Source: Paramacrobiotus metropolitanus
Lineage: Eukaryota > Tardigrada > Eutardigrada > Parachela > Macrobiotidae
Length of the DNA stretch: 64,000 nt
Assembly (NCBI RefSeq): GCF_019649055.1
Contig: NW_026570327.1
Span: 124,001-188,000, forward strand
Reading direction: 5' to 3'
The position numbers and the translations under genes were made by a program. Below the pieces are notes generated by a model. That model did not search any database. It saw nothing but the letters and a program-made list of their open reading frames with translations, and was not told where the DNA came from. Positions 1 to 64,000 of this stretch are shown piece after piece (the stretch's first letter is position 1; the number at the start of each line of letters is the position of its first letter).

Positions 1-734
1 GCACTGCGTAACATCGCTACCGATAGAAACAACTGTTAACAGCGGTGTGGATTGCACAGTTATTTTAACCAAGGTCATTCCCATAAGAAGTCACTTACGG
101 AGCGATCGTACTAGCACCGTGGTCCATTTTTGTGCTTATTACTACAATCAGCAGATTAACCGCGCGAATTGCGGTTGATGTTTTATGTTGACATCTGTTG
201 TAGTTTCATACTCGTACATGGCAATCACAATGCGAAATGCGAATGCATGGACTCTTCCATTCAAAAACGCCAAAACTTGCAAAACTTTGTTCTCGCCAAA
301 TTGACCTGCGGGCTAAAGCCGGTGCGATATAACATTTTAACCGACCCCGAGGAGATTCGAAATGATGATGACAAAAGTACAGTATCAAATAGAATTCTTA
401 CCATTAGTTACTGTACTACTTAAGACAGTTAAAAAATAAACAGAACAGTGTATACCGCAATAAATTAATTATTTGCGCTATGTTCATGTGTTTACTAAAA
501 AAACACGAAACCAACTGATTTTTTATTAATCAAACACACAGCATATTTTCTGAATTCTACATGAAAACAAAATTGCAAATAAATTTCTAAAAACTATATA
601 CACATTCAACTTCTCAAGAAACACTGCAACAATAACCAGAATAACAAAATAGGAAACTTGGGGGGGGGGAGAGAACTAGCGGCAAAAATCTGAGCAAAAT
701 TGTGCAATAGTATGCAGTGAGCATAAACGTGTAA
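1..734. other. Intergenic, no gene recognised
   Basis: This stretch lies beyond the 3' end of the Slo channel gene, which is on the minus strand. It is AT-rich and has a run of ten G residues near 661. The open frames here (for example 169-423) have no recognisable domain and look like chance. Part of it is probably 3' UTR of the channel gene. Confidence 0.5.
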
Positions 735-3700
735 TCATCTAGTCAGAACATAAACCCCATCATCATGCTGCAGCGGAAAATCCTTCCGCGGATTACTAAT
801 AACACACCGTCGAGGCTGTAGCGACTCTTCCTGCTCAGCATGAACCGGTAAATAGCGGGCAATGCCCAAACAAATCACTCCTTTCTGTAGAGCGCTCTCG
901 AATATCGTTCGATACAAGACAACCTAAAATCAACAAACAGCTGCGTGAATATTACAGTACTTTTGTATATGTGAAAATTTTGTCGCACTTCACAGCGAGG
1001 AGACATTCAATATTCTTCCTAACCGTGTGCGTACTGCGTAACACTCGCAACAGTATAGTAACACTCTGACTTCTGAGTAATCGTTTTGGTTAAAAATTAT
1101 GAAGTTCACGCGAAATGATCACTGTTTCAACCAGTTTTTATCTGTTATACAAACAACATATGACATATCCAAGAATACTACGACCATTGGTTAGCTCTAA
1201 TAAATTATGTAAATGGTTTTGAAATCCTATATAGAAGTCAAATGAAATAAGTTAAAAACTTCACAGAAATACCAGTTTTCCGAAATTCGACCCGGTGAGT
1301 TTTCGTGCCGCTGTATTCCAGTTAAGTAGGCTCATACCGTAGTCAACAGACCGTGCTCATACTGCATTCCAACGCACCTGACTGGATGAAAAATGTTCCT
1401 TCCACGATGCAGATGTAAGCGAGATCAGCTGGATACGAGTAGTAAATTCTGATATCTTTTCTCTAGTATACACTTCACCGGGGATCAATCCCGCACCTTC
1501 GGCATCAAGCATGTCCATCAACGGACTCTGATAGCCATAAAGTAACGCTTGAAGGATAGGTGTCGCTAACGGACTCATGTAACTCTACAATAAATCATTA
1601 TGGAAAACAAATTTCAAAGAACATGCGTTGTTACATATGGTTGACAACTTGACATACAGTGACAAGCATGGAATCAAGTGCACTAATTGTAACCGTTTCG
1701 CCACACATGAACGGTTCCGTAAGGTAGACCACTTCGTGTCCAGAACTTTTCCGATCATATTCACTTAGCAGCCGCACATTAATATCATGCTCTGAAAGAT
1801 ACAAAATATAGTTTTCATCACAAACAGTACATCACACGTCATATAATTATATTTTGCACTGAGAAGTACTCCGTTACGAAATATTTGTCTGGGTTGCCCG
1901 GCTCGAATTAACCGTTCCTTATTTTTAGTTTTGTGTTAAATAAGCTTGTTTCTCGATGCTTTAGCCATCCGTGTTTCACTTGATATAAAATAAACATCTG
2001 GTAAGTGATGTTCAAACTCACGTATTGCAGTGGTCGTCGGCACATGGGGCTGCATGAACACCTTCCCATGCCCATTCTGCCCGTGCCCATTTACAGCCGG
2101 TATCGGAATCTCATCGAATGGTATCGCTTTGACATTTAACGTGGCCAGCACGGCGGCCTGATCGTCCAGGGACAAATCCAATCCCGTGCCTGTCCACGCC
2201 GACAATACCACGCACATAGCACAATCCCGTACCGACACCGCTCGCAAATCCGATCGGTTCAGCGGATCGCCCTGTACCAGGGTTATTTTCGGCAGACTGG
2301 CAATGCGTGACCATTCCACCCGTAAAACTTGTGGATCACCCAACAAAACAATTTCCTGCAGGTCCTGATAAGGAATTCGACTGGAACGCAGCGGCAAAAT
2401 TAAGTCCTCGATGCCAATTTGCGGATCGGTTGCCCGGGCCATCACGAGAACCACCACATGGTTGCGGAACGACCGTCCGGAACCCAGAAGGGCAGCTCGA
2501 TCCTAAACAAGCGTGTTCGAGAAATCTGACGGTACGAGCATGCAAAACTTACCACTTAAAGCACTAATTCAATAACAGTAATCAAACAGGCACACGGAAA
2601 AATTTTTTATGTATAATCTACCAGATAATAACGTGTGTTAATCGCACCAGGAAAGCTGATCGGAAACTGCGTGGCGCACAGCAGTAAAAAGACCCGGTAA
2701 TGTCCAGCAGAATAACTTCCGGCTGTGGAAATAACCCTTCGTCTTCCGGTTGACTTTGGAGATCACCTTTCAATGACGTTTTGATATGTTCGTCCATATG
2801 TATTATCAACCTGCACAGCAAAAATAAAACGTCAGAAGTTTATGAAAAAATCACCAAAGTTAAAACTTAACACCAGTGCGTTTAAAGCAGCTACTGATGG
2901 AAAAATGGGACATTAGAAATTACGATATGAACTACGGAGCACTTTTACAGAGTAAGCCAAAAACCTCCACAAAAGTAAAAATTATGGAAATGGAGAATGT
3001 CATTGCGTCTCATTACTGGCATCTGTGGTTTACCTAGATTTAGCATGCTGGAGCAGTTTGGCTTCCCATCCCGGTGGCGGCCGCACCAAAATCGAATGCC
3101 GTATACGCGGCAAATCGCGCGCATGGGTCAAGCTCAGCAATCGCTCGAAGGGATTGCGCATCAGTTGCAATCGCAAAGGTGACTTTTCTGCAGGCAAATC
3201 CAAAATGATCATTCGTCATTTGTATTATGTAGGCACGTTCAGCCACCAACCTCGATCGCACCCGCAGAGATTAACTGAAGAAGCAAGCATTGCATCTTTG
3301 TGACATTGATCACAGTAATAATGCGCCCTAAGAATGGACAAAAAATGTCAAAAATAGACAAGATTCCTTAAACGGTTTATATACCGTGCAACATCGGAAG
3401 ACGAAGCGGCAATGAAAACTCCAAGACGTTCGTTGTCAACCTCCATGTCCCCTGGCGGCAACACCAACAGTCCCGGGCGGGTATTACTACGTTCCGGTTT
3501 GAACAATCCAATTAACAACAAATCCAGTTTATTGAAGCATAACCTAACAAGTATCGTTAATCACCGGAATGTAGCAAACACCAGCTGAACACAAAATATA
3601 AGAACTCACAATGCTGCTTCCGTAAACGTCAAGTTATAAAAGTGCGGACTGAAAGCTCCACAGTAAATGGAGAACTGACAACCGCGGACGTACTCCGTAA

Positions 3701-6700
3701 AGGACGGACTTTTATCTTTGTTAGCAATTTTCTGGTCATCCGGTACTAAGTGCATCATATTCAACAGAAGAGTGGCTGCACCCGGTGCCAAACAATTTTG
3801 CGCGATCAAGGATAATTCAAACTCTTGACAGCATAGCACCACATCTCCACGTTTTATGTGGAAACTGGGAATGCTGAGTAACAAAATCTGTAGGAAACGA
3901 AGCACAATATACATCCAGACAATAAAAAATACTGTGCAGCGGGTGTGCAACAGAAAATGCAAATGATCGCCCGCACGTATAGCCGATTATGCATGTATAG
4001 CCGCCAATTAAAATGGTCAAAAGCGTAAGCAAATTTAAGAAAGGTTAATTTGCGCTTACCTTTGCCTGGGTTCGTAAAATTTGTACAATGCATCTCGTAC
4101 GCGGATTATAATTCTTTACGGACGTCACAAGCATAACCGTAGTGGCGTCATCCTTGTCCGGGCTAGCCGTGGCAATATTGGTAACAAACAAACAGGCAAA
4201 TGCGTGGTGGACACCAGCACGTCGCAGGTCTTCCACGCACAGCAAACTGCCTTGTAGATACGTAATCTGGATGGAGTGTGCCCGGATGATACATTCCATT
4301 TCAGCATCCGGCTCGCTACTGCAAATAAATACAGTAACTTAGCTTGGTGCTGACCACCTGTTGGCGCTGGCTACAAACAACGCTCACAGCATAACGGAGA
4401 AGGTTCCATCAAGAAAAAAGTGCAAAAACTGGCATACATACAGCAGTTATTGCTCTGTTGAGTAGTTAAAAATATAGCCAACCCACTAGATGAGGTTCTA
4501 TTCTTAAAAATAAAATTTCATCGGCAAGAATTAACCGCCGTTTCTATACTTACTGATGTACAAAACAAAGTTTGACGTCTTTTCTTCGCCGGTCCCTTTG
4601 ATTAAAGTCATGAAGAATCTTTTGCATAGTTGTGGCAGTAATATGCCCGGTAACCACCACATGCCCAGTGCCACGCTCTAGTTTATAACTGCCACCGTAT
4701 CGGCGACGAGTGCTGATGATTTTGTACACTTCCGGTATAGTGGAGGCAAAAAAGGCCTAGGAAAAAAACATTTGTCAAATGAAACGTGACGGGCAGCTTA
4801 TGGAACAGGTTCATAGAAAGAGTAACTCACAAGGGCACCAACGATAAATAAACAGCAGAATAATCGGCCTAGAAACGTCTGCGGTGAAATGTCGCCGAAT
4901 CCAACTGTTGATCTAAACGAACCCAAATTAAAAGTACAATATACTGCACCATGAATGTTATGCTATAATCCGACCGTTCGGTTGGCAGCGTGTAGTTATT
5001 TGAAAATATTGCAAATCAATTAATACCACCAGTAAACTTTAATTAAACTTTCCTGAGTCTGACTGTCTTTCAGTTTGCTAATTTTCGTAACCTGATATTT
5101 GTAAAAAATCAAGCGCTTGTATTAATTCTGCCGTTTACTTTACAACTAACTGCAAAGTGCAATATATTCATCTCTCCAAGCCAAAAGGTAGTCCCCAAAT
5201 TGTGCCATAACTGATACTTTTATAAGCCTTACAGAGTAATGATCGAAAGATAAACGAATTCCCAGTATGGCCGTTTCTGAACAGTATCCGATCCCATCCA
5301 CATGTCACCGGAATTCTCCAGCTGTGTTCCAAAGTATGTTGTGTTACTGCAGCTTCAAGTAGTCATATCAAGCAAAAAAGATTAATCTGTACCAGGTGAA
5401 AAATTCCACTCCCAACCAAGAGCACCGTTAAGAGAACACAACACAAATGCGCCAAACGGACACTGGATCGTGAATTCAAAATTCGGAATGAGTGTAGAAT
5501 ATCCGGTACAATCAACAAATGGCACGCTCGTAAACATCGCAGACCTATAAACAAAACTTACGTACACCTAAATACGGTGTCAATAGTGCAATAAAAACAT
5601 TTCAAATCGCGAAATTATTTTACCTATCCAATATCGATGAGCTGCCAAGGCGATAAATGCCGGCGGAATGGTCAGGTAATTGATGAATGAAGAAAGCCGG
5701 GTAAGATACATAACTTTGTAGGTTGCGCCTACAAACTGCAAAAAAGAAAACGTAGCTTCAAAGCATGCATTTAGGAAAATTAAGATACTGCGAGTATAAT
5801 TTGGATGGTAGTAAGTGTTCATTCCCTAAACATATTTAGATTTCTTAATTTACCACAATATATATATAGATATATCATTTTTCAATATTTTCGTTCAGCC
5901 TTTCCAGTTATTTCTATGGAATAGAGAAAGAAAACACTGCGCCCGCTCCATCATCAGCAGATTTTCTGTTTGCCGGCATATGCGAAAATTGTCATGCTGC
6001 TTTCCAGCTACCGGCGATTACCACACTTCTCCACGCCAGAGTATTGAGAAAATTATAAGTGGAAGTGGGCAATTCTTAAGCAGGTTTACCTTGATAAGAA
6101 AGAGGATCAGCAAAAAGACATTGCACGCCAGCTCAATCTGCCAGTCAATGCGGTCTTTCCACCAGGCCCATAATTCCGTGTCGTCAATTTTCCTAGATAT
6201 GGATTATGGACACACACACATGTCAGCGGCTAATCTTGGGGAATTAAACGTCCCTCGTCAGCAAAAATTAATAAATATTTACCACTCCAGTAGATAAGCG
6301 CTGTCAATCTTACCTTGAGACGAAATGGAAATAGATCACCAATACCGTCATGCCGGCTATGAATTCCATAACACGCTATAAAAGATTAAAGTGGCTATAA
6401 TCGGGCACGAGTACGACAGATAAGTTAGAATACAAAAACAAAATGGCCGGACTCTAAAAGCATTGCAGAAGTCTAGTGTTGATAAAAATTAAAAAGTTTA
6501 AGTGCGTAAGTAAATCATAGCTAAAAATCGGACAATTCTGATAAAACTGACCCGCAAAATGGTAATGCCAATTTCAGACAGCAAATTCAGTATGATAAAA
6601 AGGAAGAGTTTCAGTGCAAATGGTCAATGAAAATAAATAAACTACAACCATACCAATACTACGATTTTTACAAATATATAACAAAAAACTGTATCGACAA

Positions 6701-7662
6701 TTTTTTGTATATATATGTCATTCCCCATATTTTCAACAAAGAAAATATATGTAGTAAGGAAAAACAGTGCGAGAAAGTAGGGGAAAAAATTAGAAGAAAA
6801 ACAATACAGGCTAAACTGCAAGATAACAAAAACAAATATCTCCTTACCAACAATTTGCCAGACAGTGTCCGAGAGGACACCAGTTCACTGCAGAAATGTT
6901 TAATCTTCCCCGGAACGGAGATTTCCTCATCCCATTCCGGTTCCATTGGAGCAATTCCACTGGCGGCACTGCTGCTGTTGCTGTCGACTGCGACGGCGTG
7001 GTATCGCCAACGGCGAGGAAAATAATCGCGTCCATGCCGCAACCGCCATAAGAGCAGCAGAAACAAAAGACACAGCGGAAATGCCGCCGATGCCAGGATA
7101 AACCAAGGCCAGGCTCGCGATTCATCGCAGGGCAGCGAATTATCGTGCAGTTGCCCCGCACTAAAAAAGTACGTAAATAAAGTCTGCAAGGTATATCTGT
7201 GCACGAAATTATTAATATTATTAATTAATAATATTGGTATCCATAAAATAACTTGTTAAACTTCGAAATGCCGTTACGCCTGTTATTTTATTGTCAAATT
7301 AATAGCTATAGGCCTATAGCGTACAATCAAACAGTTGCCCTTGAGGCTGAAAATGATATGAAAATTTTGGAGAAAATGGAGACGAAGAACCAAAATCCAA
7401 ATTAATTAACCTGAAATCTGCTGAAAGGATTTACTGGATGTAAGTTGTGATCAAATAGGCACAATAACCCAAATAACGCAAAACCTCATTTACGACATTT
7501 TAATGGATTCCGGCAGCGGTGTCTTCACGTGCACGGCACCTCCGCTTCTCGTGAATTATTCATTAAAAAATCTATTTTAATTTGCTAGCAGCTAGCTGTT
7601 ACACAGTAATCAGAGATTCAGAATGCGTACCTGGCTAGGTCCGTCGAATTATTAGCGTCCAT
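735..7662 (-). CDS. slo: Slo-family (BK-type) potassium channel, divergent
   Basis: This gene encodes a voltage-gated, large-conductance-type K+ channel subunit of the plasma membrane. I assemble 18 exons (7662-7631, 7160-6848, 6375-6314, 6192-6090, 5735-5624, 5544-5393, 5321-5233, 4912-4831, 4756-4554, 4318-4060, 3887-3610, 3543-3374, 3187-3034, 2810-2648, 2502-2022, 1791-1658, 1584-1378, 923-735) giving 1060 aa in one frame. Visible parts are the S0 helix, S1-S4, the S4 motif GLRCLRACHLL, the filter TVGFGD, S6, RCK1 (GHVVVTGHI, then VTSVKNYNPRTR) and RCK2 (NHVVVLVMA, then LRAVSVRDCAMCVVLSA). The order and spacing match Slo1. The calcium bowl is absent: where Slo1 has a run of aspartates before LTQP, this protein reads SEYDRKSSGHEVVYLTEP. 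The 3374/3187 junction uses a weak donor (GTTTAA) and is the least certain. It could be a Slo1 duplicate rather than the main Slo1. Confidence 0.9.
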
Positions 7663-9409
7663 TTCGAAGAGCGTTACTATACTGGAGTAAATACGGCAAT
7701 GAGGTAGCAAGCGCTAATTTCCACGAATCAATAATTTCAGTCCTCATGCAGTCATTCGCAGTTGGAAACAAATATTAATAATATCAAAAGAACTTAAAGA
7801 AGCAAAGCAACCTGGATGGCAACTGGCAAGTTGGCAATATGTAAACAATATCCATGCTGCAGTGAAATTCGTGGAATGATAACATCAATCGGTTCGGTCC
7901 AGGTTAAACATTCCGAATATGAAGCACTACGCCACTCACGTTCTGCTTGGACAAAGGCAGCAAAGGAATAGGCCATTTGCTGCTGCTTATCAGATACGGG
8001 TCATACGGCACAACAGACAGCCTGCGCTAATCGGCTGACTGAAAGTCTGAAACAGCGTACGCTATGTACCGGCGGTTACAATTAGGACAACCCACTTTGT
8101 TTACGTCAGTAGTGCCAGCTGGCTAATGTAAACTTGCCAACATGACGTCAAAATGGCCATCCAAAATGGCAAAATTATACTTACGATTAATATAACTTAC
8201 TCCGTACTCGTATATAAAAAAATATTTGTTAATTTGTAATTTTCATATTCATGAATTGTACAGATAATAAGCTAATTGTAAGTACTATATTTTTCCAGAA
8301 TCTCACGACTGCAGCGACATAGAATGCATTGGTCAGCGCCAGTTAGCTACAGTGCTCCTAAGGGACTTTATATCGATTTGTTCAGTATTTCTACAAATAA
8401 CTCCAACAATCAACAACCGCAATTGCAAACACTGCAAAATTGCATATTATACTTAACTAGATAGATATAGATACATTATTGTACAGTACGAGTATTGTAC
8501 AAAATACACTTATGTTTCATTGTTAAAAACGAATTGTAAAACCCTACCATATTATACCGTGGAAATGCGCAGCATTTCCACTACTTAGTATTGCGTATCT
8601 GTAAAAGAACACAGTGTACAGACCGTCGCTTTTATTACTACAGCATGTGTCTATCGCCAAGCATTTATCGATGCCTTTAATTATCCTGAGCTAGTGAAAG
8701 AAAAGAAAAAACCAGTCTTTCCACTTTTTTCTTTATGGCTTTCTTCGAATTTGCCAATTAACGTAACGTGCGCAGTATGATATTCGATGCGCGTGGAACT
8801 GGAGTTTACAGTAGGAGAAGTGAGAACATGCATCATACATGCATTTACACACGTATAACCAAACCTCCAGCTGACAAACTTCGAGCAATTTTTAAACCTC
8901 TTTTGGCGGGAAAATTAAAATATATTTAAAATTCGGATGGTTGCAGTGCCCTACACGACTGTTCTCCATGAATTAAGCTTATCGAATTATTATTTATACA
9001 AGTACCGACATTTCACAAAGTTATAGTTACGTGATATGCACGACGACGCATGCATTCCCGTTCTGCGATAAGATTTGTTCGCAATGATCCAGCGCAAAAT
9101 ATCTTTAGATACTTACGGTTAGACCGACCAATTAAGGTGTCTTTGGGGTCAACGTGCGGTTCCTAACCTTGACAAGCGTTCGAGTGCGAAAATGATTGTG
9201 AAAAAGCAAAAATTTCAGCAAAACACGAGTGTAATCAAACACGCGTGTTAATTGGAAATCAAACCCGTAAATGGTATTTCTATGCTCAGAACAATTATAT
9301 TAAACGTACTCGTTTTTCGAAAATAGCACTGCAATACCGGTGGCTGCTTTCACTGGCCAGCTTCCGTTTTCGAATTTCGCTAATTTTACAGTTTACACAT
9401 AACAGTGCC
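7663..9409. other. Intergenic, divergent promoter region
   Basis: This is AT-rich DNA between the start of the minus-strand Slo gene and the start of the plus-strand EB-module gene, so it should hold the promoters of both. The minus-strand open frame 7794-7976 has no recognisable domain and may be 5' UTR. I see no repeat or RNA gene. Confidence 0.4.
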
Positions 9410-10605
9410 ATGCTCAACGTTAGCTGGATATTTTTGGTCTCTTTGATTTTGCAGGCAAGTTACGAAGCAGTCTTGCTATAATATATATTTACTTTTTTAT
9501 ATGTATACTTTATATTTATAGGTATATATTTACTTTTTTACATTTATTTTTCGGAAAAATATCATGTGCTCATGTTCCTTATTGTCAGCGAATTAGAGAT
9601 CTACGAAACACAATAGATCCGACGAAAATCTACGCTGTAGTAAAAAACTAGTACAGCTAGAAGTACGTAAGTACGTAATCCCCTATCATGAATGACACAG
9701 TTTTCATCCACTACAGCAGTACTGCGCTACTTGTCAAGAAGATCCAGCTGGACTATCATCGTCACTTTCTACGCCCAACCAACCTGACGACAGCTTAGTC
9801 TCCCAGAATTTGGATTTAGTCAGTTAGTGAATTAAACATAAACGCTGGATCTATCATCTAGGACTTATTTGTAATAACATTAATTTCAGTATTCAATCTG
9901 CTTATTTTGCAAGAATCCTTAAGTACTGCACAAGGATACATACTATGATACTAGTATACGATATACCGCTGAATCTGATGTCAACACACTACGTTATACG
10001 CATACTTCTAGGCATAGCACAATCGTTTGCGCTTTAATTTATACTGTAATTTTATCGGTCATTTGTAGCAGCTTTCATATTTGTAGAGTTTGCGATGTTA
10101 GAAAAAGTACGGCGGCTTATTACGTCGCAAGTGGTGTCGTCCATTGCGCGATACAATACCGTGCAAAATTTGTTAATGTTGAACTGTATTTTTATATGAA
10201 ATAGACAGGCTATTTGGTGGATTCTTGGGTGCCGGTGGTGGTCCCAGGGGATCTGTCTCGCAAAGTGGTCTATTCCCGGGTGGAGCCAGCGGTATTTTAG
10301 GAGCCAATACCGGTAGTGCTTCCGCATCTAACTGGATGCCCTTTGGGTTATTCGTGGGTGATATTAACCGCTATAATAATCGCATCGGTGGGGAATGTGT
10401 ACTTGTTGGAGCGAAATGCAAAATCGACAACTCCATTTGCAGTTCCATGCTGACCGGTGTTACGTCCATCGGAAAATGCCAGTGTAAATCCGGATTTCAG
10501 GAAATGAATGGAGAATGCTTTTCTGTACTTATTCGCAGTGCAATCTGGGATACGCCACTGGAGAGCGAGCCGGTGCTAGTCCAAGCTCTAACCCAAACTC
10601 ACTAG
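9410..10605 (+). CDS. Small secreted EB-module protein
   Basis: This is a short secreted protein of unknown role. Proposed exon 1 (9410-9458) encodes a hydrophobic signal peptide beginning MLNVSWIFLVSLILQA. Exon 2 (10205-10605) carries a Gly/Ser-rich stretch (LFGGFLGAGGGPRG and onward), then a Cys-rich segment starting GGECVLVGAKC with the spacing of the EB module, ending in CQCKSGFQEMNGECF. The two exons join in frame to 149 aa. The exon 1 donor (GTTACG) is weak; a GC-AG site two codons earlier fits worse because the phase fails. The second exon is well supported, the first less so. EB modules are common in nematode and other ecdysozoan secreted proteins; the ligand is unknown. Confidence 0.55.
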
Positions 10606-11479
10606 CTAGAGCTCTACGAAACTGTAGCTGTGTTAATCAGTTGATGGCATCTTTAAGAAACTGATCACCCCTTTTTACTGCACTAACATCGTTAAGCAAA
10701 TACTAGTCCGTACTAGTATAGTGCAATATCCGTTTCCTGATTCTTTGTAAATTTTTGACGCTGACGTATTTGTATGCATGTATTTTGCAGCAGCCATATA
10801 TGCATATTGCATACGACTAATAATGTGCGCACCACGCTCCTGCTTGCAGCCGTGTTTCACTGATTTCGAAATCTCTTGTTTCTAGTAAGGAAAAAATAAA
10901 TAAGTTTAATAAATTTAGGTGGTGACCTTGCTTGCGGTGTTTATCAAAAGCATAGCCGTCTTTCCTGATCGCTAATCCACTTCCGGTCAGCCGATTTACG
11001 GTACTGTATAGTCTGTACTCTGTATGCTTGGCTGGTGACAACGAGTTTTCCTATCAAGAAGTTTTTCAGTTCATAACCTGTCGAAAAAAATGGAATAAAC
11101 AGTCGGATGTTGCGAGGTGCGAATGTTAAGGTTTAATATTCACTATAGTACAGTAATTTTTACTGTTACTTGCGAGTTCCCGAGTTCTATAACAATGGCA
11201 GTAGAGACTAGAGATACGACTCCGTCGAACAACCAGCCTTCCTCGAACGGCGACTACGATACCATTGGCAGTACACATTTTAGGAACAGAGCATTGGGAT
11301 TTGGGACTACTGTATCTGTACAGTAGAGGGAGACTTTCAAATCTCTTGCAGCTGACTGCTCGTGGTTTATGGAGAACTGAAATCCGAAAGCCAATGTTTT
11401 AATATTTTAACAACACCAGGTTTAACACCGCGGATATCTCCATCTTTTCCGTTATCCTGTAGCTTTTTTCTGATCTACC
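10606..11479. other. Intergenic
   Basis: Region between the EB-module gene and MMS19, both on the plus strand. The open frames in it have no recognisable domains. It should include the 3' UTR of the former and the promoter of the latter. Confidence 0.4.
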
Positions 11480-14400
11480 ATGTCGGGGGATTCTGTTGTT
11501 AGCGAATGGCACTCGCAGCTAATGGAGAATGTGAAGAATTTCGACGAAGCATCTGTCGTCGCAATCGCTGCAGGTACCTTATGGGAATAATTGAAAATTT
11601 TGCAATATGATGTGTGTATTATTTTCGTGTTTTGCGTGGCTCGTGTACTGTATGCCAAGAATCCGTATTATGTTTATGCAGAAATTAATCAACGTCAGAA
11701 AGTCCTGTTGCACGTTGTGGAAGCGCTTGGGTACGTATGCGCATGCAAGAATATCGAGAAATGTGTTGATGGACCTGCGTTATAGACCGAGTCTGACACA
11801 CAAAGATGCAGCGATCCGCCAAGAAGCTGTCCGCGTTATTGTCACCATTCTGGAGCATTTGCACGTTACCGCGCTCAATGACGGAGAATGCGAGACACTG
11901 TGCAGGTTCCTGTGTGATCGTCTGCGTGATCACCAGAGCTTCTTTGGACTGGTGATGCGCGGTTTCCTAGCACTGGTAAGACTAGATTGCATTTCTTTTT
12001 TATGAGAAAATATATCCATAATACTAACAATTTGCAGATTCGTATGGATGCGTTTCCGGAGGATTGCGTAATAACAATTCTGAATGCCTTAGCGGAAGAT
12101 GTGATTGTGTCGATGATGGCGAAGAATGATCGCTATAACGTGTATTTACTCGTGGAAATTATGATAAGCCGTTTTCAAACAGGTAATGTAGTGTGGTATA
12201 ATAATGCAGTTGTTTTAGCCCGCTTTTTAACTCAGTTTTTAATTGTGTTAAAAATCCACCTTGTCGCATTTTTCTGTGTATATCGTTCTCATTGATTATT
12301 ATTTTTCTGGAGATTAATAACATTTTTTCTGCTTTGTACGAGGTAGTATTGGAAAAAATGGGGCCGACTTTTCTGGCCCGATTTGTTAATTTTATGAATG
12401 GCGAACATGAACCGCGGAATTTGGTACTGTGTTTTCGTCTGATGACTAGGATACTGCGCAAATTTGAAATCGGTAAGCAATATTGATTATACTCGTAACT
12501 GATTTAATTTATGCATTTTTGCAAGTTTCTGTATTTTCGTTGATGTTCGACTTTAGAACCTATGGAAGAAATGGCGTTTGATGTTGTGGCTTGTTATTTC
12601 CCTGTTGATTTTACTCCTTCAAACAAGGAAGATATCGAATCGAACATCAGGGATACGCTGGTCATCGGACTGCGACGGTGCCTCACAATAGCTCCACAGT
12701 TTGCGAAGTTTTTATTACCGTTACTGTTGGAGAAACTGATGTCGGATTTAAAGGATGCGAAGGTTTGTAATTTGTCATTTTCAGTTGGATTTCCACTTGT
12801 AAATATTTTCTGATCCGTTATGCGTTATAGTGTGTTTTTGCTTTTAAAGGTGGAAGCTTTAAAAACACTCACTGCTTGCTGTAATTCCGAGCCTCCACGG
12901 GATGTTATTTTGGAACATCTCCCTGTTCTCTGGCCCGCAGTACGCAAAGAAATCCTGACTGCCACATCTGACAGCATCGAGGAGGCCGCTTTGGAAGCCC
13001 TGACGGCTGTCACGCGCTATCTCGCTTCCGGTGTACAGCAAGGTATGACGGTTTGATAAAGTTGGCCATTACATTTTAGCATCATTGGTATTCTGTGTCC
13101 AGTGCTTTTAAATGGTTTCATTGTGTGGATGGGGTTTTTATATAGTTGATGGTGTCTATTACTTAAATTTGCCAAATTTCGAATGTATTCGCAGTTTACA
13201 AAGATTTTTTGTCAGCTGTAATAATCATGGTTATTCGTCGTTTTAGATATCGTCGTTTTGCTGAAATAATTTCTTGAGTAACTTTTTAAAATCATTGTCC
13301 TGCTTTATTGGAAAGTATTTTTGTTCTTTTCGTCTAGAAGGTTTTCAAGATTTCTTATTCATTCTTAGGGAAGAATGGTGTAGATGCCTTCGTTGCAACT
13401 GTGATTAAGGATGTTGATCCTTATCTTCGTAAACCCGAACTGCAGTTACAGCAGTCGACGGGAAAAATTTTACGGGCCATATCACTGGGCTCTAGTAATG
13501 CGTGCTCTGCCATCGCTACTTCTGTGTTGCCAAACGGTGTCAAGCTCTATATGGACCAAGTCCAACCAGAGAGCCGTTTAGCCATTGTTAGCGTAATGAC
13601 GCTGCAGCTGCGCACCATGGCCGAAATACCATCCGGACATATCTTCACCGTGCCGGACAAAAATTCCATCGTAACATTGTATCAGTCCATCATATCGGAT
13701 ACTCCACAGAGTATGACGACATGCCTCGGCATCTCTGGTTTGGCGCATATGTTGATGTTGCGCGATGAGAAGAATGAGCCGTTTGTGGAGCTGACCAAAG
13801 TCGAACAGATCTGCAATACGTTTATTACGGGAATTATGTACTATGAAAATCCCGGCGTCGTGGATGAAGTTATAAATTTTTTCACCATGGTCGGACAGGA
13901 AGAGGATGAACAGTACATTTATGGAAAGCTGTTGCCGAAGTTGTTGGAGTTCATGCAGAGTCATGAAGTGTTGCCGATTCCCCAGAGGTTGTTGGATGTG
14001 GCTACGGCGATACTGAAGACGTCGCGGCCGAAACGGGTACCCACAATTATCCCCGTGCTCCTCGAGAGAATCCAGTTTCTGGACGAAAGTAAGGCTTTAG
14101 CCGCTTATGCGAAATATTGGTGTTCTTCAATATTGACGCATGAACACTGAAATGGTTCACGAAATTTTTTCCATTTGTTTATGACAAATTATTTAATTAC
14201 TAACATTTTTTCAGGAATAGTTTCTGTTACTTGTGCGATTTTTTTCCACTAGTGCTTACTGCGCTTTGAATTTTTCAGTTGATGTCTTTTATTGAGTGAT
14301 GTTATTTTGTAGATGGACCCTATGTTCCTACCATGAAAATGTATTTGGACATCATTGCTTCGTATGTGGAGGGCATTCATTCGCCTATAGAAGCTGACGA

Positions 14401-16578
14401 GCTCTGTGAACTGGTGTTGCTACCAACTTTTGGGAAAGCCGTTAGAGCAGCCACATCGGAAAACACTAGCGGGTACCAGGATATCACAGTGCTGCACTCG
14501 CTGAGCCGAGTGTACAGGGCCATCGTTTCGCGTCTGGACATCCAGTAAGCTGATCATGTTGGCGGTTTTGTTAAGATTTAGAACAATCATTTGATTCTTT
14601 AGGAGTTATGGACAGCTTGTTTTAAAACTGGATAAAATGTATCTACGAGGCGACACGACCTACAAGGAATATACGACTGGACGAAAAAGAGAGCAGTTGT
14701 TTGGAGGCGCCTTTAAGCCTTTAGAGGTTGGTACAAATCTTGCTGATTTTTGCATATTTACATTGCCTGGCTTAGTTTCATCATTTCATATGGAGCGATA
14801 GTGATTGCATATGGAGTTGATATATTTTTATGTTAAAATATTATCGGTGGATAATTTTTTTGGACAATATGCCCTAAAAATTGATTAATTTGGATGCTAG
14901 CAGTATAAATTATTTTGCACTACTGTTTTTAAAAATATTGTTACAATTACCGGCATCTTCTGTTTGTAGAAACCGTATTTAACCACGCACACGAGATGTA
15001 TTTCCATCATGACATCTATTGTTTGTGCGGCCCCCGTGGGTTTTGTCTACGTATATGATGAATGGAAAGCAGACATTCATAAACTGGTTGAAGCGTGCTG
15101 CTTTTGTGCGGATGAAATATCTTCGGTTTTTGCTGCGCAATGTATCGGAGGGATTCTCAACCGGGTTGATGACGGTAATTGCATACGAAATAAAACTTTT
15201 TGGTTTAGATTTTACATCAAATATTTCGAAAATATTACTCATTCTGCAGATGAGACATTTGATAATCTTCTTCGGGATATTATGGACGAACAACCGCTAG
15301 CCAAAGCCCGCAGCCAAGAACGCCGATATCTGCGGGTGTTGATTTGGATTACCAAAGCACTGGTGCTGCACGGTCGACGGGTGTCGTTAATATTGAAACT
15401 GGCCCAGATTAGCGTCGATCACCTGAACAGTAAAAAGAGCGGGGAAGAAGCGGCCGACGGATTCCGTGTTGTTTTAGAGGATTCCTCTTTTGTGCTGAAT
15501 CCGTCGATGAACGCCATTGTCAGTCCGCTATTCCGGCAGAAATTCTTCAACGTTGTCCTACCATTGGTGCTGAATAGCTACAAAGAAATCGAGAACGCGG
15601 AAGAAGCCTGGAAAAAGCGGAATCACCTGGTGGCGTTGTCGCATTTACTGAAGAATGTGCCACAAATTGTCGCTAGACCGAATATGCCGTTGGTAAGCTT
15701 CAACAGCACTGCTACAGATTTCCTAATCAGTAAATTTACAAGTTCCAAAAATGGCTTTTCGCACTTAATTGCAAAATTGGAGTAAATGGTCGTTGGTGCA
15801 CTGTGCAGAAGAACGATTTAACGTAACGTTGTATATAAAGACTGAATTGCTTAACGGTTGCGTAGAAGTATTGGTTGTTAGATCGACAGGAAAGGGTATT
15901 TGTAGTTTGTATGCTGACGAGGTGCAAATTCGCAGGCTGTAAATTTAATTTTTTTGGCTTTAGGTTGTCCCGCTGCTTCTTCAGTCCTTGAGCAGTCCGG
16001 ATATCGAACTGCTTATCTCTACGCTGAACTCTTTTGAGGAGTTATTGACGGATTCGGACGCCGACACAGTGTCAGCATCTCTGGGTACTCCATCCATCCC
16101 ACCCCTAATCGAAAAGCTGTTGGAATTATGTGTACATCAGTCTAGTATGGTATGCCATTTGTCCTGTTCGTACCGTTCGTTAGAGTATAATTATATTAGT
16201 TTGCTGAATACCATTGTGAGGATTTTTAATCTATTGTAGAGTATCAGGATTGCTGCTCTAAAATGTTTGGAACTGGTCAGTTCACAACTACCGGTGCCGC
16301 CGCTTTTGCCATATAAAAGCAAAGTTCTGAAGAGATTGGCTTTATGTGTGGATGATAAGAAAAGAAAGGTTCGGGAAGTGGCGGTGGAAACTCGAGGATC
16401 ATGGTGATAGAATTATTTAGTTTATGTAGTTACAGTATATTAATTTTACAGTTTGCTTGATAGTACGGTGACGACTCAGTATTTAGGCAAAATATTATCA
16501 GCAATACGTCTAAACAAAATTTATCATTCCGCTTCTCTCTGCAGGTTTCTCGTGGGGCAAGCCAATAAAGCAGGATAA
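11480..16578 (+). CDS. MMS19: MMS19, cytosolic iron-sulfur targeting HEAT-repeat protein
   Basis: MMS19 is an adaptor of the cytosolic iron-sulfur assembly (CIA) targeting complex. It hands Fe-S clusters to DNA repair and replication enzymes such as XPD and polymerases. Fifteen exons (11480-11573, 11682-11730, 11786-11975, 12038-12182, 12347-12472, 12557-12762, 12850-13042, 13369-14088, 14313-14544, 14603-14726, 14970-15174, 15250-15692, 15964-16149, 16240-16403, 16545-16578) join into 1036 aa, close to the human length of 1030. Diagnostic stretches are GEHEPRNLVLCFRLMTRI, CYFPVDFTP, FLLPLLLEKL, and the C-terminal DDKKRKVREVAVETRGSWFL, which matches the family's conserved end. The whole protein is helical HEAT repeats. 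The last exon is only 34 nt and supplies the final residues FLVGQANKAG. The intron 11731-11785 is just 55 nt. The gene converges with RSPH3. Confidence 0.95.
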
Positions 16579-17540
16579 TAAAGCTGGAGATTATTTGCGC
16601 GGCCTGATGTATTTATTTCGTGATTGCGACTACGCTTTTGTGAATGTTATTTGCGATGCATCTTTCATTGTTGTTCCTGCTGTTTCTGCTTTAACCGCAG
16701 ATCAGTTCACTTACTTGAATGTTTTACTGAAACGATCCGGGAATTTTATTCAAGTGGTTGTTCTCTCTTCCGCTGTTTAGATATACGAGTTCAGTAAGCA
16801 TTGAGCACCATGACTGACGAGCTTCAGTAGAACCATAGAGTAGAAGTATTTTTGATTTCAATGTGCTTCTGGTGACGATATTTGACCATAAAGCAGAATT
16901 ACAATAACAGCATCAACAAGGAATTTTAGGTACCTGTGCTACGCTCAGCTACCCAGGTTTATATCGCACAAAAATACCTAGTGCAAAGTGCAAGCGCTAT
17001 TAGATCAAAACAACGTACCAGTTAACTGAGAAAAATTTCTCTGTCGTAATCTTCATGATCGCATCGGTTACTGGAAAAGCACAACAAAACAGAATTGTGT
17101 TGTACGACTAAATACGAGTACCATTACACATCTGCCATTACAATAAGTAACTACCATCTACTTTCCTTACTATCCTTGTTAAGGGAGTTGAGTGGCATTT
17201 TTTGATCATTTTCGGCGGAACTCCAAAAGCGAGCCAGTACTAGTACGAGTACATACTCAGGCGTGACATCCTTGACAACGAAACTCTTGGGATTATTACG
17301 TTGATATCTCAGTCCTCTTCCTCCGGTATTTGTATTTGTGGAATCGGGCTAGTAAAAATAAAAACCTAATATGTAGGTCACTTAAAAACAAAAAAAAATG
17401 ATATTATAGTGGATCGTTTAAAACGGTACCGCGTTAAATTCGGCAGCTTCCAGTTACGAGTTAATTCACGTTTTGTAAACATTTTCTAAATTTGATTCGG
17501 TCAGAATGTATCTATTTGAATCATTATCAATCTTCTTTAA
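16579..17540. other. Convergent intergenic region
   Basis: Space between the 3' ends of MMS19 (+) and RSPH3 (-), so it should hold both 3' UTRs. An open frame at 16595-16780 begins just after the MMS19 stop but has no recognisable domain. Confidence 0.45.
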
Positions 17541-20119
17541 TTACATTGGCCCCTCAAATGCTGGTTCTGCAGCCATTTCTGGTTGTTCAACATTTACAGG
17601 TTCCGACTGGGTATTCATTTCTTCTATCATGGAGTGCCATATATTGTCGATCTCGGTTCTGTTTTCCTGTATGGCTTCTTTAACTAAATCTGTTAACAAA
17701 AATTTTTTTTATTTGAAATCACACAGCAAGTGCAGCGTAAGCTGGGTGTACAACAAACCATGCAAATCACGTTTACCTTGAATGAGCAAGTTAACAGCTT
17801 GGGCTTCATCCAGACTGTGGCTGACCTTTCGTATGAGCCACGGAACAAAATGGATATCCAGCTCTGGTCAGAAAGCAAAAACCTGAGTTTCATTAGGCAT
17901 CAAAGTTGGTACATTGCCAAATTATATAAAAAATATTTATGATGATTACCACTTTGTACATTACAAAAATATAATCAAACTTTATCGGAGATCGGTACTT
18001 CATTATGACAGTCATTACTGAAAGTGGCCAAAAAACAATCGTGCGTAATATGGCAATTGCGAGGATAATACCGCAACTGTGCCAACGTCTCGTTAAGTTA
18101 TGTGTAGCACTCGTACAATAATCAATTACCTATGCAAATGCAAACCACCACTTCTAAATGTTCAAAAATTACAGGTTGTGTGTAGTACTGCAAACCTGCT
18201 CGGGCGGGATTAACAAACAGTCCATCTTCGCGTAACCGACTGAATACATTGGGTATCAAGGCTTCCAGATAAGTTTTTGCAAAGGCATGCGCAGCTAACT
18301 TCTCCGACACCTCCTGTTCCTTTTTCATGACAATTATCCGTTCTCGTTTTCGCATTTCCTACAACGGAAGAATTCAGGAAAACCAATACAACCCGGAAAG
18401 GAATAAACAAGTTGCTTTAAAGTTAAGAAAACCGCGAAACGACCAGCTGCAAAAAATTAGGCCGCATCGCATTTACAGAAGAATAGCCAAAATACACTGA
18501 AGAAAATGCCGTAAATATTACAAATACCTTTTCTTCCCGGCGACGACGCGCTTCATCAACTAATCGCTGTTGTTCGGCCTTTTCGAAATTTCTGATGGCT
18601 TGATACATATTCTGCTGCATACGGATGTCAGCCAATTCTTCTTCTTGTAAAACTTCCAGGAGAGCCTGATAAAAAGAATAAAATCAAATAAAACTAATAA
18701 ACCACAAATAACTGCTAAGTATATTTGGCAATTGGAAAGATGTATTTTGATTTCATAAATACGGGTAAATACATTGGAAAGATTAAATCAATAATTAACA
18801 AAACAAAAAAAATTAGGGGGACACTAACACCCACGTCAGTCACCCCTAACACCCACGTTTTTTATAGCCACCCCTTTTCCGCACTCCGTTAATTATAGGC
18901 ACCCTTTTTTCAATTAATTAATAAAGTTTTCTGACGCCCTGCTTTTTATATACACCCATTTTATAGGGCATTTTTAAGTAATCTAATTTTTAATAGGAAG
19001 CAGTAACAAAAACTGGTACGATTGCCGACGAAATGGAGTTTAGTATACAAGCACGGATTCTTCTTAGTGGGGAACAACAGTTACAACACTAATAATTTTG
19101 TGGAAGCCTTCTTCAAAACAGTGAAAGCTTCGATACCACTAACCAGAACCACAAGACCTCATCCTGCGAAATGTGTAAAAATTGTGTAAAAACTGATAAA
19201 TCACCAGATAAAGCGCCAAATAAACCAGATTCTGGAGTCACCAGATAAATTATAGAAAATAAATAAAAAGGGGTGTCTATAAAAAACAACAACCGGGTGT
19301 TGTTATTTAATTAATAGCAGAAAAGAGTGGCTATAAAAAACAGGGTGCGAAAAGGGGTGGCTATAAAAAACCGAGGTGAAAAAAGTTGGCTATACATGTA
19401 GTGATTTCCAGAAAATTAATTTAATTTAAAGTATAATGTAAAAAAATAAAAAAATTCAAACAGAAAGTCAGAATGAGTTTAATAAAAATACAAGAAAGAT
19501 ATGGACAAATCGCAGCCCGTGTGTAGCAGTTTACCTGCTCGATCACTTTTCCATTGACCACTTCAATAATCGGTTTGACCTCCACATCAAACAGAAACAA
19601 CTCCCCATCCAGAATCTGCGTATCGTTATCCACGCCGGTTTTGGCCGGGACGAAGACAGGAGAAGGTGGTCGCTCCAGAAATTCATCCGTCTGATTGGCC
19701 TTCTCCGCTTCGGGGATTTTGGCCAGCACTTCCTGGAGAAACAGCTCCGTCTGCACCGGCACATGACTGCGTCCGGCCACCGGCGGCACCGTGTCGAAGA
19801 CCGCCGCCTCCCGGGCGGCTCGCATCCGCCGATGATAGGCGTTATCGTAGGTCGGACGGGCTTTGATGGTGCGTTTTTCCCGCTCCATATCGGATAGACG
19901 TTTCTGCTCCTGTTTGAGATTGCGGTATAGAGTGTAGGTATTGCCGCGCCATACTCGCGGATCCGTCATGATATTCCCGTAGAATAACTGTTTATCGCGG
20001 TTGTTCTGGCGATCTCTGTAAAAATCGTTCAAATATCGTATAACTGCGCTAATATTAGAGCTTGTTCTAGACACACCACGGTGACGATAACGATCGGTTA
20101 CCGTGACGGTAAACGCCAT
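17541..20119 (-). CDS. RSPH3: Radial spoke head protein 3 homologue (RSPH3/RSP3)
   Basis: RSP3 is the backbone of the axonemal radial spoke. It anchors the spoke to the outer doublet and binds protein kinase A in motile cilia and flagella. Exons 20119-19535, 18665-18528, 18358-18196, 17863-17777 and 17689-17541 join in frame to 373 aa. Family landmarks are NIMTDPRVWRGNTYT, GRSHVPVQTELFLQEVL, DEFLERPPSPVFVPAKTG, LFLFDVEVKPIIEVVNGK, the coiled-coil segment ending RRRREEK, AAHAFAKTYLEALIPNVF and DIHFVPWLIRKVSHSL. The start is uncertain: the frame stays open to 20269 and a good acceptor (TTTTTACAG) inside the first exon suggests a missing 5' exon. The first intron contains a fold-back repeat. The gene implies that the organism makes motile axonemes, for example in sperm. 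Confidence 0.88.
18813..19400. repeat. Fold-back repeat element in RSPH3 intron 1
   Basis: The left part (about 18855-18965) and the right part (about 19262-19372) are imperfect inverted copies built from iterations of a unit like GGGGTGGCTATAAAAAAC and its complement. For example, TTTTTTATAGCCACCCCTTT on the left pairs with AAAGGGGTGGCTATAAAAAA on the right. The central 300 bp carries no recognisable coding sequence. The structure resembles a non-autonomous fold-back or miniature inverted-repeat element. No target-site duplication was identified. Confidence 0.6.
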
Positions 20120-21176
20120 CGTATGTGAGTTTGTTTGTTCGCTAAGCACAACGGTAACGATAGACTCGAATTCGGCTCGGGCTCGGTCCGGTCTCGCGAT
20201 AAATAAAATATCGAAGTGAATGTGCAGAGACGTGACAGCCGCTTGTGGGGTCGCAGTTTGAGCACTCACGCTACTTTCGATCTCGGAGTTGCTCGCAAAA
20301 AATAAATTCTTTTGCTTTGTAGTAACTGCGTAGTTTCTTGTCTTAGTTCTTAGGTACGGCTAGCATGGTACGCGACCGTATACTCGTACGCTAGCAAGGA
20401 TACATCATCGTCGTCGCTTCTGCACGTATTTGGCGTGCTTCGCCCATTTCTTCCTTGTGCAGAGAGGTTCTTACAGACAATTTACCGATAAGTACACGGA
20501 ATGTGTCCTCGATGCGTCTCTCCCATCACACATGTAATTATCGTAAACCAGCAAGTACCCGTTTCATTTCCGGTCAATCTAGCCCAATGAATTTCCAGAA
20601 AATTTAGTGATTTTCAGAAACGCCATATTTTAAGGTCATTTTGACAGTGAGGTTCACAGGTTTTGCAGGTGTTATTCGGGCGAATAATTCGCGAGGCTTT
20701 AATTAATGCAACGGCGTAAGCATAAGAAAAACAAATTAAACAAGTTATTCCTTATTATAATACTGTGCCACATTGGGTGATGCATGTATGATACGTATCG
20801 CAGCAACAATAATAACTATTCTACAGTTTGGTTTCGAATCCTAGGGTAGTGCTTACTTTACTAATACCTAGTTCCAAGCATTAATTTTACATGGCTTGAG
20901 TACAAATAGTTTTACTAAAGAATGAAAACTAGAAGATATTTTCAGCCTCGATTTCAGACTTTTCCTGTATGCCAAAAATTACATCATTCGGATTTCGCTT
21001 TATCACAACCGCCATCCTCTTACAAGACCAGTAAAACCATCAAATCCATAAAACTCATTTCAACTGCACACATACCGTACAAGAGCACACCGAATCGCAA
21101 ATTCATCACACACTCTGGCTCCACATGTCATCATTGCAGAAAAGAATTCCTCACAATTCCAATTACACAAACACAA
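20120..21176. other. Intergenic
   Basis: This lies between the 5' end of RSPH3 and the 3' end of the nitronate monooxygenase gene, both on the minus strand. The reading frame of RSPH3 remains open to 20269, so the first 150 bases may be 5' coding or leader sequence. The open frame at 20922-21182 (+) is low-complexity and probably overlaps the 3' UTR of the downstream minus-strand gene. Confidence 0.4.
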
Positions 21177-22738
21177 TCATAATCCAATTACAAACTGTAC
21201 TTTCTGCACGGCAGAAAACGTTTCAGCAATCAGTGTCTCCACTAATTCTTTGGCTGGCAGTTCCCTTATTAGTGTCACACCCTGCCCGGCAAACAAGGAG
21301 AGAAAATCCGCTTTACCGGCCTTCGCACTGGCTGTCCGGATCTCCCGGGTCATGGCGTTCTGAATAGGATATTCCGGAATGTCACCGGCATTTTTTTCCA
21401 TCTCCACCATAAAACGATTTCGAATTCCCCGAGCATACCGTCCGGAATAGACGCGGGACACCTCCGTGAAGCGAGCGTCCGGGCTTTTTAGCGTGGCACG
21501 GTAGGGCTGATTCGTGCTGGCTTCCGGGCAGAGCAGGAACGCCGTTCCGAGGGAAACGCCGCTGGCACCCATGGCCAACGCAGCGGCAACCTGACTGCCG
21601 TGCATTATGCCACCGGCGGCAATTACTGGAATTTTCACGGCTTGCACTAACTGCGGAACAAGTGCGGTAAGTCCGATACGCGCATCATGGAAATCTCCAA
21701 TAAAAGTTCCGCGATGGCCGCCAGCTTCGTATCCTAAACAAAAAACAGGAAATCAGTTCGCCCGTTAAAAAACACCATGACCATACATCTCGGACTCATT
21801 GTGAAGTATCGTATCAGCAAACCGAGACGGCGGCTCAATCACCAGGCAGTCTTAGTTTGCTATGATATAAGTCTCAGGCTTATAGCAGAGCAAACATCTG
21901 CAAAAATAAATTATTAAGTAAAATTTTCCTTACAGTTGAAGTTTTCAAAAAGATTATCAATGATTTCCGGGAAAAACAAATTTTTGAAAATGAACATTTA
22001 TTTAGAGGACTTCGCTAAGTTACAGTAGCGATCACGAATCACGAGCATGGTACATAGCAAAAATTTAAAGCAATCTCTGAGCGCTGGCCAACTTAAAATA
22101 ATCAGCTACACTGCTTCTCCATTATTGCTGTTGAAGTGCTGCTGCTGAATTTCATCAGATACCCCATTTTCATTTTGTGCCTTGTTTTCCAAGTATTCCT
22201 TACCCTGCGCGAATACCATATCCACTCCAGCCTTCTCCAGCGCCACAGCTTCCTCGATATGGGTCGCTGTGCCAATCGTGACAATATTTTCGTTCTTGCA
22301 CTCGTGCAGAAACGACTCCGGAGGCATTCCGAAGGTGAAGGTAAATACTGAGGGTCTTTCCTCCAGCACCACTTGCAACTGTGCCGTGAGATCCTCACAA
22401 TACTTCTCCGGAGCGGGTGGATTCAGACCGAGGCCCAACTCCTTTCTGTAGGGATCGAGGAGAGCGTTGGCCCGCGCGAACTGACTAGCTGTAGGAACGG
22501 GATTGCTCAGCGGTGTGAAGAGATTCACCGCGAAGGAAGACTTTGTCAGGGTGCGTGTCTCCTTGATCTCCGCTCGCAGTTTGTCGGGCGACAGGTAGCC
22601 GCCAGCAATAGACCCTAGTCCACCGGCATTGGAGACGGCAGCAGCGAGAGCGGGCGATGTGGAACCACCAGCCATCGGAGCTTGCAAGATGGGGAATTTT
22701 ATAAACAGCTTTCGAGCTAGCAGCCTGGCGTTGTCCAT
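21177..22738 (-). CDS. Nitronate monooxygenase-like flavoenzyme (2-nitropropane dioxygenase family)
   Basis: This is an FMN-dependent TIM-barrel enzyme of the NMO/NPD family, whose members oxidise alkyl nitronates such as propionate 3-nitronate. Two exons (22738-22204 and 21733-21177) join in phase 1 to 363 aa. Key features are PILQAPMAGGSTSPALAAAV near the start, AVSNAGGLGSIAGGYL, NLFTPL, the junction-spanning VFAQGYEAGGHRGTF (the usual catalytic His motif AGGHRG), IPVIAAGGIMHGSQVAAALA and GASGVSLGTAFLLCPEA. The open frame continuing past 22204 is intron read-through: the GTAAGG donor restores the family motif. Animals often lack this family, and it is widespread in bacteria and fungi, so lateral origin is possible. 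The presence of a spliceosomal intron shows that the gene is at home in this genome. Confidence 0.9.
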
Positions 22739-22990
22739 TGCTCAGAGGTTTTCAAGGAATCACCGTTTCAGATTTTTAAAGAAGGCACCTATTAGAAACG
22801 ATAGAAGGAAGGTAAATATTCTTAAGGATAATGTGGTATTTTATAATAACCTATTTTTTCGTAACTTTTATTTTTTATTCTGAAAAATTAACTGAAAAAA
22901 CAGAAAAATAATTAACGGAAAATGGAAGGTTTTTAGTGATTCACCTCAGTTCCATCGACAAGATCATTAAAATGCATACGAGTACAATTA

Positions 22991-23592
22991 AAGGCAGTCG
23001 ATTGCCTCAACCGTGTACGCCTCCCTGGGCGGCTGGCAAAACAGCGTGCAATGCTATGAAATTGGTCGCCTCACAGTATTTCATCCCATAGACTTATACG
23101 TTAAGCTCATCGACTTGTGTGACTTGTGTCTTACGGATTTCTAAATGAAACCATGCAACCGATATCTCCAAAGATTGAGAAAAAATTAAGACATTTTTCG
23201 ATACCAAACAAGGTGCCATTGATGGCGATTAAGCCAAGATGTTCCCATTTCAAGTTCTCGTAGACATTGTATAGGATCTCTGCGTACAACCCTGACCATG
23301 CATTCAGTGCTTTGTCTACGAGAAATCCCTAATGGCTCTATATTGTCTGATTTGCTTTCAATAGCACCTTTTTTGGTTTCAAAAATCGTCTTTATTTTTT
23401 CCCTATCTTTTAAGATATCCGTTAGGTAATTCTTTTGAGAACTGAACGAGGTGCAAGTGTCTGAGTTTAACACAGGAGTCAATGGAGAAAGTAACGACGA
23501 GGCGACCAATTTTATAGCATAGAATGGCGTTTTGCTGTCGCCTGACAACCGCCCGCTGCAGCCATACACGGTTGAGGCAATCGACTGCCCCT
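22991..23592. mobile_element. Non-autonomous DNA transposon (602 bp) with terminal inverted repeats
   Basis: The ends are inverted copies. The left end contains GGCAGTCGATTGCCTCAACC (22993 onward) and the right end its complement up to 23590. The similarity extends inward about 90 bp on each side with some divergence (GGTCGCCTC against GAGGCGACC, and a shared CAAAAC/GTTTTG block). Both ends are flanked by AATTA (22986-22990 and 23593-23597), a possible 5-bp target duplication. The internal open frame on the minus strand (23186-23569) does not resemble a transposase. The superfamily is not assigned. Confidence 0.65.
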
Positions 23593-24660
23593 AATTAGCC
23601 GTACCACTTGATAAACACCGTACGATGGGTTAAACGCCTCCCGTGGTGGCTGCCCATTACACAGAGCCTCCGTAGAGATTTAACATTGCGCTATGCAGAG
23701 TTGCGCTGCAGTCTGCAATGGTTTCTCTGCTAGTAACACTGCAGTTCTTTACTCTTTTGTGTTCAATTTTAAATTATTGAAATTGATTTCAATTACATTA
23801 AAATAAATTTTTACTCAGTACGATGGAGAATTGTGTGTTCGATATAAGGATAATCCTTCTTTGTTTCGTTTGTGAAGCTGTACGACGCCTGTGTGTCGCT
23901 GCCGTGTAGCCTCTACGGTCTATCCATGGCGAACTTGTGAGCAGATTTTGCTGAGTTTACTTACTGACTACTGTCTTTACATTCGGAACCCGGAATGCCA
24001 AATCATCCAGCAACAGAACAGCAGATCATCCAGGAACAGTACACCAAGCTATTAAGAAAGAGAACTTTTGGAGTGGGGCAAAATACTACTCGATTAGCAT
24101 AATACTGAGTAGGATTGCTCTTTTTGCGCTGTAGCCTGTACAGTGGTGACTTACTGACTTTTTGCCCCACTCCAGAAGTTCCCTCTCTTATTGACTCTTA
24201 ATAGCTTGGTGTACTGTTCCTGGATGATCTGCTGTTCTGTTGCTGGATGATTTGGCATTCCGGGTTCCGAATGTAAAGACAGTAGTCAGTAAGTAAACTC
24301 AGCAAAATCTGCTCACAAGTTCGCCATGGATAGACCGTAGAGGCTACACGGCAGCGACACACAGGCGTCGTACAGCTTCACAAACGAAACAAAGAAGGAT
24401 TATCCTTATATCGAACACACAATTCTCCATCGTACTGAGTAAAAATTTATTTTAATGTAATTGAAATCAATTTCAATAATTTAAAATTGAACACAAAAGA
24501 GTAAAGAACTGCAGTGTTACTAGCAGAGAAACCATTGCAGACTGCAGCGCAACTCTGCATAGCGCAATGTTAAATCTCTACGGAGGCTCTGTGTAATGGG
24601 CAGCCACCACGGGAGGCGTTTAACCCATCGTACGGTGTTTATCAAGTGGTACGGCTAATT
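23593..24660. repeat. Large palindrome with 464-bp arms that read as identical
   Basis: The left arm 23593-24056 and the right arm 24197-24660 are reverse complements with no mismatch that I could find. The 140-bp centre still contains a partial, gapped inverted match (CTTTTGGAGTGGGGCAAAA against TTTTGCCCCACTCCAGAAG). The outer ends read AATTAGCCGTACC and GGTACGGCTAATT. There is no coding potential. It directly abuts the 602-bp element. It could be a fold-back transposon, a recent inverted duplication, a hairpin-RNA locus, or an assembly artefact. Confidence 0.85.
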
Positions 24661-26447
24661 GCAAGTACAGTACTCGTACATAGCCACTTGCTAGTAACTG
24701 TCATGCTAAGGGTGGTTCGTTAGATTTGTGCTACCTTTGTTATCTGAGGGTTTTCAGTTGTCTCTTTTCCTAGATTTCTTGGGTTCTTTAAGTTTTTTTG
24801 TGTCTCATATTGCAGTACGTCTAGCAGTGATTTTCCTCACTCGGAACAACTTTTTCGAAAATAAATGTTACGTGTAAAAAAACACAGGCAGTGGGTCAAT
24901 TAATAGCGTGCGCCTGGTAATACGAAAAGTTTTACTGGCTTCGCCGTTGTGGCATACCGCATACGGCATACACTAATTTCTACGAACGACACACTTTACT
25001 TATACTGTTCTCCTCGCTCTTGAAGCGGAATAAATTTTATTCACCACAGGAGCACACAGTCGAGGCTTTTAACGCGAGGTTCCCAGTGGAAATTCATTTT
25101 GGGGTTTATAGCTCATTGTAAAGAATAAAGTCTCCTCTATCAGAATATGGCGCTATCATGTATGTAAAAAATTTGTTTACGTTAAAAAACGATTTTCCGT
25201 TATGAGTGCCGAAGGGGGAAGCGCTGTTCAACAGAGAAAAAGCGGCTAGCGCTGCCTTTAGACTATCCGGGTTATGAATCAGGTCTTTTATAGTCAAGAG
25301 CGATGGATGGGATTCTGATGCAAAGCTATTGTTAGCGCAGGTGAAGTAATCAGCCGTTTCAAAGGAATGCTGAGCCGAAGCAATTAGTGACAAGATGGTG
25401 TGATAACTTAGTTGACCGACGGCTATTGTCTTTGCATGCGGCGTGCGCGTCTGCAGTCTCCAGCCCTTCTGTCCTTTCATCTGCTTCGCTCAGCGTTCCA
25501 GCTGTAGATTTTCTGTACTGAACATAGCGCAACAAACCACGACAGACTTTAAACGCGTTTCGTGAGAAATCAAACTTAAATTCACAACAAATCAACGCGT
25601 TATCCAAAAATTACTCAAAAAGTGTCATTAAATCGAGCGCTACCTGCTGAGCTTGTTACACATACCGTTTTTTGATATCGTGTTAGCTTTGAGAGTTATA
25701 GCAGAAAATGTTCAGGGGCGGCACCACCCCACCACCCCTGGATCGGTTTTTTGCACTTTAAATTTTTAATAGGAATGATATTGAAATTTCCAATGTTTGA
25801 TAAGCTTTCACACTGTTTCCGCACCGAATAGCGTTTCCAAGTCTCAGCGCTATGTCACATCAATAAAGAGTCAAAGACAAAGATTCGGAACCGACTAGAT
25901 TCGGCTAGATTTAACCAACTAGCTCAGTTATCGTGTTATCGTAATACTGAGAATCTAAGCTCAAGCCAAAGGATCTACGCGGTGCGGGGCACTACCAGAA
26001 TTTTAATTTTATCGCTTTCTAAAAAAACACGAAGTAAAACTATAAAATAATACTGAAAAAATAATACTTCAAATTTGGATAGTTCAAACGGGCCTTTATG
26101 GTCAACTTTCGGCGTCCAAGTCCCAGAAACAGCCCACACTTTTCGATCCAGTCACTGCATGCAGCAGAATTTAGCATCTGAATAAGGAAAAACATTCAAA
26201 TTAGAGTACAGTACTTAAAAGGAAAAGAAGCGTTTTACTCATTTTTTTTAAAAGCGTTAGCAGATTCGCTGATGATATAGTGCATAAAAAGCATGGGAGT
26301 CGGGACTGTATCTCGATTTCTGTGTGTCACTGCCGGTTAGTGTCCGGTACTGCTGTATCTGTACTGGCAAACGTTCCCTACTCATTAACTACGAATTTTA
26401 TTTTATTCTTCGAAAGTTTCTTTATTTAAAAGTCATTTCTTCTAGGC
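24661..26447. other. Intergenic, nothing recognised
   Basis: There is no convincing gene. The open frame 25106-25480 on the minus strand (124 aa) shows no motif that I recognise and no clear exon structure. The region holds the 3' UTR of the minus-strand gene that ends at 26448. Confidence 0.4.
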
Positions 26448-26786
26448 TTATGTCTTTTGCGATACGGACCCATTGAAATAAACCTTGCACACCATCTTTC
26501 TCATTGCTACTTTGTCACAGTTCCAGTAACATAAGGTGGGTAAATCGTCAACTGCATGTAATCGTACTGGCTGCTTACAATTAGTTTTCTTTGGTTTTGG
26601 TAGAGCAGCAGGACGGACCGACAGTGGAACAGCGGGGCCGGATGCGATGGCAAAGTCACGGTGGACCATTCCCGAACCTCCGGTGGTTGCAGGATTCCCG
26701 TGCATACTTGCAACAAAATCGTGTGAAACATCAACAGGTCCGCTGTATGATATTACACAAGGAATGAAATGGATGGAGTTGGACAT
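26448..26786 (-). CDS. Possible RNase H2 subunit C homologue
   Basis: RNase H2 removes ribonucleotides from DNA, and subunit C is a small structural partner of subunit B. From the ATG at 26786 the frame encodes about 112 aa. The N-terminus, SIHFIPCVISYSGPVDVSHDFVASM, follows the family pattern (LHxLPC, then GPAxVxxFF). Near the C-terminus, LCYWNCDK recalls the family's YWN motif. The central FRGR-type motif is not evident, so the assignment is tentative. The gene starts about 146 bp downstream of the importin alpha stop on the same strand. It may be divergent or partly mispredicted, or an unrelated small protein. Confidence 0.4.
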   Translation of the reverse strand: MSNSIHFIPCVISYSGPVDVSHDFVASMHGNPATTGGSGMVHRDFAIASGPAVPLSVRPAALPKPKKTNCKQPVRLHAVDDLPTLCYWNCDKVAMRKMVCKVYFNGSVSQKT

Positions 26787-26932
26787 ATCCGGTTTAGAGG
26801 GGAATGAGCCTTCAGCAACGAACAAAAGTAATAATTAGCAAACTTTTCATAATCGTACTGATGCTCGTAAAAAATATTCGTTTCACGGTACTGTTTTTCC
26901 GTCACTAAATCCTTCTTAAAAAATACGAGTAT

Positions 26933-29575
26933 TTAAAAAGAAAAGCCACCTTGCGACGGTTGCTGACTTTCCGTTGGATCACCAACAGGCTGCTCGCCGC
27001 CACCTAATTTGTTCTTTTCATCCCCTGCATCGAAGTAAATCTTAATAATTTCCCGTGCCTTTAGGCAGATTTCCGGAGTTTCGTGCACTCGAAGGGATTT
27101 CAGCTTTTCCAATCCTAAAGCAGAACAGAGTGTCGATTCAAACATCCCTGACACTCGGGAAATGCCAGCCTTAACTTTACCGCAATAATAACAATTCCAG
27201 GTTTAACTTTGCCGTAGTAACTTTACTTTGGTTTACCATAATGCTCCACGATAAGCGCGTTAGGATTCCGGCCCCGATCATCCACGCGATTTTTGCCAAT
27301 ACGGAGAATGTTTTCGACGCTATTAAGAGCCACCTGTACGATCCTAGTAGCATCTGTGATGCCCAAAAGATCACACATTGGCGGAATGCATCCCGCTTGT
27401 ACGAACACTCTATGAACAGTAATTGAAGGTTCATCAAATGTACCAAAATGAATATTTATTATGTATCCCGCAAAATTTCTGTTATCAGTAACTAAATGCA
27501 AAGCTTCAGCATACTGAATCTGTTCCTCAGAGCCACCAGAAAGCGCGTTCGATATAGCCCAAGCCGCTTCTTTTCGCGTCTTAAATTCAGCATTACCCAG
27601 GATCTCTATGAGAACTGGAACAAGTCCTGCGTCTATTACAAGCTGCAAAAAAAGCCCAACTTTAGGCTAAAGAATGCACTGATACGTAAACGATTCTAAC
27701 CTGAATGTGACTGCGGCTTCCTGCATTGATATTTGACAACGCCCAGCAAGCTTCCTTACGAACGCTTTTCTTTTACGTCCTGACGAACAAGTAGCCGCTT
27801 CAACAGCTGCAATACGCCACTATTCAAAACCATTTGCGTCAGGGAGACATTTCCTGTTACGATGTTCCCAACGGCGCGCAAAGCAGAGGAAACCACGTTT
27901 TGAACATCATGACTAAAAAATCAACAGCACGTAAAGAAGTATGAGCCAACTATACATGCAATGCACAGTTACCCTAGAAGGGTGACCAACCGCGGACAGA
28001 CACTCGCATTAACAACAGCCTGAATCTTGTCGTCTGGACCATCACACAGGTAAGAAATCGCCCAACATGCATCGGTCAGCACATCTGCATCTGAATGGAA
28101 CAAAAGCCGGGCTAAAATTGGCAAAGCTTGTTTCACCTAATGTCCAAACATGGTAGTTACAATATGCCAAATAAAGCAGCGACCGACAACAAAATAAAAT
28201 ACGACCTTGGCAAAATCTGGCCGCGGTGTCCTGCCACGGCACAAATTGCAGAGAGCCCACACTGAATTGCGGACCACCGTTAAATTCTTCGAATGGGTTA
28301 GAATGCTACACGACAAATAAAAGCTTGTTTTTCTAAATTAATTTTAGTTTCTGCAAAGCCAATAAATACTTTATCAACGGAAGAAGAATTTCTTCGTTCA
28401 ACACCAGATCGCGGCATTCTGGGCCATCTCCAGCAATGTTTCCCAAAGCCCATACAGCCTACAAAAATGGATCAGCACCCAGTTGAATATTGCACATCTG
28501 AGGTAACCATAATTTATTTACTAGATCATAATTCCTACTTGATTTTGAATATCCTCCGACGGAGAATCCAGCAATCGAATGAAGATCGGCACAGCACCTA
28601 CTTCAACGACTCTGCGCGTATGTTGTGATGTTCCTGATGCAACATTGGTCAAAGCCCATGCCGCCTCGTACTTACAAAATACATACAAAATACCTGCAGA
28701 TTCGTACTACATACTTTATGTTACAAAATGTACACGTTTATGGAAAGCTACCTTTGGACTGATAAATCCAAAGCATGATGGCGGATGTACGGCAAGTACG
28801 TACCAATATTTGGATTAAAATTTTCACCACATATCGTAGTAGCTGGTAGCGTTCATGTTGCAGTGTGCATTGAATGTGCTTGTGTACTTATTTACCTGCA
28901 GCTGGACTAGATCAGTCATTTGCAGGAACTGAACAAACCGCGGCAGAATTCCGGTATTTATCACTTCGTCAATGGGTGGAGGTCCAGGTTCTGGAGGTAG
29001 AAAGCAGGAAAATGAACTACTGGCAATGATCGGGGAATTATGGTTTTTCACCTACCTTTAGAGAGCAGCCTTCGAAAGTTCTGGGCAGCATTCAACATCC
29101 TGCGCGGATCCTGACTGGCGAGATCAGTGACCATCTCAGGACTGAAATGCTGTAACAAAAAGTTTCTTCACCGATTTCCACAAGCAGTGGAGTGTGGACT
29201 ATTAATATCAATTAAAACCACTGAAAACTCATCAGTGAAAAGTAAACAGTTCTACGCTATAATGCAAGTAATGAGTAACTGATGAGTTCCAGACCTACCA
29301 CAACCTGCGCTGCAATGTCTGCCTGTGCCTGATACATGTCTTCCGCATTATTAGATGACCCAATGTTTCCCGTGCTCAGTCTTCTAGCAATCTACAAAAA
29401 TTGTTATTCAACAGTAAATGTCGGACAAGAGAACTGTAGGTGCTTAAAGATTTACCTGTTCTTCACGCTTATTTCGACGTAATTCATTGGCTTCCATTTC
29501 CTGCTGCTCTCCAGCGACATTCTGACCACTTCCATCATTTGGATATCTGTCAGTACTCGTACACTGGGAACGCAT
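26933..29575 (-). CDS. Importin subunit alpha (karyopherin alpha)
   Basis: Importin alpha binds nuclear localisation signals and links cargo to importin beta. Twelve exons (29575-29456, 29391-29299, 29149-29056, 28990-28896, 28670-28539, 28458-28370, 28305-28206, 28136-27973, 27912-27701, 27642-27515, 27409-27237, 27114-26933) give about 526 aa if a single-base frame break is discounted. Armadillo repeats are plain: [122 protein letters not shown]. The tail GGFSF is typical. In exon 9 the frame leading to LLVRQDVKE does not match the frame of VRKEACW; one extra A in the run complementing 27764-27776 accounts for it. The N-terminal importin-beta-binding domain is short and weakly basic ([14 protein letters not shown]). 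Confidence 0.92.
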
Positions 29576-30326
29576 TTCTAGTGTGAGTCTGTTAGACAAT
29601 CAGTGCAAAAAGGTGAGCCACAAAAAATCCAGGACTTTTCCACTTGCGGAATGATATCATAGGTTCAAATTAATCGTGCTGGAGATTTTGCAAAGTGGCT
29701 CAATTTCATAACTTCAAAATACAGGAAGTAATCGAAGATTACGGAGTCGAATAATTCGTACCAACTGGAAAAACATTTGACTGTGATCAGTGTCGAGTGT
29801 TAGTACTGAACTGGGTGGGCACCTCTGCTTAAAGTGAACCCTCAGGGCGGTAACTATGACGGCTGCAAAAGAAACGGCATACGCCTTTAGAAAGCAATAG
29901 TTCGGCGATGCAGCTTTTCACCAGGCTGGAGGCGGGAATGTGGTCCTCGTATTGTTCTTTGAATCCTGCCATGCGGAAGTCGCGTGAGGCGACAGATACA
30001 AGTACATGTAACACTTACAATTAGTCGTGCAGTATTATTTAAACACGGCCTACATTTACAGGTTAGGTTGCAGTTGGTAAACCCCCTGCTATTGTAAACA
30101 ACCTGCCCCTGCTTTTGTGCTTCGGCAGGAAATCATTGAAAGACTGATATGTGTTTGTAGTTTCAAGCAGCCTATGTGCGGACGGCAAACTGAGCTGCCT
30201 TTAAACGCCGGGTGCGAATTTCGAAAATCGGTGTGACGGTGTCTAACAGAAGCGCGAATGCGAATTCTGTTACCGTAATATTATTATTCGCTCAGCAGCA
30301 AATTTATAAAATTAATAATTTTTATT
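29576..30326. other. Intergenic
   Basis: This lies between the ionotropic receptor stop and the importin alpha start, both on the minus strand. A missing 5' exon of importin alpha could lie here: reading upstream of 29575 in frame gives TLEMR, which resembles part of the usual importin-beta-binding domain. The minus-strand open frame 29829-30014 has no recognised domain. Confidence 0.4.
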
Positions 30327-33017
30327 TTACATTCTCCTTGAGCATCTCCAGTACCAATGTAGCTTTTCCATAATCATTACAAATAGTCCGGTCAACCAAC
30401 AAAACAGCAATGCAGTAAGAGGAGCGTGGAAATCGGCGACAGTAATGCCTTTCATGGTCAGCTGACGTCGACCTTGTGAGCCCATTTTATGCGCCACGCA
30501 ACTACGCGTCTTGCGTTCAGCGCGAAGTTTATCGTACGCAAATTCTGTGTAATAACCTAAATCAAAATCTACGATCCCGGTCACTGAAAGCCAACGAAAC
30601 CTATATAAGATTTTTCCAGTTAGCTGCTGAATTGCTCATTTCAGTAAAAACTCTAAAGGTTACCTTTTTAGAAATTTGGAGTACAATGGATGATCTTTAC
30701 GGAACCAGAAAGATCCCACCGGCGCACTGACAACATCAGATATTACTTCCACAAAGTCGCAGGATAATTCAGAAAGAGCCAATTTATCCATTACATTCAT
30801 TAGATAAGCACGGCGCTTTCCTTCCGGAGAAACTGCCGACATATACAGATCGTTATTGTCTATTTCCGTTTTCATTTTTGACCCAAGCAAACGGAAACGT
30901 CTGGTGCTGCTTGTCTGCAAAGTTAATGCCACAAATTTTTGATGAATGATAATAACAACGCCGACATCTACAATATAACACTTTATTAGCTGCCGTGGTA
31001 TTGACTGTCGGATTACATGGTCGCTGGCAATTTTATTATTTTTAGCTTAATAATGGCATAATGCTGATCGCAGTAGTATTGCATAGGTTGTATACTTCTG
31101 TGCTAACAAAAACAAAATACGAGGAAGTTTACTAATATTTCAGTCCCATAATAATACTCTGTAGTCTGTGCTTATAAATTAGTAAAAAACACCTTTTTCA
31201 AATGTATTATGCATGCGGCATATCTGTATGCTACATTACCATCAGAACCTCCTTAACAACGTCGCTCCCCCATAATTCAAAACTGGAATTCAGAAATTCT
31301 TCTGTTGTCGAAAAGGGCAACTTTGCGCTCGTGCTCACAGCCAGAATTGCCGGTAATGTGGATAACACTACACTTTGGAAAAGGAGCGTATAGATAAGTA
31401 TTGTAACAATTAATAATCTTCGTCCCATGCTGAACGCTCTGGAGTATTTTCTCTGGTTTTCGCAATCTGCAAATAAATAAATTCAAGGAATGTCAACTAA
31501 CTATACGAGCACCATGCATTTAGACCCTCTACTCGTACCATACGAGTACAACCATACTATAAATTACAGTCAACCATACTATTGCACACAATTATATCTA
31601 CAAAGGTATGAGCGTGCCAGCAGTTACTTTAACTTACTTATTCAAAGCTAAGTATACATTTCTGTGCACAAATATATATTTTGGATATTCAACTAAATCT
31701 GTTACAGTCTAAGCAAGGAAGGTGTAGCGGTGTAGCCAATATCGTATAATTTTTATCTGGTTTTCAACTTCCCATATGTCCCCTATAAGGAGATTGTTAA
31801 GGTATCTTAGAGAAGAATATTACCAAAATCGGAGAGGAGGATGTGAAGAAATGACCAGGATAAACACTTTAACCAGGTGGACGATATTCCTGCCACCCGA
31901 TTGCGAAAGGCCACAAATACTGCCAATATCAACCCAAGTATGACGGACAATGCGGCAGCTGCTAACCATGTCCCCAAAGAAAACTCGTCCAAAATTCGTT
32001 CCATATCATTATGACCCTCGATGAGGAATTTCTTGTGAATCACTAAGGAATAACTTTTCTTCACGGTGGAGTCAATAACAGAATAATTATTGGACATATA
32101 TCGGGACATCGTCATCACCAGCCCTCCGACGCCAACATCTGCGCTCCCATCCAGCACATCCTCCAGCACAGCATTATGCGTGATCACAGCGGCATCATCG
32201 TCTGCGGTTTCGTATAATTTACACCTGCGAATCCAATGTATCTGTATAATTATAAAATAATGTATAATTATATGATGTATAATTACAACTGTTAATGTTA
32301 TGTAGATTTGCGAGGCATACAGTGGTAACTGCAAAAACGGCGTCTGTATCGCAGTAAATGCATATGGTCGGTGTACTTGTAGTTAAAATACATATAGTGT
32401 TATAGTTAAAATACGGTATTTTAATAGACAGGTAAAGAGTAATCCCTATTTATTAATCTTACCGAATTTTTAATGAGAAGCAAATCGCTTCTAGTGCCAG
32501 AATCAATACGCCGCCCCACGCGTACTGTGTAACATTAACAATTTGCGCACCGGATCCGTAACAAGAGTCCATCGTAGCAACTTCTTCCCGAACAGTAAAA
32601 GGAGCTTGCTGCAAATTTAGAATAATTGAGAAAGGATCCCGAATGCATGTTAACCGAATTAAACAAAGTGATTCCATATCCTTTCATGCAAGTTTTTTTT
32701 AAAACTAAAAGATAAGCCTTTGTGAGCCTTCGAGAAAATATGAAGACGTATTGTCCATCTGAAAATTTATAATTAGTAAAGCGGGGCGGGACTTGTAAAA
32801 TGCAAAAATAATATTAATATATTAAATACGAGTATTAATAATGTTACAGTCATCAACCCACCGGGCTTGTTACAGCAACGTTAACTGCGCAGGATCTGTT
32901 AATGCAGTTGTCCACAATGTTTCCGACATCGTAGGTTGCGGTGGAACAATTGAAGGCGCCGCTTTTTGCTCCCCATAATTCTGTCCATTCCGCCAGCATT
33001 AAACCATCCATGATATG
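30327..33017 (-). CDS. Ionotropic receptor (iGluR/IR superfamily), 5' incomplete
   Basis: This is a ligand-gated cation channel subunit of the glutamate-receptor superfamily, probably a divergent chemosensory-type IR. Six exons are supported: 33017-32862, 32680-32463, 32224-31824, 31466-31240, 30914-30664 and 30600-30327, all phase-compatible. They encode a fragment of the extracellular region; ligand-binding lobe S1 (VLILALEAICFSLKIRC, then DGSADVGVGGLVMTMSRYM); M1 (LGTWLAAAALSVILGLILAV); the pore and M3 (LLIVTILIYTLLFQSVVLST, LPAILAVSTSAKLPFSTTEEF); S2 (SAPVGSFWFRKDHPLYSKFL); and M4 (FHAPLTALLFCWLTGLFVMI). The canonical M3 gating motif SYTANLAAF is not present. The 5' exons and the start codon were not found and may lie upstream of 33017. 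Confidence 0.82.
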
Positions 33018-33308
33018 CTGTGCACAAGTCTTTCAAATTTTCTTGATTGTTTAGAAATAGGTTGATTAGGTTTATAAGAAATGCAAATAAAATCTTATAT
33101 ATAGAATACATATATCAGTACGTAAATCTGCAGTGAGCGTAACAGCGTCACTTTAATTTGCTGCTGTTCTTGTTTATTTTTATACGGTACTAAATGTTCG
33201 TTAATTTCATGAAGTCTTTACATGGTCAACAGACGCAGAGTGCAATGTAGGCATACAATTGCCAAAATGGTACAACTGGTCTATTAAACACCTGGTCTTA
33301 AGTACAGT
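33018..33308. other. Upstream of ionotropic receptor, exons possibly missing
   Basis: No start codon or signal peptide exon for the receptor was identified here. AT-rich. Confidence 0.35.
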
Positions 33309-35132
33309 CAGTGCCGCTCTACAGCAGTATAGGCTACTGGCGTAGCTATACATATGTACTAATGTAGCTATACTAGGCCGGATTCACGCTGACTGCTATC
33401 TGTCCATTTTCTATTGAAGCACCGCCCAAAACGGCCGGTTTTTTAGCAGTATGCGTGAACGCGGCGCGCTCTTCTAAATAGATACCTAAATAGGGAGCAG
33501 AATAGCGTTCACACAGACACCTTTGACTAGGTGCAATAAAAGTTACCGTTTTGGCGCCTGCGATAGTCAGTCGGGTCTGCGTGAACACATGCCGCCTATC
33601 TGCACTTATTCGAACTTAATTCAGTACTCAAACAAAACGCGGAACGGAAACCGAACAAGATCATAGAATGGTAAATATTTTTACACTCTTACTATTTGCG
33701 AAGATTAATTATCAAGTATACTGCAGGATAAAATATGTGTAATACCATTAACACTTCCGTGTGTTTCATACATTTAGTCGTAATTGTATATAATAAAAAC
33801 TGAATTTCTCGCTTGCGCTAGCTCAGTTCTTCAGTTCTTTTGTTGCCATTTGTTTGCTACAAGGCTTACAATAGATATTGAATGTATTTCAAGTTAGTGC
33901 TTCCAAGATGGGCAAAAGTTTAAATGAGTTCTGCAGGTTCAAAAAATGGGACATCTCACAAGACAACAGATATTGCAGTAGCCAGTAGTCGTATTTACAC
34001 GACACAAGTCTATCCAGTTGGTTCGATAATTGTTCGGCTTGCCATACGCCTGATATCGGCTCACCATAATGCAGCGCTTAACCGCCTCGGGCGGCCATTT
34101 GCTACCGTCACAGCGGGCGGATGCGTATAACGCTACATCTTGCTACCTCGGGCGGTTGCCAGTTGCCGATACAGCGGGCGGGGGCCCACTGTCTAGCAAA
34201 GTGTAACCACAGCTTTCATGCAATTATTTTTCAATACGTAGTATATCGAGAATAAATTGTTAAAAAGTGCGGACTGCGTACACGTATGAACCGCTGAATC
34301 ATACCACGTAATAACGCAATAAATAATTTTGAAGGAGTTTTGTTATTTTAAAGTATAAAAGTATAATTTCCAGGGTGTTTGCACAGTTTAAATTTCCATC
34401 GTACGTAACTGCAAGTGCAGACTTACCAGTACAGGTGATCTTTCTTAAATTTTTCACCCGGTGAAAAGTATATATCTATATTCTTTGTGTCAGCGGCTGA
34501 ACTCCAATTTCATAAACACACATATAAAACATAATATTATGGCGTGTATTATAATTATATTAATGACATTATGCACTGAATGCAAATTTGGTTATGCAAC
34601 AAAGAGCAAACGCACGATAGTGACGATATCATTTTAAAATGTGATAATAACGTTAAGTAGACTGTACACGTAAAAGTATGGCAGATGTCTGAAATGATAA
34701 TTAAAAGCCAGATCAATCGCATCCTGGATCAAAACTCTGTTTAGGTCATTGCATAAGCATGGTGAAAGCATTTCAATAAGAAATGCTATGTATATCCGCG
34801 ACAAATAGAACCTCGAGTGGTTCCTATTTGTCTTAACCATTGTGTTTACGGAACAAACGGAAAGGTACCTTTTGACAGGAAAGCACTGTTCACGCCGCAC
34901 ATTGCTATCTATCAATTATGAGCTAGGTAATTAACGTTAGCATAGGTGTACTGCGTGAACGCAATTTTGGGACCTAATGCAATTAGGTGGTTGTCCCCGG
35001 TTGAACTCAAATCTTGCTAAGCAATTAAGATAGATAGGTGTATGCCAGAACGGGGCCTAGCTATACTAATGTAGAGCGGCACTGATACAGTAGCTAGCGG
35101 CACTATAGCTATACTAATGTAGAGCGGCACTG
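33309..35132. mobile_element. DNA transposon with CAGTGCCGCTCTAC ends and 7-bp target duplication
   Basis: The left end starts CAGTGCCGCTCTACAGCAGT and the right end finishes with GTAGAGCGGCACTG. The direct repeat GTACAGT flanks both sides (33302-33308 and 35133-35139). A second copy of the right-end motif ends at 35084, so the terminus is duplicated. The interior is about 1.8 kb and includes repeated GCGTGAACGC-type motifs and two GGGCGG-rich stretches near 34085-34185. It carries no convincing transposase, so it is probably non-autonomous. The CAGTG ends recall hAT elements, but their duplication is normally 8 bp, so the superfamily is left open. Confidence 0.65.
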
Positions 35133-35769
35133 GTACAGTATATCTACAGTATATAAACGCTGCGGGTTTCTCCTTCTACTCGAGTTGTTCCCAGAACGCT
35201 ATTGGCAGCTCAAACGTTAACGCTGTGGAAGCTGTTCAAACGTGCAGCAGGTGGTCAATTTTAACTGAAATAAACAAACGGAAAAAGGGATCGATTTTGT
35301 AATCTTGTATTAAGTGTCTCTTTCGAAGTTGGTGCTAATATGAGATGCTCCTGAATGTAACGAAGCGGTACTTAATGGTTTCTCGCTTTCGTGCTCACGT
35401 TTCGTTTCGTCATTTTGTCCTGGTTACATGTACAGTTATGGGCTTGCCGATATCAGCAATCAAAATTTACAAGAATGTTAATACTTCTTACTTGGAATTT
35501 CTGGCTTGGCTCTATTTTCACTACTTACAGTTAATTCGAGGCCAGCATAATGTAATAGGTGAGACTAATATCGTATTCCGCAGTATCCATCTCGATCTGT
35601 GTGTTCACTATATGTAACAAATTGCAAATAATTTTGTGTTTGTTTGTCGAAACTCATATTGTAATAAATCTGCCATGGCATAATTTACAAAATGCGCAGT
35701 TCATGATTGAGTGATACTTTTATCACATCAGATTATCAAATTGCCGGCTTAACCCAGTTAACGTTTAGC
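35133..35769. other. Unassigned segment with TATA box and short open frame
   Basis: A TATATAAA lies just after the transposon (about 35150), followed by an open frame 35345-35617 (+, about 90 aa). The translation has hydrophobic patches (for example ISAIKIYKNV and LAWLYFHYLQLI) but no family that I recognise. A possible donor (TAG followed by GTGAGA) lies inside it near 35563. It could be the 5' exon of an unrecognised gene or a remnant. Confidence 0.3.
35472..35617 (+). repeat. 146-bp inverted repeat, source copy
   Basis: This segment is the perfect reverse complement of 35813-35958, which lies within the neighbouring miniature transposon. It overlaps the short open frame described for this region. 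Confidence 0.9.
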
Positions 35770-36016
35770 CAGTGCCGCTCTACATTAGTATAGCTACGCC
35801 AGTATAGCTACATTACATATAGTGAACACACAGATCGAGATGGATACTGCGGAATACGATATTAGTCTCACCTATTACATTATGCTGGCCTCGAATTAAC
35901 TGTAAGTAGTGAAAATAGAGCCAAGCCAGAAATTCCAAGTAAGAAGTATTAACATTCTAGTATAGCTACATTAGTATAGCTACGCCAGTAGCCTATACTG
36001 CTGTAGAGCGGCACTG
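35770..36016. mobile_element. 247-bp miniature transposon of the same family, carrying captured DNA
   Basis: The ends read CAGTGCCGCTCTACATTAGT and, at the other side, GTAGAGCGGCACTG. The 7-bp direct repeat GTTTAGC flanks it (35763-35769 and 36017-36023). Between the terminal repeats lies a 146-bp insert (35813-35958) that is an exact inverted copy of 35472-35617. It shares its ends with the element at 33309-35132. Confidence 0.75.
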
Positions 36017-36508
36017 GTTTAGCCCAAAGGGAAGTGTACCTTCACTGCCGCACCACCACAGTGCATCATACAGCGTTTGAAATTTTATTGATAAGCTTAC
36101 GGGGGCACTTAATGCATATGAAACTGTTTTCGCAGGAATAGTTGAGCTCGAGCCGACTGGCCAGCAGCCACAAAAAAAGTAGAACAAGTGGCAGAAACGT
36201 TTTGCGAATTATGAAATTAAAAGTAGTACCTTCAACTTTAGTCGAATGACTAATAATTTTAGATATCTGTCACCTACCTATTTTACTTGTACAATATTAA
36301 ACTCCAAAATCAGATGATCGTTTTGCTCATATTGTAAATAGTATCGACATGGATAGCGAGTACGTACTTTTCCTGAAATGGGGAAGCAATCTATCGTATC
36401 AAGGGTTGTATTAAACAAGTCAGCATAAACCTGTTGTGCATAATGACATTTTGTAGTATATTTTTCTTTGAATTCGAAATCTTTCGCTTTTCATACGATA
36501 AGCGGTTT
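36017..36508. other. Upstream region of kringle-M60 copy A
   Basis: AT-rich sequence after the miniature transposon and before the signal-peptide exon of copy A. It should contain the promoter and 5' leader of that gene. No specific element was recognised. Confidence 0.4.
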
Positions 36509-39500
36509 ATGATCCTGCTACTGATCTTGTTTGCATCTCCACACACTGGCTGCACATCGCACACAGGTAAATAAAGACGTTTCATATTTTGTGGGAAGCC
36601 TTCTTCGCCTGACGCTTTTTGCAGTGGCAGATGTTTCTTGCTTCGAAAGCCTTGTTTCCCCTATGCCTACACCAGCAAAAATCTGGCTCAAGCAATATTC
36701 ATTGGAGGACTGCAAGATTTCGTGTCGTTTCGCCTTGGAAGTATACGATTTCCACTGCTGGTACACTGCCCACTATGCTGCCTCGCTGGACTGTGTTTTG
36801 CACGGAAATGAAAGCATGACGGTCATGCATGTACGACGATGGACATCTACGGCGTCTACATCTACGGCTACATCTCCCTCGGGATCCGCGGCGCTGTTCA
36901 GAAATTCCTGCGATCAGAAACGTAAACGTTTTTGATAACCCATCATCTTTAAATTGTAGAATTATTTTTAACAATGTCGCTCACGGGATTCTGGATTTTG
37001 AAGAACGGTATCAGTGTGTTGATCAAGCACAAAAATGTGCTTATCAGACGACCGCGCTGTGCCGAAACAAGGACATTATAACGGAGAAGTCCACAACACT
37101 TAGCGGCAAGGCATGCAAGTCTTGGAACACTACCCGGTATCCTAACGTGGGAAGCCATAATTTTTGCGCCAATCCCGATGGATCAGATGGTCCATGGTGC
37201 TATACGACGGATTTGAAGGAGAGGTGGGGTTACTGTTTTTCCAGCTGTTCCGGTGAGTGATGTATCTACGTAATATATTGGTAAAATACTACAAATAGAC
37301 TGCAGTTTGGAGTTAACACTTACCCACTACAGTCCATTGTGGTGCATGAATACTCTTATTTCCCACTGTACAAATGGGTACTTGATGCCTAATTTATGAG
37401 ACCAAAATCCCAATGCTTCATCCTCAATAAAAATTTGATACTATAACGGATTTTGTGCTGCTGTTCAGATGAGACACCTTGCGTAGATGAGAATAGACAG
37501 TGCGCAATGGACGGAAGTCCTGCGTGCCGACAGAACGATTACAAGGGAATTAAAAACATAACGTTCAGTGGATTACCATGTAAGAATTGGTCATTGAGCA
37601 ACAGACCATTGGAAGGAGACCATAACTACTGTCGAAATCCCGGCGGAGAAGAGCCGGCGCCTTGGTGTTACACCGAAAAAGGCTGGGATTACTGCTTTGC
37701 GCGCTGCAATCGTAAGCGAGGTCATGATGAAGAATGTTCATACAGTAAATAATTTTAAACTGGCATGTACTTTTCAAGACTGCTACTTTAATTTACGTTA
37801 AAATGTGAGCTACTACTGCATGCAGAGCTGAAAATACACATTTCATATGGGGCCTCGGATTTGCAGCGAACGAAATCTTGCATTGATACATAAACAAGAA
37901 CGTCCAATGGTAATCGTACTCATCGTTACTGATGACAGGTCGTTTTTAGGAGAAAAATGTCCGGAAGTTCCACCAAATCTAGCTCTCAAGACAATAAAAA
38001 CAAAACAATGGATCGATGGTCATCTGCATTCCAATACGCATCTTGCGGATGATTACACGAGCCCTTTGAACGTGAATATTACTATACACAAGCAATCGGG
38101 GCGAAGCTTTATTCTAACGATAAACAACTGGTCACCGAGAGCATTGTCCGAACTACGATGTAGAATTACCTTTGAAGATGCCGGTAAAACGCCCATCGAT
38201 GTAACTATCCCTGGCCCAGTTAATGACTGGACCGTATATCAGTATCACACCGAAATTTCCGGATTAAGTGAGGTTTCGGATATCAAGACGATTAAGGTCT
38301 AGGACTGCAATATTTGTAAACCCATTTAAAGGTCACTCATTGATAAGCAGAAAATCAAAATAGTTAAGGCCCTTTTAAGTGTCTGTTTGTTTTGGTTTGC
38401 GTAAAAAACGGCTGGAAACACGAACACTAAACGAGTTAACGTTAATATTGCAGGTGATCTTGCCCTTTCCATGGTATCCAATTATCTTTGTGGGCTACGG
38501 CAGGCTAGCAGCGCATGCCGAGAAATATGTGAACCTTACAGCGATGGATAAGCAGGCATTTTCTCGACTGCTCTCCGATCTCCGCATTATGTTTCATCTG
38601 CCTAAATACCGTCTATGGCTTCTTGGCTATCGTATGACCCAAAGCGACCCCATTCGGCATGGGCGAATGTCTGAGTTCGACCGCAAAGCCGACACGTACC
38701 TGGTGACACTACCGCTAAAGGTCAGCCAGACAGGCGGCGGTTTTGGTAACCTATTTTACGATGATTTGCGACCGGAGCGAAGATGGACCAGCTCGTATGT
38801 GTCAGTGGCCAGTTCCGAAATTAATGACTATCTCGCGGGCTGGGCAAAAGATCCGTTTTGGACGTTGGAACACGAACTGCAGCACAATCATGGCTGGAAA
38901 GATCGCGACTTCGAGATGCTGGCGACGCAGTATTTCATGTACGAACTAGCTGATGAACTGCATGATGCATGTGTGTTACGGTGGTTCAAAGCACCATTAG
39001 AACGCTACGAAGATACGGTTCTGCTCAGCGCGTTTCAGAATCCAGTTGACGGGCTGGTATATGTGTTATCCGCTTACACATACCGAACCTTAAATCTCCG
39101 TAAGCGACGGGAATACCGATACCGCTGAATCGAATCCATGCTAGAACTTTTATTTTGAAACAATGATAATTTTCAGAGGGGTTCATTACCACAGCTGGTC
39201 GCTCGTTTGACGTTACCCCAGCGCAGAGCGACAACTGCACAATACCGGAACTAGACTGCTACAGATTAAATCTGCCACGCTGTAGAACCGTGACCTCTTA
39301 TAATGGGACCAAGAGTACGACTCTTTCCGGGAAAACTTGCCAACAATGGAATGTCAACACGCCGCATAAAAGTTATAATCACCGTATTGGTAGTCACAAC
39401 TACTGCAGGAATCCCGGCAACAGCGATGGACCATGGTGCTACACGACCGACAAGAACGTCAACTGGGAGTACTGTTTCAACGACTGTGAGTAGAGAATTC

Positions 39501-40664
39501 CCAGTAAGATGTTACTCAGAAAGTTTACATGTTATCAAGATATCATGGTGATCATGGGTTACAGGTGGTTACCTTGCAAGCGATCCGGACGATCCTGTTT
39601 ACTGTGTGAACACAAGGAAAAAATGCACATACAAAAATTTGCCTCTGTGCCAGGATCGCATACCTCTTTGGGCAGCACAATTTCCTGATTGTGGTTAGAA
39701 TTTAGTTCATAAAGAGTGCACTTATCTTACAAAACTGCTGAGCTGGTTGATTTCCAGATGAGCAGAATCCGTGCTTGGATGAAGAAAACGGATGCTACTA
39801 CGATCAAAAAGCGGAGTGTGCACAGGCGATTATCATGTACGGCGGACCAAGATTTACGACTGCTGAAGGATTGACCTGCGCGCGCAGCCCATCCAGTGAT
39901 CCCCAAGTTCGTTGTTGGGGTGACCATGGACCGTCGTACTTCAATACGACACCGTACTGCTTCCCAAATCCAGATTCCAAATATGAAAGAGACCTCTGTT
40001 TTAAAACCTGCGGTAAGCAGTTGCAGAGTACATGAAATGCTTTATAGCATCAGAAGCCGCCGAAGAGGAGAGGTTAACGATTACGAGCAAGGACTCTTTT
40101 TCAGAATCGGAGATATTAAAGACGTTACGAGCCAAACCACGTGCATACATCCAGAGGAAATGGTTCATTCCGGCGCCGGCTAAATTCGCGTTCGTTGTCA
40201 ATAGCAATCAGTTAGCGTTTGTTCCATACCGATACGGTGCAGATGTTAACGATGAGAAAATCCGCTTGTACGGTTTGAAAACGGGGTCATGGCTGGGAGA
40301 CAACACAGTGAGCGGCCTTTTCGAAGCGCTGGGCAAAAAATATTATAACCCCCAATTTCTGCAAGGATACGGTGTTTTCGTGGGATCCCAGTACTGCCGA
40401 CTGGATAACGTCACGATGAAGGCCGTTGACTGCGAAAACGTGTACACCAGCACGAAGTGGGCGGATCTGCGACGCTTCTCCAGCGGACCCGGCGATTTCG
40501 ACCTGGTCTTCCGGGCGGACAGTTTAGCCTTCTTCTTCAAAGGCGCCGAATATCTGGTGTACGATCTGCAAGCAGGAAAGGCGTTGCCGTTCTATCCGCG
40601 CTCAACGAAAGAATTCCTTTACAAGGTCGGCATTCTCGGCACATCGTTTGCTGCACTGGTTTAG
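36509..40664 (+). CDS. Secreted PAN-kringle-M60 metallopeptidase-hemopexin-like protein, copy A
   Basis: Ten exons (36509-36566, 36625-36921, 37004-37252, 37469-37711, 37950-38296, 38454-39099, 39177-39485, 39565-39693, 39758-40012, 40105-40664) join to 1030 aa. One exon roughly equals one module: signal peptide MILLLILFASPHTGC; PAN/apple-like domain (DVSCFESL onward); kringle 1 (YQCVDQ to WGYCFSSC, with [16 protein letters not shown]); kringle 2; a beta-rich segment ([11 protein letters not shown]); the M60-like peptidase exon ([37 protein letters not shown]); kringle 3 ([18 protein letters not shown]); a small Cys module; kringle 4, degenerate; and a hemopexin-like end with [14 protein letters not shown]. 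The HExxH plus a downstream acid is the M60 zinc-site pattern, so a secreted, sugar- or mucin-directed protease is inferred. This is the most diverged copy, except for its last exon. Confidence 0.85.
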
Positions 40665-43023
40665 CTATTCATGTCTTGAAATTGGCAAGTTAGAAGTTAA
40701 CAGTTAACCGAGGTATGGAAAGCAGGAAAGATGGGAATGTTTTTCAGATCGATATGTGTTTGCAGTTTTTTTACTTCCTCGCAACACAGATTTCTTTTAC
40801 GCAGGAACAATAGATTTTCAGCTTGACTGCACTATCCACATTTGCCTGTAATTTATCTAGTCAGGTAAAAGTTCTACAGTACTTGCAGGCTTGCAGCTAC
40901 TTTGTACCTGGAGGCTGCGCTCCTTCGCGCAAATCCTTCGACAACACCGTTTGCGTAATACGTACAGTACACTTATCTGGTTTTTTCCCTAGAAATTTAG
41001 TCCGTACAGCTTGATCTTTACCGTGGAAAATGTTACATTAATTGAAGTGTGCAGCTCGCATGTGTGCATTGTACAGATACACATGCGCCAAAAATTAGAA
41101 AAACGACTATTTAAACTCATTAGCTTATGATTAGCCGAATTGCAGCCAAATAATCACACTGCAGTTTCATCAAACATCGGCAAAACGTGAAGAAGGTAAG
41201 TACATACTCTGTATTTTGTGTAGAATAGAACAAGTTTGGCTGAATATCACTGCAGTAATATTTGTAAGCGATATGGTATATAACTATATATACATGTATA
41301 ATGTCAAGGAAGCTGCTGGCTGCCGTAAAAATGTCCAGACCACGGCATTTGAATTGCTGATTAGTCAAAACGTCTACCTGGTACCATGTCTGGGCCACAA
41401 AAGCGCTTAGTGTCGATGAAACCTTAAATGCTATCCCGTATCCACTCACTGATAAAATTAACACTGGATTTTACGAGTAATAAATTCAATATGGTATGCA
41501 AGAAGTGACTACCGTTTCTGAAAAGCCCTTCTTTATTGCTCACACATGGCAGATTAATATTATGACATAAAACAGATACTGTAACTTGCTTCTGCGAAAC
41601 AGAATTACCGGCTCCGAGTTAATATTGTATTTCGAAACGTGGTTATCGTAATTATTATTATCTTCCTGGAGTAGACAACCCTTTCAAGGGACTTCGACAA
41701 TGACATTATAGGTGCTAAAATGAGATTATGCTGTACCTGCTAAAACCAACAATAAAGCAGGAACAAGAAACCTATCCAAATAGCATTTGGAAGTCCAACG
41801 CTTTTTAAGCAAACTGTAAAAATCCCAACGAACACTAACTGCACAGCGCTGCTACTGTTTCAACCTGATTTAATTTTGTCCATATGAATAGTATTTTTAA
41901 CTGCAGTTTGGTGCCCACATACGTTGGATTGGGCGATTTGTACTATAATACAAACTACAAAGTGATAATATTAGAAACGAAAACCCGTTCGAATTCACGC
42001 AATTGCTACAAAGGCTCTCGATGGCCATGGGGTTAATACCAAAATTAGGGTTTAGAAGAACAATTACTTTAGTGTGAAAGTGCGGTGTTGTAATTTACAT
42101 ACGTGGCTGCAAATCGCTAAGTTTGTAAAACCACATTTTAGGCATCCGGCTTAACGCGTCAGTCATCAATATCGTGAGTACTTTCTTTTAATGTCCATCA
42201 GCGAAACTTATCAATCCAGGCACACAGAAGTAATTTATGAATAAAGTGCAAAAGTAGTGCCCTTAAATCTGCTCGTAACAAAAATCGTGGTATATAAGAG
42301 AGGAAAAACCTGCACGAGAAAACCCCAGATCAGTTGTTGGACTACGCGCAACAGCTGACCTTGTCGGCACGACACGTTGGGCCAGCCAACATATTTTTCC
42401 CATCCGTTATTTAATGCTATAACCCTAAACCAGTTCACAATTGTTGGAGGTAAGCAGATGTACTGTGTTTAAGTAATTACTGGAAATCGTAGAAAGTGAT
42501 CCTGAATGCATGTCAGGTAGTGTGGCCCCAGTGTTTAAATTTCCTTGAGCCTGCTCTACCCTAGAGTACCTGAGATACGTTACCATTAGATCATTCTGGT
42601 AAATAATTATTGATGTCTGTGTACTGCAGGCCTAACAAAAGGTTGTCATGCAGTTTCAGGCTGCACTGTTGGCAGGCAAAACACCACATGGCTGTTGGAA
42701 CTATTTGGAGGTAATTTTAATGTGATCTGCAGATTTTAAGCTGTATCAATCAAGTTCAAAATTGTTTATATTTTTCGGTATTATTAAAGACTGATAAATG
42801 CTACTAGCGCTCCAGTAACCACAAGCGAAGCCAACAGCCCAAAGCCTCTAAATTTGTCGCTAACACACAGTAATACTCGTACAATAATACTCGTACAGTA
42901 TTACAATAATACTCGTACAGTATTACAATAATACTCGTACAGTATTACAATAATACTCGTACAATAATACTGTATAATTGTATAATGTATTAATACCTAG
43001 GCCTAACGCACTGTATTCTGTAG
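40665..43023. other. Spacer between copies A and B
   Basis: This 2.4-kb spacer includes 5' DNA that is partly shared with the region upstream of copy C. For example, a TAATAAATTCAAT block followed by CTTTATTGCTCACA occurs near 41480-41545 and again near 47778-47840. A short tandem repeat lies at its end. The minus-strand open frame 42235-42438 has no recognised domain. The start codon exon of copy B probably lies here but was not identified. Confidence 0.45.
42867..42975. repeat. Short tandem repeat, unit about 23 bp
   Basis: Four or five head-to-tail copies of a unit containing AATAATACTCGTACAGTATT, the first and last truncated. It sits about 50 bp upstream of the signal-peptide exon of copy B, in its presumed 5' region or first intron. 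Copy C has no such array at the matching place. Confidence 0.85.
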
Positions 43024-46000
43024 ATTCTCTGCGGCCATACTGACACTTGTCACCGCCTGTATCGCTGCAGGTACAAAGTACCTACCAGAACAAAGGCATC
43101 ATCGTCATTTCATATTGCTTGATTTATGATTATCAAATTTTTTAGAAATTGATCATTTTTGATATTGCAGCACCGGATGTGTCGTGTTTCGACCGTATGA
43201 CATCAGTCAGTCCCTCTTCGGCGCAGATATGGCTGAAACAGTACTCGCAGGATGAATGCAAAATCGCTTGTCGCTATGCATTGGAACTGTACGATTTTCG
43301 CTGCTCGTCTATTGGACACTACGCCGACACACTGGACTGCGTCCTCTACGGAGACGAAAGTGTCACCGTCACTCATGCCAAACGATGGACCTCAACGACT
43401 GTGCCATCGGGAACCGCAACGCTCTTCAAGAATTCATGCGAAAAACGTAAGTGCAGACAGAAGAAGGCGTTCGAAACTGCAAAATGGCAATTATTTTAGC
43501 TAACGCACTCCTGGTTTATGTACTTATACAGCAACTTATCAGTGCGTCGATGAAATCAACAAGTGCGCTTACCAGAAAACTGGGCTGTGCCAAGATAAAA
43601 ACCTTTTGACGAATAAAACAACCACTGTCAGCGGCAATACCTGTCAATCATGGAGCGGCACCAAATATCCCAACGTGGGCACACACAACTTTTGCGTCAA
43701 TCCCGATAACTCTGATGGTCCATGGTGCTATACGACGAACCCGAAGGAAAGGTGGGGTTACTGTTATCCAGACTGCCCAAGTAGGTGTCAGGTGATACTG
43801 TGAGTGTTGCATTATATCAGATGGCTTTTGTATGGTATTGATGACCACTGGCTACTGCTTCATTTCTGCAAAAATGTCCTTCGACTATCATCCATCACGC
43901 CTTTAATAATTATTATGCTCACAATTAAAACTTACCACTGTGAAAAGCTTCAACAAAAATTCATCGATCGAGAAATGCGGAGCACAACGTACTTTCTTTT
44001 CATCAGCGGACACGTTGACCTGCGTCAATGAGGTTGATCAGTGTGCTGTGGCTGGTAGTCCTATATGTCAGCGGGATAAGTATACTGGCACGAAATCGAC
44101 TACCTTTAGCGGATTTACTTGCAAAAACTGGCAACTAACCAGATTCGCTGCGGTGGGCAATCATAACTACTGCCGAAATCCCAGCGGAGACGATGCGCCT
44201 TGGTGTTATACGGAAACAAGTTGGGACTACTGCTTTGCTCGATGTGACGGTATGCAGCAACATTTAACACGTCGAACATGCTGTACGTATTTGTAACAGT
44301 CAGATAAACGCTGTACATGCTTGCATTTTCAGTTCAGCAATGCCCCACTGTGGCTTCGAATCCGGCTTTGACAATAGTTAAGATGAAACAATGGCAGGAT
44401 GGTCAGTTAGACGTTAATAACTTTTTCCCGGACGATTTCACCAGTCCTCTCAACATCAGTGTCACCGTACAACAATCGGGACAGACCTTTACATTGACCA
44501 TCAATAATTGGTCACCCCGGGCTTTAACCGAGCTGCGTTGCCGAATTCTCTTCAGGACAAGCGGAAAAGCGCCCATCGATGTTGTCGTGCCTGGCCCCAT
44601 AAACGACTGGACCGTGTATCAATATCAGACAAATATTCCTGGATTGGTGGACGTTGCAGATATTGATACTGTAAAGGTCGGTCTTACGTTGCTGATGGAG
44701 GGCGCGTTCTGTTTTATGTCAGATGTGTAATTTAAAACCCAGTTAGAAATTATTGCTGAAATTTTCGTACTACCCAGCTTGATCCAGACGACCAAAGGTC
44801 CGTAGCTAAATGTATTTCGCCTAAAAAATAACTGTAAGCGGAATAAGCACTACCAAAACCATTTCTTTAATTTTTTGCAGGTTATCTTTCCTTTCCCATG
44901 GTATTCAATCGTTTTGGTCGGATATGGCAGGCTGGCGACGGACGATGCAAAATTCCTGAGCGCAACAGCAAAAGAAAAGCAAGTTTTCGCTCGACTTGTT
45001 TCTGACTTTCGGATTCTGTTTCATCTGCCAAAATATCGTTTATGGATGTTGGGCTATCGGATGATGCAGAGCGACCCTGTTCGACATGGGCGACTGTCCG
45101 ACTACGACCGAAAAGCAGACACTTACCTTGTAACTCTGCCGCAGAAGCTGGACGCCGGTGGCGGTGGTCTGGCGAAATTGGGTTACGATGACCCGCGGCC
45201 GGAGCGGAAATGGACCGGATCCTGGGCTTCGATAGCCGCCGGACGTGTTACGAACTACTTATCCGGCTGGATGAAAGATCCTTACTGGACACTGGAGCAT
45301 GAACTGCAGCACAATCATGGATGGAGTGATCGGGAATTTGAAATGCAAGCCACGCAATATTTCATGCAGGAACTGGCTAAGGAAGCATATGCCGGTTGCT
45401 TACTGCGTTGGTTCAAAGCACCGTTGGAACGCTACGAAGACACAGCATTGCTCAGCGCTTTCCAGAATCCCGAGGACGGACTAGTTTACGTATTTTCGGC
45501 TTACACGTACCGGACAATAGATCTAAGTGGGTACATCAAACTGAAGCGTACTTTAAGTTTGTATGTATATTTACCCTTTCGCTTTTAGACGGGTTTATTA
45601 CGGATGCCGGTCGGCAGAGTACTTTCGGAGGTAATCCATTTGGTGGTGATTGCACTGTTCCTGGTTTGGACTGTTACCGTCTGCAGATTCCCAAGTGCAA
45701 GAACGTAACAGCCTATACTGGCACCAAGAGTACAACTCTGTCTGGGAGAACATGTCAACAGTGGAATCTTAACACTCCACAGTACAGCTACAATCACCAG
45801 CTGGGCAGCATTAATTACTGCCGCAATCCGGATAACGATGCTGGACCCTGGTGCTACACAACCGATAAAAATGTCCGATGGGAATACTGCTTCAAGGACT
45901 GTAAGTGCAATGCAACGGCAGTGGCATCCATTCCATCTACCATGGAGAGGTTTTGTAAAAATTTTGCATCGTTTAAACACTTGAAGCGATTTACTTTAAA

Positions 46001-47273
46001 TAATTATAAAACTGTATGTCTGCCGTGTGAAACTACTGATCGTAACCTTTCTGGTAGGCGGATATGCGTCTACGGACCCAGATGACCCTCTTTACTGTGT
46101 GAAAAATGACAAGACCTGCACGTATAAAAATATGCCGTTGTGTAAGGATCGCATACCCGGCTGGGCAATGGATCTTCCAGACTGCGGTGTGTTCATTTCA
46201 TAGCCGATCGCGATAATCTGAAATATCTGTTTACTCATTACGGAAACAGAAGGACTGGTTGCAACGCTTCGGCTCTTACAGATGATCGCGGTGCATGCAT
46301 CAATGAAGCTGACGGATGCATTCGGGATCAAAGCCTAAGTTGTAAGCCAGAGATTTACGAGTATAAAGGACCGAGATTTACGAGTGCTGAAGGCATGCCA
46401 TGTGCTGGAAGCCCATCTAGCGATCCATCGATTCGCTGTTGGGGAGATCACGGACCGACGTATTATAACACCACACCTTTCTGTTACGTCAACCCGGCCA
46501 CTCAAGAGGAAAGAGACTTATGTTTCAAGATATGCGGTAAGCAAATAAAGTAATAAGCTGATTAAGAAAAACATGAAAAAACAGCGTGATTTTTTCCTCA
46601 CGCATTAACTGTGATTGCCGTACCCAGCATTATGGATGGGTATACGTATGCCGTATACAGTTCGAGACTTCGAGTTATGACTACTTGATACGAGTAAGTA
46701 TGGTTTTCTTCAGAGTCAGAGATATTGAAGACGTTACGAGCCAAACCTCGTGCGTACATTCAGAGCAAATGGTCCATCCCTGACCCGGCAAAATTCGTAT
46801 TTGTTGTCAACAGCAATCAGCTCGCGTTTGTTCCATACCGATACGGCGCAGATATCAACGACGAGAAAATCCGCTTGTACGATTTGAAAACGGGGTCATG
46901 GCTGGGAGACAGAACAGTGAGCGGCCTGTTCGAAACGCTGAGCAACAAATACTACAACCCGCAGTTTCTGCAAGGATACGGTGTTTTCGTGGGATCCCAG
47001 TACTGCCGACTGGATGACGTCACGGTGAAGGCGGTTGACTGCGAAAACGTGTACACCAGCACGAAGTGGGCGGATCTGCGACGCTTCTCCAGCGGACCCG
47101 GCGATTTTGACCTGGTCTTCCGGGCGGACAGTTTAGCCTTTTTCTTCAAAGGCGCCGAATATCTGGTGTACGATTTGCAAGCAGGAAAGGCGTTGCCCTT
47201 TTATCCGCGCCCAACCAAGGAATTCCTTTACAAAGTCGGCATTCTCGGCACATCGTTTGCTGCACTGGTTTAG
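43024..47273 (+). CDS. Secreted PAN-kringle-M60 metallopeptidase-hemopexin-like protein, copy B (5' end incomplete)
   Basis: Exons recognised are 43024-43070, 43171-43446, 43532-43780, 44007-44249, 44333-44676, 44881-45526, 45589-45900, 46058-46186, 46282-46536 and 46714-47273, with the same phases as copy A. The first listed exon encodes the end of a signal peptide ([15 protein letters not shown]) and enters in phase 2, so a short upstream exon with the ATG is missing from my model. Domain order matches copy A: PAN ([17 protein letters not shown]), kringles 1 and 2, beta segment, M60-like domain with [19 protein letters not shown], kringle 3, the Cys module ([17 protein letters not shown]), kringle 4 and the hemopexin-like end. 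The frame is open throughout. A polyadenylation signal AATAAA lies about 75 bp after the stop. It is closest to copy C. Confidence 0.85.
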
Positions 47274-49123
47274 CTACACAAGTCCTCGAATTACCAATTT
47301 AAAAGTTGACTGCATAGCTTGCATTAATTCGTAACAATCAACTTTGACAATAAAGAAATTAAAGCGCGGAATTAACTTACTGATGTTTGAGGGGTTTTTT
47401 CCTTTAATATTGTATGTATGATGTTTGTGCTTCAAGGTAGGTGCAGTTCTATTTTGTCAGGCAATGTTTGAGGCTTTGAGCTAAAAAGCTTGTGGTCAGA
47501 AAACTGTAATAAAATCTGTTTTTTTTATCTAGCTTGAATCAGGTATAAAACGGTACGCACTCTACTTAGAAGTTTTTTCGAGTTTTTTTTTTAACTGGCG
47601 CTGTATATTTAAACGATAAGTTTTGTCAGAAAAGTTGTCGGTTGTTGCAATACAATTACCGGAGATTGAATTTGCTGATCAATCAAAAGTGTTCTGGCAA
47701 ACCACAAAAGCGCTATCCAGTAGAGCATCCAGGCCACTACTTGCAAATTAAACGCTGCATTACAGTATTACTAGGAGTAATAAATTCAATTTAGCACCGG
47801 GAATTGGCCACCGACTACTGAAAACCACATCTTTATTGCTCACAGGTAGTAAACCAATATGACGTAGGGTGGGTTTTTTCTGAGAGAACATTAATCGGTC
47901 TCGAGATGACTGTTTTACAACGCGCACACTGTGGCACTAAAATTCGTACGCGTACTCCTATAGTAATACTGATGTGTATAATTATACTGTTTCAAACCTG
48001 GTCCATAACCCTGTTATTTAGATAAAAGAATCTACTTCGATGTAAGTAAATATTTTTAGTTATAAAATACATAAATATATATACTGTTTGTATACAGTAC
48101 TCGTATTTCTTATATTTGTATATTGTATGTACTGTACCAGCGACATAACTTTTAGATGTCCTTTTAAAGTGTCATTCATCAATGCTATATGTACTTCTAC
48201 CGCAATTGCTTTCTCCAGTGTCGATCAGTGAAAACCGGCAATCCAGGCCTGGGCAAAGAATTTATGAACGAAGTGCAAAAGTATAACACACTTATCATCA
48301 AATCCACTTCTTACGAGTAAGTCATGAAACATTACGGGATGTAACTGCTGTACGAAAAACCAGGGCCAGGTGAACCACAGATCGGTTGTTGGACCACGGA
48401 CAACAACTGCCTTTGTAGGGTCGGGACGTTGAGGTCAGTAAATTTCCATCTGTGCTTTGGCACAACATCTTCATTTCACAGTTTGCCATAAAACTACTTA
48501 ATAACCATACATAATAATATTGTTCGCGGTATGTTAGTGTAATGTATAACCACTGAAGTTACAAATGGGCTTGGATACATGCCAGTTGGTATACCGGTCG
48601 CCAATGTAGCTACTGGTAGTTTTCTTGGGTTTATGGCATATAAACGACTGTGCGTGCGCTGTAGGCGGCAATAATAGGCCTATAGTTGTAAGTATAAACT
48701 GGAACTGGATGCGCGCCTAACACCAAAACGGCAACACCAAATGGCTGTCGGGATTATCTGCAGGTATTTCTAAGACTATTAAGTTAGTCTACAGTTTTAA
48801 GTTTCATCAGGCAAGTACAAAATTAATCAGGTAATTAGGTGGTAGCAGTTTCCGTAAGAACACTGGCAGCATGAAAACTGTCTGTCATCGGTAAGACTAT
48901 TGGCAGGATGATAAATACAGCGAATTAGGTAAACCTGTGCCTTTGAACACTCGTGTAAACTGAAGTACACTGCAGATGTACAACCCGAATAACCATAATA
49001 ACTCCGTAACGGAGGCCCACCGTATTTTGGTCACCTTTGGCCTTAAGGCTGAAGGTGATCACTTACCAGTCACGTTTATCACTTACCAGAATAAATTATC
49101 TTCTGAACTCTCGTTTTTTTCAG
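47274..49123. other. Spacer between copies B and C
   Basis: This is a 1.85-kb spacer with the 3' end of copy B (AATAAA at about 47349) and the 5' region of copy C. Parts resemble the A-B spacer, for instance CAATCCAGGC, then AATTTATGAA and AAGTGCAAAAGTA near 48240-48285 and near 42210-42255. No other gene was recognised. Confidence 0.45.
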
Positions 49124-52100
49124 ATCTTTCGTTGCCGCACTGACGCTGGCCAGCGCCTATGTCGCTGCAAGTAATCACATATCCACTTCAGAGTTATCGC
49201 AATTTTATAAACATTTTATCCCTTCTGACATTGCAGCACCGGACGTATCATGCTTTGACAGTTTGACATCAGTCAGTCCCTCTCCGGCGCAGATATGGTT
49301 GAAGCAGTATTCGCAGGATGAATGCAAAGTCGCTTGTCGTTACGCACTGGAGCTGTATGATTTTCGCTGCTCGTTCATTGGATACTACGCCGGCACACTG
49401 GACTGTGTCCTCTATGGAAACGAAAGTGTCACCGTCACACATGCCAAACGATGGACGTCAACGGCTTTGCCATCGGGAACCGCAACGCTCTTCAGGAGTT
49501 CTTGCGAAAAACGTAAAAACGCCTTTTAAAACTGTGAACCGGCAACTCAGTGAACTGACATACAATTTTATTTACAGCAAACTATCAGTGCTTGGATCAG
49601 ACCAATAATTGTGCATACCAGAAGACCGGTTTGTGCCAAAGTAAAGGCATTGTAACCAACAAATCGACCACCGTCAGCGGCAAGACTTGCCAATCGTGGA
49701 GCAACAGTCGATTTCCCGAAGTGGGTACCCATAATTTCTGCGCTAATCCAGATGGCTCAGATGGTCCGTGGTGTTACACCACAGACACGAGTGAAAGATG
49801 GGGCTACTGTTACCCAGATTGTCCAAGTAGGTAACAATGTGGGCATGGAAAAATTGGATGGCTTTTGTGTGGTGGCTTCTACATCCTTTTGGCTCGTTTT
49901 TGGTTACAGTAGACGCTCATCGAATATAATAATACTATGACTTTTTTTAATTCAAAACTGATACGATACCGCACTTACAGTACTGCAGCTGCATCAGTAC
50001 ATATCCGTTGATTAGTAAACTGACATTAAAATCTGCAATTTTATTTAATTAGCGGACAAGCTAACCTGTGTGAGTGAGGGCGACCAGTGCGCCAAAGCCG
50101 GTAGTCCTATTTGTCAATTGAATAAGTACACCGGTACGAAGACGACAACATTTAGCGGATTGCCCTGCAAGAACTGGTCGCTAACTAAATACTCTGCGGA
50201 GGGAATCATAACAACTGCCGAAATCCCAGCGGAGACGATGCGCCATGGTGTTATACCGAAACAAGTTGGGAGTACTGCTTTGCTCGATGTGACGGTACGC
50301 CGTTTACCTGTTATCTTTTTCATTTTCCTGTGACGTAGTCATATTATCCTACAATACAACCATACTGTATGAGACGCATTAAAAGTTCATGCACACTATA
50401 AATGTTGTATTTGTAGCTCAGCAGTGCCCCACGGCGCCTCCGAATCCGGCCCTGACTATAATTAAAACAAAAAAGTGGCAGGATGGTCAACTGGACGTTA
50501 ATAACCTTTTCCCTGACGATTACACCAGCCCCCTCAACATTAGCGTTACTGTGCAACAGTCGGGACAGACCTTTACACTGACCATCAATAACTGGTCACC
50601 CCGGGCTTTAACCGAGCTGCGTTGCCGAATTCTCTTCAGGACAACCGAAAAAGCGCCCATCGACGTCATTGTTCCGGGTCCGATCAACGACTGGACCGTG
50701 TATCAGTATCAGACGGCTATTCCGGGTTTGACGAGCGTTGCGGATATCGATACCGTAAAGGTCAGTTTTTTATTGTCCATTGCGTACTCGTACGCGATGT
50801 TTATGAAAATCACTTAAATGCTCGTATTGTCAGGCTTGATTCAGATGAAAAGCCGTAGCGACATTAATTTGGTGCTTGAAAAATAGCTCTACTGTATAAG
50901 CAGAAAACATATTATTGAAGCAATTTCGTTTGCGCAGGTTATTTTTCCATTTCCATGGTATTCGATCGTACTGATCGGCTACGGTCGACAGGCTACCGAT
51001 GACCCGAAATTTCTCAGTGTAACAGCAAAAGAAAAGCAAGTTTTCGCCCGACTCGTTTCGGACTTTCGGATACTGTTCCACCTGCCGAAATACCGTTTGT
51101 GGATGTTGGGCTATCGGATGACGCAAAGCGACCCCGTTCGGCATGGACGACTGTCCGATTACGACCGGAAAGCCGACACCTATCTGGTAACCTTTCCACA
51201 GAAGCTAAACGCCAGTGGTGGCGGTCTGGCGAAATTGGGTTACGATGACCCGCGGCCGGAGCGGAAATGGACCGGAGCCTGGGCATCGATAGCCGCCGGC
51301 CGTGTCAACGACTACTTATCCGGTTGGATGAAGGATCCTTACTGGACACTGGAACATGAATTGCAGCACAATCATGGATGGAGTGATCGGGAGTTCCAAA
51401 TGCAGGCCACGCAGTATTTCATACAGGAGCTGGCTACGGAAGCGTACGCCTCCTGCTTACTGCGATGGTTCAAAGCGCCGTTGGAACGCTACGAAGACAC
51501 AGCCCTCCTCAGTGCTTTCCAGAATCCCGTGGACGGACTAGTTTATGTGGTCTCGGCCTACACCTACCGGACGATAGATCTGAGTAAGTATAAAACATTT
51601 AAAACGTGCCTTGGATGAAGTACCAGGAGCAACTAGTACATGAGATGTACAGTTGCACTAAGGCAATCGCTGATTAAACCTACTTTACTTGTGGGAATCT
51701 CTCTGCTGTGGCCGCTAGTGAGGTGGCATGCTCACTGCGTCCATTAAGCGAATGCCTAAACTCGGGACTTCCGCTGGTACACACTTTATTGCTTTTTCTT
51801 CTGAGAAACGAAGATTACCGCCGTGTGGTGAAAATCTCGTGTACGTTTAATCATTATATGTGTATGCACATCTGCAGCTGATTTAAAGGTAACAGTTTGA
51901 AGACACAGACTCTTTCAAGACTCTCAATTTAGCGATGAAAACTACAAAAAATTGCAATTAATTTAGGGAAACACAAACCCCGGCATGCAGACACTGCGAC
52001 GCACTATCTGTACTGTGGGCTTACTTCTACTGCGAATATAAATAATACCTGCTCGCGTAGAGATTGGCAGATGAATTTGACCTTTGATTTCCTTCAGGCG

Positions 52101-53803
52101 GGTTTATCACGGATGCCGGTCGGCAAAGCTCATTCGATGGTAATCCACTTGGAGGAGACAGCTGTACTGTTCCGGGTGTGGACTGTTATCGTCTGAAGAT
52201 TCCCAAGTGCAAGAATTTGACAGCCTACAGCGGCACCAAGAGTACAACTCTGTCCGGGAGAACATGTCAACAGTGGGATGTTAACACTCCCCAGTACAGC
52301 TACAACCACCAATTGGGCAGTAATAATTACTGCCGCAATCCTGATAAGGATGATGGACCGTGGTGCTACACAATGGATAAAAGTGTCCGATGGGAGTACT
52401 GCTTCAAAGACTGTAAGTCCAGTGCACCGGCTATTAAATCCGTTCGGTCTCTGTGCTTCATATACTTACATGTATAGCTTAAAAATTTTTAAAAAAGTTA
52501 AATTTGCACGCCCGCATCACGCATGCACATCGCGCGTCTACATGCAGCTCACCGTGACCTTTCTTTTAGGTGGATATGCGACTACGGATCCAGATGATCC
52601 TGGTTACTGCGTGAAGAAAGACAAGAGTTGTACATATAAAAACATGCCCTTGTGCAAGGACCGCATACCTGGATGGGCAATTGATCTTCCAGACTGCGGT
52701 ATGTTCCTTAAGTTGCTGATAATCTGAAAGTACATACATTCCACATGGCACACACATTCCTTATACGGAAACAGCTGAGTCGTTACGTTGCTGTTCTTAC
52801 AGATGATCACGGTGCATGCTTTAATGAAGTTGATGGATGCCTTCGCGACCAGAGCCAGGGCTGTAAGCTGGAGATCTTCAATTATAAAGGACCGAGATTT
52901 ACGAGTGCTGAAGGCATGCCATGTGCTGGAAGCCCATCCAGCGATCCATCGATTCGCTGTTGGGGAGATCACGGACCGACGTATTACAACACCACACCTT
53001 ACTGTTATGTCAACCCGGCCACTCAAGATGAGAGAGACTTATGTTTCAAAATATGTGGTAAGTGAAAACAGATAAATTAACATTGCAGTATTATTACTAG
53101 TATACTGCAACTAAAGAAGAACACAAAAAATAGCGTGGCTTCCCCGTTACAAATAGGCTATACAGCGTAGTGCGTACCATGTAAAGCTCGACTTACTCGG
53201 TTGTCCTTTTTTAACATTCTGATACGAGTATGGCTTTCTTCAGAGTCAGAGATATTAAAGACGTTGCGAGCCAAGCCGCGTGCGTACATCCAGAGCAAAT
53301 GGTCCATTCCGGAACCGGTGAAATTCGCGTTCGTTGTCAATAGCAATCAGTTAGCGTTTGTTCCATACCGATACGGTGCAGATGTCTACGATGAGAAAAT
53401 CCGCTTGTACGATTTGAAAACGGGGTCATGGCTGGGAGACAAAACAGTGAGCGGCCTTTTCGAAGCGCTGGGCAACAAATATTATAACCCCCAATTTCTG
53501 CAAGGATACGGTGTTTTCGTGGGATCCCAGTACTGCCGACTGGATGACGTCACGGTGAAGGCGGTTGACTGCGAAAACGTGTACACCAGCACGAAGTGGG
53601 CGGATCTGCGACGCTTCTCCAGCGGACCCGGCGATTTCGACCTGGTCTTCCGGGCGGACAGTTTAGCCTTCTTCTTCAAAGGCGCCGAATATCTCGTGTA
53701 CGATTTGCAAACAGGAAAGGCGCTGCCCTTCTATCCGCGTCCAACCAAGGAATTCCTTTATAAAGTCGGCATTCTCGGCACATCGTTTGCTGCACTAGTG
53801 TAG
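49124..53803 (+). CDS. Secreted PAN-kringle-M60 metallopeptidase-hemopexin-like protein, copy C (one-base frame break)
   Basis: Exons are 49124-49170, 49237-49512, 49578-49826, 50053-50294, 50417-50760, 50938-51583, 52098-52412, 52570-52698, 52803-53057 and 53244-53803. The signal-peptide exon reads [15 protein letters not shown] and, as in copy B, needs an upstream ATG exon. All modules of copies A and B are present, including [14 protein letters not shown]. Exon 4 (kringle 2) is 242 nt instead of the 243 nt in A and B. Around 50201-50210 one base is missing (GAGGGAATC where B-like sequence would read GGGCAATC), so the reading frame is lost before the second half of kringle 2. Either this copy is a young pseudogene or the base is a sequencing error; every later exon stays open. 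Exon 7 has one extra codon relative to B. Confidence 0.82.
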
Positions 53804-54303
53804 CGTGCTTCTCTCATAAAAGAAACATTTGTTCAGTAATCGAAAAGGTTCGTTTGCTTTCTTTGTGGTTTATTGTTAATTGCATTGCTGCAAAGGTTTA
53901 TCAGGATTTAAGTACTGTACGTTGACTTCCAGTCTTCCAGACAGAAAACTCAAAATTTACTAGAATTATGAGCAAGACGGGTAGTTCATTCTTTAAGTTT
54001 ATTGTAATCCCATGATCACGATTCTGAACGTCACAGCAAAAAAAGAGGGAAACCAACTGCCCAAACAATTTCCCGTTAAATCGGTAACAATCAAGCCGCG
54101 GATTTCAAACAAAAACATCTAAGGAACAATACCAAACAAAAAAATATCCGTTGAGATTATAAAACAAATATGGTACATGTTATGAATATCATCCCCATCA
54201 AAGCACTGTTTATGCAACAAAATACCGCTGACTGGGTTTCGAGAGAAAAGAGTGCACCCTTCCAAGATCCAGCAGCCCTGATAATAGAGATCGACTGACT
54301 GCT
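53804..54303. other. Convergent intergenic region
   Basis: Space between the 3' end of kringle-M60 copy C (+) and the 3' end of the NURF301/BPTF gene (-). It should contain both 3' UTRs; nothing else was recognised. Confidence 0.5.
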
Positions 54304-57300
54304 TCATTTGCCCTTCTGCGGCGCTTTACTCAGCCGAAACGGAGTGGTTTTGCGGATAAATTCATCCTCCATAATGTCAGCATACTGATAATAAATTGTA
54401 TTCTCTCGATTGAAAGTGCGCGCATTATCAAAAATCAATCCACAGTCATAGAGAAATTCCTGGAGGAAGCGATACTGACGGTTCTGCAGCTTTTCCGAAA
54501 CCGTTCCCAGATCTACCATACAAAAAACCCCAGTAAAAACATAACATTTTTATTTTCTTACGTTGTAGTACCTACTTATAAAAGTAGGTCAAACACTTAC
54601 CCATTGGTTCACGAATGACCCGATAGTAATTAGGCGCCTCTTCCTCTTTAACCGGTGACAGAAAGAAACTGGCTTGGGGGAGACTCTTCAGTTGAGCAAG
54701 GATTTTTTCTAGTTTCTCAATATCCGCTTCCGTCAGTTCACGAAAGAGTGAATCTTTAAACTCGGTTTTCTTCAAACATCCATCACACACATAGCGCCGT
54801 AGAACCTGCTTCGATGTTCGACCAACACAACGCGGATGATACCATTCACGGCAGCGTTCGCACTTAATGAACTTCCGGTATCCCCTGTTAGCACAACAGA
54901 AATCATGCTAAACATAGACCAGTTTCGTGCAAAAGGTTAATGTCTAAATATTAATAGAATATGGCCTTGAGAAATGTATTTCTCTTTCCCTTTGTGTTAT
55001 TAAAAAAATCAGCATCCACTAACTAATTTGCGTGACGGGCTCGTGCAGTTCCGAAAAATTAACTTACTTAGCGGGATCGTACAATTCCTGGCAGAAGCAG
55101 TACCGTTGTCCTTGCTCCTTTTTCCCTGGCTCTCGGATCATTTTCTGCCGTCCATTACGAATAGGTTCCTTCTCCTCAGGTGGCGGCGCAGTCATCACAG
55201 TATTAACAGGCGCAGGTTCTGGCTCAGCCACCGTTTCCGGCAGATCCAATACCGCGGTTTCAGTGTTCACTGCCACACATCCATCCACTTTATTCTGAAT
55301 CTTAGGCACGCGTATTTTCTTGACAACACCATGAGATTTCTTTGATAACTTCTCCTTCGGAAGCGCTGTAGGCTCCTTTGGAGGCACTGAAGGCTCTTTT
55401 GGAGGCGCCGACGGCTCTTTCGGAATCGCTGGAGGTTCCTTTGCTCCAGCGGACTTCTTAGACACCTTATTTAACCGCAAAATAATCGGAGGCATGGGAA
55501 GAGCTGGTGGTAGATTGAAATCAATATTAGCATTCACGGGAGGAGCGGGCAACGGTGCTGGTGTAGGGGCTGACATCGATCGCTCCAAATCTTGGAAATT
55601 CACGGGCGATGGACTGCGAGGTAGTTTAACTGTCAGTTTCACGGCAGCCTTCTTGGACTTGGATTTCTTTTGAGTGGATTTAACGGGGGTGGGATTTTCC
55701 GCCACAACAACAGGAGTATCAGCCACAGGTTCTGTCTTCTGTTTCTTCTTCTTGGAGCTCTTCCCTTTCCGCTTCGTTTCCGCAGGAGGCTGCTGAGGAG
55801 TGGCGGGAGCAGTTTGCGCTCGGCAAGTAGGACAATACCAAGGATTCTCGTCCAGTTTAGGATCGCCCTGTTTTTCGCCGACGCAGTCTCCATGAAACCA
55901 TTTATCACACCGATCACAGCAGACATAAAACCTGTAACAAAAATAACAGTATAATCTCATCACAACCTTCACGGCTGATTCCTAATCCACTCACTTCTTT
56001 TTATCATAGGGAGTCTGACAATAGCAATGCAATTCTTTCGAACTCCTGTTCGCCTTCCGCTTCTTGGGCGGTGGAGATGTGATTTCCGGAGGCGCCACCA
56101 CCGGTGTCGCCGGAACGGCCGCATCACTGTCTCGCTTACGCTTCTTGCTTTTCTTCTTCTCAACCACAATCGGTTCAACCACCTCTTGGACCGGCTCCTC
56201 GGTAATCTCCACTTTCAACACCTCCTCCGTAGCAGGCTCTGTTGCCTCCTCTTCGGTCTTCTGCTTCTTTCGCTTTCGCTTCTTTTCTTTCTTATCCTTT
56301 TTGTCCTTCTTTTCTTTTTTATCTTTCTTCTCTTTCTTTTCACTTATAACTTCTTCGGCGTCATCACGTTCTTTATCCTTGCGCTTTTTCGCTTTCTTCT
56401 TCTTTTCCTTTTCCCGTTTTCTCTTCTTGTTCTTCTTCTTTTCGCCCTCTTCCACTGGGGTTTCTCCTTCCAAAAGCGAGGTCTCTCGTTTGACGGGAGA
56501 TGCAGAACGAGATAGCGGAGGTACGGTTGGTTCGACAGCGGCGGTCGCAGCAGCCAGTGCCGCCGCTTCTTCAGCCGCTTTCTGCGCGGCTTCGGCTTGT
56601 AATCGCTCCTTCTCGGCTTCTTCCGCAGCCTTCTGCAGCTTCTCCGCTTTGGAAGGACGTCCACGTTTCTTGGGAATTTTGGGAATTACCTCTTTCTCTT
56701 CTATCTTTGGACCAGTTGAAATCATTTTCGCTCGGGGTACCTTCGCTTCGTCCGGACTGGAGAAGACCTTTTTGTCTTCTGGTGTCGACTCGTCCGTGAT
56801 AATTAGACCAGTTTCGTCCGCAACGGGTGGTGTCGGTGTGGTCACCTTGACCTCGTCGCGCTGTTTTTTCTTATATCTTCCCCGACGTTTCTTAGGCGAA
56901 CCAGTACCAGGTGTAGAAGACATGGCTCTCGGACGCACAGGCAAGTCCGGGAATAGGTGCGGATGCACTCTCTGTCAACATATTTAAATCAAAATAATAT
57001 TAATGTGTTACTACTACAAAACTTAACATCCAACTTGTTCATGAGAAATCCTTACCACAAGTGCCTGCAGCGCGGTTGCGTGCATATTATTCTGCGATTT
57101 CCGGTAGACACTCTTAACGTGCATGATGCGGTTAGTCAACAGTTTCCGCAATTGCAGCGTTCGTTTATTTATCCGATCATTCGCAGCAATTACAACAGCA
57201 TCCATCACCGTCTGAGCAGCATCCGCAGCCTGAGCGGCTTCCTTCGCTTTACCGCGAGACTTTGGCTGCACACCGTCCTTGTAAGAAATTTGCAGTTTGT

Positions 57301-60300
57301 TCAGCGCTTCTTGTGTTAGCGTTCCACTTTTAATTTGTTCCATAACTAAAAATCACAAGATGATAAGCAGAGGCAGCCAGAATTCGGAATTCTATATCAT
57401 CATACTGTTCTGCAGATCCGCGGGTAAAGTTGACGTTTCTGATTTCTCTGATTCGCTTTCGTTACTGGCCGGTTCAACTGGCTCTGCAGGAGTAGAAGCA
57501 GATTCAGCCGCGGCTGGAGTAGCCGGAGTGATTTTCGCACCGGATTTAAACTGGTACACAATTTGCTGCATCCGACCTAAACAGAATATAAAGGCAACGC
57601 TCCATATAGTCCGCAAATTTTGAAACAGTCTGAATTAAACTAACCAACAAAGTTTGGTTGTATGAGATATGTTCGATTTCCCACAACAACCTGTACAGGT
57701 GTTGTTCCGACGTCCGTGGTGGATTTAAGCAAATTATGTTGACTTAGCTTCTGACCACTGGCGACCGGGGTAGCTGGCGGGCTGCGGTTGTTGCTCGAAT
57801 ACTTAATCGGCGCTATTTGTTTGATGACGGGTTTAGGCGGTTCGGGTGGAGGATGTTCGATGCGATCGTAAAAAGATCGAATTTCCCACAAATCCACTGC
57901 CTCTTCTCCGACCCATATTTCCTGCGTGAATGGTTCTCTGAACTTCGGTTGTTCCAGTTTACGTTCTCGTAGTCCCTCACGACCAGGCGTCGACTTCAAC
58001 AAATCTATGAAAAAACAGTACAATTATCTTTTGAGCTCTTCCTAATCGGTCATTTTACCTAATGCTTATAACATTTCTTAAATTTTTTTCTTTTGCAGTA
58101 ACACCATGCCAGGCAGGTGACTTACTTGCAACCACTGCAGCATATATATATTTCGCATAATAATAGTTGATTCGCTTGGTCATCAACACATGCTAACTTG
58201 AATACTTCCTACTACGTACTTTTCTGATTTCCCTCTCGAAAAGGCACAACTTCCCGCCTAACCAAATATTCACATCGCGGAAAATCCGAGAATCGAGCAC
58301 TGGAGCGTTTTTGGATAATTTCGGACGTGCAGGTGCCAGAGTCATCTTTTAAGATCTTTTTCCCGCCTAAAACAATACAATTAAAGAATCCAAACTGTGA
58401 TTAACTACAATCATTGATCATTAACCAACCGCTCATACCAGCCAGCCCCTTATTGTGCAAATCTTCCCAGCGCAAGGCGGCATGCAACATCTTCATCTGC
58501 AATGCCACACCTCCCCAGTTTTTGATGGCATATGTTCGAAATCGCCAGATGGTACGGGTGTTGGGGCGCGGGAAATGAGGATATTCCCAATACTGGGCCG
58601 TTTTGTAATCGTACTTGAAACCGGGTAGCTGCAATACATAAGGCAGTTTTAACATAAAAAGCGGCTCAAGCGGTCTGATCAACTACTTTACGTCATACCT
58701 CGCTCAGTCCGGCATTGAGAGCCAACACCATGAAGTCGGTATGCGAAACACGGAAGAAGTCAAGCAGGTTTTCTTCCTTCACCATACGCAACAGTGCCGG
58801 CAACATTGCTTTGTATGTGACGTTCTTCGGATTGTTCAGGTTGACAATTCCAGCCGTGTTTAACGCAACCGGCGCCACAGCTGCTTTTCCAGGAGTGTTG
58901 TCCTTCTTCTCCTCAGCGGCAACTGCGGCGGGACCGCCTTCCTTCATAATTCGCTTTTCTTCTTCGGTTGCTTGCCCATTAAGCAGAACCACATCTTTCT
59001 GTCCATTTGACTTCGAAGGCTCAACGTTTTCAAGAGCTTCCGTTTTCACGGGCCCATCGGTCGTGATGGTTAGACAACTCTCCTTTTTTTCATTCGCAGT
59101 CGATGGGGCAACGTATGGCTCCATATTTCTCAGACGATCCGTAGTCTGTAGAGTCTTCTTTAACTGATCTTTGAGAACATCGTCAACCGGATAAAATTTG
59201 GAGTCCGATGCAAAAGCCGCTGATATATCCAGTACATCCTCCTCCACGTTGTCGTCAGGTACGGCTTTGTTCGGGACACAGGGCGCTTCCGGTTCTTCCG
59301 TATACCGACTACTCCACCAGAAAACCCCACCCCGACCGGAAAGACGAAATTCTTCACCTTTATGTTTCCATATCTAAACAATTCAACGATGCAAATTATC
59401 TATGCTAAAGAAAAAAAATTTTAATATGTCGCACCTGATGTTGTACACCCTGAACGAAATTCACGTAGGCTTTTTTCGCAGACCGACTTATGATCTCTTC
59501 ATCATCACGACGACGGGCTCTGGGTTCTTCTTTGTCAATATTGGCAAATTTTCCCCACTTAAGGCATCCTACAACGACAAATAACGGACTGCCAAATAAT
59601 TTCAGTTTGTTTTCAATACAGTTTCCCTAATTTCCACAATACAGTTTCCCTAATTTCAGTACGTGGTCATGAATTCGGGTTCAGTCATGACTAATTTCAA
59701 ACCAGATGCCTCACCTAGAGTTTCGTGCCAGGCCGGTACGAATACCACTGGTTTACAAGAGGTTTCGAACCTGGAGAGAGCCACGGCTAACTCCTCTGGT
59801 TTCTCTACCTTTTCCAGCGCTTTGACCCATTCCGCACGGTACGTTGCCCAATGAGGATGATAAAAGGATGGATGAATATTCTTCTCCATTTCCAACAATG
59901 TAGCGCGCAATGTCGGCACCATAGTTTTGCAGAGTCCCGTGGTCAGGCCATTCCACCGGAAATCCCACGGAGTCTGTTTTTCTCCCGGCAAGGAAAACTT
60001 CATAGCGAACAGCTTTTCCCGTGAGCGCTTATCTTCTGGCTTCTTGCCCTGGGCCGGCAGGCCGAGTGGACTGTTATGGTAATTTTTATAAATCCGGAAT
60101 GTTCCTTCCACGCCCAGTTTGTATAAAACACCAACAACTTTTGACAGATCAAAGGTCAACTTGGGATCACTACTGCATGGCGGAGGAATTACGCTCGGTT
60201 CTTTTATTTTGTGATTGAGTGGTGTATCGGCGTAGGATCTCGGAACAATAGCACCTGTTCGAGTTCGAGTGGCAACACGAGGACCTGATGATATAAATAG

Positions 60301-62423
60301 TCTAAGATCAGCATTACAATCTCAACCAACACCTGAGGCAACAGAGGCGTTATATACCTTCTTCCTCTTTCACGCCTTCTGGTATGGGACCATTCGTCAG
60401 GGTTTCCTCCTCTTTTGGTTTCTCATCCACTTCGGCCATCTCGATATCCTTACTTTCCTCTTCCTTCCGGAGCTGCTCCTCTTTTTCTTCTTGTTTCTTT
60501 CGAATATCAGCTAGAATTTTGATATTCAAAAATTACTGAAGAAGATTCCCTACAGAAAATGAAAATCTTTTTTACCATCAGCTTTATCCAAATAAGTTGG
60601 ACGACCTTTGGCAAAGGTTTTCGTTAGTTTAGATGTTATATCCATATGTTGACGTATTTCGCCATCCAGTTCTGCGAGGGATTCGCACAGTTCCTTTTCC
60701 AAATCAACAGGATCCAGTAGTGCCTTAACCTCATCGAACTGCTCAGCAGTCGTATAATACGAAACGAAGGATTCGTCTTCGGCATATCTAATATAGAAAC
60801 ACTTTCATCAGTGAAAGAAAATCATAACCTGAAAATTTCACAGCTCACATGAGTAAACGTCGGGCGATAAAGGCAAAGCGCCGCCCGTGCCGATCCAGTC
60901 CCAGGGGCTCGTAGCGCAGGCAAAAATTCTGCTTTTCCGTCTCGGTGACACATTCCAGCACTCCCGTAACCTAGAATGCATATTCAAATTTACATAAATT
61001 TTTTACGCAGCCCCTTAAAAATATTATTCCTAGCTTTACTGACAGGTTAAATGTTGTAGGCATGAAATGCAATATACAATCCGCAGAAAAGATGTGCAAT
61101 ATTTTGCGTCAGCAATATAATTTAAGAAATACAAAAACCAGTATGCTGGCGATTTCGCAAAAAAATAGGCAGTTCAAATTTTTTTAGGATCAGACAAAGC
61201 GGTTGCTATGATTGAGCATAATACTGGGAAATAACACTGGGATAAAGTGTGCAATATGGATGCAACAGGACACTGCTGACCATACCACAAAATGTTAAGG
61301 AAATTTTCTGTTGTCGTACCTGCTGGTTGTGTCTGCAAAGAGTACAAAACCAATCCCATTCCGGAGCCTCCTTTAAAGGCGGCGACAGGCAGAATAAATG
61401 ATAAACTGCGGGGCATGCACTGCAGCAGACCATCGTGCCCGTCGTCCGGCAGCTGCGGCAGACATCTTCATGCTGCGAATCATCCAGGATCATGGCATCG
61501 GGATTGAGGGCGTTCCGTACTACGCCGGGCAGCCGCAACAGCACACTACACAACACCTCCAACACCACCAGTTTCTCCTTGGCGGGCACACAGGGAAACT
61601 GGCTCTGCTCGACCACTTTCAGGGCCGGGGCGTATTCGGGGGAGGTCTGTAAAAATGACCGTAGCAGCTCCGGCCAGGTCAGATTATCCATGCAGACAAT
61701 GGCCAACTGCACGGAATCCTTCTCGTCATGCGGCGCCAACCACGAGCCGACATGCTCATTCTCGCGCACCAGTAAGCGAATCACAGAGGCAAAGATTTCA
61801 CATAATAACTGCGAGCTTTCTTCCGCTAGCAGGGCACAGCAGAAATCCTCAATCCGGAAGACGGTCAGCTGCACGCAATTCGTCAGGCGTCGCAGGATTT
61901 CATACACCCCGAACGCCTGCAGGACGACATCGTTAGGGATCACCAGGTCTTCCGATGACGGAGGGAGGGTCAAGGGGTCAAAATCCCGCTCCTGAATGTA
62001 CACGGGATCACGATCGCGCGGGATATATGTCCGTTTCTTCAGATTTTCTTCGCCCACCGACTCCGTTTCCTCGTAGTCATCGTCCTCATCCGCGTCGGCG
62101 GCCACGGTAAACTCCACGTCTTCCTCTTCGGAACTGGAGTTATCATCGCTGGAATCGTTCCCGTAGTCGGAGGCATGATCATCATCGTCCGAACTCTCCG
62201 AGGCATGGCGTTTACGCCGTTTCCGATGACTGGTGACGACAGGCACAGGTTTCGGGTTGGATTTCTTACTGCGACGGCTTTTCCGTTTGGATGTCACGGG
62301 GACAGGATTACTGTCCTCATCTGACTGATAATCCTGCTCATCCTCCACAACATCCTCTTTTGGCTTGGCGCGCTTGTCTTTACGAGAAGAACGGCTGTTC
62401 TTCCCCGAGCGCCGCGGAGGCAT
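54304..62423 (-). CDS. NURF301/BPTF-like nucleosome remodelling factor subunit
   Basis: This is the large subunit of the ISWI-containing NURF complex; it reads histone marks and recruits the remodeller. From MPPRRSGKN (62423) the first exon (to about 61320) encodes an acidic and basic N-terminus, the DDT domain (LPPSSEDLVIPNDVVLQAFGV), a WHIM-type segment (DEKDSVQLAIVCMDNLTWPE) and PHD1 (CRSCRTTGTMVCCSACPAVY). Further exons give the GLDRHGRRFAFIARRLL block, the NWTSHRANW-like block (HPHWATYRAEWVKAL), IWRFRTYAIKNWGGVALQMK, a Lys/Glu-rich linker (about 56240-56450), PKEPS repeats (about 55340-55440), PHD2 (CDRCDKWFHGDCVG), PHD3 (CERCREWYHPRCVG) and the bromodomain (DLGTVSEKLQNRQYRFLQEF). Exons are roughly fifteen, with short introns. 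The total is about 2000 aa, shorter than fly NURF301 (about 2700), with a reduced middle region. Internal exon edges are approximate. Confidence 0.92.
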
Positions 62424-64000
62424 GGCTGAAAAAGTTTGATAATACCCTGTAGGAACATGACAAAAGTCGTCATTTTGAAGGAAAAACCTAAATTCACACT
62501 GTAAATCGTCAATCTAAAGTGAAAATCACTACTACCACTCCAGATAAACATACCGACTGATTTCACATCAGATCACGACAACAATAATCCAGAATTTTAT
62601 GGTAAATTACATTAAAATAAAGTTACAATGACAGATGGATGAATAGGGCAAAAATAAATATTCGCTGTACCGAATGGGCTGTCAAAATTTCAAGATACAC
62701 AAAAAGAACGGCATACGCCTTGAAAAGCAGCCGTATTTCGGAAATGACCAGCGACCAATCTGTTGGTGACCGGTGTGATCAAGTCAAAGCTTACTTTGCC
62801 TTCAAAATTAATTGCATAAAACCTTCCCAGATCGCATCGTTTTCTGCGGAGATCCACACAACTAGCTTATAACGCTTTCGCCTGAAAAGTCCTCACGTTA
62901 AACGCTATGGCTTTGGAGCTATCGCAGGCCGATAGGTGGCGCCAGCTCTGCAGTAATGTCCCTGACTTTAATGTTACTACGCGTTAGTCGCGCCATCTAG
63001 CGGCCCTAAATCGAGATGAACCATCTGAATCTTCAACATGCTGCCTTTGCACTGAATGGCGGCGAACGGAAACACGACGATTATCTATCTCATCGCCTCA
63101 AACATGCACTGCGCATTCCGAATTTCCGAGGTCTTTAAACCAGCAGTTTAAAATCGCTTACTAAAAGCAGAATCGAACAGATCAATATTGCACCAAAATA
63201 TTCGAATCCCTGATTTTAAAATTATCAGAGCTTCGCTAAGCTACAATTTCAAATCAATGGAAGGTTTAACAATCAAATAACCATGACATTTTTAAACATA
63301 CTGTAAGTTAAATTCGTTGACGTTATCCTTAATTTCTGTAAATGCGAAGACAACACGTGGTTCTGTACATGGAAACGGCCTCTAGAGCATCGTTTGTTTT
63401 AACTTTCAAGGCGTAACAAAAATTAAATGGAAATGTACAGTGCGAGTGCGAGTACAGTGTTTATGATGTCATTTTGCCAACACAGCTTTTACGACTGCCC
63501 AAGTTTCCGGTTATACGCGTACACAGATAGAAGAAAAGTTGATTTATGCATAGTAACTGGACGTTCTCTCTTGATAATTATAATTATTGAAATAAGAATC
63601 CATAAAGGAAGCAAAGTGAAATACCGCAGGCAGGCGCAGGGTCAGAGAAAAATTAAGGGAAAAGTAAGAAGGACTCCGAAACAAAAGTCGAAGGTTTTGA
63701 GCACTGTACGTAGTACTACGTACTCTAATTATTCTTGTATGTCTCGTACAATACCACTCAGGAATTCGGCTGTGGAATGCTTTTGCAATTCCATTGGAAT
63801 TTGTATGAATTTCCACAGGAATCCGATTGACCGAATACTCGTACTTCAAAATTTCTGTAGTTGTGTAGTACTTCTAGGTATTTCAGTTTTTCTGGTCTTG
63901 ACTTTTAGTTTTTAATTTGGTTTATCAATAATAATTGTTAGCACTCGCGATCAGCATTTTCCCCTTTGTGTTGACCTGCTATAGTTTTTAAAATTAATAC
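62424..64000. other. Upstream region of NURF301/BPTF, no gene recognised
   Basis: This should include the promoter and 5' leader of the minus-strand NURF301 gene. The plus-strand open frames 62639-62872 and 63427-63915 show no recognisable domain and have the irregular composition of chance frames. One block (GGCATACGCCTT followed by AAAAGCA or GAAAGCA) near 62709 resembles a stretch near 29877, suggesting a shared minor repeat. Confidence 0.4.

What the first reader, a model, noticed from the sequence alone, without database searches (positions are those of the whole stretch)
36509..53803. Tandem array of a novel PAN-kringle-M60 peptidase-hemopexin-like secreted protein
Three consecutive genes share ten module-sized exons coding for: signal peptide, PAN, kringle, kringle, beta domain, M60/enhancin-like peptidase, kringle, Cys module, kringle-like, hemopexin-like. 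The HELQHNHGW motif with upstream RPERKW fits the M60 zinc-site layout (HEXXH, then an acid about 8-28 residues on). M60 enzymes act on mucin-type glycoproteins. I know of no described protein with M60 embedded between kringles; the order is plasminogen-like in flavour but with an unrelated protease. A role in extracellular matrix, digestion or defence is inference.
Basis: partly seen in the sequence, partly recalled or inferred. Interest (0 to 1): 0.88.

Follow-up and report, generated by a model that had tools for sequence, protein, structure and literature searches.

The report
Kringle proteins with orphan zinc-protease-like domain
An animal genome carries three neighbouring genes for a large secreted protein that combines blood-clotting-type binding modules with a new domain bearing a zinc-protease signature; the module order looks undescribed, but the claimed mucin-cutting M60 family membership is not supported, and one of the three copies is broken.

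Summary
The array is real. G1 (36509-40664) and G2 (42688-47273) splice into intact 1,030- and 1,027-residue secreted proteins. G3 (48741-53803) has a 1-bp frameshift in its second kringle exon. All exons are under purifying selection (dN/dS 0.05-0.17 where measurable). Pfam confirms three kringles, a PAN domain (in G2 and G3) and one hemopexin repeat. Profile comparison adds a fourth, degenerate kringle and a truncated kringle stub.

The central claim, an M60/enhancin peptidase, is not supported. The HELQH exon matches no Pfam family at E<=10. It scores no better than motif-preserving shuffles against M60 profiles that do recognise distant M60s. No solved M60 structure is hit, and the AlphaFold model is uninformative (pLDDT 35). 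The motif, HELQHNHGW[SK]D, fits the metzincin consensus HExxHxxGxx(H/D) and is invariant in all copies, whereas the nearest gluzincin-type Glu is Gln in G3. The beta and HELQH exons, joined by a phase-0 intron, form one ~330-residue orphan module.

Best reading: a tandem family of secreted, kringle-anchored proteins with an orphan, probably metzincin-like, zinc-peptidase domain. Activity and fold are untested. Animal genomes could not be searched, so taxon and architecture frequency are unknown.

The parts
36509..36566 (+). G1 exon 1: signal peptide MILLLILFASPHTGCTSHT
   Evidence: ORF and splice donor GTAAAT, phase 1 out; the 5' end of G1 is less certain than the rest
36625..36921 (+). G1 exon 2: PAN/apple-type exon (six invariant Cys)
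   Evidence: alignment with the G2 and G3 exons that hit PAN_1
37004..37252 (+). G1 exon 3: kringle 1
   Evidence: Pfam Kringle E 1e-9
37469..37711 (+). G1 exon 4: kringle 2
   Evidence: Pfam Kringle E 2e-10
37950..38296 (+). G1 exon 5: N-terminal half of the orphan module ('beta domain')
   Evidence: phase-0 junction to exon 6; no significant family
38454..39099 (+). G1 exon 6: HELQH exon, [11 protein letters not shown]
   Evidence: no Pfam, NCBIfam or PDB match
39177..39485 (+). G1 exon 7: kringle 3 (lysine-site residues largely lost)
   Evidence: Pfam, alignment
39565..39693 (+). G1 exon 8: truncated kringle start (Cys module)
   Evidence: hhalign to family kringles E 3e-4
39758..40012 (+). 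G1 exon 9: degenerate kringle
   Evidence: hhalign to family kringles E 1.7e-5; above all Cys-fixed shuffles
40105..40664 (+). G1 exon 10: hemopexin-like C-terminus and stop
   Evidence: Pfam Hemopexin E 6e-7
42688..47273 (+). G2: complete gene, 11 coding exons, 1,027 aa
44333..44676 (+). G2 beta exon (N-terminal half of orphan module)
44881..45526 (+). G2 HELQH exon, [11 protein letters not shown]
45589..45900 (+). G2 kringle 3 with plasminogen-type lysine-binding residues (PDND, W, R, W)
46714..47273 (+). G2 hemopexin-like exon
   Evidence: Pfam E 1.3e-6
48741..53803 (+). G3: third copy, frameshifted; probable pseudogene or sequence error
50053..50294 (+). G3 kringle 2 exon with 1-base deletion near 50200
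   Evidence: alignment with G2 exon
50938..51583 (+). G3 HELQH exon, [11 protein letters not shown] kept, downstream Glu changed to Gln
53244..53803 (+). G3 hemopexin-like exon, homogenised with G1 and G2
   Evidence: dS 0.17-0.26

Best explanation
A small tandem family of secreted modular animal proteins: signal peptide, PAN, two kringles, a ~330-residue orphan module with a zinc-peptidase motif, kringle 3, a kringle stub, a degenerate kringle and a hemopexin-like C-terminus. Most likely mechanism: after secretion, PAN, kringles and the hemopexin-like part dock the protein on lysine- or glycan-bearing matrix, mucus or microbial glycoproteins, and the orphan module is a zinc-dependent endopeptidase (two His ligands and catalytic Glu in HELQH, third ligand probably the Asp of [11 protein letters not shown], metzincin style) that cuts proteins on that surface. 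Shown: gene structure, modules, motif and purifying selection. Inferred: zinc binding, peptidase activity, metzincin fold, substrate, site of action. G3 is probably a recent pseudogene or carries a sequence error.
For: Intact ORFs with consistent phases in G1 and G2. Kringle, PAN, hemopexin by Pfam. dN/dS 0.05-0.17 where dS is measurable, lowest for the HELQH exon (0.05 for G2-G3; 0.08 for G1-G2 at near-saturated dS), with [13 protein letters not shown] the second longest invariant run. Expected chance count of HExxHxxGxx[HD] per protein 2e-5 to 1.2e-4. Metzincin consensus HExxHxxG/NxxH/D with Asp as the rarer third ligand (PMC12237041). G2 and G3 kringle 3 keep the PDxD...W...RW pattern of plasminogen kringle 4. 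Beta and HELQH exons form one unit: the only phase-0 intron among the modules, flanked by phase-1 introns.
Against: No metzincin or other peptidase family in Pfam matches the exon even at E 10 and no PDB chain does. The AlphaFold model is uninformative. There is no clear Met-turn: a conserved C[LV]LR sits 23 residues after the Asp with Leu where metzincins have Met. The position two after the second His is His, which fails the generic zinc-protease signature PS00142 (pattern from memory). The motif could belong to a non-catalytic or differently folded domain. Only three paralogues from one genome were available.
Confidence: 0.5

Rival explanations
1. The orphan module is a very divergent M60/enhancin-like gluzincin (beta exon = M60-like N-terminal domain, HELQH exon = catalytic domain) acting on mucin-type glycoproteins.
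For: HExxH with Glu at x9 in G1 and G2 and conserved Glus at x19 and x23 in all copies; Trp four residues before the motif and Asn after it, as in M60s; a beta-type exon directly upstream, as in M60-like_N + M60 proteins (compare).
Against: No PF13402/PF03272/PF17291 hit at E<=10; scores of -1 to 0 bits, within motif-preserving shuffles, while a Bacteroides-only M60 profile scores other M60s 16-32 bits; no M60 structure hit; the Gly of HExGH present in all M60s sampled is Gln here; the x9 Glu is Gln in G3; the ~45-residue segment between the ..TxP strand and the RPER-like stretch is reduced to about 12.
Confidence: 0.2
2. The module is a catalytically dead or non-peptidase domain; the HExxH motif is structural or coincidental and the protein is an adhesive or recognition scaffold (matrix, egg coat, immune lectin-like).
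For: No peptidase family recognises it; every other module is a binding module.
Against: [13 protein letters not shown] is invariant although synonymous sites between G1 and G2 are near saturation; the motif fits a metzincin consensus at a chance rate of about 1e-4 per protein.
Confidence: 0.22
3. The genes are decaying duplicates, not functional proteins.
For: G3 has a frameshift and a Glu-to-Gln change.
Against: G1 and G2 are intact over about 1,030 codons; dN/dS is 0.05-0.17 in all exons where measurable.
Confidence: 0.05

Closest known systems
Plasminogen / HGF family (PAN + kringles + trypsin-like domain)
   Same: Secreted, N-terminal PAN followed by kringles, phase-1 module exons; kringle 3 of G2 aligns with plasminogen kringle 4 including lysine-site residues
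   Different: No trypsin domain; an unrelated zincin-motif module sits between kringles; hemopexin-like C-terminus
M60/enhancin-like peptidases (PF13402; BT4244, SslE, BcM60)
   Same: HExxH, upstream beta-type region, binding modules in the same chain
   Different: No profile match; HELQH rather than HExGH; PAN, kringle and hemopexin are not among the companion Pfam domains tabulated for 415 M60-like proteins in 2012 (PMC3267712)
Metzincins with Asp as third ligand (snapalysins, thuringilysins, igalysins)
   Same: Motif HExxHxxGxxD (PMC12237041; IgAse itself has one extra residue)
   Different: No sequence family match; Met-turn Met not found; fold unknown
Matrix metalloproteinases
   Same: Zinc motif upstream of a C-terminal hemopexin-type part
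   Different: No Peptidase_M10 match, no kringles or PAN in MMPs, Asp rather than third His

Membership tests
M60/enhancin-like peptidase (PF13402/PF03272) | Match to the family profile | tested here: not met
   No hit at E<=10 for three copies; own M60 HMMs no better than shuffles, positive control works
M60/enhancin-like peptidase (PF13402/PF03272) | HEXXHX(8,28)E | tested here: inconclusive
   Met by G1 and G2 (x9, x19, x23) and by G3 at x19 and x23 only; chance of such a Glu given HExxH is 0.5-0.6
M60/enhancin-like peptidase (PF13402/PF03272) | Gluzincin/M60 fold | tested here: inconclusive
   AlphaFold mean pLDDT 35
Metzincin clan | Zinc motif HExxHxxG/NxxH/D | tested here: met
   HELQHNHGW[SK]D in all three copies; definition from PMC12237041
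Metzincin clan | Met-turn | tested here: inconclusive
   No canonical Met-turn; conserved C[LV]LR with Leu at the Met position, position judged by eye
Metzincin clan | Match to any known metzincin family | tested here: not met
   No Pfam hit at E<=10, no PDB chain
Kringle proteins | Kringle domain | tested here: met
   Three stretches in G1 and in G2, E 1e-28 to 1e-31
PAN domain | PAN_1 profile and six Cys | tested here: met
   G2 and G3 exons above cut-off; G1 by alignment only
Hemopexin family | Hemopexin repeats forming a four-bladed propeller | tested here: inconclusive
   One repeat above Pfam cut-off; low-confidence model shows repeated strand-strand-strand-helix units and weak propeller matches
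Plasminogen/HGF family | C-terminal trypsin-like domain | tested here: not met
   No Trypsin hit in the whole protein

The most novel reading that the evidence does not exclude
The beta + HELQH unit is the founding member of an undescribed zinc metallopeptidase family (Asp-type, metzincin-like motif) that animals mounted between kringles, giving a plasminogen-like surface-targeted protease with a different catalytic engine.
Probability: 0.35. Interest if true: 0.75.

Novelty: new variant of a known kind. Interest (0 to 1): 0.5.

Why it matters
Kringle-guided proteolysis is known mainly from trypsin-like enzymes such as plasmin. A separate lineage that couples PAN, kringles and a hemopexin-like part to a zinc-peptidase-type module would show that surface-targeting modules were recombined with an unrelated catalytic domain, and the orphan module could define a new peptidase family. 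The three copies also show exon-limited homogenisation of the hemopexin-like exon and decay of one copy. All this depends on showing that the module is an active peptidase.

Tried and rejected
(1) M60 membership: Pfam at E<=10, two own M60 HMMs with shuffle controls and a working positive control, hhalign (P about 0.05, motif only), PDB hmmsearch; all negative. (2) AlphaFold of the HELQH exon from the three paralogues: pLDDT 35, not used, no fold search run on it. (3) AlphaFold of the hemopexin-like exon: pLDDT 46; Foldseek gives only weak generic beta-propeller matches, not counted as evidence. (4) Relatives in viral contigs and bacterial/archaeal genomes: none. (5) Weak Pfam hits of the beta exon (Lyase_8_C 0.025, H_lectin 0.11, Endotoxin_C2 0.22) differ between copies and were dismissed as chance. 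(6) Own-genome search: no genome held. (7) Further array members in the window: none outside the three copies. (8) Papers with kringle, hemopexin and PAN domain together: none held; kringle plus M60 plus metallopeptidase: eight papers, none relevant by title.

Full report
Observation. The window is eukaryotic, with introns and animal-type neighbours (Slo-like potassium channel RCK domain, MMS19, radial spoke protein 3, nitronate monooxygenase, armadillo repeats, a PHD/DDT chromatin protein). Splicing by conserved GT..AG junctions gives G1 (ten exons, 36509-40664, 1,030 aa) and G2 (eleven coding exons, 42688-47273, 1,027 aa) with no internal stop. G3 (48741-53803) has the same exons but a 1-base deletion in the kringle 2 exon, so its spliced frame is broken. 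No other copy lies in the window. The 5' end of G1 is the least certain part of the models: its first exon does not correspond to the two signal-peptide exons of G2 and G3.

Modules. Whole-protein Pfam scans give three kringles (E 9.8e-29 and 1.1e-31) and a hemopexin repeat over cut-off. Exon-wise scans add PAN_1 for G2 and G3 (5.7e-5, 1.1e-4) and raise Hemopexin to about 1e-6. The exon called kringle-like is a degenerate kringle: it aligns with the family's own kringles (hhalign E 1.7e-5) and scores 13.9-20.3 bits against a best of 12.6 among 999 shuffles that keep the cysteines. The Cys module is the N-terminal piece of the same kringle type (hhalign E 2.8e-4), present without the rest. Kringle 3 of G2 and G3 keeps the PDxD...W...R-W residues that make the lysine-binding site of plasminogen kringle 4, while G1 has lost them (alignments; the role of these residues is established knowledge of plasminogen, not tested here). 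Every module is bounded by phase-1 introns except the junction between the beta exon and the HELQH exon, which is phase 0. These two exons are therefore best read as one shuffled module of about 330 residues.

Selection and history. Nei-Gojobori dN/dS is 0.05-0.17 in every G2-G3 exon with measurable dS, and lowest for the HELQH exon (0.05). G1 is old relative to G2 and G3: dS is above 1.8 or saturated in every exon except the hemopexin-like one, where all three pairs have dS 0.17-0.27. The simplest reading is gene conversion or unequal exchange limited to the last exon. G3 carries, besides the frameshift, a Glu-to-Gln change just after the zinc motif. Its exons otherwise look constrained, so it is either newly dead or affected by a one-base sequence error.

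Is it M60? Pfam finds no family in the HELQH exon at E<=10, NCBIfam none, and a profile of the three copies finds no PDB chain at E<=10 although several M60 structures are in the PDB. I built M60 profiles from SslE-type and other M60 genes plus BcM60 and Akkermansia M60 fragments printed from the PDB. A profile of three Bc enzymes alone recognises the SslE-type and other M60s at 16-32 bits, but the window proteins score about -1 bit. The combined profile gives them -0.9 to 0.1 bits, inside the distribution of shuffles that keep HELQHNHGW (the earlier profile agrees). AlphaFold with three sequences gave pLDDT 35 and says nothing about the fold. M60 membership is therefore not supported, though a very divergent relative cannot be excluded. 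Two local features that resemble M60 are the Trp four residues before the motif and the Asn after it.

What the motif looks like. The invariant segment is [13 protein letters not shown], then Ser or Lys, then Asp: HExxHxxGxxD. A 2025 structural paper gives the metzincin consensus as HExxHxxG/NxxH/D, the third ligand being His or, rarely, Asp (PMC12237041). By composition the chance count of that full pattern is 2e-5 to 1.2e-4 per protein, whereas a Glu 8-28 residues after any HExxH is expected half of the time or more. The nearest gluzincin-type Glu (x9) is not conserved in G3, but the Gly and Asp are; two other Glu residues (x19, x23) are conserved in all copies, so a gluzincin site is not ruled out. 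Weak points of the metzincin reading: no known metzincin family is matched, and the Met-turn Met is missing (a conserved C[LV]LR stands where a CIMR-type turn might be; judged by eye).

Mechanism. The best-supported account is a secreted protein held on a matrix, mucus or microbial surface by PAN, kringles and the hemopexin-like part, which exposes a zinc-dependent peptidase module. The secretion signal and the modules are shown by sequence. Zinc binding, catalysis, substrates and tissue are inference. A catalytically inactive scaffold is the main functional rival, and a divergent M60 the main structural one.

Novelty. Papers in the held library with kringle, hemopexin and PAN domain together: none. 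The 2012 survey of 415 M60-like proteins does not list kringle, PAN or hemopexin among companion domains (PMC3267712). Xenoturbella-specific proteins rich in PAN and kringle annotations have been noted (PMC11521371), so lineage-specific PAN/kringle expansions are known in principle. Animal genome databases could not be searched, so the frequency of this architecture remains open. I rate it a new variant of a known kind (modular kringle protein) with an orphan zincin-motif module.

Noticed in passing
40105-40664, 46714-47273, 53244-53803: The hemopexin-like last exon is 92-94% identical at DNA level among all three copies (dS 0.17-0.27) although the other exons of G1 are near saturation against G2 and G3: exon-limited gene conversion or unequal exchange.
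   Followed up: partly
49578-49826: G3 kringle 1 is far more divergent from G2 (74% nt, dS saturated) than its neighbouring exons (82-89%), suggesting a mosaic history with the other G3 exons exchanged with G2.
   Followed up: no
50938-51583: Besides the frameshift upstream, G3 has Gln where G1 and G2 have Glu just after the HELQH motif.
   Followed up: partly
42858-42989: AT-rich tandem repeat, 22-bp unit (TACAATAATACTCGTACAGTAT), in the first coding intron of G2.
   Followed up: no
54200-62513: Minus-strand ORFs with DDT and PHD domains (ACF1/BAZ-like chromatin remodelling subunit) downstream of the array.
   Followed up: no
21180-22741: Minus-strand nitronate monooxygenase (PF03060) in two exons.
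   Followed up: no
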